DNA of 64,000 bases, taken from contig OX485808.1 in assembly GCA_950295325.1 (NCBI GenBank), forward strand, positions 37,099,180 to 37,163,179, in the 5' to 3' direction. A program made the position numbers and the translations under genes. Under the pieces are notes generated by a model that saw nothing but the letters and a program-made list of their open reading frames with translations, was not told the origin of the DNA and made no database searches. This stretch comes from Polytrichum commune. Taxonomy: Eukaryota; Streptophyta; Polytrichopsida; Polytrichales; Polytrichaceae. Shown here piece by piece: positions 1 through 64,000 of the stretch (position 1 is its first letter; every line of letters begins with the position of its first letter).

Positions 1-229
1 TTGAGCACTGGATAACAGCAACTAATGATGATCTGTCGCAGTATATCGAGAAATTAGCAATTTGATGCAATCCAGAGCTCGTTGAGTCATCGCAGAAGAG
101 AGAAAGGTTCCAAGGATTTTACATGTGCAATTTGTCTCTAGGTTTTAGTCAATCGTATAATCCTACAGTACGAGAACTATTGAAGAAAGTTTTGTCTTTT
201 GATCCAAATTTTGAATTATAACATTGCAG

Positions 230-2447
230 GTGTAGTTCTTGCGTTTGTGGTGCTCGTTGCCGTGTCTCCACTTGCCACGGGTCGCGCATTGCATGAGTCA
301 GAGAAGCGACCAATTCAGACAGAGCGCCCATACAATATCGCTCATCGTGGAGACAACGGCGAACTTCCAGAGGAATCTGCACCAGCATACCATGTCTGTC
401 CGCTTATCCCTCTCTGCAATTCTTACCATCAGTTTTATTAACAGTGCTCTTTCTAAATAAAATTTGCTTGGGATTGCTCTTCTTTTCTATTCGTTGTAAT
501 TTCCAATACTTGTAGAACTGAGAATTTGAAGCATATTTCTGTCTCTTGATTATCGTTCACGGCAACAAAGTTCAAAGATGCTATTAAGTTCGGAGGGCGG
601 CAACTTTTAACGAGCTCCTGTGGTTCATTTATTCTGTCTCAGAGAGCAATTGAGGTAGGTGCGGATTTCATTGAGACTGATATTCTTGCAACAAAGGATG
701 GCAAGCTCTTCTGCATGCATGACTTGACCCTTGAAGCCACCACCGATGTTGCAAACCACACCAGATTTGCTGACCGTATCCGCACTTACGAAGTTCAAGG
801 TGTCAACGTGACGGGTCGCTTCTCAGGTACTATTCAACATCTTCATGCTCCTGCACGCACTCCTCTATCATGCCATAAGGTAGGTGATGCTAAAACCGTT
901 ACTTTAGGCGCTGAGCATAGATACTATTACTAGATGTACAAAGTTTCAAATAATTTTAGTTAGCAATTGATAGGGCATTTGAAAGCACCAAAGTATTTTC
1001 TTATTTGAATTATGTATGCAAAAGTTATAAGGGTTCCAAAAAATTTGGTAGATGAGCTAAAACCAACACGGGTGGGTGATGTTCAGTACTGGATATTCTC
1101 AAAATCAATGTGTACTTATTATAGAAGATTTTCAGGATGTTGGCGTTGGGATGGGATCTTGGTTTTAGCACCACCTACCTTACATGATCGTCGCTTTGCA
1201 CGAATTGATGAATGATTACGCTGATTGTTCTTTGTGACTTGATCTGGCAGTGGACTTCACCTGGGCGGAGCTTCAAACTCTCAAACTCACTCAACGCTTC
1301 GCTTTCAGAGACCAATCATACAATGGTAACATTACCTTCTCCACCTTTTCCTATTATACATGTCAGCTATGGCGAAAGACGTTCTTTCATAAAACAGTTG
1401 CCAGTAAAAGTGAGTTGAGGATTTTGTTGCTTGCAGTACTTACGGTAGGTTGCCGTGATGTCCTTCTTTAGAGTTATAATAAGACGTGGAAGAAATTGTA
1501 CAGGTAAATTCAAGATCATCACCTTCGAGGAGTACATTGAAATTGCTCTGAAGGCAGATCGTGTTGTTGGAATCTACCCAGAGTGCAAGAACCCTGTATT
1601 CATCAACCAACATGTAAGTGACATGAATAAATGGGTTGATAATGCTCCATCAATAACAGACCGTTTGTACAACTTTAGTCGCCCTCACGATGATGTATTC
1701 TCTCTAAATTTCATCCTCTCACATCTGAGTACAATTTGTACAATGGCAGGTGAAGTGGGCAGGTGGGAAGACCGTCGAGAACATCTTCGTAGAGACGTTG
1801 CTGAAGTATGGGTACAAAGGCAAGTACTTGTCGAAGCAGTGGAAGAAGCAGCCTCTGTTCATCCAGTCGTTTGCACCTACAGCCCTAGTGAAAATCTCGA
1901 AGTTCATAAACTCCCCCTTAATCTTCCTTATTGATGATACTGTCACACCGACACAAGACACAAACCAGGTAAAGCAACTCCCATCTCTCCCGATTCATAA
2001 ACCTTTAAAAATCATCTTTTGGAACTCTCTGTCATCGATGGTACATTTCGATGCTTTTACATTACAAACTCCATTGACGTGTGCCTGACTTTTGTGGTTG
2101 TACAGAGCTACGCCCAGATTACCACAGGCAAATATTTTGAGTACCTGAAATCATTCGGAGTCGTTGGCATCGGGCCCTGGAAAGACACTATTGCTGTTCC
2201 TGACGCCAATAATTATGCCACAGCCCCTAATCATCTTGTGAAGAGGGCTCACGAACATGGTTTGGCAGTGCACCCCTACACTTTCCGGAATGAGAATGTT
2301 TATTTGCATTTCAACTTCCATCAAGATCCTTATCAGGAGTATGCATACTGGCTTCACACCATCGGTGTTGATGGTTTGTTCACGGATTTCACTCGGAGTT
2401 TGGCTCTTTACCAAGATTGGACCAGCCCATTGAAAGACGACAAATAG
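230..2447 (+). CDS. GDPD: Glycerophosphodiester phosphodiesterase (GDPD5/6-like), spliced
   Basis: GDPD enzymes hydrolyse glycerophosphodiesters to sn-glycerol-3-phosphate plus an alcohol, in phospholipid turnover and phosphate recycling. I join exons 230-393, 643-826, 1251-1325, 1504-1613, 1750-1968 and 2106-2447; all junctions are GT-AG and the phases match. The first exon holds a hydrophobic stretch ([11 protein letters not shown]) resembling a secretory signal peptide, then the catalytic NIAHRG motif. Exon 2 carries the metal-binding ETDI and MHDLTL segments. Later exons carry GIYPE-type, [26 protein letters not shown] and DGLFTDF motifs. The stop follows the conserved WTSPLK end of the family. 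The exon starting at 230 follows an acceptor (ttgcag), so the true start is probably in an upstream exon that I could not locate. No frame breaks were seen. Family assignment is firm; the GDPD5/6 subgroup is from remembered similarity. Confidence 0.9.
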
Positions 2448-4792
2448 GAAGAAACTGATTCAGAGCTTATTTCAACTACCAGGCCAGTTACTCAAACAAA
2501 AAACCAAGGATCCTTGAGCTTTTAGTACATTCTCTCAGAAGATCTTTTCTTTGATGGATGCATCCTCGAGCTGCTAGGCTCTCTTCCAAGAAAAGTAGGA
2601 TAAGACTGTATAAGTACCTACTTGGAAATTATTCAATACGCCGGTAACAAAAGATAAGTGGAATAGACACGGCGTACAAGGCTGTGAAATTCTGCATAAT
2701 TCTGTGCAGTGTCAAGGTTTGCGAGTTATCTGGTGTGTAACAGATACAGCAATTTTCTGAATTGCCTCCGACGCACTGGTCAGTTATCGAAAGTTTTATT
2801 TAGAAACTCCTTCAATAGCTTGACAGGAGTGGAGGATGTATCACAAATGTGGCAAAGTCTACCTAACCCATATCTTCAAATGCATAAATCCTCCATTATA
2901 AAATACATCATCACGTGCTAAGACATGAACCTGTATTATATTAATTATCTCTGCTTGATTGGTGTAAGCTACAGAACAAATTAAGACTGGGATGCATGAA
3001 CAATGAATGTGCAGATCTAATGAAGAATATTATTGCTACTTTTGAATCTTCCTGAGACGGAGACAGTGTTGTCGCTACAGGACGGCCAGTACCTTGAAGC
3101 TTGTGATGTCTAATGAGACGAACGCAAGTATGATACAGGGTGATTGTAACACAGTTAGCAACAAACACTCTGATTATTACAGTAAAAAGAATTCAAGAAA
3201 CTCACAAACGACTCTTGACTCCACCTAAATCAAACACGAAGAAACATTTGTGACAAAGACAGGGCTTGTTGCAGTCACATATTAAGAGATTTGAAAAGAA
3301 TGTTGGATAGCCCAATCATGAACACAACTCTCATGAGTTTCTCCATTTCGTTAAGTATTCTTACATTTTGCTCGACAATAAGAAGCTCCAATGATGACGT
3401 ACAAAGTAGCTACCATATTCCTCTCAAGACCCTACTCCATCAACTTCGAATCCTATTGACGGTGAAACCGGAGGCCGGAGCTTCTCTTCACTTCTATATA
3501 TTGTAACTTAGCCAAAGACAAACACAAGTTATCATGGCAAATCATCGTAAGCCCATGCTCGATACGAACCAGATTTCGGTGGGATTTTGTTTGCAAATTG
3601 GGGAGAAGCAGATTTGTCGTCTTTATTGAAGCAATGGAGAGCAATCCTTTGAGTAGGAATACTTATAGTAATAGTTTGAGGAATCATGATTGCTTATCTT
3701 GACGCCCAATGCAAACGCCACGAAAAATGTTGGATATCCATTATTAAATACTAATCGAAACGGTAACAAGCGTCGTGTCTAAACATTCTTCAACTGGGAG
3801 GTTGGGTACAGTGGGGTCAACACCTAGGCCCCCCACATGCTTGCATGATCTAAACACTACTCAAACATAGGTCATTTTTCATTCTAGATCTAAAGATGGG
3901 GAAGGCATATACTTCTGTAAATAGTAATTCCCAGTGGTGCACAATGCCTGGAAACATTGTACAGGTATGTGAACAATGAAACTATAAGCTTTTGGTTTAG
4001 AATGTGAACAAACAATGGCCACTGATAAATGGTATGTAGAGTGATCGTGTTGGAGATAATGTTGAAAGTTCCAACTTGGCATTCTGAAATGTTCGATCAC
4101 ATTGACTTGGAGCAAACAACTTGAGCACACATAATCCTTGTGAACCAAAGAGTATCATTTGCAAGTCGTTTGGTTGTTGGTTATGAGTGCGGCTTCAATC
4201 TCGCACAAGTTTTACACCAAGTTTGTCTCACATTCCAGAGAATTTGAATGGAGGCTGAAACATCTATCGTGTGAAATAGAAATGAAATGGTTTTTATTGA
4301 TGAGTTTCATGGCTTAGTTTATTTGAAATGGACACATTGATCTTCTGTTTGTCGTGTATGCGCCGAGATATGGCTGGTGCAGAAAATGCAGCATATTCTT
4401 GGGAATGCGTTGGTGAATCACGGTTGGGTTGATTGCCAAAAGGCTGAGGGGTGTGAACAGGCTACAGATGATGCTAAGCATGGTGTCCTTGTCATTCCAA
4501 GTTTCACGATTGAATTATAGATGCAAATACTTTATAGGAGGTCAAAGTGAAGATTTTCTTTCCCCATCAAGAATCACATAGACCCTCCCAATCACATTAA
4601 CTATTGAGCTCCATAATGGTGTCTTTATTTTGAACACGTACATCAACCTCATCGTACCACATGTCTTTTTGGGTTTTGTTCTTATATACAAACCTTGTCA
4701 AATGCCACTCAAATATAAGTGCTGGATTAAATAGAGTGACCACATGAAAGTCCATGTAAGGTAGATGTGTGTTACTTTTCTCTCAACATCCA
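2448..4792. other. Intergenic, no gene recognised
   Basis: This stretch probably begins with the GDPD 3' UTR. It then becomes AT-rich sequence with only short uninformative ORFs. I saw no RNA gene, tandem repeat or transposon end. Confidence 0.5.
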
Positions 4793-4800
4793 CTTCTCAT

Positions 4801-5271
4801 CCCGAGTACGCAACTCCCGTATTATATGGTCCTGATTATAATCACTTATAATGCGTTTTAGTCCAATATTGAGTGATACAATTTGTTTTAATGTAGGAAA
4901 CCCTTGTAGCTCTTCTAACAAGGAATCCAAAAATGTGATTATATAGGAAATGAATATATTTTGAAGCATATAATTACATTAAAAACCTAATTATATGATT
5001 TTTTTAATACAGGTACCATAGGTCAAACTACCCAACTTTTTGGACTTTTTAATAAAATTTTAACATTGTGAATGAATTATAATTTTAATGGGAGGCTTAA
5101 TAAATATGCAACCCAACTTTTTTTTCATCTCATTTTATTTAATTTGGTCTTCACCCAAATTTTTGATCATTTTAATTTGATATAATTTGATATAATTTTT
5201 ACAAAAGCCGTCCTCTAAGCCGTTTTAAGTACGATGCCCCCTGGATATAATATGGGAGTTGCGTACCCGGG
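4801..5271. mobile_element. MITE, hAT-type, 471 bp
   Basis: The ends are inverted repeats starting CCCGRGTACGCAACTCCC and running on for about 27 bp. The element is flanked by a perfect 8-bp direct repeat, CTTCTCAT, at 4793-4800 and 5272-5279. An 8-bp duplication is the hAT signature. The AT-rich interior has no transposase, so it is non-autonomous. The first TIR bases (CCCG) are not the canonical hAT CAG, so superfamily placement rests on the duplication length. Confidence 0.85.
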
Positions 5272-5279
5272 CTTCTCAT

Positions 5280-6510
5280 AAATTATGAACCACACAATTA
5301 GTGTGAGAAGGTTAACAAATCCAAATCATGCCCATAGCCATTTCCCTCATAATTTTCAAAACTCATTCATATATGTATATTCATTAACAAAGTGAAGATT
5401 CTCGTGCTCATTAACCGGTCATATAGTCTCCCCCCCACCCCCAATTATGTCGACTAAAAAACCTCTAATGATTGGCGTATTTTAGGCACTTAGTCTAAAC
5501 TCTCTATATATAGGTTTCAATCTACTTTGTTTGAGTCTTGAATTGTGACACGAGTACAAACATAACTCCAGGATTACTTGGCAAATGGAATAATTTGTGC
5601 TCATATTGTCAAGCGTAGTGAGGTTTCACTGCACACAAAAATTGAGGGTTTATAATAATTCTCGCCATCTGTGAAGGGAAGAGGTCCAATTTTCTGCATG
5701 GAAATTCAACGTTTGAAACAGAGGTCATATTTTTTTCATAGCCCAGTTTTTTTGCAACTCTCCCCATCAATATGACTTCTGATGCTATTAATAAATTGAT
5801 GATTTGTAATTTTCCAAAGAAGAGAAGCAACTTGCCTGGAAAGGAGGCAATTGAGAGGAGTCCGATAATCTTGTTTGTGTCTTACTTACATTAGCTTTAC
5901 ATTCTTAAATGATGTTTTAGAACCAATTAGATGCGGTCCTACTAAAGCAGGGGTCACCATCCACACCCTCTAGATGTTTACTTTCGCTCGTAAGAAGTAC
6001 TTATAACTTTCCGTAGAATCTGTAGTCTTAAAGATGTTTATGATGCCAAAGCATCTCCAAAAATAGTTCTGCTTACAATTGTTTTTGGAGCTAACCCATG
6101 TACAAGACTAGGGTTCGAATTAAAGATGAAGTGAAATTCCATAAATTCACCCAATTGCACATGCACACACACCATGGTGTACGTAGACCTCGTTTTTTAT
6201 AATATCGTTTCCAAATTGTCAGAGTAGTCATGTGGTACTTACACAACTGATTCGAGTCAGATCACAGAAGATGCCCATGCCATGAGAAGAAATGAGGTCA
6301 CAATTACAACTTGAACTTTGCAGAAATGATGCAACTTCGAGTAATGGTTTCAGTTAAGTCTGGCAATATGGACAATTCGCTGAATAATATTGGCCCAAGA
6401 TCACCTCAAAATGTGGAGAAACTATATCTCAAATTGCAGTGAAAGCATCACGATTCCCTCAGGATGTGCACACAAACTCACACTGAAATAACAACACCCT
6501 CCAAATTCAC
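5280..6510. other. Intergenic, no gene recognised
   Basis: AT-rich sequence with a C-rich run near 5430. Nothing further was recognised. Confidence 0.4.
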
Positions 6511-6515
6511 AGACA

Positions 6516-6906
6516 GCAATTTCAAGCACAACATGACTTCTCTCACTGTTTTATGAACAGAGATCAGGTTTAGCAAACCGTAAACCCTAAACACAGACAG
6601 ATTGTTTTAGTCCTCCGAGGACGCTCCCCATAAGCCCATGGTTTTAAGCAACGTCTTCACAACATTTCAAGTTGGATTTACAGTCTGAATATGATCACAA
6701 TCCAAAAACAGCACCTCCAATTTCAAGCACAGCATGACTTTTCTCACTGTTTTATGAACTCAGATCAGGTTTAGCAACCCTAAAACCCTAAAACCCTAAA
6801 ACCTAAACTTTTAGCCCCTAGAGAATGACTCTCCTCATTAGCCCATGGTTTAAGGAACGTCTTCACAATATTTCAAGTTTAATTTTACAGTCTGAATATG
6901 AGCAGA
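6516..6906. repeat. Direct duplication (~200 bp unit) with telomere-like expansion
   Basis: Two copies start near 6516 and 6717. They share the phrases TTTCAAGCACARCATGACTT, GATCAGGTTTAGCAA, CATGGTTT(T)AAG, CGTCTTCACAA and TACAGTCTGAATATGA. The second copy carries an expanded AACCCTAAAACCCTAAAA tract at about 6776-6810, where the first has only short CCCTAAA. This is a local tandem duplication followed by growth of a telomere-like microsatellite. Confidence 0.75.
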
Positions 6907-7873
6907 TTTTGGGACACCTCGTGATTATTAAATTTTACATGAACTCCTTCGATCAAACGCAGAGTTCCAACATCATCCAAAATCATCCGAATGAATTCTC
7001 GATAGACTCTCAAAATCCGTCAAAAGAAAGACAGAGACAACGTCTGCTGAATGAAAGGTATGAGAAATATAGACCCAGATCTTGCCACCTCGATTAGGTA
7101 TGATTCTTGCTTGTTGAATGTGCTGGGGATTTTTGTGTTCCCGAGCAATAAATGGAACTCCCAAGTCGCATCAATCAGTACTCGTATGAGTAAACAATGT
7201 CTTTTCACAATTAAACCTGTGTAAGCATGGCGGCTTCATGTATGATACTCTGTTTTCGGAAACAGTTCAAACAGAGAAATTATGCACACAAATGCAAACC
7301 TGGAAGATTTGCACTCTTTCACACGAACTACATTGAAGGTGACTCCGTTGTTGGGAGAGAGTCTATACAAGTAGACTGTTTCACCCTCATATGCTGTAGC
7401 TGAAGCGTTAACTTTTCAATCCACAAAATCGATAGTTCCGAGCTCAACTCCTGGCGCCTACAACATTTTTCCTTTAATCTTTTCAAAGGCCCTAGGGCAA
7501 GAGTTAGTGAAAATAATCTATTTGGATTGTACGAACTCCGAAGAAATGAGTCAGAAAAACTATTTTATGATCCTGATTCATTATTTCGCTGATTATACGT
7601 ATAATTTGGTCAGTAGATTACAGACGAAATTCGTTGAACCTAAGGTAGAGATTTCCATCAAAAACACAATGAATCAACACAATTTTGATCACTCTGAAAT
7701 GTCGTTTGTGTTACACTTCCGAGTACAGAGTCGCCGAATCTATGGCTTCAAACCACTCTGTTTAAGTCCCAAATTTGTGACACAGTCGAGAGTTATCCTT
7801 AAACTCTCTCAAAAGCTCATGGGTTTGGTAGGGAGTTTTCACCAGCTTTTGACATTTTATAAATTATGTTTAA

Positions 7874-8408
7874 GGGCCGCTTTACACCTAGAGTCCGGGC
7901 CAATTCGTTGTGTAAGAGGTTGAAATCTTCCCTTGTGATTGGCCAAAAGGCTGAAATCAACCCCAACCCCTTTACACCTAGAGGCCGGGTCGGTTTGGTG
8001 GTATGATTTTTTTAATTAAAAAATGCATGGTATGACACGGCCCAAGTTCATTGAATTGGGTGCACCCAAAATAGAAGGCCAATTCTTGGCCTCGGGGTCA
8101 ATGTCAAATTTCAATAAAAAAAATTTGTTTTTAATAAACTATGATTTTTTTAGCGAACCATATCCATTGGATTATGTGGAAATTTGAACAACCCTATGCA
8201 AGATTATGCTAGATCCATTGGATTATGCTAGATTTATTGAATCGGCCTAGCTTCTTGGCCCTAAGGCCTTTACATATGAGAAATTTGGCCCCCATTATAA
8301 TCTTATTATAATATGTAGTTGAGGCTGGCCTCCAACCCAAAAGGGGATGAAATTTCATGTAATCAGCCTCAAGGGGAATTGGCCCGACCTCTAGGTGTAA
8401 AGCGGCCC
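7874..8408. mobile_element. MITE, PIF/Harbinger (Tourist-like), 535 bp
   Basis: Terminal inverted repeats begin GGGCCGCTTTACACCTAGAG and extend for about 34 bp with a few mismatches. The target duplication is TAA, at 7871-7873 and 8409-8411. A 3-bp TAA/TTA duplication with a GGG/GGC start is typical of PIF/Harbinger. A second internal copy of the TIR motif (TTTACACCTAGAG) lies near 7971-7983, so the element may be nested or rearranged. No transposase is present. Confidence 0.85.
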
Positions 8409-8411
8409 TAA

Positions 8412-9890
8412 GAAGTGTTCAAGTGGGCGCTGGAATCCCCAATCTTAGTTGAGGCAAAAAAAAATGATGCATGCAAGATTTCATGATTGACACTGAAATT
8501 AGCTTTAATGGTCCTGAATTTGTCTAGTCTAAGTCATTTGAGATGAATCTACCATAGACTTATTAGGGTCAAGTTTTCAATCAATTTTCTCAATTGAGTG
8601 TCAATTATTAATGAACTCCGTATTTCATTTTGGCAAATTATGTGAAAGGTAAACCTATCTAAAATTAACTCGTTCTTCCAATGTGCTTTTCAAATCACTA
8701 AATACCTTAATGTTATTGAAAATTTGGGTGTTATGTAGTCTGGGTGCCTTAAATATTTTACTAATTTGTGTCACATGTGAATATATCAAGAAAAGTGTGA
8801 ACCAAGGTTGAGACAAAGCTCACCATCTTAGGCACATGTGGTGGCTCAAATTCTTTTAACCTTGGCTCATGAAGCTTACAAGCTTGAGCTCAAGCTCAAG
8901 TTGTGTGAGGCAACCCCTCATAAGTATAGCTCAATTTGGTACTTATAGCTCAAGGATGATGAAAAAAAGAAGTTTGAAGCAAAACACTATTTTTGAATTA
9001 TGGAATGACAAATAATCAATTGTAAAAATAAAATGTTGTTCACACTCTATAAAAAATGAGATTCACATTCTTTTATGCCTCTTAAGATACTTCGCGAATC
9101 TAGATAGATAGATAGATAGATAGAAACTCCGGTCCCTGGGGTAGGGGCTGGCGTGAATAAAGTGTCCGTTCGTAATGCCAATAACCCGATGCCCACAGGA
9201 CAAAGGGAAATTGGGGCTATACTACTCTCCCCTTTCGAGGATGGACACTATAATAGTCAGAAACCGAATAAAGAAAGCTAGCTGCAGTTGGCAACCGTTT
9301 ACTGTTGTTTTGTTGGTGTTATAAGGTGTGATTTTGTGGCATTGGTGTTTGCCAAGTCATGTTTCCTCGGTTGGTTGAGGGAGGATGTTATCAAAGACTA
9401 TGCATCAAGTTCATTGTTTCAAGAGCAAATTTCCTAACCACTTTGCGTTCACACTTGAACGTTACTAGTTCTTGGGTGTATTTGGTTCTATCTTTGGTCC
9501 ATTCTATGTTAACGTGGATGTTAACTGTAGTTATGCGTTACTAGTTATTGGTCTATTTGGTCTCACGAATCTACATAAGATGAACATATCTACAATATAT
9601 TCACACGAGGTACAATGACATTGAAATCATTCTCTAAAATTCTTTTTAAGTTTTGGCTTAAAAACCATGCTTACACAAAAATCATGACCTGAAATAGAAG
9701 ATCTAAGCATGTGGATATGATCTTTGACTTCGTGTCACCAACTTTGCTTCATAAATCAAGCTTGCGAATCTCACTTTATAACCGAACTTGAAAATACAGA
9801 ACGCTTTAGGAATAATAAGGGTATAGGTAAGAACTTAAATAGTGGAGTGGGGTTAAGGTTCAGAGACGGGCCGCACGTTCCCCGTTAGGT
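8412..9890. other. Intergenic, upstream of EBP2, with a TAGA microsatellite
   Basis: A TAGA microsatellite of six units lies at 9101-9124. A moderately GC-rich stretch of unknown nature follows (9125-9260). No gene was recognised before the EBP2 promoter. Confidence 0.5.
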
Positions 9891-9899
9891 TCCCAATGA

Positions 9900-9920
9900 A
9901 TTAGGGTTTGTAGGGTTTAA
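9900..9920 (+). promoter_or_regulatory. Tandem telo-box motifs in EBP2 promoter/5' UTR
   Basis: Two copies of TAGGGTTT (inverse of AAACCCTA) lie about 190 bp before the EBP2 start; a third TAGGGTT is near 9951. Telo-boxes are known in plant promoters of ribosomal-protein and ribosome-biogenesis genes, which fits the gene downstream. The transcription start is not determined. Confidence 0.55.
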
Positions 9921-10092
9921 GCCTCTGTCTCTCCCGCTGGACCTTCGTCCTAGGGTTCCTAAAAACCCTCACTTCTCCACCTCCGCACCTTCGACATTCA
10001 TCTCGAACTGCCGCTGCAATTGTTCAATCTCGTGAAACCGAAATCGGAATTCTTGTTGCAACATCATCGTTAGACCACATTAGTCACTCAAG

Positions 10093-11052
10093 ATGATGGA
10101 GGCATCGGACGACGAGGTTTCCCACTCAGGAAGCGAGGAGGAGGAGAGCGACGACGATGAAACCCCTGTAACGGAAGCCCGCAAGGACGCCATTTACAAT
10201 GTAATCGGCTTGCACGAGAAGCTGGAGGACATGGGATGGCCAGACGGCATAGACTGGATGCACTCCCTGTCTCTCGACTACAACCACGAGGGGCCACCAG
10301 TGGACGTAAACGACGACCTAGGGCGGGAGATGTCTTTCTATACACAAGGGTTAGAGGCAGCCCGGGAGGCATACCTAACCTTCCAAGCAAGAGGAGTTCC
10401 GTTTCTCCGCCCCGCGGATTACTATGCTGAGATGATTAAGAGTGACACTCACATGTTGAAGGTGAAGGATAAGCTGCTGTTTCAGAAGAAGATGATGGAG
10501 GAGTCTGAGGAGAGACGGAAGCAGCGCGAGGCTAAGAAGTTCGGGAAGGAAGTGCAGGCTGAGAAGCTCAAGGAGCGAGCTAAGCAGAAGAAGCATGATA
10601 TCGAGAGCGTGAAGAAGTGGAGAAAAGGGAGGAATGATTCGGATTATGCTGATGGTGAGGATCAGTTCGATCCTGATGCTGAGCGGCCTGGAAAGAAACA
10701 GAAAATTTCTGCTTCCCCTTGGGATAGGTCTGGTGGTAAAGGTAGGGGCGGGGATGAAATTTCCTCCCGTGGCAGAGGTGGAGGCAGAGGTGGAGGAAGA
10801 GGAGGTGGCAGAGGTGGTAGCAGAGATTTTAAGGATAAGAAGTTTGGCAATGGTGGCAGGAAGGGAATGATGAAGAGGAACACGGCAGAATCGGCTGCGG
10901 ATGAAGGCAGCTTTAAGGCCAGCTTCAAGGGAAAGAGTATGGGAGGTAGAGGTGGAGGCAGGGGTAGAGGAGGAGGCGGAAGAGGAAGAGGGGGAGGGGG
11001 AAGAGGGGGAGGAAGAGGAAGAGGTGCAGGCAGGAGTAGAGGGAGAGGGTAA
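10093..11052 (+). CDS. EBP2: rRNA-processing protein EBP2 homologue
   Basis: EBP2 is a nucleolar protein needed for pre-rRNA processing and 60S ribosomal subunit assembly. This single-exon ORF of 319 residues starts at the first of two adjacent ATGs (10093; 10096 is possible). The N-terminus is acidic (EEEESDDDE). The conserved EBP2 core follows, with MSFYTQGLEAAREAY, PFLRPADYYAEMIKSDTHM and a basic coiled coil through AEKLKERAKQKKHDIESVKKWRK. The tail is very glycine/arginine-rich in two blocks (about residues 225-250 and 280-318), resembling the RGG domains of nucleolar RNA-binding proteins. The reading frame is intact, and telo-boxes upstream support a ribosome-biogenesis role. The opposite strand is also open across the GGN-rich tail; that is a composition artefact. 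Confidence 0.93.
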   Translation: MMEASDDEVSHSGSEEEESDDDETPVTEARKDAIYNVIGLHEKLEDMGWPDGIDWMHSLSLDYNHEGPPVDVNDDLGREMSFYTQGLEAAREAYLTFQARGVPFLRPADYYAEMIKSDTHMLKVKDKLLFQKKMMEESEERRKQREAKKFGKEVQAEKLKERAKQKKHDIESVKKWRKGRNDSDYADGEDQFDPDAERPGKKQKISASPWDRSGGKGRGGDEISSRGRGGGRGGGRGGGRGGSRDFKDKKFGNGGRKGMMKRNTAESAADEGSFKASFKGKSMGGRGGGRGRGGGGRGRGGGGRGGGRGRGAGRSRGRG

Positions 11053-11189
11053 GGTAGATAAATATTTTCGTCTGCGGCAGGCAGTGTTTCCAGCTGAGAA
11101 TTGACACTCAGCTTCTGAAAATTCTGATTCATTATCATGCGGCTTTGGAGATTATTACGATAGGAGTTGAGCAAACAGAGGGAGCTATG

Positions 11190-12770
11190 ATGATGGTGAT
11201 GATGATGAGGAGGAGCTTAGTGATGACGTTCGGGAAAAAATGACATTCATCTGTGTGTTCCTAGAGCTTCGGGCCATGGTGAATTGATCACACAACGTGG
11301 AATTAAGGTATCTCTGCTCTCCACAGGCATGATGATCATGTGGTGATCAAATTAGAGGAAGTCACAGAGACAATTCCCATCAGTTCATATGATGGTGAGA
11401 GTAATTCTGAAGCTTGTTGAAGTTGCAGGCTTTGCAATGTAGCCCAGTAGAGAATTTTGATTAATCTGAGTTTCTGTAACATTTTTTCCCCTTGAGCTAC
11501 TCACTTAGTGTTCATTGTCCAAATGCTAGGTTCTGTCCTGTCAATGAATGAGTTTACGTATTTTGTGTTGTCACTATTATCTGATGATGAGGAGCTGATC
11601 AATGAGGTTCAGGCGAAGCATCAGCATGTTGCCAGGGCTTCAGGTCATGGTGAATTGATCACACGACATGGGAATTGAGGTACCCCTGCACTTCACAGGC
11701 GTGATGATCATGTCGAGATCATTTGCACAGAAATTATAGATTAATTCTAAGTCTAAGGTGTAAGCTGCAATTGTTGTTGTGTACAGTCGAGTTCATATGA
11801 TACTGAGTGTCATTTTGTAGCTTTTTGAAGTGGCGGGCTTTGCTGTGTTACCTGGAAGAGAATTTTGCTGCAGTCTTTTTGTAGGCTGATTGATCAGAGT
11901 TTCTGTTAACCCCTCCCCCTTCCCCCCTTTGAGCCATGCACTTCATGCTCATTGTTCAATTATATGAGTCTGTCCAGTTGTTGAATAAATCTATATCTTA
12001 TCTGTTCTCACCATTTCAACATGTTGATGAGGAGCTTATGAACAAGCTTTGGGGGAAATATCAGCATATTGCCAGGGGTTGAAGGTTATGGTGAATTGAT
12101 CATATGCATGAATTCCACACATGAAGTGGAATTTAGGTATCCCTGCTCTCCAAAGGCATGTTGACCATATGGCGATCAATGTAGAAGTCGTCACAGAGCC
12201 ATTCCCATCAGTTCAAATGATGGTGAGAGTTATTCTGAAGCTTGTATACGTGGCAGGCTTTGAAGTGTAGTCTGGTAAAGAATTTTTCTTGAGCCCCTTG
12301 TAGGCTGGTTAATCTGATTTTCTGTGACATTTTTTCTCTCCCTGTGAGTTGCTTAGTGTTCATGGTCGAATTGTTGTGAATCTTTCCAGTCATTGAATGA
12401 AATCATATCTTATCTTATGTAGGTCTTGGTGAATTAATTTCATACATCAATTCTACACATCATGGAATCCAGGAATCCCTTCTTTCCACAGGCATGATGA
12501 TCATGTGGTGATCAAACTAGAGAAAATTGCTGAGACCTTCCCATCATTTCATATGATGGTGAGATTCTAGAGCTTGTTGAAGTGGCAAGTTTTGCAGTGT
12601 ATTCCAGTAGAGAATGTTGCTCCAGCTCTCTTGTAGGCTGGTTACCCTGAGATTTTGGAATATTTCCGCCCCCCAATTGAGCCACTTTGTGTTTATGGAC
12701 TAATTGTTTTGTGTTTGTAAAGTCATTGACTGAGTTTATGTCTCATCTGTTGTCACTATTTCAATGTGGA
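11190..12770. repeat. Degenerate tandem array, four ~360-440 bp units
   Basis: Four successive copies start near 11194, 11583, 12020 and 12419. Shared landmarks in order are GATGAGGAGCT, TGGTGAATTGATCA, CACAGGCATGATGATCATG, TTCATATGATGGTGAGA, GAAGCTTGTTGAAGT, TAGAGAATTTTG, TTGTAGGCTG and GTTCATTGTC. Copies have diverged by substitutions and small indels. The array starts about 140 bp after the EBP2 stop. It contains no long ORF and no transposon ends that I could find. Confidence 0.8.
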
Positions 12771-12774
12771 AAAA

Positions 12775-13955
12775 GACCATGAGTGGAGTATATGTTTAAA
12801 TTCTTAAAATTAGAGTGCAGAAAGTGAAGATGTATACTTGGCAGGGGTGCAAACCGGGAAAAGCAGGGCGTAGCAAAAGAAAAATATTTTGCTATGATTT
12901 TTAAAAATACTTTTGAAAATCCTTTGGAGACCCAGGCTTTAGCCAAAAATGTACAGGTGACAGGTCCTTCCATAATGTACCCCAAGAAATACACTGGGCA
13001 ATTAATGTTGAGCATACGACGATGCCCTTTAGAGTGAAAGGCTTGGAAGAAAGGGAGGTAGGTTATAATGCATTGTACTGGGGGAATCAACTTTCACAGT
13101 GAGAAAATTCTCTCTGAAGTCTGATTGAGCTGTTACCATTGATTCAATTCTTTATGTACTCGTAACAAACCCTACCTTCATCTAGAAGGTCATGATGAGA
13201 TTTTGATGAAGACAAGAATCCGCTGTGGTTTCCTTGAAATCTTACTGTAATCATACTGTGTGTTGCTTGCTGGATTAGAAACACTTTGTATCATGCTCGT
13301 ATTGGTCACCATGTAATCATTTTTACAAGTTTCAAGTTACTGGTTTCATACTGTGCTTTCTCCTCTCAGTAGATATTAAAAGTAGCAATGACACTCTTCA
13401 TCAGATTTGCACGTTGTTCATGCGTCCCTGTGCAACTTCTTGTTTTGCAATTGCCTTCCAAGATAATTTAATCTGCTTGCTTACAATAATTTGTGATTAC
13501 TTTCCCCCTCCTTGAAGGTACTTTTTTGAGTGGGATTTGGATACAGAAGTCAGACTATTTGAGTTATCTTTGTGAAATACTGTTCAAATGCTGAACTCTA
13601 GAGGCACCCATCTTTTTTGAGATGACACCCATCTCTGTATACCCATTTGACGAAGGCATCCGTATTTCCCAACAAATTGAGCCCATTTCTTTCCTCCACA
13701 AATTCTTAACAAATATAATTAGATGAGCTATCAATGACATTGCATCCTCTCCATTTCCAACCAAAGGGGACCAATTTGCCCTAAAAAAGTTTTGAATAAT
13801 TAGGTTGATGAGCTATTTTTTGCAAGATACTGCGAAATCAATATAAAACTGTCCCAATTGTGGATATGGATACAGCAGCCAATGGGACAATGCACTTGTG
13901 GACACAGATAGCAACCAGTGGGCTTGCTAGTTACAGATGAAGAACTAAGTAGTTA
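12775..13955. other. Intergenic, no gene recognised
   Basis: AT-rich sequence with short ORFs only; nothing recognised. Confidence 0.4.
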
Positions 13956-13960
13956 CAAAT

Positions 13961-14138
13961 GAATTTCTTTATGAATTTGGGGTATATTCTATAGATTCCT
14001 CTACAACGATCAATCATTTTCCTGAAGGTCTTGAAATTCAAGTTTGAGAAATAAGTGGTTGAATTTCAAGACCTTCAGGAAAACGACTGATCGTTTTAGA
14101 GGAATCTATAGAATATACCCCAAATTCATAAGAAATTC
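13961..14138. repeat. Long near-perfect hairpin (fold-back element or miRNA-like)
   Basis: Two arms of about 78 nt (13961-14041 and 14059-14138) are near-perfect inverse complements, separated by about 17 nt. Key paired phrases are GGGGTATATTCTATAGATTCC and CCTGAAGGTCTTGAAATTCA. The same arm sequence recurs in diverged form inside the element at 31741-32222, so this is more likely a fold-back/MITE family than a unique microRNA gene. The right flank to about 14214 also matches that element's end. Confidence 0.75.
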
Positions 14139-14214
14139 AAAAGATGCCATACTTGTAACTGGTTGGACTTGAAAACACTAGGATTTCAACTGATTATGCC
14201 CAAAAATCTCCCCG

Positions 14215-15222
14215 GACACTTTGCTCTTACTATGAGTGAGAATTGCTCAACGAAGTGGAAGGATGGGTGCAGAATAATAAAAAGACCATGACAAGAAGAC
14301 AACTTACATAGCCTTTTGGCTTCCCAGACTTTAAAACTAATTTCATTTCATAGCACATTAAGACTACTATAATCTATTATATCTAGGTATTGTTCTCATC
14401 AAGACTGTTTTAGCTCATTATAATCTTGTTCTTGTGTGCATCAACACTATTTTAACCTATTACAGTCTCAATCTCCACCCCTTGTCTTGGAGTTACAGAG
14501 AGGTTCAACTATTTTGACTACATATATTTTGGGATGAAAGGTATGTGGGTGTTATTTGGCAGCTTTTCTCAAATCAGAAGCCTATAGATAGTGGCTTGGT
14601 AAGGATCAATGAACAAACATCAAGACTACACACGTTTAAAAGAAATTGGACTACGTCTTCAAATTTTATTAGCAACTCTATATTGCACGCAATTGGGAGG
14701 GCGTATGTATTCGCTTTAGGAACCAACAAGCATTCACTTTTGAAAGGCATGACTAAATCAAGGGAGATTCAGTTTTCAATCCAATGTTTGATGATGCTTC
14801 AACGCAGATTTGCTAATATAACGCACATTTTATAGTGTAAGTTTCTGGCAGAAGTTGGAGAAACATGAAAACACGAATAACACTCACATACGCTGTATTG
14901 TGTTCATGTGGACAGTAGGAACGTGAGAACCAAAATGTTGTGGAATGAAGTATCAGTTGATTAGTGAGCGAAATTCACTCCAAACTATTATAAGATTCTT
15001 GCAACATCCAATGTTAAGCCATCAAATTCATGTTGAGCCATGGCCTGTGAACGCAAAGTCTAGGATCTGTGAGCAGATATCCCTTGACAAGTTCCAGAAC
15101 TGCTGGTCAACGCACTCACGCTTGGAAACATCATCAAATTGTGGAAACTTGTCATGGATAGATAAGTAATGAAAAAATTGTGGAAACTTTCAATCAGGCT
15201 ACACGAGAAGTCAAGGCTTAAA
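14215..15222. other. Intergenic, no gene recognised
   Basis: Short ORFs only (14545-14835, 14945-15169), with no recognisable domain. It ends at the hAT insertion point. Confidence 0.4.
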
Positions 15223-15529
15223 ACCTCAACCAGCCCTTTTTTTTTGGTTTTTGGAATAGTTCCAAGTAGGCGATTTTTTGAGGGGGGTGCAAGGTGAGAA
15301 TGGCTACTTTACTAGTTTTTTTAGTGCATGCATGTGGCTACATTCTTTTTTTTTAGAGTGTTGTAAGGCGAATATGATGTATTTATTACAGTCAGTTTTT
15401 GAAAAAAATTACATCGCAGTGGCGACAGAATTGTGCAAAATGTTGCAACGAATGGCGACAGAACAACAAAGGATAATGCTATGTGGCTACATCCTAAAAT
15501 TCTCGGCTGCATAATTGGCGTCACTGCAT

Positions 15530-15815
15530 GTTTCAGGACTGCTAACTGGCGACGAAGGTCTTCCAATTCTGATAACCTGCAAAACAAACACAACACAAGC
15601 ACTCCGATGCCCAAGTAAGTACCGGTTTAATTGTGACAAACTGACAATGCAAACCTGTGGCGATGAAGGTCCTCCAATTCTGATAACCTGCAAAACAAAC
15701 ACAACACAAACACTCCGATGCCTAAGTAAGTACCGGTTTACTGGTGACAAACTGACAATGCAAAGTTGCAAACCTGCAAAACACACACAGGGCCTAAGTA
15801 AGTACCGGTTTAGAT
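15530..15815. repeat. Left subterminal repeats of the hAT element
   Basis: About 2.5 copies of a ~109-bp unit carry the landmarks CCAATTCTGATAACCTGC, AAACAAACACAACACAA, CACTCCGATGCC and AAGTAAGTACCGGTTTA. The location just inside the left TIR fits a transposase-binding array. Confidence 0.8.
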
Positions 15816-16263
15816 GTGATTAATGGGTTTAGGGTAAAATCACAAAGCAGATTCAAGGGCAAATTTCAAGGGCAAATTCAAGGACAACTTGCTTGTCTAA
15901 TAAGGATGCAAGTATGCAACTGAAAACCAATCAGTCTAAAAATAGAAAACCCAGTGTCATGAAGAATGCAGCCACTGTTGCAAACTCCACCGAACACCTG
16001 CAAACTAATCAAAGTAAAACATGAATGAGCTTGATTGAAAGTCGAAGGTTACATTGGAAAACAGAGTCCAAGAAACCAACAGAAATGATAGAAACAAAGA
16101 GGTTCTCAATTCTCACACTAGTAGTAAGTACTAACCACATCATGCTAAACTTCGAAGCCAACCTAGAGGTAGTGAATCCAAACACTTGGCATTTCACACC
16201 TCTTACAAGCACACTGTCTATGCCTGAACCATGCTAGGATTCAAGCTGCTGCTCAATGCTGCT

Positions 16264-17268
16264 CTAGGCTAGAAGCCCGTACCGATACCGCTCACCGCCA
16301 ACCAGCCATTTCTGAAACGCTGCGTCATATGGGAAAGTCTCCAAAGTATAAATTTTCTGCGAGTACATTCCCACAACGCACTGCAAGTGCGTTTCTAAGC
16401 TGTTGCGCACTTTGGACTTCAGAAACGACACAGATGAGAATACGCGCTCATCCTCCACTGACCCAAGCACATGCACAATCGCCATCTCTGCCAGCTTCAT
16501 ATATTCTGAGAAGTGGTGTGTCAAGCAGGTTGCGGCGTCAAGGCCTTTCCACAGCCTCGTTAGCGGGTTGCAGTCAAACGGTGGCTCCATCGTGGCGCGG
16601 GCATTGGACAACATTGTCAGCTTGAATAAGCCTTGCTGGCTTAGCAGAAGCTCACGGTCAATGAGAGCCGGAACGAGGATCTCTTCATCGTCCTTACTGA
16701 GGATTCTACCGTGGCCGTAATGGTCCATGAGAACCCGGATGTGCTTCGAAAAGCTTTCCTCACAATCCCCCTGAAGCTAGTATTGGGGGTATAGTATACC
16801 CATGGCCTGCATGAGGTTCTGCGACGGGAAGCGGTTATCAAGTTCCTTAATCAGAGTTGAGGTTGCCACCGCACTTTCTGCGAGGATTTTCTGCACAATT
16901 TCACCGAACAGCTCCCGTGAGACGTTGCTTCCTTCGTGGACAGCGAAGATCTGCTCGTTGGAGCAAACGAATGCCAACTGCGACGTATTGTCATTGAGAT
17001 CCGTTATCCATTTCCAATGGACATGCTCATGAGAGCAGTCAATTAAATTCTTGTATGCCCAGAACTCATCAGTACTGAATCGGGTCGCCTGGTCCCCATA
17101 CAGGGAGTACAGCTGCCCTTGGCACACCTTCACAGCAGCAACAAAATCACATATGTACACATCTCGCTTTTGAGCGAATGTGATGAGATTGTCGATTGCA
17201 TCTAACAGTGGCAAGAGGGCAGCCATGCCCAATACGGTGTACGGATCTAGAAGCTTGGTTAGGCAAGG
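16264..17268 (-). pseudogene. hAT transposase, exon 2 (C-terminal half, in-frame TAG)
   Basis: This second exon continues the transposase from 17396 across an intron (17269-17395; donor GTAAGT, acceptor GTGCAG, phase 0). It opens with PCLTKLLDPYTVLGMAALL. Near its end is the hAT C-terminal dimerisation region, with YMKLAEMAIVHVLGSVEDER and an SFLKSKVRNSL segment. An in-frame TAG at 16777-16779 splits the exon directly after the residues YPQY. The same frame then stays open to the natural stop at 16264. Relatives, from memory, often have Trp after this motif, so TGG-to-TAG is the likely change. The product would lack the last ~170 residues, including the dimerisation domain. Without the stop the full protein would be about 900 residues. 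Confidence 0.85.
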
Positions 17269-17395
17269 CTGCACATCCACACAAGCAAGATCAAAAAATA
17301 AGATTTAAAACTGAAAACTGAAAGGGAATGTAGTTTATTTTAAAGAAAAAAAATGCAAATAAAATGACGATGCATGGTTAAAAGTTAAAACTTAC

Positions 17396-19093
17396 CAACG
17401 TAATGTCCTTGAGTTCTTCCTCTCGGTAGAGCTTGTACATCAACGTTCGGTACTCAGCAAGCAGGCGCCTGACAGGCTCAATCAGGCTGACCCAACGAGT
17501 TTCAACGGACTTGAGCATCTTCAAGCCTTTTGTTTCTGTCAATTCTGCTAGTTTCTTGAACTCAAGGTAGCGTTTCGGACTCTTTGAGAAGTATGCATGT
17601 GCTGCAGCCAACACCTTTTCGATGGCAACGAAGACACCATGTTTGGAGAGTGCCTTGAAGGCCAGATTGCAGCGGTGTGCCACACAGTGCATCCCCATGG
17701 CAAAGGGGGCATAATTTTGTTGAATCTGCACAATAACCCCGTTGTGACAGCCCTGTAGTGTTGCGGCCCCATCTGCACCAAAACATAACAATTTCCGAGC
17801 CAACATGGGACGATCCAGGCCACCACTGGACATGACAGAGTCCATGATGAGGGTGGTGATGTTATTAGAGTTAGCAGCAGTAGTGACACGTTGCAAAGAA
17901 ACTAGAAGCGGAATTCGGATCCAGTCCTTCACCACATAACAGTGAACGGATAACCAGGAGCCGTTATCAACGGTGGTCACCTCGTCCACCGTTACAGCAA
18001 TGTATCGAGCTTCCTGCACCAGTTTTTTCATGGTTAGCTGCAACTCAGCATACATATACTCCACGATCTGCCACCCCGAACCATCACACCAGTGTTGCGC
18101 TGGGCAATCAGGGACTCTGATGAACTTATACAAGGCATGACGCGCTTCATACTCTAGCATTGGACGACCACCAGAAAGAACCTGAAAAATAGTAGCAAAC
18201 TGGACTCTCTTCCTAACTGCCTCCACGGAGGTCGAGTGATTCACGGCCTCGAGAATTGTGGATTGGGGGCGGGCAGCGTAGATCTTCATGTTCTGCCTAT
18301 GCTTGCAGTCCAGGGCCATGTAGGATTCACCGACCTTGACCCCATACCGAGGGATGGCCTTCTTTGCTGTCCTGCGGCCATCGTGCTTGAAGAGCGTGTC
18401 CGATTTGGGTGCCATGACACATGGCTTCTTCCCAACTGCTGAGCATACTCTACATCGAACCATGTGCAAAATTCCATCATCTGTCAAGATGCCTTCTGCC
18501 CAAGGCAGTTTTGCAGACCATTCAGTCTGGAACTTCCGGTGTCGGTCATACTTCTTCTGCTTCTCACTCTTCAAACTCTTAGTGCCCTTCTTCTTCTTCT
18601 TCTTCGGCGGCGGCGACTCAACCTCCTCCTCTGAGGACAGAGCCTCATCTCCCATCGGGATCTCAACCAAATCAGCGTTGTCCATACTCCCCGCATTGTC
18701 AGACTCCGAAGCAATTGGAATCATCGGCGACTTGGCACTCAACACGATGGTGTCTCCAGAGGAATCAGACGGAGTCCCTGTATCCATAGATACACCGCCA
18801 AATGTGGTTGATCGGCGATTGGTGCTGCTCGACCAAAGCTCTGCTCCGGGCAGATCCGGCTCCATGTTCAGAGGCCACACATTACTTGGATTGCGGCTGC
18901 TGTTGAAGTAGCTCGCAATTGACTGCTTCTCCCGTGCCTTTTTCTTCGTTGTTTGCTCACCCTGGAGCTTCTTCTTGAAGGCAGCACGAGCGGCTGCAAG
19001 CTTTTTGGCCTCCCTTCGAGCAGTCCGCTTCTGAATCTCAGATAACCGCGCTGCATCCCCCGCCTGCCCACCCTCATCTCCAGAACCCACCAT
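17396..19093 (-). CDS. hAT transposase, exon 1 (KIAA1586/ZNF862-like group)
   Basis: The 566-codon first exon starts at ATG 19093. The N-terminus is basic and low-complexity (KKLAAARAAFKKKLQ), and a KKKKKK stretch near residue 165 may be a nuclear signal. A BED/TTF-type zinc-finger-like region follows, with WAEGILTDDGILHMVRCRVC and a later FKHDGR segment. The transposase core then begins, including YIAVTVDEVTTVDN, FGADGAATLQG and GMHCVAHRCNLA, which resemble the RNase-H-like core of hAT proteins related to animal KIAA1586/ZNF862. Catalytic residues are not proven. The frame is intact in this exon; the gene is inactivated only by the stop in exon 2. It lies inside a structurally complete hAT element. 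Confidence 0.88.
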
Positions 19094-19464
19094 GATGGTC
19101 TCGCCAAATCACGTCAACCACAGATCTTTGCACCAATTCAGAAGCACAACAACCACGAAAAAAAGGTAAAAACTGCAAAAACGAAGACACTTGAGCAAAG
19201 TGCAGATGGGAAAGGAATCAAAACCCCCTGTGAATTTATCCGCAGCTTGAGGGAGCTCAGGCTCAAGCAGCAAAACAAACACAAGGGCATTTCGAAGCCC
19301 ATGCCGGAATTGCGAAGCCCGTACAGGCAATGCGCCGCCGATCCGTGGAAATCCGGGCAAATCCGCAACATCGAAAAACACCCACCCCTAAAACCCCAAG
19401 ACTGGAGCCCCATTGCCTCGGCCACCAACGCCCCTTAAACCCTAAACCCAGTCCCTCAGCCCAC

Positions 19465-19722
19465 TGCTGCTGCAAAACCCTCAACCAAACAGGCGAAAAG
19501 GCTCAGCCCACTGCTGCAAAACCCTCAACCAAACAGGCTACCCACCTCACCCAAGTGCTGCAAAACCCTCAACCAAAACCCAACCCACCTCAGCCCATGC
19601 TGCAAAACCCTCAACCAAATAGGCGAAAAGGCTTAGCCCACTGCTACAAAACCCTCAACCAAACAGGCGAAACACTTCAACCAACTGCTGCAAAACCCTC
19701 AACCTAACAGGCGAAACACCTC
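19465..19722. repeat. Right subterminal repeats of the hAT element
   Basis: Six copies of TGCTGCAAAACCCTCAACC alternate with AAACAGGCGAAA-type spacers. The array lies between the transposase start and the right TIR. It differs in sequence from the left subterminal array, so the two ends are asymmetric. Confidence 0.85.
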
Positions 19723-20735
19723 ACCGTAATCTGCACTAAATGGAAGATCTGGACTTAATGGCGAAACATCCCTAATGAGCACCGCAGGCACTGGCGCAAA
19801 GATACAGAGATCAAGTGCTCCAACTGGCTTTAAAGGCCAGAGGCAGGACGCAATGTGGGCGAGGAGGCAGGTCACCTGCAAGATGGAATGGCGCACACAA
19901 ACAAGGACATGGCGAAGTGCGCGAATGCAAGATCGCAATCTGGCGCGGAGTGGGGACTCTGTGAAGCCCGAAACCCTAACTGCGGGCGAGAACTCTGACT
20001 GCGACCGTGATGGGAGGTGCCGCCTTGGCGACGTGACATGGCGTGGCGACGTGACGTGGCGAGAAATCTCAATCAGGACCTCCATCATCACTTGGAGTGG
20101 ATCGCCAGGTGTCTTATTAGGGTGCAAACTGGCTCTTTTTAGCCCAAAAAAAAAGGGCTGACCTCAACCATGATGACTATATTCTTGGGTAACACCCGGG
20201 GTGGCAACTATCTGTAGCACTCGCACGCGGCCGCCCGTCTTGCAGCTGTTTGAACCGATTTTAAGAAGCATTATACTGAACCTCCTTTTGCATTATAAGC
20301 ACTTTTAATAACCCAAATTCTAAGATTACTATAATTCTTTATAGAAGTGAAATTCAACACCTGTTTGAAAATGCAATCATCAACATTATGGATGGTGAGC
20401 TTTGCTTTAAAAAATTTGCTTCTAATTAGTTCTAAAGTTGACTTTTGGAAATGCAAACCTTTTTCTATTTCAAACACACCATATGAACAGAATCCTTTCC
20501 ATGCGCTCTTTCCAAGCATGTCCCACCTCGTTTTGAAAGAACAGATCAATTCATTAGAAGTATTAGAGATGATTTAGAAGCAACTAGTAGAGATGATTTG
20601 GAAGCAGCAGGGAGAGTTGCCATCCCAGGGGTAGGACTACTGGAGTGAAAACCCTGCCGATCATTTACACAATGCATCACAATTCATCCCCGTCAACTTG
20701 GTGAACTGCAAGACAATATTCTAACTCAGTGGGCA

Positions 20736-21331
20736 TCACGCCCGCAATCTGGTTGTGTGTGATGTCTGGGGTTTGAAGGCTCCAACCTTGCGATACTGCT
20801 CACGTTGCCCTAGATAGTGCCATGATTGTGCAAAAATTGAATCCAGGCCTGTTCCGGAAGGATTTATTTCTGACCGATCTGCAGTGATCTAAATTTCTTT
20901 TCACATCACTTTGGTTTCTCTGTTCCCATTTATTTACATGACCGCAAAGAGAAATACACATCTGGCAGGTATTATTTTATTTAAGATAGATGAGGGTCTA
21001 GGCATCTCTTCCCTCCAAGATATGGATGGAGACCAGGACCAAATGTGCTATAATACTCTTCATGAGTGAACAAGACACCAACAACGAATCGTCGCATACG
21101 AGCGTAATACCTCTCATCCATACTGCAGGATTGTGGCTGATTCGTCTCAAATGACTTCAACTAAACTAATTCGGAGTCAACTCAACTAGAAGACGTAGCC
21201 AACGCATCAGCATATTCTCCTGCTGATAGTAGTGATTCGAAGTTCATCACGAGGGATCATACCTCAGCCTCGAGATTCCCGTCATCCGGCGAGTCCCGCA
21301 ACGCGGAACTCACAATTTGTTTCACTTTTCT
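20736..21331 (-). CDS. Candidate 3' exons of an unidentified minus-strand gene
   Basis: I do not recognise this gene. Exon 21263-21331 (acceptor GTGCAG, donor GAG|GTATGA) encodes RKVKQIVSSALRDSPDDG and a few further residues. It joins in phase 0 to exon 20981-21145, containing MDERYYARMRRFVVGVLFTH and PGLHPYLGGKRC, which ends at TAA 20981. A third open segment, 20736-20878, follows a CACTGCAG acceptor, encodes LDSIFAQSWHYLGQREQYRK and ends at TGA. It could be an alternative last exon, but the required donor (GTCCTG) is weak. Upstream exons up to a possible TATA box (TATAAATC, near 22490) were not resolved. The support is coding-like composition plus consistent splice phases. Confidence 0.35.
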
Positions 21332-21339
21332 CTGCACGG

Positions 21340-22700
21340 AGCAAGTCGAGAATTCAGCGTGTCGGGAAACACGCAAATTAAGTATCAATCCGGTCAAATA
21401 AAGTCTTGAGCTCACCAAATTTGATGAGACAGAAACAAGTTAACACAACAAATCTACTCTACAACCTGCTGATAGAAACCATTTCAAGTTTTGAGACACT
21501 TATGCTCCAATAATTGCAGAGTAAAATGACAAAAGGGAGGTTAAGTAATGGCAAAAACTGGGTGCCGTGTTCCTTGTGATGTCCTCATCTAATTAGCCTG
21601 TAGTCACCAGAGACAAGATATTAGCTTGAGCCAAGAATTTAGGCTAACGTGACCAAAACACTTGATATAGTTGCAGCTTCACATTACTACCAACAAATAA
21701 GGCTTGGGCGTTTCATCAGCAGCTGTCCCACATACTCTGAAACCAGCTCTGTACGAGAGCTGAAGAGCAAATGAAGAACAAAAGTTCACTTGACTTACGT
21801 TATGGTTCCAATCGACTCTTCGCAGAAAGACCCAGCAAGGTGAGAGAAAAAAACCATCACATTTCTTTGAATGGAAACACTATCTTCATATCGAAGATGC
21901 TACCTAGTGCAGGAGATATGGCCTTTCTGGAAGCCACATTTGGAGACTCCTCTCCTCTTAACTCTTATGAAGAAAAAGCAGCGTGTTGGTCAAGCGTTGT
22001 CTGTTACGATGCCTGACGGATATTGTATCTTCATCTTCCCTTTCTCCATTGCGAATGTCGACAAGTTTGCAGCACGTGCTACGTGATGAATATTCGAGTC
22101 CGAGTAAATCTGGCATCGATACCAAGCGTAAATGTAATCATGGGCTACCAACCATACCAAAGAAGGCTGCACCGGCCACACAAGAGGCCGATTGAAGTGG
22201 AAGCCAAAGCAGGAAGCTTAGCCCCGTTACATTCACGCTAGGTACCGACTTCAGATTCTATCGAACAATTTGCAACAACGTTGCTTGGCAAAAATGTTGA
22301 AGGAGAGACATGAACCAACACCAACTTAAGAGAGAGAGAGGAGAGACAACTAGATCGATAACCAAAGACAAGTGGCACTACTGCTCATGGAATCCTGCGC
22401 TCCAAAACTAAGTTGAACTTTGCAAGTGGCACTGCAGGTGCATGGAGACGAGGAGCGAGAATGGATTTGGGAGCGGCGGAGTTTGTGATTTATAGGAGCT
22501 AGCGAAGGTGTTTTGCGGAAGATGAACGCGAATGCCATCACTCTGCACACTGCAATTGATGAATGTGCCGTGATGAATAAATGCGGTATCACTTTTTGGA
22601 TTTGTTGGGATATTGTGGTGATCTTGAAGATTATGTACTAGGCGCATTTCGTACTCCTCGATTTCAACCTTCAAAGGCCTACACCGTTCATGGTATTTAG
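21340..22700. other. Possible 5' part of the unidentified minus-strand gene
   Basis: Higher GC than its surroundings, with short open segments on the minus strand (22350-22592, 21990-22181) and a CT-rich tract near 22330 that could be a 5' UTR. I could not build a consistent exon chain. Confidence 0.25.
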
Positions 22701-24830
22701 TGTCGTGTACTATTTGCAGTTACATTGTGCTAAAACGTTTTACTATGGATCTCATTTTTTTTTAATGAAAAAGGGTCAAATTGGTTGTTTGGACACTACA
22801 TAACAATAGCATCTTCACTTGGTGACAATTTTTACGCTACCAATAAAATGTTATAGCAATGCGTAACTTCGGATAGTAAGTGACATTAAATGTCATAAAC
22901 GGTGTAGTTGGTTTGTAACTTATGATAAGCTTGACCTCTTTCCCCAACTTGTTCCAAAATGCAATTGTAGGTCCCTCTTGAGCCATTAGGATTTCTATTA
23001 TTGTAATAATCCTAGGAGGTTTTCATAAGATTAGATAAAAATAAGTTCAACTAATATTTAGATAATTTCATACTTTTTGGTCACTTCCAAACTAAACTAC
23101 TATCACATGTTTGCATTAGTATCTCCAGTATGATGTCAAATGTCTACATGGTCTTATGATATGCAATCACCTACATAATGGTTGAATGACGAGCCTTACA
23201 AATAACAACACTTGAAGCACAAGTTTTCACATTTCCAAAAAAAATACTAACTAGTTTTCAAACTCATCAAAAGTCCAGACTTACTTAAATATCAATTCAA
23301 TGGGAAATGTGACTATACATATGATGCTACGAATAAATTTTAATAGCACCAAGTCTAGTATCTATTATGAATTGAGATCTTATAATACCTTTTCTTTAAT
23401 CATTAATCCCTATATTTCTAAGCCACTATTCGTCTACTTCTTTTTAAAGAATAAGCCATCCACTTTCGGAAAAAAACCAATGGCCTTTGATATTTATAAA
23501 TGGAAAGCAAGTTACTCGCTTGTTAAAATGGTAAACATCAAGTTCCAAATCAAATGTTTTAGGCCTGAGAAGATTGATCTCAGAGACCTTAGTGGTCTAA
23601 CCATGATATAAGTGTGAGTTTATCAACTATATTGAAATGTATGTTCTTTCTAAAACCAACAAACTTACAAATTTTCTATTAAATCTAGAGAAATTTCTTC
23701 TGTGTGCAAATGCATAGAGATAACGTATGATGATTATTATTTAGAGTTATTGTTAGCGAGGTTTTTCAGGTAGTTTTTTTTTTTTAAATAAATAAATTAT
23801 CTTCCTAAAAGCAATAGACATATGTACTTGTTAGACCAATATAACATATTTAGTCTGGTTCTCAAAAGTGCCTCTCTTTGAACTTACTTCGTTTTTCACG
23901 ATGTCAATTCATCTCCTCCACATATATATAGCTAGTCTTGACTGAAAGACTTGAAATTTTGCACATGTTTCTAAATCAGTATAGTGGACTCATCTATTGT
24001 TGGGATTCATGGAACCGGTAGATCTCAGCTTGCTAAGAATAGTTTAGCTCAAACTGGATTTTCATCCCCCCACCCAGGCGAGTCCATCAAATGCAAGCCT
24101 CATGAAAAACTCCAAATTCTGTGCATGAAATGTGTTGAATTATTTGGCAATGTCTGGAGAATGTGTGAAGAGTAGTAGACCCTCTGTAATTTGTGGCAAT
24201 CCAACAGTAGCTCATATGTGATTTGTAGATTTTTGTGGTCTGCCCAATTCCTACCACCTTGCTTTCCAAGCTTTAGTGTACCTCCTTACGCCGCATGAAT
24301 GGTTAAAAACGTCTATAGAAATAGCAAAAGAATGGATCTTATTTGAATTGTATTCTTTTCATCCATACAGTTACAATACTCTAGAAAGGTTTAGATTGGC
24401 ATAAAAATTCCCAAAACTCTATGAAGCAATGTCAACCGTTTTTGAGCAAAAATGCCCTTGAGCATTTAGGAGTCAACAAGCACCAACTACAGACCCGGGG
24501 GTGCACCTTTTATTAAAAACTAAGAACCACGTGCGCTCGCAGCATATTCTAAGAATCTCCTATATACGAGTTTTAATTATAAAATCAAGCAATCTATGTA
24601 TAATTTCAATGATGAAAATACAAGTGACAGTATGCATACATAAAAACATTATTGTATTCGTATATAGTCATTAGTATAAGTATATAAATATGCTTTTGAA
24701 TAACAATCAACCTCTATCATATGTAAAATGCAAAACCCTAGCATTCATCATAAAGTCGTTGAAGACTCTTTTGTCCCCCAGGGATGTATCTCATAAGCAT
24801 CTAAGTCTAGAATGTATGTCATAGAAGCTC
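22700..24830. other. Intergenic, AT-rich, no gene recognised
   Basis: Only short ORFs (for example 23300-23611 and 23984-24175) without recognisable domains. Confidence 0.4.
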
Positions 24831-24838
24831 ATGTAATT

Positions 24839-25322
24839 CCCAGGGAGTGCACTGTTCAAGTACTGTATTTATACACGTGGGTGCACAAAAGGGGTATTAT
24901 TTAAAACAAGCATGTACAAAATGTACGTACAAGAGACATATTGCTATTAAGCAAGAAGTAGATATACATGAGGCTATAGAAAAATATCTGTAAAGTACGC
25001 ATTTACGCGTTTACGCGTTCAAGTCAGACCTGGACCAAGAATCATCCACTAAGTAACGACTTTATAACTAAAAATCCATGATTTGATATTATACATATAA
25101 TAGGGCCATATTTTTGCATTTCCAAACATTTGTACACATGTTATATACAATTTCTGTATTTGTTTTTGGACCCTTGTGTACGTATGGAAATGTATTTTGA
25201 AGCAATGAGATTTGTAAGTATATTGCTTGATTTTAGCAAAAATAAAATGTATACAGGGGTATTTTAATACGGGGCATGCACGCACGTGATGCTTGGTTTT
25301 AATGAATAGTGCACTCCCTGAG
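24839..25322. mobile_element. MITE, hAT-type, 484 bp
   Basis: Terminal inverted repeats CYCAGGGAGTGCACT (15 bp, one mismatch) are flanked by a perfect 8-bp duplication ATGTAATT, at 24831-24838 and 25323-25330. The interior is AT-rich with no coding capacity. Confidence 0.85.
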
Positions 25323-25330
25323 ATGTAATT

Positions 25331-26980
25331 ATTGTTTCAAAAGATCAGTAAGATTGTATGACGTTTTTCATCAAATGATTAGTAAGAATGTGGTAAGATC
25401 ATAAGTCCACTTGTTGGTGACCTTTTTGATACCAACATAAGCCAATCTCCATGTTTGATGGACAATTCATTGATCAATGGGATCCTTATACTCCATCCAA
25501 TGATTACCGATCTTCTACACATCTTATTTACCCTCCCAACAAACCAAATCATAATTGGAGCTGATTTTTTGGGTCTATCATATTTTTGACAATTCTAGCT
25601 TCAAGTGTGTTCTTGTCTTGGTTCTCCTTGCCTACATAATGTAATTTTGAAAGCAATCAAAACTCAAAGTATCTTGAACAAAAAAAAACTACTCGACCCA
25701 TTTTATTCCACTTCTTAATTAGTCTCTATCATGCATGCTTTAATAATAACCACAACTTAATTTGGAGACAAGAAAAGCATTATGCTCTTTATTCAAAATC
25801 AAGAATGCAATTGATGCAAGAATTTATTTATAAACACTTATTGTTGCTTGCCACATTCTAATACACAAAACCACTAATGTGACGAGCACCCAAAGGAGGT
25901 AAGTGCAATGTGAAACACACAAAACGAATGAGGAAAGAAGGAATTATGAGCACCTTCACAATTTCAAATAAGTATTTTGTCGGCCTTTGCAACAAGACTT
26001 AATTCTAAGTCCCCTAGTGCGTGCAATCACTACCTACATCAACCACCCGCATCAACCATCCACATCCCTTTTCATAAGCCTCCACAAAAAAAAAAAAAAA
26101 AAAAACAAACGACATGTTTCTCTTGCAACCATAAGCAGGAAGTGACCTTGTTCTCAACTAAATGACCCCTTCCAAAACCCTGATATTGCCTCTTTCATAC
26201 TTGCATGGATGAGATAAGAAATGAGAAAATGATTCATCATGTTTTCATCCAATATTAAATACTTATCCCATAAAATCAAGTGAGACTACCATACAAGTAC
26301 AAATGTTTTATGCATGTAATTAACTATGAGCTACAATTTGTGTAGCATATGTATACGTAATATGGCAAAGTTCAAATTAGTACCCCTTTTGTGCACTCTT
26401 GTATACTCCCCGGACTACAAATTGTACTGCACATGTTGTCAATTCCCGGTTAATTTTTACACTATTGTAGAGTATATATTTTGTAATATACTCCAATTTA
26501 TCAAAAAAATGGCATCTTTCCTATGCTTAAATTTAGATTCATAGTGTAATGAAACAGAATTAGTTATTAATTACATTAGGAGTCCAACTCATGGTTTGAG
26601 TTATGCTATGTGTTCCACAAAAAGCAATTCTAATGGACAAGGAACCCACCAAATCTAATGAACGGTACTTTTATTTGTTGGAAGACTCTCAAGTCAATGT
26701 TTATTGGAAGGCGATATAGTCTAGAACACATTGGTAATGTTTTAATTCAACACCATATTAAAGATCAAAATGACAATCACTAATTGGATGAGACATTTCC
26801 TATGTCATTATGTGAGCCTTATGTATGTGTAAAGTTGGAAATGCCCTATTACTGGGGGGGGGTATTAATTCATATGCACAAGTGCAATGGGCTAACATAG
26901 TACATGTCCAAACTGGTTTAAATCACAAACTCCTCCAATCTGCATGGAAACGTGTTTGATATGGTTTGTTGGACAAGTCC
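25331..26980. other. Intergenic, AT-rich
   Basis: A poly-A run lies at 26089-26105. No gene was recognised. Confidence 0.4.
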
Positions 26981-26984
26981 ATTC

Positions 26985-27905
26985 TTAATTGTCTTCCTCT
27001 GAGACTATAATTCCATGCATCTACCATGTCCTCTTTAATACTTTAATACTTCTTTGGTAAGATGAATTCAAAAAAGTGGACACAAAATTTCATGATTTTA
27101 CAAACCATTTTAGCAAAAGGTTCTACTGATTTCATTGGAATCATGAACCAAATTCACCATATATAGATTTTGGAGATCAATCTATAGGACATAGCTTTTG
27201 ATGTGTCCAAATACACATTATGCAGCATTGAGAATTGGACTATACGATGGCAAATAGAAGTAGTTGTGTCCAACATCTTCATAAGCTTGTCGTATTTCAC
27301 GAGATCCGTGAATGAGACATGGTCCATGAGGATGGACGTTCGTCTATCAAAGCTAGGAACGAACTTGGTCTTAATGTATTCTTAGAGCTTGTTTGTAATA
27401 TAAGCACCAAATGTGACATCATGTGCAATGACTCCTTCATGACCAACTGCAACCACTAGAGATAAATTTCGACCCCTTTGAGTTGGATGTATTCGCTGAC
27501 ATCTTTGATCTCGACAAGCCCTTCCAAAACAATGAATCAAATGTAAATTGAAACCAACCTTAAAAACCTATGAACTAAATGATTATAACAATGAAGAACT
27601 GGCTCAAAGCCTTCATGAAATTGTGTTTGAACTTATGTGAAGTCATCTTACCAAAGGAGTAACTTTCTTGTGTAGCTTACAAGGGATTGCCTGATTCCCA
27701 TGGCCATAGAATGTTAGGGAAATTTGACCTAAGTTCAAATTACAAACCTTGGAAGATATTTGGTGAGTTCAGAGTTAATGCACGTGTATGTACTCAACCA
27801 AACTAGATGGTATGAGGTGGTACTTAGCCTATTACTTAAGTGACGATGGGAAATTTGCCACTTATTCATCTAACTCATTTGGAGATTTCAAAAGATATTG
27901 AAATA
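26985..27905. repeat. Decayed dispersed repeat, related to 54380-54760
   Basis: Parts of this stretch match 54380-54760 in order and orientation. Shared landmarks are GTTGGACWMRTCCATT, CCCATGSSCATAGAAT, GAGTTCAAATTACA, GGAGATTTCAAAAGA and GGTATGAGG. It is probably an old transposable element with no intact frame, and I cannot assign a class. Confidence 0.5.
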
Positions 27906-27924
27906 TTGGTTAACCAATATTAAC

Positions 27925-28048
27925 CAATATTGGTTGTATGGGTAGTTAGGAAATTGATGGCATTTATGTATGATAGGACTTGAAGATGTAAATTGCTCTA
28001 AATCTCATGGCATTTGTCCCTTGAGATCTAGAAGCAGTTTGGTGAAGA
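27925..28048. repeat. Direct repeat, copy 1 (copy 2 at 29065-29190)
   Basis: Both copies contain ACCAATATTGGTTGTATRGG, GATTGATGGCATT, ACTTGAAGATG and CATTTGTCCCTT(K)AGATCTAGAAG. The copies are ~1.1 kb apart and in the same orientation. They may be remnants of paired LTRs, but clean ends were not found. Confidence 0.5.
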
Positions 28049-28675
28049 CACGGGTAGATCACTCTAAGGCATTTTTGTGCATCACGTGCGGCTAGGGGTT
28101 TTTTGTTTTGGGGCTATTTACCTTCAAGGGCTAAATTAAAGCCTCCCTAAAATTACTTAAATTTTAAAAATGGCCCATTTGTTTGCACCCTTCCATTACT
28201 TATATTGTCCAAGTCACTGCAATTTTTTATACTCTATATTCCTTTTAAGTAATAAAAGCTAATCTACTTCCTAACGCAATTGACGAGTGTTGAGGGAAAG
28301 CATGGAAACAAAGAAGGGTGCAAATAGTAATACCATTGCAAACAGAGTTATGAAGAAAACACATAGGAGACCATAGCAAAGTAATACCATTGCAAACACT
28401 ATTATGATGAAAAAACATAGGAGATGCCATCACAAATATACATACCATACTAAACATACCTTCTAGGATCTTTATCTTCAACACCTATATTAATTCTACA
28501 AAAAAATAATGGCCCACGTTTTATGTCCATCTAACTTACTTATAATGGGATTGTCTACATTTAATGGCCCCTTCATTATTTGGAATTCCTTTATAATTTT
28601 TATTTCAGATGATTTTAATCCTCTCTATATTATGCCGCACGTCGTTTTTAAAATGCACTAAGTGATCTACCCGTG
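28049..28675. mobile_element. MITE family X, copy A, hAT-type, 627 bp
   Basis: Perfect 15-bp inverted repeats CACGGGTAGATCACT are flanked by a perfect 8-bp duplication GGTGAAGA (28041-28048 and 28676-28683). A second copy lies at 44762-45310. Copy A has an extra internal duplication around TAATACCATTGCAAACA that copy B lacks. Confidence 0.92.
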
Positions 28676-28683
28676 GGTGAAGA

Positions 28684-29640
28684 GTTTCCTTTAGAAATTA
28701 ATAAGAATCTTCAGTTGCAATTATACCCAATCATAAGTTGGATGTGTATGGTAAGAGGTTAACTAATTATCATGATAAATGCAAAAATTGGAAATTAAAG
28801 TTATCCTTGAAAAACTAAGAGCAACCATCTAGTGTTTGGAGGTGGACATGCATCTTGTCTCTAATTTGTTAGCTAGACATTCTCTTATACCAATAAATAA
28901 TTGTGATATATCTACATGCTAGGCTTATTGGCCTTGCAACTCCCAAGATGTTCCCAAGCTCAATCTACATGTTCCATGTAAACATATACAGAGAACCGTT
29001 TCAAGCATCTTTTTCCTTCTTTTCCTCACAACTTGAAGGTTGATGATTTCTTAGTATACCACGCCCATATGCAACCAATATTGGTTGTATAGGTGCTTAG
29101 GGGATTGATGGCATTCATGTCAATGATACTACTTGAAGATGGTGCTTTATATCCCATAGCATTTGTCCCTTTAGATCTAGAAGTAGTTTGGGTAAGAGTA
29201 TTCTTTCAAAAATAAGAAGGCAAAGAGGCTCAAAGTCATAAGCACATGAAAGTCCAACTAGAAAAACTTAAGTTGTCATGGGACAAATCTTGGGGTTGCA
29301 TTTAATTGTATCGAGTTGAACTAAAAAAGAAATTAGGGTACTGAAATTTTATTTGAGAACATAAAAGGTATATTCCAACCATATTCATCAACATGCATAA
29401 TATCCATGAAGGTGTACATTACTTCATAGCGTCCTCCTCCCCCCCCCACCCACAATGAAAACACCTAAGGATATCCTCTTTGTCTCACGTGGTGTATATC
29501 TCTAAGAAGTGCCCTGTGAGGCCAAAACCAGCCCCCTTAGGCGTCCTAGTCCGGGTGATGGTGTTGAGAATCACATGTATTGTTCGTATCAAAAGAATGA
29601 TCTCTTTGCATCCCAAGGCATTCATGTCATTTTGAATCAC
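28684..29640. other. Intergenic, AT-rich, includes direct-repeat copy 2
   Basis: Contains the second copy of the 27925-28048 repeat at 29065-29190, and a C-rich run near 29440. No gene was recognised. Confidence 0.4.
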
Positions 29641-29806
29641 TTTGTTTATTAGTAGTGACCTCTTGGCTTGTGGCCAAATTGGCCTTCTCAAGAGTCCAAC
29701 CGGCAGCCTTGGCAACACAAGCTCTCAAGGATATTCTCCTTGTGCCTTTGATTATCCTCTCCTTCACCTTGCCAATGCTAAAGTCCTCCTCCCTCTCCAT
29801 TGTTAT
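29640..29806 (-). other. Short ORF of unknown origin
   Basis: A minus-strand frame begins with ATG just after a TATATAA sequence and encodes about 57 residues, including DFSIGKVKERIIKGTRRI and RACVAKAAGWTLEKANLA. Composition is protein-like, but it stops early. It may be a transposon gene fragment. I do not recognise the family. Confidence 0.2.
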
Positions 29807-30094
29807 ATAAGTGATTGATTTTTTTTACCAACAAGGATGTAAGTGTTGAAAAACACTCCCTCAATGGTTAACCTCAAATATAGTTGCTTGTAAAAACCCC
29901 ACACCCTCCTAGCTATCTAACCACACCACTCACACATTGACTAATTTCATTAAGTCATCTCCCTAAGTCCTAGTTCTAAGTCACCCACCTCACTCATTAG
30001 TTGATGGTTTCACTAGCTTAATCTCCAACTAATTCTTAGATCTCCTAATCCTAGCTCGGCTCGGTACACCCTTGATCTGGTGGTAACTTCGGTT

Positions 30095-30478
30095 GAACAC
30101 GTAGCCCCTTAGTCTGCTGGCCCACCGGTAAGCTTAGTCTGCTGCCCAACCGGTAAGCTCGTCTGCTGCCCAACCAGTAAGCTAGTCTGCTGCCCAGCCG
30201 GTAAGCTTGTATACTGCCTAACCGGTAAGCTAGTATGCTGCCCAGCCGGTAAGCTTGTATGCTGCCTAACCGGTAAGCTAGTCTGCTGCCCAACCGGTAA
30301 GCTCGTCTGCTGCCCAACCGGTAAGCTCGTCTGTTGCCCAACCGGTAAGCTAGTCTGCTGCCCAGCCGGTAAGCTTGTATGTTGCCTAACCGGTAAGCTA
30401 GTCTGCTGCCCAACCGGTAAGCTTGTATGCTGCCTAACCGGTAAGCTAGTCTGCTGCCCAACCGGTAAGCTCAGTCTG
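30095..30478. repeat. Minisatellite, 24-bp unit, about 15 copies
   Basis: The unit contains CTGCTGCCCAACCGGTAAGC, with variant types (GTATGCTGCCTAACC and CAGCCGG forms) alternating in a partly ordered pattern. The length is a multiple of three, so a minus-strand ORF (30051-30461) of 8-residue repeats such as AYRLGSRL stays open across the array. I regard that ORF as a by-product. Confidence 0.92.
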
Positions 30479-30479
30479 A

Positions 30480-31510
30480 TGGGCAGAGCCTAGTATAATT
30501 ACACTAAGGTTTGGCCAAGCTCATTGATGGCCCTAACTAACACACTAATTAGGAGTCTACCTAAAGGGATTTCAAACTACAACTAATTTGGTGACCCTAC
30601 GCCTCTAATCAAATACTTTGCTACTTGGTCTCTATGATTTGGACTAATTAACTAAACTAACTCCCTAACATCACTAAGGCTAACTAATCCACACATGTGG
30701 CTTTCAAGCTATAAGAGCTTACTCCCATGGGATGAAGTGAGAGAGAGAGCTTAACTAACTAACTTCACTAGAAAACTAACAATCCACACACGTAGCTCAA
30801 GCTCTTAAGAGCTTGCTCCCTTGAGAGCACTTGATGAAGAGAGAGGAAAATGAGAGAGAAAACACCTTAAGTAGCAAAGAGGGAGAGAGGGGGAGAGGGA
30901 GAGAAAGGTGAGGATAGGGTGAGAGGATTAGCACCTCCAATCACAATCCCTTAACCTTCACCTCCAAAGTAGGGACTAATCCCCTTCCACCAAGCTTCCT
31001 TCTTCCTAAACTAACAAGATGGATCCAAAAGTGGGCATTTAACCCGCGGAGCTCACCTTGCCTCACCTTACCCCTACTCACATAATCAAGGCATTCTCCT
31101 ATTGAAATCAAACCTTGAAATAACCACACAACACATTCTAATGCCTAAACTTAAATCCACACCACACTTCACTCTTTTTATGTTTTTGTGAATAATCATA
31201 ACACCTCAAAGTCAAACTAAAATTGGTTTCGAAGAGTTAATCACCACATGTGGGCACCATTTTGGGCTCACATGCCCCATTATCAGGACACGATGTAAAA
31301 TCTTAGAAATCTAACCAAGAATGGGTGCAAATTGTATTTTAGACCAACACATATGTTTAAGGCTATATGTAATCTTTACATTTATATGTATTTTAACTTA
31401 TTACATGCAGTTTGTTTCGTACATAGGTGTATTGATTGATTTGAAGGTGATGCACTCACATAATTTTTCAATATTTTAGTTTTTTAACATGAATGAAGGT
31501 TGCACCCCCC
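30480..31510. other. Intergenic with GA-rich tract
   Basis: A GA-rich low-complexity stretch lies at 30735-30910. No gene was recognised. Confidence 0.4.
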
Positions 31511-31680
31511 CCAAGGCCCAAAGCAACCAACCATAGTGGAAACCTAAAGATTTGCCCTCTAGAGAGACAAGTAAATGCCAACTTGCCTACATTCATTCAA
31601 GGTGCTCACCTTTGAAAGGAGACAATCTTCTTCAAGATCCCTACGATCCTTTTGAAACTCGTTTAAAAAGCTACATACAA
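31510..31680 (+). repeat. SINE-like repeat body, copy 1
   Basis: Matches 55893-56100 (same strand) and the minus strand of 33190-33345. Shared order: AACCAACCA, GGAAACCTAAAG/GGAACCCAAGG, TTGCC, GATAGGTG-like, CAAGGTGCTCACCTTTGAAA (absent from the 55-kb copy), CTTGAAACTCGTT. No head is visible in this copy. Confidence 0.5.
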
Positions 31681-31740
31681 ATTTAGACCAACTCAAAGAC
31701 AAAAGTAGCGACACCCTAAATCACGTCGGCGACCAATGTT

Positions 31741-32222
31741 TGGGGGGATTTATGGAGCATACTCAGTTGAGATCCTAGTGTTTCCAAGTCCAACTGGTTA
31801 CTTGTTGGCATCTTTCAAATTTTCTTTTAATAAGTTGAAGAATATTCTTGAAATTCCTCTAAAACGATCAGTAATTTTCCTGAAGTCATGAAGATTCACC
31901 GGGTTATTTCCCCAACTCCCAACCGCTTCATCTGTGAACTATATGAAAACTCCAGCCTACCAAATCTATGGTCTCAAGTACTGCTTGGATCGCCACTCCA
32001 ATGATCAAGAAGAACAGGCAGTTCGTTACAAATGAACCGCTTGAAGTTGGAGACTGCAGGAAAATTTCCGATCAATTGAGAGGAAATCATGGAAGAATAT
32101 ACCCCCAAATTAATATCGAAAAAAACCGGAGGGGATGTCAACAACCTGTGACCGGTTGGAGTTGCAAACACTACACGAGGATGATCTCAACCGACGAGTA
32201 TGCCCAAAAATCATCTCCCCCA
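31741..32222. mobile_element. Fold-back element related to the 13961-14214 hairpin
   Basis: The left end (GGGGGGATTTATGGAGCATA, then CAGTTGAGATC and AAGTCCAACTGGTTAC) is inverted at the right end (GACCGGTTGGAGTTGC ... TATGCCCAAAAATCATCTCC). Inside are inverted arms containing CCTCTAAAACGATCAG and GAGAGGAAATCATGG. I found no convincing target duplication. It shares ends and arms with the 14-kb hairpin. Confidence 0.65.
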
Positions 32223-32479
32223 TCACTGTATTAAAACTCAAACATTCTGCACGAACCGAATGGGTCGGGAGTCTGGAGATGCCATGCACACAAGTCCAAT
32301 CTAGAATTGACAGAAAGTAGATGTAAGTTATACATACAACCAACATTGTTACTAGGTTCCCAGCACACGAAGCTGGATTTGGTAGTTGAGATGGTAGCAT
32401 AATTAAGTACATTTGGCGATCGTTGAAAGTGAATGGCAACTCTAGAATTGATAGTAGCACTGACACACGGATGCTCCAT

Positions 32480-33155
32480 ATTCACAGACAAGTTCCATTC
32501 AATCTGTCCGTTCAGTGAATGTGAGGGGCTTTATCTCATACGAATGTGGTGTTGGTTGCAGAGTTGTTGACAAGCAATTGTTTGTGGATGTGCCAGTCGG
32601 AATGCTTGCATTATTGAATGCTCGATATTGCATTACTACAAGTCCAGGTTTGGAATTTCAGTATTATATCTTCAAGTGTGTGACTTCACCTCCTAAATGC
32701 CTAACATTCTTAAGGGTGTGCGGGTGGTCTGTGGCATCATTGCACTCAATCCAGAGAGTCCAAAGAGTGATATCTTGAAGGTGTCAATTTTTTATTTTCT
32801 TTCACAAACTTTTTTGGGAGCTTTTTCATGAATAGAGCTTCTTTCTAATGATAATTATCGTAGTTGCCAATCTTAACCGACATAGCTCGTGCATGATGAA
32901 GGTGACCCACCGTCATGCTAATGTTTGGTTTCAGAGTTGTGGATAAGCTAATGTTTGTGGATGTACCAATCGGAATGCTTGACCCTTGAATGCTTAGTAT
33001 TGCATTACTACAAGTACAGGGTTGGAATTTCAGTATATCTTCAAGTGTGTGAATTCACCTCCTAAATGCCTGAATTTTTTTTTGGGCGTGTCGGGGGTCC
33101 GTGACATCATTGCACTCAATCCAAATAGTCCAAAGAGCAATATTTTCGAGTTGGT
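32480..33155. repeat. Two copies of an unidentified dispersed repeat
   Basis: Copies at about 32480-32790 and 32915-33155 share AGAGTTGTKGAYAAGC, TTTGTGGATGT, TCGGAATGCTTG, ATTGCATTACTACAAGT, CACCTCCTAAATGCC and CATCATTGCACTCAATCC. Diverged relatives lie at 58300-58640 and 60020-60270. The first copy has an open plus frame (32515-32778), but the other copies do not keep it. Confidence 0.6.
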
Positions 33156-33189
33156 CTAAAGCCTATATGTAATCCCGAAACGGGCATTA

Positions 33190-33380
33190 CAAGAATTGAA
33201 AAGCCCTTGAGGAATACGAAATCCTTTTCAAAGGTGAACACCTTGACCGGGCAGTGCGGGCACAGACAAGCCGACCGACACCTATCTCCCCCAAGGACAA
33301 GCCCTAGGTTCGCATATGGTTGGTTGGAAATATCCGGTTCACCCAAATGCCCCCCCGCTCCCCACTTAGGATTCGGTGGA
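33190..33380 (-). repeat. SINE-like repeat body, copy 2 (adjacent to 5S-like head)
   Basis: Reading the minus strand, this follows the 5S-like segment at 33385-33490 and contains CAACCAACCATATGCGAACC, GGGGGAGATAGGTG, GTCGGCTTGTCT and AAGGTGTTCACCTTTGAAA. It matches 31510-31680 and 55893-56100. Confidence 0.5.
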
Positions 33381-33384
33381 TCAT

Positions 33385-33490
33385 AGGTGGTAGGATGCAC
33401 CATAACTCAAGTGCTAAGAAGGTCACCCATCCGAGTACTCTTCTAGCCTTAGGCAGCTTAACCTTGGAGTTCCCACGAGGATGATCTAGT
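33385..33490 (-). ncRNA. 5S rRNA-like sequence (pseudogene or SINE3-type head)
   Basis: On the minus strand, GTGGGAACTCCAAGGTTAAG, then AGAGTACTCGGATGGGTGAC and CTTCTTAGCAC, ending GGTGCATCC, aligns in order with the internal promoter and 3' half of plant 5S rRNA (AACTCCGAAGTTAAGC, AGTACTAGGATGGGTGACC, GTTGCATCC). The middle and 5' parts are diverged, so it is not a functional 5S gene. Adjacent SINE-like sequence suggests a 5S-derived retroelement. It also abuts a LINE fragment, so a chimeric origin is possible. Confidence 0.65.
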
Positions 33491-34130
33491 TCCCCACCTC
33501 CATTAGAGTAAGGGTTAAATTTTAACTTGCATTGCATCCCACGAGAGGAAGGTGCGGTTCTCACTATCCCAAATATGATCAACACAATGGAACCCCTTGT
33601 AGTAAAGTTCATCTACCCTAGCATAAGGGACTCCATTATCAATGAATTCAACCTCTGATGACAACCAAATGTTTGAGTGAAGCAATTCCACGAGGGTTTA
33701 GGGGGAGGGGGGTTTGATAAGTGCCTTCAACCGTAGTTTTCCATGCTTTACTAATGTGACCCCAAGCCTTGGATCCAAAGAATCCTTGGTGTTGCTTAAT
33801 GATAAACATGTCAAAGCTAATCCCCCAACTTCTTCCTCTTTGTGGGCTAAACCTTAACACATGTATTAAAATTGAGTCATGTATTAAAATCCCTTTAACT
33901 TTCATTAAATTATAAGCACCTAGAGAATAAGCATCCTACATAGTATAAAACACGCCTAGGACCTTATACTCCCAAGAGTTGAATTCAAAATAGTCCATAC
34001 GGTATTCACATGAGTGTACAATAGCCCCCGGGGAGGGCTCACTTTCTGTTTATCACTATCATCTCTATACCAATTTTTTAGGTGAGTCCAAAGATAGGGT
34101 CCCGTGTTTTGTTGGGAGATAAGAAATCAA
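33490..34130 (-). pseudogene. LINE reverse-transcriptase-type C-terminal fragment
   Basis: The minus strand encodes FDMFIIKQHQGFFGSKAWGH and KAWKTTVEG, then in another frame YKGFHCVDHIWDSE and RTFLSWDAMQVKF. This order resembles the C-terminal region of plant L1-type ORF2 proteins. Several frameshifts and stops are present. Upstream on the minus strand (to about 34130) further fragments such as YTHVNTVWTILNSTLG can be read. It is a decayed, truncated copy. Confidence 0.5.
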
Positions 34131-34424
34131 GTCTTCTTAAACAAAAAAGAGTCTCCAAAAATAATGTGAGAATTTATTTCTATAATATCATTTAATATAT
34201 GGAATAATCACATGTAACACCCCCCCCCACCCAAATAAACCCTTCGGATGCATATGGTTGTCAAAACATACAAAGAGTGAGTCATTCACTTGTCACAATG
34301 AATGCAACAAGAACAAATCCACAACTAAACAAAAGAGGCCCTCATGTCTTTATGTCAATTTTTTAAATATTAAAAGGAAACACTAATTTTGGTGATAAAG
34401 GGAGTTGGAAGGTACAATCTCACA

Positions 34425-34660
34425 TGGGTCTTGAAACCGACATTGGAATTGAAAGGTTGTCCTTTAAACTTGTCATAGTTATCCTCAAGCCATCCCACAT
34501 GTGAGCATTCTTACATTCAAGGTACGTTGTCATATGAGTTACATCAATCGCCTTTGTCATAGCCTTTGACGCCTTCCACAAGCTATGCTCTTTCAATAAT
34601 TTAGATAAGGTCGGTTGTTATCACCTAAAGGTGTTTAAGTATGTCACACTATAAGTATGA
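34425..34660. repeat. Dispersed repeat of unknown class (relatives at 59685 and 62015)
   Basis: Shares CCGACATTGGAA, GAAAGGTTGTCCTTT, CATCAATCRCCTTTGTCATAG and TTCCACAAGCTA with 59685-59920. A third copy is inverted at 62015-62290. Confidence 0.55.
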
Positions 34661-34879
34661 TAAAGGTATTTATCGCCATACATAGTAGAATTGAAGCATC
34701 ACTATAATTTCCACTTTGTTGTATACATCATATAACACTATATTCGTTAAATTGAGACTTTTTGGGCATTTTGAGACATTCACATAAATAAGAACAAGGA
34801 TAAATGGAACACATATTGGAGAAAGTTGTAAGATGCGAACACTTTGTGTCGGGTATTTAGAACAAGAACCCCATTAATA

Positions 34880-35175
34880 ACTCATATTTGGGATTGTTTA
34901 GGATGAGCAATCCAAACCTTAGGCCAAATTGAAGGGGAAATCTTAAAACATTCATATTATCGCACACAAAATATGAGATCTTGTATGAATATGTTTTAGG
35001 TAGGGCACTCCAAACCCTTAGACCATATTGAAGGGGAACTATGTGAACCAATATAATATAACATACAAAATATTCCAAACTCATATTTGTGATGGTTTAG
35101 TTAGGGCAATCCAAACCTTGGACCATATTGAAGGGGAAATCATGTGACACTTATATTATTGCAAAAAAAACATAC
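34880..35175. repeat. Three ~100-bp tandem repeats containing degenerate palindromes
   Basis: Units near 34880, 34990 and 35092 share CATATTTGGGATTGTTTAGG-like and TCCAAACCTTRGRCCATATT segments. Each holds a worn version of the 37-48 kb palindrome (GTTTAGGTAGGG... CACTCCAAAC style). They lie just beyond the 3' end of the minus-strand gene at 35282. Confidence 0.65.
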
Positions 35176-35281
35176 AAAGTATGGCATGTAAAATGCATAG
35201 CATGCTAACACCACACATACATTGGATAGTGCGACCCAAAATGATGTTGCCTATGGCCCAAAACCCTACGCCTACTATGGC

Positions 35282-36063
35282 CTATCTAGCCTCGGAGATT
35301 GCCTCTTTTTCTTTTGCTTTTTTTTCTTTTGCCTCGTTTTCTTTTGCTGCGGCTTCTTTTGCTCGCATTGCTTCAACATTCCTGAAAATCTCCGCCCCGC
35401 GACTATAGCCATTCTTGGGGTGACCGCCATCCATAAGACATTTTGGAGTCCGTCGGCCGCCCGAAATATACGTCGAAGAATTCGAATACGATGAAGTGGA
35501 TTGTCTCGCATTTCTGGTCATGGCGTACATACGCTCGAACTCGATGGACGCACTAGACCGCATAGGTTTACGGGTGGGAGCAACCTGCAACGCGTCATTG
35601 CAAGACCACATGTGTTAGTTTAGGGAGGAAGACCCAAACGTGTCACACGATCATTTTTTAAGTGCAAAATGATTGTAATGCGCGGTTAACCATGTTTTAG
35701 AGAGGGGGGGGGGTTCACCTTGTCACCGGGGGCGTTCCCATCGGAGTTGGCAAGGAGGGGCAAGGCGTCCCGCAAAGGAATAGGAAGGGTTCCACTCTTC
35801 GTTGGCCGTGCGTCCATCCGCAGCCGCCGTTGAGGTGTAATACTTCCGCCGGGCCGAGAGGGGGATGTCCGGACGCATTTGCGATTTATGCCCTTGAGCG
35901 GCGACGGGGACGGAGATCGCCGTAAGATTTGCTTGGGTGGGGGGCTATCGACGACGCCGGCGTCAATAGGCTCCTTGGAGTAGTCAATGGTTGACGCGGC
36001 GTTGTAAACGGTCTCGTAGAAGAAGCTCCCCAACTCTGACTCGCTGACGATGTCAATCGAGGG
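35282..36063 (-). CDS. Two linked exons of an unknown protein, downstream of the HAD exon
   Basis: Exons 35719-36063 and 35282-35584 join in phase 0 (donor AAG|GTGAAC, acceptor TTGCAG|GTTGC). The first is Ser/Pro-rich (PSPSPLKGINRKCVRTSPSR). The second contains FERMYAMTRNARQSTSSYSN, then GYSRGAEIFRNVEAMRAKEA and a charged K/E/A tail that should form a coiled coil. The start is uncertain: either these are further 3' exons of the ParB-like/HAD gene by alternative splicing, or a separate gene with an unplaced first exon. A related remnant (GYNRGSEIFKAMEAIKAKK) lies on the minus strand near 57115-57190, so this is a multicopy gene. I do not know its function. Confidence 0.45.
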
Positions 36064-36178
36064 CTCCAAACGTTGGCGCAAAAAAGGAAACGAAACAAAA
36101 CCCAAAGGAAGAGGGTTTGCTAGTGCGCGTGAAAATCAAGATACATATGAAGCATATATTACACAAAGTGGGCGGGCG

Positions 36179-36179
<1 letters not shown>

Positions 36180-36211
<32 letters not shown>
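36180..36211. repeat. CA microsatellite
   Basis: About 15 uninterrupted CA units lie between the HAD exon and the downstream exons. Confidence 0.95.
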
Positions 36212-36215
<4 letters not shown>

Positions 36216-36219
36216 TGCC

Positions 36220-37032
36220 TCAAATGAGCTTGTTAAATTTCGCGTGAGAGAACAACTCTCTGTACAAATGGTCTCGTGGATCCAAGTATCTCTCGCCTAT
36301 CGGATTATTCCTAACAAAATTGTTTACAGGTAGTCCGCTTCCCCTGAGCGCCTGGAGGTATTTACTAAGGTCTAACAAAAATCGGTCCTGGACCTTCTCG
36401 ACCGTCCACGTAGGGCAAACTATTAAGTTGGCCGTCGGGTTCAACATGTTCTTTGCGGCGCTGTCGTCCACCATGAGCGTGTTCTCCCGGGTGGGACGGA
36501 CGTCGTAGGGGACACCTATCAATGACGGACACTGGTCCCAAAAAATGGGCTTCAAGACCTTGAGGTATTGGGGGGAAGCGGGGTTGTTTGGTTTTTTGAC
36601 GGCTTTGCCGTCCGGTGTGTACAATATTCTACAGGCTTCCTGTGCTAGGACCATGCAGGGGGGCTCGATGCCCTTGAAGATGAACTCCACGACTGCATTG
36701 GTGTTCTCGGCCTTCATGGAGCTCCACACGACCACCCACCATCGTTGTTGGGTGATCTGGAGGAAGGTCCGAAGCCACGGGCGGAGGTGAACTAGCTTGC
36801 TCTTTATGAACGTGGGCGGCCCGTCGTAATTCGCGTCCTCGGGCTTGCAAAAGGGCACCGTGGGGGTCCTCGGGCAATGAACGCATTGGACGAGGACCCC
36901 GTTGAGGTCTAACACCAGGAACCGGGTCTTAGGCGGCAAAGGTGGAACGGGTAAAATGGGGGGGACCATCGCGCTACCTTCCTCGCTTCTTGGAGAGGCC
37001 CGGCGGGGAGCCGCGACGCTATGCTCCGATCC
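36220..37032 (-). CDS. FCP1/NIF-type HAD domain exon of the ParB-like/HAD gene
   Basis: The exon begins after acceptor CTCCACAG in phase 0 and runs to TGA at 36220. After a short basic/proline linker it encodes a HAD phosphatase fold of the FCP1/NIF (CTD small phosphatase) type. Visible motifs are FLVLDLNGVLV (motif I), WWVVVWSSMKAEN, FWDQCPSL and TLMVDDSAAKN (C-terminal acidic motif). Classical members have DLDET/DLDGT; here the second Asp is Asn (DLNG). Plants have a known group with DLNG, and loss of the acid/base Asp may lower or abolish phosphatase activity. The exon matches in phase the donor GAG|GTAATA at 37514, which ties it to the exon ending at 37515. It could instead belong to a separate gene that starts internally at ATG 36969. 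Confidence 0.75.
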   Translation of the reverse strand, partial: GSEHSVAAPRRASPRSEEGSAMVPPILPVPPLPPKTRFLVLDLNGVLVQCVHCPRTPTVPFCKPEDANYDGPPTFIKSKLVHLRPWLRTFLQITQQRWWVVVWSSMKAENTNAVVEFIFKGIEPPCMVLAQEACRILYTPDGKAVKKPNNPASPQYLKVLKPIFWDQCPSLIGVPYDVRPTRENTLMVDDSAAKNMLNPTANLIVCPTWTVEKVQDRFLLDLSKYLQALRGSGLPVNNFVRNNPIGERYLDPRDHLYRELFSHAKFNKLI

Positions 37033-37470
37033 CTGTGGAGACGAGCGACATAAGGCGGGGGAAGACTATGTCATGCTATGTCCACTTAAAGTGAATACAA
37101 TATTTTCTGTGAAAAATACAAGAACCACTATGCATAGGCGGCCATACAAATGCAAGAGGGAAAAATATACATTTGAACACGAAAACAAACATAAGGGCAC
37201 AAAATAATAATTTTATTGTTTGCAATGCTCTATGTACAAAATGCCTAGGGGTGCGAAGCCGCGTTGAACGATCCGTTCAAACTATCCTAATTCAACATCT
37301 ACAAAATTGTGTGCACGCCTCCAAGTTCGAGTAAAATCGTGGGACGGGCGACGTTAGTGATCGTCGCGGGGGGGGGGGGCTGAAGGGATGCGAGAGCGGA
37401 TGGACGGGGTGGGGGCAGTTCCTCCTAGCTAGGGGGGACACGACCACGGCAACAAGACAATAGACCAGGA

Positions 37471-37492
37471 GTTTGGGTCGAGCGACCCAAAC
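37471..37492. repeat. Single palindrome unit in intron
   Basis: One complete unit (arm GTTTGGGTCG, centre AG, inverse arm) lies in the putative intron between exons 37515-39019 and 36220-37032. Confidence 0.9.
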
Positions 37493-37514
37493 TGAGGAGG
37501 TCTCAGTGTATTAC

Positions 37515-39019
37515 CTCTCCCTGGTCATGCCTGGACGCCATGGAAGCCTCCACCGCCTCCGCTTGTCGTTCTCTCTTGCCACCGCCTTCTCCGACGATGT
37601 CAGCACCCCTCTCCTGCAAGCGCTCAGTGTCAGGACCTTCTCCTAACCCAACCTCCGCATGTGCATCATGCATAGGTTCATCGATTGGGATAGGAGTAGA
37701 GGTATCACCAGGCCCTCGAGGACCTTCAACATCAGGCATGGGTGTGTCTCTTTCAGACCCATGCTGGTCCATTGAAGACTGAGCGGTAACGGGGTTTGGG
37801 TCGGCCGACCCAAACTCTCGTGCATCATGAGATTGGCCTTGTTGCACTGTAAGGGGGGGGGGGGCGGGTTTGGGTCGGACGACCCAAACATGTGGGGGTC
37901 GTCCTGCTGATGGGGCAGGGGGATCACCAGGGGCGGCCGAAGTGGTGGGGGGGTCACAGGTCTAGAAGACCCGGGAAGACGCCATATATTGGGGTCATCC
38001 GCTTGTTGAACCGGCGGATACGGACGGACGTGGGGGGGAACCATGTGCTGAAAGCTGAAGGAGGATTGCGGCACGGGCTGCGGAGGAATGTTCTGGGGAG
38101 GGAAGCCGGGGGGCAAGTGTGGAAATGAGCCCGGGGGAGCCACCACCAAACCCTGCGCCCACATGCCTCGAATCACTTGCGTGATCAAGTCCGCACTAGT
38201 TGGAGGTTGCGCCAATGCCCGCAGTCGCTCTTGCTCCAATAAGAGAGCCCTTAGTTCTGCCACTTCGTTCCGCACTGAGGGTTCTTCAGCAGCGGCCTTT
38301 TGCAAGCGGACGCGTTGTTCTTCGTCCCTTAACATCTTCTCGTTGGCTTCTTGCACGGTGAGGACTTCCGGCTTCACCTTCACCATCCCTGCGAAGGCAC
38401 CTGGAGAGGGAGGGTCCGACCTGAGCCGTTTCGCGAGCTCCATGTCGTCCTCGTCTTCGCTGCTAATGGCAATTGTCTCCTCGATGGCATAGTCGCCATA
38501 GAGTTTCTTGCCTTTTAGTTTCCTCCTCTCCCTGAACGCGGCAGTCGCATCCCTGGAGTACATGTCGCGGGCATCATCAACCGTCAGGACGGGCACCAAC
38601 TTACTTTGTGGAGTTGCTACCCGCATTGCCTTCTTTCGTTGAGGGGCTTCAGATTCCTGAGTGAAGCCTGTTCCCCCTTCTTCGACCTCGCCCTCCACTT
38701 TAGCCTCTTCTTCCTCCTCTTCCACCTCCTCATCCTCCTCCTCCTCCTCCCCCTCCTCGTCACGCGGTCGCCGAGAGGATGTGCCTGGATGCACTTGGAC
38801 CAGAGGCTCTGGTACAGCAACTGGAACCCTTATGGCCAACTCTTCAGGGTTGACACGCCTCGCCTTATCCAGCGGGCTCTCACCCCCTTCAACAGTCTCC
38901 TCGGCGTAGCTCCCAGGGATCCAGTCTAGTATATCCATCTTCTTCGCCAATGATTTTTGGGCCTTGTAGAATTGGATGTCATTAAGGTCTACATAGCTGT
39001 ACACGTTCAGCCCTAGCAT
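37515..39019 (-). CDS. ParB-like/HAD gene: acidic and proline-rich central exon
   Basis: The exon starts after acceptor TTCTGCAG with MLGLNVYSYVDLNDIQFYKA and is open for about 390 codons. It contains a strong Glu stretch (EEEEEDEEVEEEEEEA), a coiled-coil-like segment (EANEKMLRDEEQRVRLQKAA) and a long Pro-rich region (HLPPGFPPQNIPPQPVPQSS). Near 37849-37860 a run of twelve C residues breaks the frame. The following open frame ends in DQGE and a good donor (GAG|GTAATA at 37514), so one or two extra/missing C in that run would restore continuity. Two palindrome units sit inside the coding sequence (37794-37815, 37868-37889) and encode FGSADPN and FGSSDPN. No domain with known function was recognised in this exon. 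Confidence 0.6.
37794..37889. repeat. Two palindrome units inside an exon
   Basis: Units at 37794-37815 (centre GC, a perfect palindrome) and 37868-37889 (centre GA). Both lie within the open frame of the central exon. Confidence 0.9.
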
Positions 39020-39118
39020 CTGCAGAAATCCCACCGGATGTTATTATATGGCATAACATGTGATTCCACCGAAAAGGGGAAGTACATACAAGACCTAATA
39101 TCAATTGCAAAGGTTATA

Positions 39119-39212
39119 GTTTGGGTCGAGCGACCCAAACTAGCATCAGTGTTAGTTTGGGTCGAGCGACCCAAACTAGCATCGGTGTTAGTTTGGGTCG
39201 CTCGACCCAAAC
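39119..39212. repeat. Three palindrome units in intron, 36-bp spacing
   Basis: Units start at 39119, 39155 and 39191, separated by TAGCATCRGTGTTA. The third is in the opposite centre orientation (CT instead of AG). Confidence 0.95.
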
Positions 39213-39239
39213 TATGAAAACAATTATGGTAAGGAGTTA

Positions 39240-40278
39240 TGACCGCCGGTGCAACAATGTAGTGAGACTTAGACACCGCATACTCAGGCTGCAATTTCCT
39301 CACAATTTCATACACCTGCTCTGCTCTCCTATCCTCTACTATCCACAGCCACATATCGACCTCCCTAAGCTTAGGGCTTGCATACTCCACGAACTTCGAC
39401 ATGAAGGGCTCGTAGAAGGGTGTACCCATTGTGCCCTCAAACGTACTCCCAGGAATGCTCCGGAAGTCTATTATACCAAAGGGGAACCGGTCCGCTGCTC
39501 TTACTCGTATTTCTTTCCTGGAATCAAGGTCGGGCCATCCCTGGATTTTAATAGGGTCAAAAGCGACAAGGTTGAAATGCGCATCCCCCTCAAAACTTAC
39601 AATCTTCTTCTCCTTTATAAAGTTTGAGAAGGCACGCGTCGAGTGTTCTGGAAGAGCCAGGTTCTTCCCACCCTTCACCAGTTTTGACTTTAGGAAGTCT
39701 TATCCTGCCTCCCTGATCAGAGCTGCCATGGATGCACTGGTGAAGTTGTATTCAGCCTTGAACGCTCTCCAGTTCACCTCGTTCACCTCGTTCACCTCGT
39801 CATCGACAAAAATGTTCTTTTCCGGGATTAGCTTCTGCAGCTCCTGGACGATCGTTGTTTTCTTCTTCCTATTCTCCGCCCATTCCTTCATTGTGTAGCA
39901 TGAAGGAACAAAGGATTTCGGCTTGGTGAAGATTATTTTGGGGTACACCCAAAATCTCTTAGGGGTCGGGTTGTTGTGCAAGATGTGCGTTGCCGCCTTC
40001 CCCATTTCCGCCTCCGAAAGACCCTGCAGACTTCTAAAGAATTCTCTCATGAGAGGCTTCATCGCCTTGAATCGAGAGGACGAGTTGAAGAGGTTGCATG
40101 TGTCAGGATCCATGAGATCCCCTGTCTCGTGTTTCTCAAACACTGTCTTCCACTTCTGCCAAACCATGTCGGATGATGTAATCAAGTAGATCTCTCCTCT
40201 TAGCTCATTGTACTTCTTTTGCTTGTGACTTGAATTGTCAATTGAGGAGAACTTGTTTATCATTTGGTATTTGAAAAG
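39240..40278 (-). pseudogene. ParB-like/HAD gene: second exon, with in-frame TAA
   Basis: The exon starts after acceptor TGCAG at 40279 and is in phase 0 with the exon ending at 40672. It encodes LFKYQMINKFSSIDNSSHKQ and KTVFEKHETGDLMDPDTCN. Later come PKRFWVYPKIIFTKPKSF and FPFGIIDFRSIPGSTFEG. An in-frame TAA at 39700-39702 interrupts it, with the same frame resuming as DFLKSKLVKGGKNLALPEHS. CAA-to-TAA is the simplest explanation. The 3' boundary is uncertain (candidate donors near 39240-39290), because the frame stays open into the palindrome-bearing intron. No known domain was recognised. Confidence 0.55.
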
Positions 40279-40386
40279 CTGCACAAGAGCATAGAATGCG
40301 TGTTAATTCTCAATATGTTGTTTCCAAACAAAGAAGAAAAATGATGAACAACAAACTGCGTAGACAAACACAAACTAAAACACAAG

Positions 40387-40648
40387 GTTTGGGTCGAGCG
40401 ACCCAAACTGTATGAAGAAACACAAGGTTTGGGTCGAGCGATCCAAACTGTATGAAGAAACGCAAGGTTTGGGTCGAGCGACCCAAACTGTATGAAGAAA
40501 CGCAAAGTTTGGGTCGAGCGACCCAAACTGTATGAAGAAACCCAAAGTTTGGGTCGAGCGACCCAAACTGTATGAAGAAACGCAAAGTTTGGGTCGAGCG
40601 ACCCAAACTGTATGAAGAAACCCAAAGTTTGGGTCGAGCGACCCAAAC
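40387..40648. repeat. Seven palindrome units, exact 40-bp period, in intron
   Basis: Units start at 40387, 40427, 40467, 40507, 40547, 40587 and 40627. Each is followed by the spacer TGTATGAAGAAACRCAARG or a close variant. All have centre AG. The array fills most of the intron 40279-40671. The regular period and near-identical spacers indicate tandem amplification. Confidence 0.97.
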
Positions 40649-40671
40649 TCTATTTGAGAAACAATGCTCAC

Positions 40672-42000
40672 CTCCCACTTTGGATTCTTATCTTTTGCAT
40701 TCTCCCTTTCCTTGGGAGGCCGGCCGTAGAACTCCCACACATCCCGCGATGCCATGATGTTCCTAATCCAAGAAGCTTGATATGCCCGCTTCTTGTTATT
40801 CATGTTGAAATAGCGGGAGATATCGCTCAGCCGGGTTTCGTCGTCCGACCACACGACCAATGCCTTCCATACCTTCAATTTTTCCTTTAGACCATTAGGA
40901 TCATTCCACTCCGTCATCAGTTGAAGTTTCTTTGAAGCTTCAACACTGTGCTGACCGTCAATCAGCCAAAAATCGCCTTTCTCTATAGAAGGCCACATAT
41001 CCGGTGTAGGCATTCTTTTGTGTCCCTGAGGCATGACAACAATAGTCTGCCTATCATGTTTAAACTGGTCGCTCACCATCTGGGCGATTAACCAATCAAC
41101 ATACGCATCTTCCTTTGCCCGAACGCACTTCTCTGGTGGCGCTAGGTGGCATTGTGCGATGTTGACATCAAACTTGAATTCTCTGCCCATGAAAAAACAA
41201 TGTAAACACTTGGTGTCGAAATTGTTGAGTATTTTCTGGATCTCCGATGGCTCCACTCCTTCCCCGGGCTTGGACATACGTAGCTCCGGTGAAACAGGCT
41301 TATCTGTCATGGCAGATACTGACTCTCTCGGCCTCTTAGATGGTGTCGTCTGCCGGCTTTGTGATGGCGTCGGTGTTTCACTATCAGCAGGAGTTGCCGT
41401 AGGTGTTGTTCTCCTCGAGTCAGCTGGAACCGGTCGGGGCTTCCTCATTGTTTGAGGTCTTGACGACCCTGCGCCCTCTTCAACAGTCGCCTTGCGCCTC
41501 ACAGCTTGTTGAGATTTTGACTTGCTTTGCTGGGTCTTGTTTATTGCGTTGATTGCCTGCTTAAGTTTAGTGAACCTGGTTGCAACCTTCGTGTTTGAAA
41601 TGATCGCATCTATGAAGATTGTATCCGGTTTAACAATGTCTGGCTCAGCGCAGGATTCCTTCACGTATACCGGATCGAATGGCTCGGCTTGCTCATACAT
41701 GAACATGTGCACATTTTCCAGAGAAGAGTTTTCCAGGATGACGTCAACGTGCTCTCCTAGAGCATGAACTGATGCCACCTCCCATCCCGTCAAAGCATCC
41801 CATGTGTGTTGCTCCTCCGTGCCAACCTTCAAAACAAGGAGGATTTTGAATTGAGCTGCCTTTACTACAAGAAAGGACCATGCAATTACAATGTCTTCTT
41901 TTGCTACGTAGGATTGGTTTTTAGGAGTTTCGTGCTCCTGCCAGATCGCGTCTGGTGCCGGCTTGAACTATCGTTCTCCAGGTCTTTTCTTGGGGGGCAT
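40672..42000 (-). pseudogene. ParB-like/HAD gene: first coding exon with ParB-like DGQH domain
   Basis: An ATG at 42000 lies directly after an acceptor-like CTTGCAG and opens MPPKKRPGER. An in-frame TAG at 41968-41970 follows, after which the same frame is open to the donor GAG|GTGAGC at 40671. The middle is a Ser/Thr/Pro/Arg linker (TPTATPADSETPTPSQSRQT). The C-terminal part contains VDWLIAQMVSDQFK, QTIVVMPQGHKR and FWLIDGQHSVEASKKLQ, then LSDISRYFNMNNKKR. The DGQHxxEAxK motif after an IVV-type strand resembles ParB/sulfiredoxin-fold domains that bind or cut DNA. This assignment is by motif only. If the TAG is real, translation would need a downstream start. Confidence 0.6.
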
Positions 42001-42024
42001 CTGCAAGTAGAAATACATATGTTA

Positions 42025-42904
42025 GTTTCGGTCGGGCGACCCAAATTCTTTCAAATCATATAGGCTTATGTCTGGGTTTAGTAACATTTATATATGGGGT
42101 TACTTTTCACAGGTTTGGGTCGAACAACCCAAACCTGTGCCTACAATGGCTAATGAATAATATATTATTTGGCTACGAAAACCAATCTTTAAGTTCATGG
42201 ATACAACAATCATCACGAGCTACTGTTCTAGTTGTGGGTCATTTCATTATTGCTTGGGTGTTTGAGTTGTTGTTTATAAGTGTAAGTATTGTTCGTAAGC
42301 AGTAAAAATTTACGCAGAGTTTGGGTCGTTCAACCCAAACTTTGTAGCGGTATGGAATGATCGGCTATGGCCTTAGATCATACCCAAGATGATGATTACC
42401 TAAATTATGAATTACCATTTCATGCGCTGTTTGGGTCGAACGACCCAAACTCTGCAGATGGATTGGGTCGAGCGACCCAAAGCATGTGCTAGTTTGGGTC
42501 GAGCGACCCAAACTCTGCAGATGGATTGGGTCGATAGGGTTAGATATTCACCCAAGATGATGATTAAATTAATTATAAATGAACATTTGATGCGGAGTTT
42601 GGCTAAACCCTAGACCCAAACAATGCTTATGGTTTGGGTCGAGCGACCCAAACTCTGCAGATGGATTGGCGCCCACGACCCAAACCATCTTTAGAGTTTG
42701 GGTCGAACGACCCAAACCATCTTTAGAGTTTGGGTCGAATGACCCAAACCATCTTTAGAGTTTGGGTCGAACGACCCAAACCATCTTTAGAGTTTGGGTC
42801 GAACGATCCAAACCAGCTGGAGAGTTTGGGTCGCTCTACCCAAACCAGCTGCAGAGTTTAGTGTTTTAGGGTTTCAAACTGAAGTTTGGGTCGTCTCTCG
42901 AAAC
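42025..42904. repeat. Palindrome array upstream of the ParB-like gene (~14 units)
   Basis: Complete and partial units start at about 42025, 42113, 42319, 42429, 42464, 42492, 42631, 42697 and onward to 42882. A run near 42690-42800 has centre AA and spacer CATCTTTAGA. Some units have compensating arm changes (AACAACCC, TTCAACCC). The array lies in the presumed 5' region of the minus-strand gene. Confidence 0.9.
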
Positions 42905-44760
42905 ACTTTTGATTCCAGAGACCTTTATAATGTGTTTACGCAGCATATACAATGCTTATGCATTGTAGATGCTGCGAAACTCTAAAGAAATTGACACACA
43001 TAAAGAAGTTGAAGAAATCACCTTGCTTTGCAAACTACACAACAAGCTGCTGTTGGAAGCAGTTCTAACAAGCTAGTCTTGGAAGCTGATTCTAGAAAGG
43101 ATTGGATATCAGAAAACTAAGAACGCCTCACAAACATTCACTCTGAATTGAAGAAGCTTTCACAAACATTCACTCAGAATTAAACAATCCCTCACAAACA
43201 TTCATTCTGAATGTAACAAGTGTTTACAAACATGAACAAAAAAGCTATCTGAAGGCCACACATGCACACTGATTTTCGAACAATCATTCTAATTCCGAAA
43301 TCACTCTACACTCACACATGAATGTTTCTAAGACCAGGAAGAACTGACACAACCACTTTGAAACAACACTCACACTCCAAAACAACAAAGACGTTCTGAA
43401 ATGGCTAAAATGTATAGACTTTAATACAAAAACAAACCCTAAACTCATACTACACTCAGAACTCGGTCAATGCGCACTCAATGAACAACAAAATAGATCA
43501 AAAGAAGAGGAGGAGTGAAAGAGAGAATGAGATAATGATGAAGAGGGAAGGAGAGAGGGAATGCGAGTTCGACAAGGAGAGAGAGAATGCAAAGGAGGAG
43601 GCGGCGCTTTCAAGAGCGGCGGCGCCTCCAGAAAGTATGAGGAACGTACAAAGGAGGAGGAGCTTGGAGCGGAGGAGAGAGAAGGAGAAAGTGCGGAGGG
43701 GAGAGTGAAAGGGGGAAGGTCACTCAAGGGCGGGACCCATTCGGGCCGGCGCCTTTCGTGTCCGTTCGGCTCATGGCCGCCACGTGTCACGGGGCGCTCC
43801 ATGGCCCAAACGAATACACAATCTAAGCCATTGGAGAGCCCCAGGCCCATCGACGGTCGATAGGCCTCGCAGGTGGGTATCCTTTAGCCACCTATCCCAT
43901 ACCATCCTTGAGGATACTAAAAAACCTTTATAGCCTAAGGTTTTTAATTTAATGGTCCCCCGATGGATTTGCTAATATCAAATAATGAAACTGTATTGGT
44001 TTTGTAATTTTAGTAATCTACACATATGCATGAATCGAGAATGATAGATACTAGACTAAGAGGAGTATTTAATAATTATATTGCAATCCTCGTAGGCAAT
44101 TACATAATGGAATAATATAACTATGGTAACCATTTACACAATGAATGGTTTCGAGTTATATATTGTAATTATCTATGAAGGTTGTTGGTAAAGGACAATG
44201 CTATAGCCTACGATGGATCCGTTAACACATACCATTGAACTAAATCTAATTATACAAGTTTATGTAGTGTCATTCATTATAATATGGAATTATGCAATAT
44301 TAAGTGTTGACAACTTAATATCATTGTTGTTTGCGAAAAGCAACAAAGATGTTGTTTGATTTATAGCATGATGGAACATTAACATACTTATTTACAAGTT
44401 TACATATTTATGAGATACAAATATATTGAAGCGGGTGTTTTTGCTGAAGAACCCAATTAAGAACTCATATGAAGATGGTTTAGGTAGGACGACCCAAACA
44501 TTAGACAATGTTGTTGTTGTTCATATATTTAGTTGAGACAAGATAAAGTCTACAAATATTGAATATAGTGATAGTAAATGAGAGAAGCACCATGTATACA
44601 AATATGAAGCTATCAAATACTAATATGTGGAGTTCAACATTATATGAAGCCATTTAAGCAATCACTTTGTTGTTGGATGATCCCTCCACATATATTAAAC
44701 AACATATCTTATTAGGAAATGAGGCACAAATTACAGTAGATGGTGTTCTATATGGAAGCC
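42905..44760. other. Intergenic between divergent genes, with GA-rich tract
   Basis: A GA-rich stretch at 43490-43720 keeps plus-strand frames open (43481-43708) with low-complexity R/E protein; I do not call it a gene. A repeated motif TTCACWCWGAATTRAA lies near 43135-43215. A worn palindrome (GGTTTAGGTAGGACGACCCA) is at about 44471. Confidence 0.5.
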
Positions 44761-44761
44761 A

Positions 44762-45310
44762 CACGGGTAGGTCACTCTAAGGCATTTTTGTGCACCACGT
44801 GCGGCTCAGGGTTTTTTGTTTTGGGGCTATTTACCTTCAAGGGTTGAATTAAAGCCTCCCTATAATTACTTGAATTTCAAAAATGGCCCATTTGTTTGCA
44901 CCCTTCCATTACTTATATTGTCCAAGTCACTGCAATTTTTTGTACTCTATATTCCTTTTAAGTAATAAAAGCTAATCTACTTCCTGTTAAGGGAAACCAT
45001 GGAAACAAAGAAGGGTGCAAACAATAATATCATTGCAAACAAAGTTATGAAGAAAACACATAGGAGACCATAGCAAACATTATACTAAACATACCTTCTA
45101 GGAACCTTATATTCAGCCCCTATATTAATTTTACAAAAAAATAATGGCCCACATTTTATGTCCATCTAACTTACTTATAATGGGATTGTCTACATTTAAT
45201 GGCCCCTTCATTATTTGGAATTCCTTTATAATTTTTATTTCAAATGATTTCAATCCTCTCTATATTATGCCGCACGTCGTTTTTAAAATGCACTAAGTGA
45301 CCTACCCGTG
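44762..45310. mobile_element. MITE family X, copy B, hAT-type, 549 bp
   Basis: Perfect inverted repeats CACGGGTAGGTCACT. The 8-bp duplication is GGAAGCCA (44754-44761) against GGAAGCAA (45311-45318), one mismatch. The interior is highly similar to copy A at 28049-28675. At TIR position 10, copy A has A and copy B has G, and both ends agree in each copy. Confidence 0.92.
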
Positions 45311-45334
45311 GGAAGCAACCCTGAACAACTACGA

Positions 45335-45380
45335 GGGTGTAGGGTGTAGGGTGTAGGGTGTAGGGTTTAGGGTTTAGGGT
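45335..45380. repeat. Interstitial telomere-like repeat
   Basis: Four GGGTGTA units followed by three TTTAGGG units, about 17 bp beyond the right duplication of MITE copy B. TTTAGGG is the usual plant telomere unit. Confidence 0.9.
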
Positions 45381-46470
45381 ATATAAATGTGTCTTGTTGC
45401 ACTCGAAGCCATAAATGAATGGCGCATAGGTCAAATGAGGGGGCCAAGTCGCTTGTGGTTCTAAAAACAAATGTATATAGATATCACAATAGTCTAATTC
45501 ATGAACATGAACGTTGGTTACATTTCATGTTATGTTTGTTATGTATGTTATGTTACGTCGTAGATGCGTTCATATTTAGTGTATAAATCTCTAAATATCT
45601 TATTTAGTGTAGTGACACTAGAACACACCAACATGTATTTAAGGACATGTTCTGCTCAACTTGCATTGAATAGATACAACTATATATGTTTAGATTTTTC
45701 ATCAAACATTTGTTAAAACAAATAAAGTTGACTACATTTTTTTTGGCAAGCCAAATCAATAAAAACTATAGGTACAAAACACAACTACAATAAGTATGAT
45801 ATTTAGTGTTTGATACACTAAATACAAGTGAATACACAATATATCAATAACCATATGAAAGTAATAAACATTAAATATAAGCTATAGTAATATGTGACAT
45901 TGACATGTTTGAATTTAGTGTTAGTAAGGATGTGAAAAGAAGAAATATACGTGAGAGTAGAAGGTAGCAACACATTTACTTCTAACACTAACTGTCATAG
46001 GATTGAAAATTAATGTTGAGCATGTAAGGGTGGTAACCATAGTCCGCCAAGAGCCTAAGGCTAGTGTAAATGCAGCCTACAAAATTTGTGACTTAGCCTA
46101 TAAAATTTTGAAAGTGTAGGACAAAGAGCCTATGGACAATTTTAAAACATAGGATATCAACCTATGTGGTAAAAAACATGTAGGAAATTTTGCCTACAAA
46201 GTTTTTAAAAGAGCGGATTTTAGCCATTCATCCTTCTTCAAATTGGGAAATTAGTTGGCCTAAGTACATATCTTTAGGCTAATACTCGGGGCTCTTGAGT
46301 GGCACATAGGCGGATATCAATAATAGCCCTGACTCCCTCCCCGTCGATCTTTACAAATACCACAGCCCAAGCCCCATCACCGCATAGAGGTTGAATCAGA
46401 AGATGGTGAGGACTTTCACCCTTAAACTCATTTGAATTTTAGCAACCTTTCATAACTTATAATCAACTCT
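45381..46470. other. Intergenic, AT-rich, with local repeats
   Basis: Between 46020 and 46240 there are repeated phrases around GCCTACAAAATTT and AGCCTATAAAATTTT. No gene was recognised. Confidence 0.4.
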
Positions 46471-46477
46471 TTAAAAA

Positions 46478-46546
46478 AGAGTTGGTTAATCCTTGGCCTT
46501 CAAACGTGGTGAAGGGCTTAGCCAGGTTCAATTCCTGCCAAGGATA
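46478..46546 (+). repeat. tRNA-like head of a possible SINE
   Basis: AGAGTTGGTTAATCC resembles a D-arm/A box, and GGTTCAATTCC is an exact match to the tRNA B-box consensus inside a T-arm-like stem (CAGG/CCTG). The anticodon arm is not convincing, so this is not a functional tRNA gene. It could be a tRNA-derived SINE head. Confidence 0.4.
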
Positions 46547-47250
46547 CCACTTAGTACTCAAATTTTGAATTTAAAGCCTACAACATTAAAAGATATGAAG
46601 GATTTTAACCTACTAAAAATTAGTTTTAAAGGCAATTGGCAGGTAACTTAAAAACTCAAAAGGTTTTCAACTTACAAAAATTTGATATTGTAGGATGCAA
46701 CCTATGCCATGAGGGAAATAACCTATGCCCTTTTAAAGAGGTAGGCAATTAACCTCAATAACTTCGAAAACTTTTCGGACACTGGTGGTAACAACACTAC
46801 ATATAATCAAATCCACACATCATATTTTGTGTAGTTATTTAATAGCGGAATTAAGAGGTTAGTTGTCCAAGGTCATTTGATGGTTGGCGCCACGAAGAGG
46901 CAAGCTAAATATGGATGCTCTATTACCAACAAGAAGCGGGAAATTCTGTCAGAAGGTTTGAACTTAGGTTTAGGGTTTACGTTCGGGCGGGAAAGGGATC
47001 CAAAGAGGAAGGCCAAGGCGGAGGCGGGTAGTATAAAGTACCAAACCCCCCAAACTTTGCTCCTTTTTTCTCATCTCTCCATTCTGAAATGGTTGCAAGC
47101 TCTCTCAAGTAGTGGTGGAGTGCAAGGTTCGTGTATGCATCCGTTGATGAGTAGCTAATTACAACAGCCATGCACGGCCTGAATTCTTCCAATTAGTATC
47201 CACGTAGCTGAATATGGAAGATTACCGCAATTTAAGGCGGAATTTGCGGA
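46547..47250. other. Upstream region of the DUF7869-type gene
   Basis: Repeats of the 46.1-kb type continue to 46760. A short plus-strand ORF (46877-47158) has no recognised domain. Promoter elements were not identified. Confidence 0.35.
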
Positions 47251-47252
47251 AT

Positions 47253-48201
47253 GTTTGGGTCGCTCGACCCAAACCCACCCCCATAGTGAGGTTTGGGTCG
47301 AGCGACCCAAACCCACCCCTATCACGGGCTGGGCCTGGATTAGCAAGCCCATCCTGTCACGAGGTTTGGGTCGCTCGACCCAAACCCACCCCCTCTCACA
47401 GGCTGGGCCTGGATTAGCAGGCCCATCCTGTAACGAGGTTTGGGTCGCTCGACCCAAACACACCTCCATTGTGAGGTTTGGGTCGAGCGACCCAAACCCA
47501 CCCCTGTCACGGGTTGGGCCTGGATTAGCAGGCCCATCCTGTCACGAGGTTTGGGTCGCTCGACCCAAACCCACCTCCATTATGAGGTTTGGGTCGAGCG
47601 ACCCAAACCCACCGCTATCACGCGCTGGGCCTGGATTGCCAGGCCCATCCTGTCATGAGGTTTGGGTCGCACGACCCAAACACACCTCCATTGTGAGGTT
47701 TGGGGCGAGCGACCCAAACCCACCCCTGTCAGGGGTTGGGCCTGGATTAGCAGGCCCATCCTGTCACGAGGTTTGGGTCGAGCGACCCAAACCCACCCCT
47801 ATCAAGGGCTAGGTCTGGATTACCAGGCCCATCCTGTCACGAGGTTTGGGTCGAGCGACCCAAACCCACCCCTATCAAGGGCTGGGTCTGGATTACCAGG
47901 CCCATCCTGTCACGAGGTTTGGGTCGCTCGACCCAAACACACCTCCATTGTGAGGTTTGGGTCGAGCGACCCAAACCCACCTCCATTGTGAGGTTTGGGT
48001 CGAGCGACCCAAACCCACCTCCATTGTGAGGTTTGGGTCGAGCGACCCAAACCCACCTCCATTGTGAGGTTTGGGTCGAGCGACCCAAACCCACCTCCAT
48101 TGTGAGGTTTGGGTCGAGCGACCCAAACCCACCCCTGTCACGGGTTGGGCCTGGATTAGCAGGCCCATCCTATCACGAGGTTTGGGTTGCTCGACCCAAA
48201 C
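47253..48201. repeat. Palindrome array, 18 units, upstream of the DUF7869-type gene
   Basis: Eighteen units are spaced by about 38 or 73 bp. Short spacers read CCACCTCCATTGTGAG. Long spacers carry a second, unrelated palindrome (GGGCCTGGATTAGCAGGCCC) and CATCCTGTCACGAG. Centres are mostly AG or CT. Both strands stay open because stop codons are absent from the unit, giving peptide repeats such as VWVERPKP and FGSSDPN; I do not treat these as genes. Confidence 0.97.
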
Positions 48202-48393
48202 CCACCCTCATGCACACAATGGGGATGTGCATAGATGGATCCTGAATAAACTGTTGTGCGCTCCATCTTTTTGGAACCCATCGATATAATATTCATACAA
48301 CATGTGTTATGATAAGGTTTCTGTGTTTTTCTATTGGACCCTATAGCTTTTGTCAATTCTTTACAAGGTTCCATGTTCATGTGTGTAGGCAAA

Positions 48394-50925
48394 ATGGATG
48401 GGTATACTGGAAGAGGGTATTCGTCTGGAGAAGACATGGCCACTTGGCCATCTGTATCTGAGGAAGAGCTAGACATTGTCGGGGAGGCTACTATGGATGA
48501 GAGTTCAGATGAAGAGCATTTCGATATACCTTCGCGTTCTGTACCGGACTGTCCCATTCCAGAGTGTGCCGTGCTTTCAAGAGCTTCATGGATGAATTTG
48601 GATGTGTTACTTCTTAATGACAATGGGGTTGTTGTGGCGGAGGGTATCTGTCGTAACACCCATCCACAAGATTGCATTGATCAAAATCCGCTTGGCACCG
48701 AGGACGTTGGGATTGTCATATTGGAGTCACTCGTTCCTTCTGAGGTGGATCCCACTCATAGGTTCTCCCTCCGCAGGTGGCCATTGAGGAATGTCACGAC
48801 TGATGGAGTTAGCTTGCGTGAACATGAGCAACGACACATGTAACTCGAAAAGGAAATGCAATCAAACATGCGGCCACGCAAGGGTCAAAGAAAGTACGAT
48901 ACTGTGGCACGTCCTTCTCCATCTGCAACTGATTGTAAACGTCAAAGGCTGCTTGGGGAGGAGTCCATAAGAGAAGTTGCCACAAAGGATTGTTGTGTGC
49001 ATTGTTGTTGCCAATTGTTTCCAAGGGATAAATTGAAGGCCATCCGTGAAGAAATGTGGCTTGGAGATTTTCGTCTAAGATCCACAAAAAAACTTGATGT
49101 CCATAGGGCAATACATGTGAATGGAACGGGTCGCAAGGTAATCACCATTGAAAGCATAGACGTGTGTTGTAAGGCATGGTACACCATTTACGGTGTGTCG
49201 AAGGCGGACTTCTATAGACAAGTTACTTATGCCAAGGAAGGCCGCCGGTCCCGTCACCATGGGAACGTGGGTTTAAAGAAACCTAGGGAAGCAACAAGGC
49301 AAGCAACGGCAACTCTAGCAACCATCATTGTCCCCCTTGCTGATGCAATGCCGCACAAAACACGCACACTCACAACCGGTGAAAAGGTTGTGGAGAAAGT
49401 TCTTCCCACAGGCACAAAATGGAAAGACATATTGTTGGACGTTAATGCAGTTGGCGAGAAGATTGGGTTGGAGCCAATTTCATTGTCAAAATTAAGTGCA
49501 ATCAAGAAACAAAACTTTAGCGAATACATTACAAAAAGACGAGGGGACAAATTTGCCAGGTGCTCTAATTGCGAGAAGTTGAAGCGCCTCCGGGATGCAC
49601 ACACGATGGGTACCGAGTCATATGCAGCGCATCAATTGAACTATTTCAAGCACGTAAACATGCAAGAGGCACACCGTAATGATTACTACACAAATAGAGC
49701 TTTGTCCATCTCCAGGCCCTTGGAGGTTCTTACGGTCATCCATGACAAAATGGACCATGCCAAAACAGCCTCCCCATGTTTTGCAAATCGAATCAAGGCC
49801 ACGGATGGGTTTTTTAAGTTGCCTGTATCGGTTACAGGTGAACTTCGAAACAATGTCATGACATACCCTAAATGTTGTGGTTTTTTATTCCGTGATGTAC
49901 TGGAGAACATGGATTCCTTCATAATGGTTTATTCATACATAGATGCTAATCACGTTGGGTTGGCATTGCAGGAATGATTGCACATGGACACGGTGATGTC
50001 AAGTTTGCTTATTATGCTCTTGATTTGTATCCAACGGATTCAAACCACACGATAGGATCATTTGCAAGGCTTTTACGTGATTTAGAGAAACCACCAGCCT
50101 ATTCTTCAGGATTGTTATTTGAGAACACGGGTTCAACACCTTTATATGAAGCGGTGTTGGATGGAAAAGATGTATGCTTGCATTCGTTGCCCGAGCCACC
50201 CAATGAACCCGTGATTGCCAAGAAGTTGCCTCCAACTTTGCGTGTCCAATTGGACAATTGTGCCAAGGACAATAAAAGCAGATATGTATTTGCATATTGG
50301 TCGTTGTTGGTTGCGAAAGGCATTTTCAAGGAGGTTTTTGTGTCCTTCCTATTGGTAGGCCACACGCACGATGATATTGATGCATCTTTTGGGCGGTGGA
50401 GCATGAAGTTGCGGGAGGAGGATTTTCCTACAATCCCATTATTGATGAAGTCGTACATGGATTTGGAGAATGTTCCCGTCATCCCCCATATGATTGAGGA
50501 GGTGCCAGACTTCAAGGCATTTATAGAACCTTATATTCGAAGTGGAGCTCACCGATTGATCGGGCATACGAAGGCACAACAATTCCGGTTCTACATGCGT
50601 GACGATGGTGTCCCGGCCATGCAATACAAGTTGTTGTGCACGACACAAGACTGGAGCCCGCCGGAGGGTCTTCTTGTGTGGCGCGTGGATGCGGATGGGA
50701 AGACCATGTTACCGGATGGGGAGCCTAGCCCTTGTAAGCCAATAGCCATGAAGAATTTGGAGGATATTTTGAAAGGTATATCAGGCTTCATACAATATTG
50801 GGAGAGTTTGAAGATAGCGGATGTTGGCGGATCATGTTGGCATCGTTATGGGAGTTGGATACATTATTGGACACGTGTTCGTGCCGCCTTGGTAGACCTC
50901 CACCAAGATAGCCCTCATACTTTGA
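48394..50925 (+). pseudogene. DUF7869-type (transposase/integrase-like) gene, 5' part
   Basis: The start ATG 48394 follows an acceptor-like TGTGTAG. The first 149 codons are acidic (DESSDEEHF). An in-frame TAA at 48841-48843 interrupts the frame, which continues as LEKEMQSNMRPRKGQRKYD. Conserved-looking cysteines follow (CCVHCCCQLF; FARCSNCEKL). Near 49971 the frame shifts by one base: LALQ leads into GMIAHGHGD if one G is missing. The core then has AYYALDLYPTDSNHTIGSFA, RVQLDNCAKDNKSRYVFAYW and LVGHTHDDIDASFGRW. These acidic motifs resemble an RNase-H-like integrase fold, as in the DUF7869 family of non-seed plants and animals. The frame is cut at 50925 by a solo LTR and resumes at 51904. 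A short intron instead of the frameshift cannot be excluded. Confidence 0.75.
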
Positions 50926-51898
50926 TGTCGCAACCCTTGCTAACCCCCTTAGCAATCTTGCCAATTTTCAATTCTAGCAAAGGTTACGAGCGCTAACCAT
51001 TCGCATTCCGCCATGCTAATGGTTAGCTCATCCTACCCCGGACCTTATAGTTCATAGGAGGGAACCAACCCTCCTACTTTGTTTTAGGGACTCACCCCTT
51101 AATCGGTAACCCATTCCTAGATGTGGACTTCCATCCATGGAAGTCCAATCCCATGTTGATCATCGCGTTGCCGGAGCAACACTACAACAACCCGAACCAT
51201 ACTAGGCAACTATGGCCTCACATTGGGCCAATGCCCATGGAGGCCGTGCCGTTCGGCCTCGGGTGGGTGAGGCCACACCACCTCACCCATATAAGCCTCT
51301 AGGACTTCACGCGGGGCCCCTACCCCACCGTCAACCAACCTCTTGTCTCTCTACCAAGAGTTGGGGCCAAGTGGACATTTTCCTTTAGCTGCTGGGCCTA
51401 GAACCCCCCCAGCAGCTTCAGACCATCATAACTTCCTTTTATGATGTCTGATCATAACAACCAACCACTCCATGTTCATCTACGCTTCACGTAGATGCCG
51501 ATGGACTCCTCACTTGCTCAATTTGAGCAAGCCTTGAGGAAGTTATGCCTGTTTGAACCTTGGCAGTCCCGGGAATCACTCCCAGGCACTGCTGTACCAG
51601 GGCGCTGTCCCGGGACAGCGCCCCACTCAAATGGCCATAACTCCTAGCTCACACCTCCGATTGAGGTGTTCTTGAGCTTTCTAGAATCACCACGCCATGA
51701 GCTACGCATAACTCATGGCCTTACCCTTGTGCCTCCTAATCTTCGTGGGTGGGAGGCGTTCCCAACGCCCGGGGCCCTCACCCACACTAGGATCACTTGG
51801 GCCCTCTCACCAAGGGCGCCACAAGTCCCGGGTGTCACTCCGGGGTCCCCCTTGTGCCCATGGTGTTTCGGGCACTCCTCATGGAGAGGTGCGCGACA
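50926..51898. mobile_element. Solo LTR, 973 bp, inserted in the DUF7869-type gene
   Basis: Ends are TGTCGC and GCGACA (TG...CA type, inverted). A perfect 5-bp target duplication TTTGA is at 50921-50925 and 51899-51903. No internal retrotransposon region is present, so this is a solo LTR left by LTR-LTR recombination. Removing the LTR plus one duplication (978 bp) makes the host frame continuous. It is GC-richer than its surroundings and unusually full of short hairpins, including a perfect 24-bp palindrome at 51600-51623. Confidence 0.93.
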
Positions 51899-51903
51899 TT
51901 TGA

Positions 51904-52436
51904 GGCATGGATTTTGGCCACAAACACGAGTCGATGTACAAGCTTTAGAGGCTAGTCTTTTGGGAAATGGAGAGGTTCGAGAGGAGTTTGATGTGGACGA
52001 CCATTACGTGGGGCCTGCTAGTAGTCGTCCGCCACCATCTTTCCGCATTGCAGTGGATTGTCATGAAGGATATATGCTCATTTTGCGTCCTGGAGACGAG
52101 ACATATGTGAAGCCAGTGTGGGTGGCAAGAGCTTTGTCCAAACCCAATTTTGTAACTTCCAGCCCTCATTTTCGACAAATACAAGTGGAGTACTACCGAC
52201 CGACGGCAAGGAATGAAGATGTGATTCGGCATTATACAGGCTGGGATACAAACCCTAACTTTCGGTGGAAGGTGGATTCTGAGCACGGTCCATCTTGGGT
52301 AGATACAGATTCCATATTCATAGCATGGAAACCACGGAAAAACCATAGTGGATCAGTGTCCATCCCTCAAAAGTACATAACTTTTGCAAAAGACAACCTT
52401 GCTCGGATCGCAGAAGAAGCAACCCACGTTGAATGA
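51904..52436 (+). pseudogene. DUF7869-type gene, 3' part after the LTR
   Basis: Continues the frame interrupted at 50925. It encodes RHGFWPQTRVDVQALEASLL, then VDDHYVGPASSRPPPSFRIA, LRPGDETYVKPVWVARAL, VEYYRPTARNEDVIRHYTGW and WKPRK, ending with TGA at 52436. The FWPQ, GPA..RP, KPVWVALAL-type and YRP...GWD order fits the C-terminal region of DUF7869-type proteins as I remember them. It has no promoter of its own that I can see. Confidence 0.75.
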
Positions 52437-54379
52437 GAAGTTGGTAGGATTGTGTTAGCATGATTATAGTGTAAACAGTAATTCTACGAACATATATTAC
52501 TCATATGTGTGCTCTTCAAAATTGGGGCAGAGTTTGGGTAGAACTTACGAATACTATATTGTTTTGGAGTTGGATGAATATCCATTTACTATATTTCAAT
52601 ACAAATGTGAAGTTCATTTTTTTATTAAGTTTGGGACTAAATTGTCCATTGAAAAAATATGCATTTATTACATGCACTTTGTATGTTGCAATGTCTATAT
52701 TCTATGGAGCATGCTAATAATAGAAATCATTATATATATATTTTTGGGTGAAACTTGTTTGGAGTGCTCTACCCAATGTGTTTTTGTTGATGAAATTGGT
52801 GTTGAGTGCTCTACCATATGTGCTTATGTCCGCACATCATAGGTGTGGGATATTAGAACATTTAATATATTTGAGATTGTTGACAATATAGTTTCAGGCA
52901 TCTTCATGTTGTTTGATCCATATATTAATTTGAGACTAGAGAAAGTCTCAATTTAACGAATATAGTGTTATATGTAAGAAACAACAATTGAGACATCAAC
53001 TATCTAATATTGTTGGTGTTCAGAATGTGACAAAGCTTTTTATTATAGATTGTACGCATATTCTTAATGCGTGTCAAATATTCCATGTTTCATTCAAAAT
53101 CTTACAGTTTCTAACATTCTCAAGTAATTTGGAGAACCTCCAAATTCTATTCCAAAACATTTTCATCACATGTAAGAAATAATAACATTGAAGGCGTTTT
53201 GCCGCTGTTGAAATTGAAGAACCTCTCTTTCCCCTTGATTTGATTACATTTAATAGATTCAATTTGATATTTCATCGAGGTCATCACATAGCTTCACGGT
53301 CATAAGTTATATTTGTTTCCATATTACAGGTCTACATTGATATTGAATTTTGAATTGAAATGTTTGGATTATAGTTTAGAAATAGTTGTGTAAAGAGTAC
53401 GTTGTTGACTTTGTCACACTTAGTACAAAAAGTGATTCCATAATGTGCAATCATCTTATAGGCCCACCATAATACGGTGAAAATTATAATGGTATGCATA
53501 ACATTACTCAACACTTAGTGCTCATTCAATGGGCCCTCAAAATATAATAGTCGGATGCTCAGAAAGTTGTGCATGGAGACTTAGATTTTAATTAAGATCC
53601 ATGCATCCAACTGTCATATTCCAAGGGCCCACATCACCAAGTAACACCATGTGATGCATTAGAAAGAGCAAAACAAATTTTGTATATATATATGCATGAC
53701 ACTATTATTTAGTGAAGAATGCATTTTGGTTTGTAGGAGTTTTGAATAAGGGGTCTCACACCATACAAAAGGCTTACCTTTCCAAAGAAGAGTGCGCTAC
53801 CCCCTTACCATGTAGTCGTTTATGACTAGCAATTTGAATCAAAATTTCACATGGAATTACACTAAATATAATACTTAGTGTCACTTACTATTTGGAGTTA
53901 CACAATGCTACATCTTCTTACTAATAAAGTTCATCTTTTACCAAGTAAAGATGACAATGTTCTATAATGTTCAAACAACCAATATGACCTTTGTTGAGAA
54001 AATAATGAGATATACATCAAATAGTGAGTGACGATAAATACAATATTTAGTGTAGTAATCCCCTTCCACCATTTGACTGCTTCAAGGAAAAATATTAAAA
54101 TATTAAAAAATATATACATGAATACACATATATATATATATATGTATAGATGAAAGGCGCTTAGGTCAAGAAGTTAAAAAATGAGATTAAAGTTATGTAG
54201 CATAAGAATATATAAAATTTATATAAGTTTTAGGATATGAAACTTACTAGATATACTTCATAGTTAAACCTGATAAAGACCGATTTAAATTCAATGTAAA
54301 TTTACAAATCATACCAAACATGGGGCAAACGTGTCGGCCTATCTAGCCATACCATCAAAGTGAAGTAAAAAACTCTACA
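52437..54379. other. Intergenic, AT-rich, with degenerate palindrome relics
   Basis: Half-palindromes occur at 52532 and 52755 (GTTTGGGTAG; GTTTGGAGTGCTCTACCCA). An AT microsatellite lies near 54128-54143. No gene was recognised. Confidence 0.4.
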
Positions 54380-54760
54380 TCTTCAATGAATAAACAGTCT
54401 CACTTGCATGTGACGTACTTCCATCGCATGTATTTCAATATGGCTAGTTGGACTCATCCATTTTCAATTGTCTTGCTCCAAAAGTTACTTCAATCATATG
54501 CGTCTAACATGCCCTCTCTAATGGTCTTGTGTACTTACACAAGGGATATCCTAACTCCCATGCGCATAGAATAAAATGTCCCGGAATTTCGACCCGAGTT
54601 CAAATTACATACCTTCGAAGATACTTTGCCTTATTTCTCGTTAATGAATTAAACTAGGCGGTATGAGGCCGAACTTAGCCTAACTGAGTGACTAGGGGGG
54701 ACTCGCAACTTATTCTTCCAACTAATTTGGAGATTTCAAAAGACGTTGACTACACAAATT
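54380..54760. repeat. Decayed dispersed repeat, related to 26985-27905
   Basis: Same landmarks and order as the 27-kb copy (GTTGGACTCATCCATT, CCCATGCGCATAGAAT, GAGTTCAAATTACA, GGTATGAGG, GGAGATTTCAAAAGA). No intact frame. Confidence 0.5.
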
Positions 54761-55890
54761 CATGATGAGTCCAAGGATAAGTATGGAAGGCAATCACTAA
54801 AAGTCTATGTGCAATGCGGGTTGTGTTGGTTCGTTTGCGTTGGTTGTATTTTGATTTCTTTCTTGCAATTGAATTTTCAATATGTGCCAAAAAAAGAAGA
54901 AGTCTACGTGCAATGGCATCACGGGCATTGATTGTCAAAACCGAAGCCCACTTTGATTGCAAGCCTTGATCCTAGCTTACTACTTAGTGTTCCAAACGAA
55001 CCCTTAAATTTTCAAGGGATAAGAATGACCACATTTTGGGTATTTCTTGGTCAAATTGTATACTTTATTAACACCAAAAAATATGAAACAATGACATAGC
55101 ATGTCCTCATATCGCACTTATGAAATGCAACAAGAATTATTTTATTTGGAGTTGATGTGACTTTGTATGTTTGTTTGATTGGTCATTTTGAGCTATGGTA
55201 AGGATGACTTGAGTTTGGCATGACATATTCTTTTTGGATGCAATAACATCTAGTGATTAAAACTAAACAAGTTAAAGTTCTTCAGTGTTTTTGTTCTAAT
55301 ATTCAAGATACCCAATGTTGGGATGGATGATTTGAGATGCCGAATAAGGTTATCCGCCTACGTGGATGAATGCCACTCTTGGCAAAGCAAGTGCCTCTCC
55401 AAAATTCAAATTACATGGGGATGACAGAATTCAAAACACCAAGTAATTTCAGACGCATTAATTTGAAGTCCTAAGCAAAGTCCATCATGCCATCCATTCA
55501 TTGTTGCAAGGTATGAATTTTGTTCCAAATTGAGAAAGTGAACATGCTCAAAGTTAGGCACAATAATTTGGTTTTTTTTTTCCCTCAAAATCAAGTTTGC
55601 ATCACTTCACTTGTTTGATGTTTCTCCTTCAATGATGTCCAATTAAAATGACACAATATTGGATAATATATGGCATGAGCGATGTTCTTTTCACTTAGCA
55701 ATTCTACACCCTTGTGTAGCCACCTACATTCATCACATCTTTTGGAATCTCGATTCAAACTGACATAACTGAGATAGTATTACTCATTTGCAGAAGTCCA
55801 ATGGAAAGAGTGGGTTTAACACAAGGCCTTAATTATGATCCTTTGCAATTTCAAGGTTAAGACCTCTTAAAAGGGCACCTTGCTGACACT
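54761..55890. other. Intergenic, AT-rich, no gene recognised
   Basis: Only short ORFs; nothing recognised. Confidence 0.4.
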
Positions 55891-55892
55891 TA

Positions 55893-56100
55893 GTTTTTGG
55901 TGCACCCGATCATGCTGGATATTTTCAACCAACCAGAGTGGGAACCCAAGGATTTGCCCCTCACTGGAGATAGGGGGGGAGATAGATGGACTTGGCCAAC
56001 TTGTCTAATTGTTCAAAGTGTTTATCTTAGTTCCATGAGAAAAAACATTCTTCAGGATCTTTCTAATTCCCTTGAAACTCGTTCAAGAGAACATCCATAG
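55893..56100 (+). repeat. SINE-like repeat body, copy 3
   Basis: Contains GGTGCACC, TGGATATTTTCAACCAACCA, GTGGGAACCCAAGGATTTGC, GGGGGGAGATAG, CTTGGCCAACTTGTCT and CTTGAAACTCGTTC. It parallels 31510-31680 and the minus strand of 33190-33380. Confidence 0.5.
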
Positions 56101-57055
56101 TTGAACCAACTTAAAGATGAAACAAAACCATAATTCTCACAGGAGGCATTATCACAACTTTTTCTTTTCAATTTTGAGATAGAAGGCTAGAAACCCAACG
56201 CCAACATTTACATTAAGCACCAAGAAGACACACCCACTTATTATCAACAACTGTGGTTGGTTGAGGGCTTGGGAGTTTTCCTAGGTTGGTAGCTTGGTGG
56301 GTTTGTCTAGGGTAATTTGTGCTTGTGCTTTCACATGCTAGCTTTATACATGACAGTGTCAAACGTTCGAGGAGCTTTGCATTCCCTGAAAGTGGGGGTG
56401 TCTTCCTTTTATTTTAATGCTCGACTTTTGGAACCTTCTGTCTCCCAAAAATAAACAACAAATCAAATTAATAAAACAATCACCAGGTCAGTTTGTGTTG
56501 AGTTCGAATACATGAAGTCATCAAATCAATAATATAATTGTTCTAGGTACTTAATATTGTTTTCCCTCTTTAGTATGACATGTTTGGGGAACACAAAAAA
56601 GTCGTATTATCGAGGTGTCATCTTCTCATTGATATGACAAATGGCATAAAATTGTCGTACTATTGAGGGACTACAAAAACATAAGTAATATGAGCTTAAA
56701 TATATAAACAATGAGTTTAAGCAATATAAACACTGTATTCGGTAATCGGAGACTTTTTGATGACTTTGAGACTATTTAAGGACGTGGCTTTCACATTTGT
56801 AGGAAGGAAAACACTACGAATATGCTATGTTCCCAATTTTGGATGCAGTTATAAGACTCAAATGTATGGAACTACACACACCGAAATAAGAAAATGGGAT
56901 ATATGAAAGCATTTGCGTATACAAAATTGGTATCATATTTATTGAATAGGATTGAAATACAAAATACAAGTGGAATATCCAACATTAGGCCAAAGCCCTT
57001 GAAATATAACCAACCAGTACATTCGACAACTAAATGTATATTAATATGACCAATA
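56101..57055. other. Intergenic; includes flank similar to 34735-34860
   Basis: The segment 56725-56840 resembles 34735-34860 (CACTRTATTCGK and GAGACTTTTTG). Both lie just before the related minus-strand exon remnants, suggesting two copies of one larger unit. Confidence 0.4.
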
Positions 57056-57059
57056 CATT

Positions 57060-57335
57060 TGGATCGTCAATACGACGCACTAATTTTATTTTTGCAATAG
57101 CCTTTGCGGTCATTTCTTTTTTTTGCTTTAATGGCCTCCATGGCTTTGAAGATCTCGGACCCGCGGTTGTAACCTTGTTTGTTCACTTGTCCAGAATATG
57201 CGTTGTTCGTCCATATTTGCTGACACTACCAAATTGTGAGATGTGGTATTGTAAGTGGAATACAAAGGCATTTGCAAAACTGAATGTCTTGCACTCCTCC
57301 GAAGGGCCAAACAACAATGGAACTCACAAGAAGTG
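57060..57335 (-). pseudogene. Remnant of the 35282-type exon
   Basis: On the minus strand, GYNRGSEIFKAMEAIKAKK at about 57125-57180 matches GYSRGAEIFRNVEAMRAKE in the exon ending at 35282. Flanking frames are broken. It shows that the 35-kb gene has at least one decayed relative nearby. Confidence 0.5.
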
Positions 57336-57480
57336 TTCTTGAGGGTTCGCCTATCCAATGAAGAAGTCCACAATAGATGGCCCACATTCAAGTACAGTGG
57401 GGTCTGAAACAACAACCACATATGTATATTATAGATGGTATGAAATAATAACGTATAATTCCAAAAATATATAAATATTC

Positions 57481-58006
57481 TCAAGAACTCTTGAAATAAG
57501 AGTCCAAAGATCTTTGGTGTTGCCTACCCAAGTTAGCAACTGTCATCTTATCTAAATTCCCTATTATTTTTTGAAAACTAATAATTTCATTAACACCAAA
57601 ATATAAAGACTTCTCTAATAAGAAACTAGACAACAATGATGCATGATGTTTAGCACCCGTGTACAAGGCACCATATTGGGCAAGAGGCCACTCTAACCCT
57701 AACCACGTCCATTCTACACTAGTAACCCTAATTATCATCAACTTCCCAATGATAAGTGAAGTTCCCAAATCGTTCCCAAGTGAAAATGGATGTATCATAG
57801 ATGTACATAACATAGATGAAAGGAATTTGAGCATTAACTACCTCTTGAATATGACAAAACAAAGATCCTAAATGTCGCATTATCGAGTGTCGTAGTCGTA
57901 TAAAAGAGGGTCCGGAGTTTTGAACTAAAAAGTTTGGTCGCGCAGAAATGTGTCGTAATATGTAGGGTGTCATATAAACGAGTGTCATATTAACGAGGTT
58001 AGACTG
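57481..58006 (-). mobile_element. Tigger/Pogo deletion derivative
   Basis: Reading the minus strand, the end CAGTCTAACCTCGTTAATAT starts at 58006 next to a TA (58007-58008). Sequence then matches 63117-63440 closely, including the GCGACCAAACTTT and TACATCTA phrases. It passes into a frame ending QKIIGNLDKMTVANLGRQHQ and SLDSYFKSS, like the C-terminus of Tigger transposases. The middle of the gene is missing and the second TIR was not found. Confidence 0.6.
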
Positions 58007-58009
58007 TAT

Positions 58010-58740
58010 TAGATCCACACTTCCAAACATTCTGCATGCATGGGTCACGATTCTGTAGATTCCAAACAAACTTGAATTGACAGTTTAGAGGCATACAAAC
58101 ACTTAGAACTTATAGGACATTCATAAGCTCCGACACACATGCTAACTTAGAATTGACAATTTGGATGTTCAAAAGCAGTACAGAGATCGTTGAAAGAACG
58201 GCAGCTAAGAAATGCCAGTGGCACTGACATCCAGACATTCCATGCCGACAAAGACTGTGCTTAGATCATCAAATTTCTGGCACGATGGAAGTGGAGGTGA
58301 AAGTGATGATGGGCCCAACTCTAACTTAAGCTATCAAGTCGGCTGCAGTGTCGTTGACAAAATGCACACATAAGTTAACGTTGCTTCATTTGCGTGTTGT
58401 GTCATACATGTCACTTGCCTTCTGAATCCCGAGAAATGGGAACCTTTGACCCATGAGTGCTGCTCATTGGGTACAAATGCAGGTTCACAATTTGAGCGTG
58501 AGAATTCAGCTTCTAAATGCCTAAATTTCTCAAGAGCATGTGGGCCTTAAACCGAGACTTTTTCCTGGTGTCTTCACCTTGTGCGGTATAATTATCAACC
58601 ATGCCTGAAAGAGATGTGACGAGTTGATGTTGTCCTGATTTGAAGTTGTGTGATGAGCCTACAGACTAATTTTCAGGACTCTAAGATTTCATCTCCAACC
58701 TACAGACACTTGAAATTCAATGAGAAATTGATCGTGGCTT
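58010..58740. repeat. Dispersed repeat related to 32480-33155
   Basis: Shares the GTCGGCTGCAGTGTCGTTGA, TTCTAAATGCCTAAATTTCT and TTTGACCC order with 32.5 kb and 60 kb copies. No gene was recognised. Confidence 0.5.
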
Positions 58741-58751
58741 TCATTCACATA

Positions 58752-59349
58752 CAGTAATCTCCCGCTTAAGTACGCATCCTAGTTAAGTGTGCAATTTTTT
58801 TGACAAAAATTCGGGTTCTATTTTATTGTTTGAACATGTTATGTAGAGTCATTTGCCACGAATGCATGAATTTTTTTTTATGTTTGATAATGTTTCGTTG
58901 AAAGTGTCAAACGATCATCATACATTTGTCCAGGTTTTGTTTGAACATCGGAGCAAAGAAATTGGTAGGCGATGTCGAGGACAGTGTTGTGTAGAGCTTC
59001 AAAGCCTTTGAAGTCGGTAGCACTTTCAAATTCAGCAAATGTCTCGATAGGTTGGATTTCGTTGCAATATGTTCTCCCGATTGTCCCAGACTTTCCGGAT
59101 GGCACCTTCACTGACTTCATACTCCCGCCCTAGCGCTTGCTTGCTCAACGCGTTTAGGTTGCTCAACTTTGCAATGATTTCACATCGTTGGGCTATGGTC
59201 AAGCGGGTTGCCTCAAGTTTCATTTGTTTCCCATTACGATTCATCGAATCAAAGGGTCTAGAAAGCGATATGAGTAAAGTACGCACCTACCAACTAAGTG
59301 CGCACCAACGACTCCGGTTCAAAGTGCATACTTAAGCGGCATATTACTA
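58752..59349 (-). mobile_element. Tigger/Pogo element remnant with CENP-B-type HTH
   Basis: Left end CAGTAATCTCCCGCTTAAG and right end CTTAAGCGGCATATTACTA are inverted, flanked by TA (58750-58751 and 59350-59351), as in Tigger/Pogo. The minus strand encodes LTIAQRCEIIAKLSNLNALS and ALGREYEVSEGAIRKVWDNR, the N-terminal helix-turn-helix of CENP-B/Tigger transposases. The frame shifts after about 80 residues (continuing as NEIQPIETFAEFESATDFKG) and no DDE domain is present. Confidence 0.85.
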
Positions 59350-59684
59350 TATACTAAGCATGTGTGCACGTGTTCTGGGGATAGGTGACAATGGTCAAAA
59401 GAGCCTGTTTTGATCGATCCGAATACATGTATTGAATTAGGTGTATTGTTCAACTTCCATTGAGCATTTATACAATTGAGACATGTGTCATACATCATAG
59501 GTTGCCATATATGATTTGAAACCTATCCAAATTCAAAATTTTAAATATTAATACTACATCACAATTTATTGCATTATAACACAATTTACCATTGATTGAT
59601 GGGCAGGTTGTTGTTAGAAATACCTCAAGCCTCAAGGCACCTCCAAGTTCCATCAAATCGAGAGGCTAAGGGAGGCAAATTCCA

Positions 59685-59920
59685 TGTGAGCACTGAGGAC
59701 CGACATTGGAAGTGAAAGGTTGTCCTTTACATTGTCATAGACAACAACAAAACCTTCACGCATGTGACCATTTCAATGTTAAGGACACTTTGTCCTATCG
59801 GTTATGTACAGTACATCAATCACCTTTGTCATAGTCTTTGACAACTTCCACAAGCTAGGGTCATTTGCTAGGTCATGTGGTAACTTAGCCAAGGTCGGTG
59901 TTATCCCCTATTGACCGTTA
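59685..59920. repeat. Dispersed repeat related to 34425-34660
   Basis: Shares CCGACATTGGAA, GAAAGGTTGTCCTTT, ACATCAATCACCTTTGTCAT and TTCCACAAGCTA with the 34-kb copy. Confidence 0.55.
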
Positions 59921-60019
59921 GAAGACCTTTAAACCAAAGTGTGTCATAAAATACATTTGAAACGAAAAAGCAAAGGCTCAAGGTTTTTTTTAGCATTGTT
60001 GAACCAAGACTTTCATCAA

Positions 60020-60270
60020 GTTTTTGTCACTTCCACCGTGAGTCCTTAGAAACGGGAACTTTTGACCCACGAGCGCAAGCTCAAAATTTCTAAATGATTC
60101 TCAAGTGCATGAGTTGAGCTCCTAAATGCCTGAAACTCTTAAGGCATGTGGATCTCGAGGCTTGTATGGTGATACCAACCATATGACATAAAAATTGGTG
60201 ACATATGTGGCATGTTGATTTGGAATTGTGTGACGAGGCTTTGGACTAATTTTTGGAATTTTAGGATACC
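60020..60270. repeat. Dispersed repeat related to 58430-58680
   Basis: Shares GGGAACYTTTGACCCAYGAG, CTAAATGCCTRAA, TTGAAGTTGTGTGATGAG-like and GGACTAATTTT phrases with the 58-kb copy. Confidence 0.5.
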
Positions 60271-62010
60271 ATAGAATGTGAATCTAATTGTGTTATCCAT
60301 TCACAAACATTTGTGCACGTATTCAAGGACAAGTGATAATAGTCTGAAGAGAAAGGTTTCATCATGAAGAATGCATGTATATGAATAAGTTGTTTGTTCA
60401 ACTTCCATTGAACAATTCTTACACTTAAAGAATGAGCAAAGATCATTAAAATTTTAATCGTGACCCTACATCATATTATTTCAACACGAGGTGAGCACTA
60501 ATCTATCCTTCCCTCATGCTACAACTACAAGCCATTGACCACGATCGTGTTACTAATGATCGTCAGCATTAAGTTAATTTTAAAGGTTGAGGCATATGAG
60601 TTTGACTAAGCAATGATTGTTGTCCAACAATATCTATACACATGTTCAATTTACAACTTTTTAATTTTGGACAAAAGGACAGATGAAATGTGTGAACAAT
60701 CTTCACTCTATGGAGCTTCCATCCATATGGTCAAATCTATCATAATTATAAGAAACTTTTGAGTTGGACTGAAATGTAACTTTAGGAGATTTTGGGAAGA
60801 TTTTGCTTCAGACTTTAGTGGTTAACTTATCAAATAGCTCAAGGTGCTTGACATTCATGCCATATACTAGTGTTTGGTGTCGTCCACAACCCTCCTCACT
60901 TCCTCTATTGCACACCATATTCACCAAGCCTCATGGTTTCAACTACCATCACATGTGCATTTAGCTCCAACCCCACATTTGTTCATAATATTAATTTAAG
61001 TACACACTTGGGGTGAGGGGGGAGGGGCACTCAATATAGCCCATATCGTACTATCTAGGTGTACAAAAATCTTTTAAAGAAGAATTTGACTTACAAACAA
61101 CACAAATGAGATGGCTACTTTCCCTCCTATTTTAATATAAATAGGGGAGAGGTGAGTGTCTCTTGACACCCTTGTAAAGTTTCTCACATGTAAAGATTAT
61201 CTCATCCAAGTTATATGGTTAATATTGTCATGTCATACACAAGATTATTATGTGATCATGATATTTTACACAAGGGGTTTACAGAATGGGTCTTGCATGC
61301 ACGTGTTTCTCACTCTCAAACAAGAATCACAAACACCCCCCCTGGGGTTATTAATCTAATATTGCCTCTGTTTTTAGATGAGTATCTAAACATATTAAGT
61401 TGCTAGACATGTACACCATGTATGTAGATTCCGGACCCAATCCTAGGTGTTATTATTGGGCTCATAACACTCAAAGGATTGATTTATTGTGTAGATCGAA
61501 CATCATAAAGTAATATCCAAATAATTTATCAAATTTCATTACATTCTAATATCCAACTATTTACATAAGATTCCCATAAATCCCATCCAGTTTAGACACA
61601 TTGAAAGTGTTTCAACAAATTTGCTAGATATGTAATGTTTAGTTCACCAAAACATCATAATTTTGAAAGCATTTCCAAATTTATTCAATATTTTCTTACA
61701 CTAGAATATATTTTTGGTATAAGTTAGTTAGGGTCGGTTGCTAATGCATGGGTGCAACAGATCATGACCGCACAGACCCAAACTAGTTTCTCTACACATA
61801 GTCAAAATTTAAGACTTTCCATATCATTCACAAATAAAAATAAAGAGATTCTAAAGACCCACACATAAGATGCAACTCTTGCTCTAAAAAAAACTTAAAA
61901 ACCACGAGCTTGAATATGCTTCAATCCTAATTTTTTTTCTCTACAAACTTTGCTTTCATGTCCTCTAAAATGCCATTAGGGGTTAACAACCGACCCTAGC
62001 TAAATAAAAA
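60271..62010. other. Intergenic, AT-rich, no gene recognised
   Basis: A G-rich run lies at 61010-61030. Only short ORFs. Confidence 0.4.
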
Positions 62011-62014
62011 TAAC

Positions 62015-62290
62015 AAATGACCATAGCTTGTGGAAGGCGCCACAAGCTATGTCGAAGACAATACATGTACCTTTTAAGACATTTAAGTGCCTTGAATGTT
62101 GAAACAACCACATGCGTGAAGGCTTGTAGACGTCTATGACATCAAGGACAACCCTTCATTTCCGTTGTCGGTCGTCACATGGAGTTTGCCACCCTTAGCA
62201 TGTTGATTGGGTGGAACTTGGAAGTACCTTGACCAAGGGATAAGGGGCCTTAAGGCTTGAGGTGATTGCCATGACACCATGCCTCGAGTG
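62015..62290. repeat. Dispersed repeat, inverted copy of the 34425/59685 family
   Basis: Contains ATAGCTTGTGGAAG, CACATGCGTGAAGG, AAGGACAACCCTTCATTTCC and GTCGGTC in inverse order and orientation relative to 59685-59920. Confidence 0.5.
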
Positions 62291-62299
62291 TTACGAGGC

Positions 62300-63114
62300 A
62301 CTTAATTAATGTTACAAGATTTTCCCATATCTTCAAAGGACAAGGCCCATACCACCATTATGTGACGAAAGTAACGGTTGTAAGTCGGATTTAAGAGAAA
62401 GCATTTGTCCATTCAAGAAGTAGAGTTTCCAAATCAGCTAATTGTTTGAGCATACCGTAGTACCTTTACCACCTTGGCTATTTATGGGACAATAAGTATT
62501 TTTTGATTCAAGCATCCCAAATTTAGCGGGAAAAATCTTAAAAAACCTTATTAATTTTTTAGAGTTTAAAAACACCAATGTCCAAAGTTTTAGGTTTTCC
62601 ATAGAAATAGTCTTATTAGAGCAGAGTATTTGCAAAACACATTCATTATATGGTCTAATGTGAAAATCTGCATGAAACATAGACAAATCTTTGTAAGTAT
62701 GTGTTATAAAATAAAGTGTGCAAATAAACTGATGCATGTATGTTTATGATTCATGCAATTTATTTTGTCATCTCTTTTTCAATTATGTTGACTATTAAAC
62801 TTAGATTGGTTGTCATATTTTGAACACACAGTCTAATCTCTTTTAAACACATGTTTTCCTGATATCCGTCTTTGAAGCCACACCAAATATAGATGTCCTA
62901 ATAAAAAATAACCGAATAAGGCTTGTCTACTTTGGGTAGCTTATCATGTACAATTAAAAAGGGGAGCACTCTTTCTCTCTCACAGTGCCCTTCTCCTCTC
63001 CGCTCTCTTAAGTTTTCGAAGTTACACGTAGAGTGATATTCATGGAGGTGATTTGGAGGCTTGAAGGAGTGATCATGGTGATGATGCTCTTGTGTAGGAT
63101 TAAGGTGTCCACTC
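62300..63114. other. Intergenic, AT-rich, no gene recognised
   Basis: Only short ORFs (for example 62438-62737 on the minus strand), with no recognised domain. Confidence 0.4.
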
Positions 63115-63116
63115 TA

Positions 63117-64000
63117 CAGTCTACCTCATTAGTACGACGCTCGTTTATATGACACCCTCGATATTACAACACATTTTTGTGCGACCAAACTTTCTAGTTC
63201 AAAACTCCCTCTTTTATACGACTACGGCATCGATAATATGACATTTAGAACCTCCGTTTTGTCATATTAAAGAGGTAATTAATGCTAAAATTCCTTTCAT
63301 CTATGTTATGTACATCTAAAATACATCCATTTTGGCTTGGGAACTACTTGGGAAATTCAGTTATCATTGAGAATTTAATGATAGTTAGGATTACTAGTGT
63401 AGAATAGACCTGGTTAGGGTTAGAGTGGCATCCTTCCTATTATTTTATCAGATTATGAGCATGAAGATGTTTACAATATGGATGAGATTGGATTGTATTT
63501 TAGACCCCATCCTAGTAAAGCATTAGCACAAGGGGAGGTGAAGGGTTAGAAGTTATAGAAGGAGCATGTAACACTTGCTCTTGTTGCTAATTCAATTGGG
63601 ACGGATAAGTTGAAGTTGCTTTTGATTTATACGTTTAAGCAATCACGATGTTTTGGAAGGTGGCAGCCTCATGAGTATGTTCGGTGGCACTCAAATAAAA
63701 TAGCTTGGATGAAGGGGGATATATTTGAAGCTTGGATTTTGTAGCTCAACAATCAGTTCAAAGGCCAAAATTGAAAGGTGATTATGATTTTGGATAATGT
63801 ATCTTCACAAGTTGTTAGCTTTGCCAAAGTTGGTAAGTCTCATGGTTTTTCAACCTTGGAATTGAGCAACATGACTTTGGTATTCCTTCCTCCCAAAGTT
63901 CAACCTTTGGATCAAGGTATAATAGCATCTTTCAAAATTCAGTACAAGAAGAAACCTTTGCAATGGATTTTATCACAATATGGTGATGCTATATTGAAGG
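63117..64000 (+). pseudogene. Tigger/Pogo transposon with decayed DDE transposase, runs off the window
   Basis: The left end CAGTCTACCTCATTAGTACG follows a TA (63115-63116); 63117-63440 matches the end of the 57.5-58.0 kb derivative. From 63451 to the window end one frame encodes the DDE_1 catalytic core: VYNMDEIGLYFRPHPSKALA (first acidic motif), VIMILDN (second) and FLPPKVQPLDQGIIASFK (third). Four in-frame stops interrupt it: TAG 63547, TAG 63556, TAG 63742 and TGA 63772. The N-terminal DNA-binding region is missing. The 3' end lies beyond the window. Confidence 0.88.

Follow-up and report, generated by a model that had tools for sequence, protein, structure and literature searches.

A 22-bp palindrome clusters around two genes in a 64,000-nucleotide stretch of Polytrichum commune DNA (the window), and we propose, at about an even chance of being right, that the protein predicted from one of them, gene A, recognizes it, and that the locus is a broken moss DNA transposon that tags itself for a regulator which it encodes. 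This reading is favoured because gene A relatives carry the translated palindrome after the matching exons whereas the 11 gene B tails compared do not, and because 42 of the 44 copies in the window are non-coding, lying in gene A introns, between genes A and B or upstream of gene B. The finding of the palindrome, as read in translation, in metagenomic relatives of gene A is new.

Results

Distribution of the palindrome in the window

Scanning the whole window with the consensus GTTTGGGTCG-NN-CGACCCAAAC, we located 44 copies within two mismatches at positions 37471-48201 (33 with none, 8 with one and 3 with two mismatches), and two more with four mismatches. These counts bear out an earlier note on this DNA, which had described about 45 palindromes over an 11-kb locus with two divergent genes, a varying 2-nt centre and no intact copies elsewhere in the window. 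In the rest of the window no intact palindrome was present, and the scan returned one 9-base half-site, at 35232, and palindrome-like copies only with 4 to 6 mismatches, at 34896-35220, 35618 and 52757. Perfect 10-2-10 palindromes of any sequence number 35 in the window, 33 of which belong to this family; the mean in 20 first-order Markov simulations of the window was 0.25. Eight different centres occur among the 44 copies, namely AG (24), CT (8), AA (6), GA (2) and GC, GG, TT and CA (one each); AG and CT alternate inside arrays of one orientation, and an AT or CG centre was found in 0 of 44.

Following the window in the direction of its numbering, a single copy without mismatches (37471-37492) lies 3' of gene A, and two copies (37794 and 37868, together 37794-37889) are found in its coding exon 3, reading FGS.DPN in frames matching those of the relative P0167. 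Three copies with 36-bp spacing (39119-39212) occupy the remnant of gene A intron 2, seven with 40-bp spacing, one of them with a mismatch, lie in intron 1 (40387-40648), and twelve, several of them 32 bp apart, are located upstream of the gene A start (42025-42845). A copy with two mismatches follows in the intergenic region (44478-44499), and eighteen copies form a 38/73/111-bp higher-order array (47253-48201) that ends 171 bp before the start of gene B. Overall, 31 of the 44 copies are intergenic, and the tandem arrays use four different spacers. Beside the palindrome at 44478, a 66-bp stretch (44508-44573) is 77% like 52906-52970.

Structure and decay of genes A and B

Gene A (37503-42000, minus strand), whose exon borders were inferred from splice sites and relatives, consists of exon 1 (42000-40672), intron 1 (40279-40671, 7 palindromes in 393 bp), exon 2 (40278 to about 39244), a remnant of intron 2 (39020-39243, 3 palindromes in 224 bp) and exon 3 (39019-37503). 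It is broken by two premature stops, by a shift of frame in exon 3, close to a run of C at about 37860, and by the absence of the 3' part of exon 2, which amounts to about 100 codons in the relative P0134. Gene B (48373-52436, plus strand; DUF7869 family, E 7.4e-44), with a putatively transposase-like product, is broken as well: it has a premature stop at 48841-48843, where the relative P0044 has Q, and, besides an intron at 49838-49971, its coding sequence is split by a 973-bp insert (50926-51898). This insert is solo-LTR-like, with TGTCGC...GCGACA ends between two TTTGA, and contains no palindromes of the family; the relative P0004 is uninterrupted at this place. Those gene B relatives that carry a name, among 120 of 249 listed, are mosses, in keeping with the plant origin supposed in the earlier note, and a search by sequence for solved structures akin to DUF7869 gave nothing convincing (one match, E 0.059).

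Both genes are flanked by a 46-nt inverted repeat, with its left arm at 34716-34761 (plus strand) and its right arm at 52942-52987 (minus strand), 89% complementary, around which no target duplication was seen. From this one repeat, lacking a target duplication, we infer that genes A and B may belong to one element, and the locus is likely a decayed transposon of which the present copy is broken.

Predicted folds of the gene A protein

Gene A is a member of an unnamed family. In Foldseek comparisons, a structure model of its exon sequence resembled the ParB N-domain fold, and the model of the C-terminal half of exon 2 resembled the N6-adenine methyltransferases MTA1, M.MboIIA, CcrM and METTL3. 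With a mean pLDDT of 50, the exon 2 model is of poor quality; its Foldseek matches include further methyltransferases as well as unrelated folds, and neither gene A model had a match at E <= 0.001. No Pfam or NCBIfam match above cut-off was obtained for gene A, and no ParB family match in Pfam (32 relatives) or NCBIfam (P0124). For a DNA-binding helix-turn-helix domain, the sole candidate was an HTH_70 match, below threshold in gene A (E 0.05) and with E 0.094 in 1 of 25 relatives.

The methyltransferase-like fold is predicted from sequence to be inactive because the catalytic DPPW/Y of the enzymes named above (DPP[WYF] in general form) gives way to DF[RK] at the corresponding position of all 25 gene A relatives compared (23 by pattern; P0166 and P0168 read MDFRN in the alignment). 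Among 79 relatives, a DPP[WYF]-type tetrapeptide occurs in P0167 only, within its proline-rich tail. The nucleotide motif of ParB proteins is of the GERR type, and since this position reads GQHS in gene A, use of CTP by its protein is doubtful.

The palindrome in relatives of gene A

Among metagenomic relatives of gene A, and considering tails of at least 14 residues, the translated palindrome was present in 23 of 26 for intron 1 and in 11 of 13 for intron 2, as compared to 0 of 11 for gene B introns. Shorter gene A tails, 10 of the 36 from intron 1 and 14 of the 27 from intron 2, were left out, and the gene B control comprised 17 tails of at least 14 residues, from which six coding ones (P0009, P0023, P0032, P0052, P0058 and P0089) were removed. 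The counts include the exceptions, namely P0133, which ends within a half motif, P0179 and P0188, which lack the motif, and P0174 and P0175, in which it is degraded at best. The translated motif was absent from the 120 gene B relatives listed, of 249, and a looser pattern gave one match, WVAQP, in the gene B relative P0054. Conservation is read here from translations of tails that are presumably introns.

The motif persists in gene A relatives down to 64% protein identity, with the rest of the tails not visibly alignable, and in several of them begins about 9 bases into intron 1. In exon 3 of P0167, FGSTDPN is kept at the second palindrome and a degraded FGTSSSN stands at the first. In one clade of gene A relatives the arm is changed throughout; since P0165 and P0138 have arms of both types, the clade pattern is not clean. 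The searches for relatives scored only candidates sharing most words. A pattern scan of viral contigs gave 0 matches, no viral contigs with P0121 or P0001 were found, and of 26 pattern matches in P0123-bearing contigs from bacterial and archaeal genomes 0 were confirmed.

Pairing between the arms

The earlier note held that nearly every copy keeps its base pairing, which is true of most copies, but only because most copies are identical. Its main argument, that the copies are constrained as palindromes rather than as plain sequence, is not borne out by covariation of paired arm positions: the 44 window copies contain 14 arm pairs with a change, of which 0 were compensated, 9 were pair-breaking and 5 had become G-T, and compensation among the relatives was no more than suggestive. 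There, pair 5/18, the sole pair visible on both arms in the translations (n 22), is G-C in 17, C-G in 2 and mismatched in 3, that is, 2 compensated versus 3 half-changed (one-sided Fisher p 0.073). Regarding symmetry of the flanks beyond the 22 bp, offset 5 alone of 8 tested stood out (p 0.007, 12 contexts), and we give this no weight as evidence.

Discussion

Binding by the gene B (DUF7869) protein, the presumed transposase, in the service of transposition or autoregulation would agree with the position of the eighteen-copy array shortly before gene B and with the degraded copies near both inverted-repeat arms (34896-35220 and 52757). However, these latter copies are the most degraded of all, and the motif accompanies gene A introns and is missing from the gene B tails and listed relatives, which makes this reading an unlikely one. 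Two observations speak against the gene A reading: two palindromes sit in an exon, and it is gene B rather than gene A that the largest array borders.

Were the repeat neutral satellite DNA or a selfish palindrome, spread by hairpin-mediated replication or gene conversion with no bound protein, this would account for the variety of spacers, for the about 12 flanking contexts of the copies (by loose clustering) and for the alternation of AG and CT centres without an AT or CG intermediate, as expected from hairpin inversion. The flanking contexts are likewise compatible with the hairpin-dependent mobile unit envisaged in the earlier note, which leaves the tie to gene A unexplained. Persistence of the motif in tails that otherwise show no visible alignment, its occurrence with gene A and not in gene B introns, and its change throughout one clade all argue against a neutral repeat, and we regard this possibility, too, as improbable. 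Less probable still is that the introns of gene A form an RNA hairpin which controls splicing or feeds small RNAs: the 22-nt RNA is indeed predicted to fold into a 9-bp stem with a 4-nt loop (-13.2 kcal/mol, z -4.6), and the motif lies close to the start of intron 1 in several relatives, but most window copies are intergenic rather than intronic and compensatory change is weak. The protein-binding site, also raised in the earlier note, is the best-supported reading, backed by the relatives at the level of translated sequence.

If the gene A protein does recognize the palindrome, then, with its predicted ParB N-domain-like fold followed by a presumably inactive methyltransferase-like fold, it would bind the symmetric site putatively as a dimer and might spread from it, as ParB proteins do. 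Recognition of the palindrome would let the element tell its own DNA, and the bound protein would, by analogy to VANC, shield the element from host silencing or control its expression. A bolder version, which we put forward only tentatively and consider rather unlikely, is a parS-like eukaryotic transposon system in which a protein combining a ParB domain with a dead N6-adenine methyltransferase would load onto dozens of palindromes in the introns and intergenic DNA of the element, spread over its entire length and protect it against silencing, site and protein co-evolving between lineages.

Among the known systems that we compared, VANDAL elements have a Mutator-type transposase, in place of which DUF7869 is found here, and VirB is a ParB-family protein. 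The layout suggests self-marking similar to that by the VANC motif arrays of VANDAL elements, with protein and motif unrelated. VANC proteins of Arabidopsis VANDAL21 and VANDAL6 bind motif arrays and cause hypomethylation (PMC5735166, PMC10398659); the motif, most of it outside coding sequence, forms tandem arrays in introns of the VANC gene itself and 5' of the transposase gene, and has lineage variants (PMC5735166). Here, too, a second gene of the transposon itself is proposed to recognize a short motif that is concentrated outside coding exons, with arrays in introns of the putative regulator gene and upstream of the presumed transposase gene, and with variants by lineage. In contrast to VANC, which has DUF1985 and recognizes YAGTATTAY, the gene A protein has predicted ParB-like and methyltransferase-like folds (Pfam searches with the gene A exons and with 57 aligned relatives gave no DUF1985) and its motif is a 22-bp palindrome; binding and hypomethylation, shown for VANC, are only proposed for the gene A protein.

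The predicted ParB N-domain fold and the several palindromic sites near the gene recall ParB/KorB with parS/OB (PMC11790492), where the KorB site OB is 16 bp; the present case differs in being eukaryotic, in its 22-bp site of other sequence and in its altered nucleotide-binding motif. VirB, described as CTP-dependent and offsetting silencing (PMC10653881), provides a precedent for a ParB-type protein acting in this way, but is bacterial, acts against H-NS and does so without transposon self-recognition. Fungal DNA transposons encoding TET/JBP dioxygenases (PMC12730594) similarly carry a gene derived from DNA-modification enzymes; theirs is a dioxygenase, and a palindrome array is not among the features described in the part of the source available. 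In the open-licence PMC literature, we found no paper on DUF7869, none describing a plant genome with a transposon-encoded ParB-methyltransferase protein and, for ParB with moss transposable elements, bacterial papers only. Of 80 papers there that contain any of three short strings of the repeat, the 20 listed bore titles on other subjects, Sphagnum searches listed no title recognized as being on this repeat, and none came up on Spm/TnpA.

If the gene A reading is true, sequence-specific self-recognition would have arisen in transposons on at least two occasions, through proteins unrelated to each other, and a land plant would provide a case in which a protein fold of the bacterial partition type was recruited for it. 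The palindrome and the gene A protein would then form a protein-site pair open to testing, for which the lineages supply natural variants; it would serve for studying how mobile elements escape silencing and possibly be of use in targeted epigenome work.

Organisation and chance expectation of the palindromic repeat

Scanning the 64,000-base window (G+C 41%) for the 22-bp unit GTTTGGGTCG-NN-CGACCCAAAC at up to two mismatches returned 44 copies, 33 of them perfect and all confined to 37471-48201, bearing out the coordinates and groupings of the earlier note. Perfect 10-2-10 palindromes of any sequence number 35 in the window, 33 belonging to this family, against a mean of 0.25 per window in a simulation of 20 windows with the same first-order composition. 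Since the array periods differ (40, 36, 32 and 38/73 bp) and the copies sort, on loose clustering, into about 12 flanking contexts, the common element is the palindrome itself and no single longer unit. AG and CT centres alternate at 39119-39212 and 47253-48201, with the unit flanks in one orientation, and none of the 44 window copies has an AT or CG centre as intermediate; the alternation looks as if the interior had been inverted as a unit, by hairpin template switch or conversion.

Gene A (42000 to 37503, minus strand) and gene B (48373 to 52436, plus strand), whose exon borders we infer from splice sites and relatives, place 31 of the 44 copies in the intergenic region, seven in gene A intron 1, three in the remnant of its intron 2, two in its exon 3 and one just 3' of the gene; none falls in the gene B exons, the gene B intron or a 973-bp insert in gene B. 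The intergenic region also holds one copy (44761-45312) of a repeat of about 0.6 kb, 83% identical to its counterpart at 28048-28677. A tandem array of a 24-bp unit (15 copies) lies at 30110-30478.

State of the genes and candidate element borders

Gene A is interrupted by two premature stops and by a frameshift close to a run of C, and its exon 2 is missing about 100 codons present in the metagenomic relative P0134; gene B has a premature stop where its relative P0044 has Q. The 973-bp insert (50926-51898), not present in the gene B relative P0004, ends in TGTCGC/GCGACA between two TTTGA (a 5-bp duplication), features typical of a solo LTR. Both genes lie between the arms of an inverted repeat of 46 nt (89% complementary, arms 18.3 kb apart), which provides candidate element ends; no target duplication was seen at it, and dispersed repeats are common in the surrounding region.

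A 99-bp tandem repeat and related pieces with degraded palindrome form (34879-35147, 44460-44573 and 52757) lie near the inverted-repeat arms and mid-locus. Inside the inverted-repeat span, just 3' of gene A, is an NIF/FCP-type phosphatase frame (36220-37065, minus strand; Pfam NIF, E 3e-15), which the element may have captured or may carry as an accessory gene. The EBP2 rRNA-processing protein frame at 10084-11052 (plus strand; Pfam Ebp2, E 1.7e-68) is presumably a host gene.

The motif in putative introns of relatives

Many relatives are gene calls running beyond the exon end, and their alignment suggests that these tails are translated introns. As the palindrome has three readings only (V-W-V-x-R-P-K, L-G-R-x-T-Q-T and F-G-S-x-D-P-N), it is recognisable in such translations, from which the motif in relatives was read. 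Among gene A tails of at least 14 residues, 23 of the 26 that follow exon 1 and 11 of the 13 that follow exon 2 contain the motif or a close variant, frequently in several copies per tail. All 36 exon 1 tails (938 residues) contain 34 copies (shuffled mean 0.003) and all 27 exon 2 tails (554 residues) contain 16 (shuffled mean 0.002). The exceptions were P0133, with a broken half motif, the distant relatives P0179 and P0188, without motif, and P0174 and P0175, where it is degraded at best. The translated motif was found in 0 of 11 non-coding gene B tails, a control from which six further tails parsed by script were excluded as coding sequence. D predominates as the central residue (20 of 32 copies read in the V frame), corresponding to a centre AT or AC, so the relatives mostly have a centre other than the window's AG.

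Arm changes and covariation

When 35 exon 1 sequences of gene A relatives were placed in a tree, a changed arm (V/I-S-G/V, read as GTTTCGG with the codon inferred) occurred in 4 of 4 members of one clade (support 99/100) and in one row outside it, P0137. This label requires two changes on the tree; shuffled labels required 4.6 on average, and only 3 of 500 shuffles reached so low a number. The lineage pattern is not clean, with both arm types in P0165 and a half-changed plus a standard copy in P0138, and the 3' arm is silent in the changed-arm reading. To the earlier note the copies seemed constrained as palindromes; in the window, 0 of 14 arm changes were compensated, and the relatives are suggestive only, at pair 5/18, where copies with both arms visible (G-C 17, C-G 2, mismatched 3; one-sided Fisher p 0.073) hint at, and do not prove, a symmetric change of the arms.

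Comparison with known systems and interpretation

As reported in PMC5735166, the Arabidopsis protein VANC21 binds a nine-base motif within its own VANDAL21 element, where the motif sits in introns and in intergenic and terminal non-coding sequence; tandem arrays of it occupy the introns of VANC and VANB and the stretch upstream of VANA, and the motif varies from one subfamily to another. The motif layout at the gene A/gene B locus is the same, whereas the gene A protein is unrelated and the motif here is palindromic. The ParB-type KorB slides along DNA starting at its operators (PMC11790492), which makes a ParB-like protein and a palindrome array a coherent pair.

The palindromes could alternatively be sites for the DUF7869 protein of gene B, a reading against which the motif-free non-coding gene B tails argue. 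Further rival readings take them as a neutral or selfish hairpin satellite, or as an RNA hairpin. Given the VANC-like layout and the pairing of a ParB-like protein with a palindrome array, we favour self-recognition by the predicted gene A protein, which would bind the palindrome, spread along the DNA and act in anti-silencing of the element.
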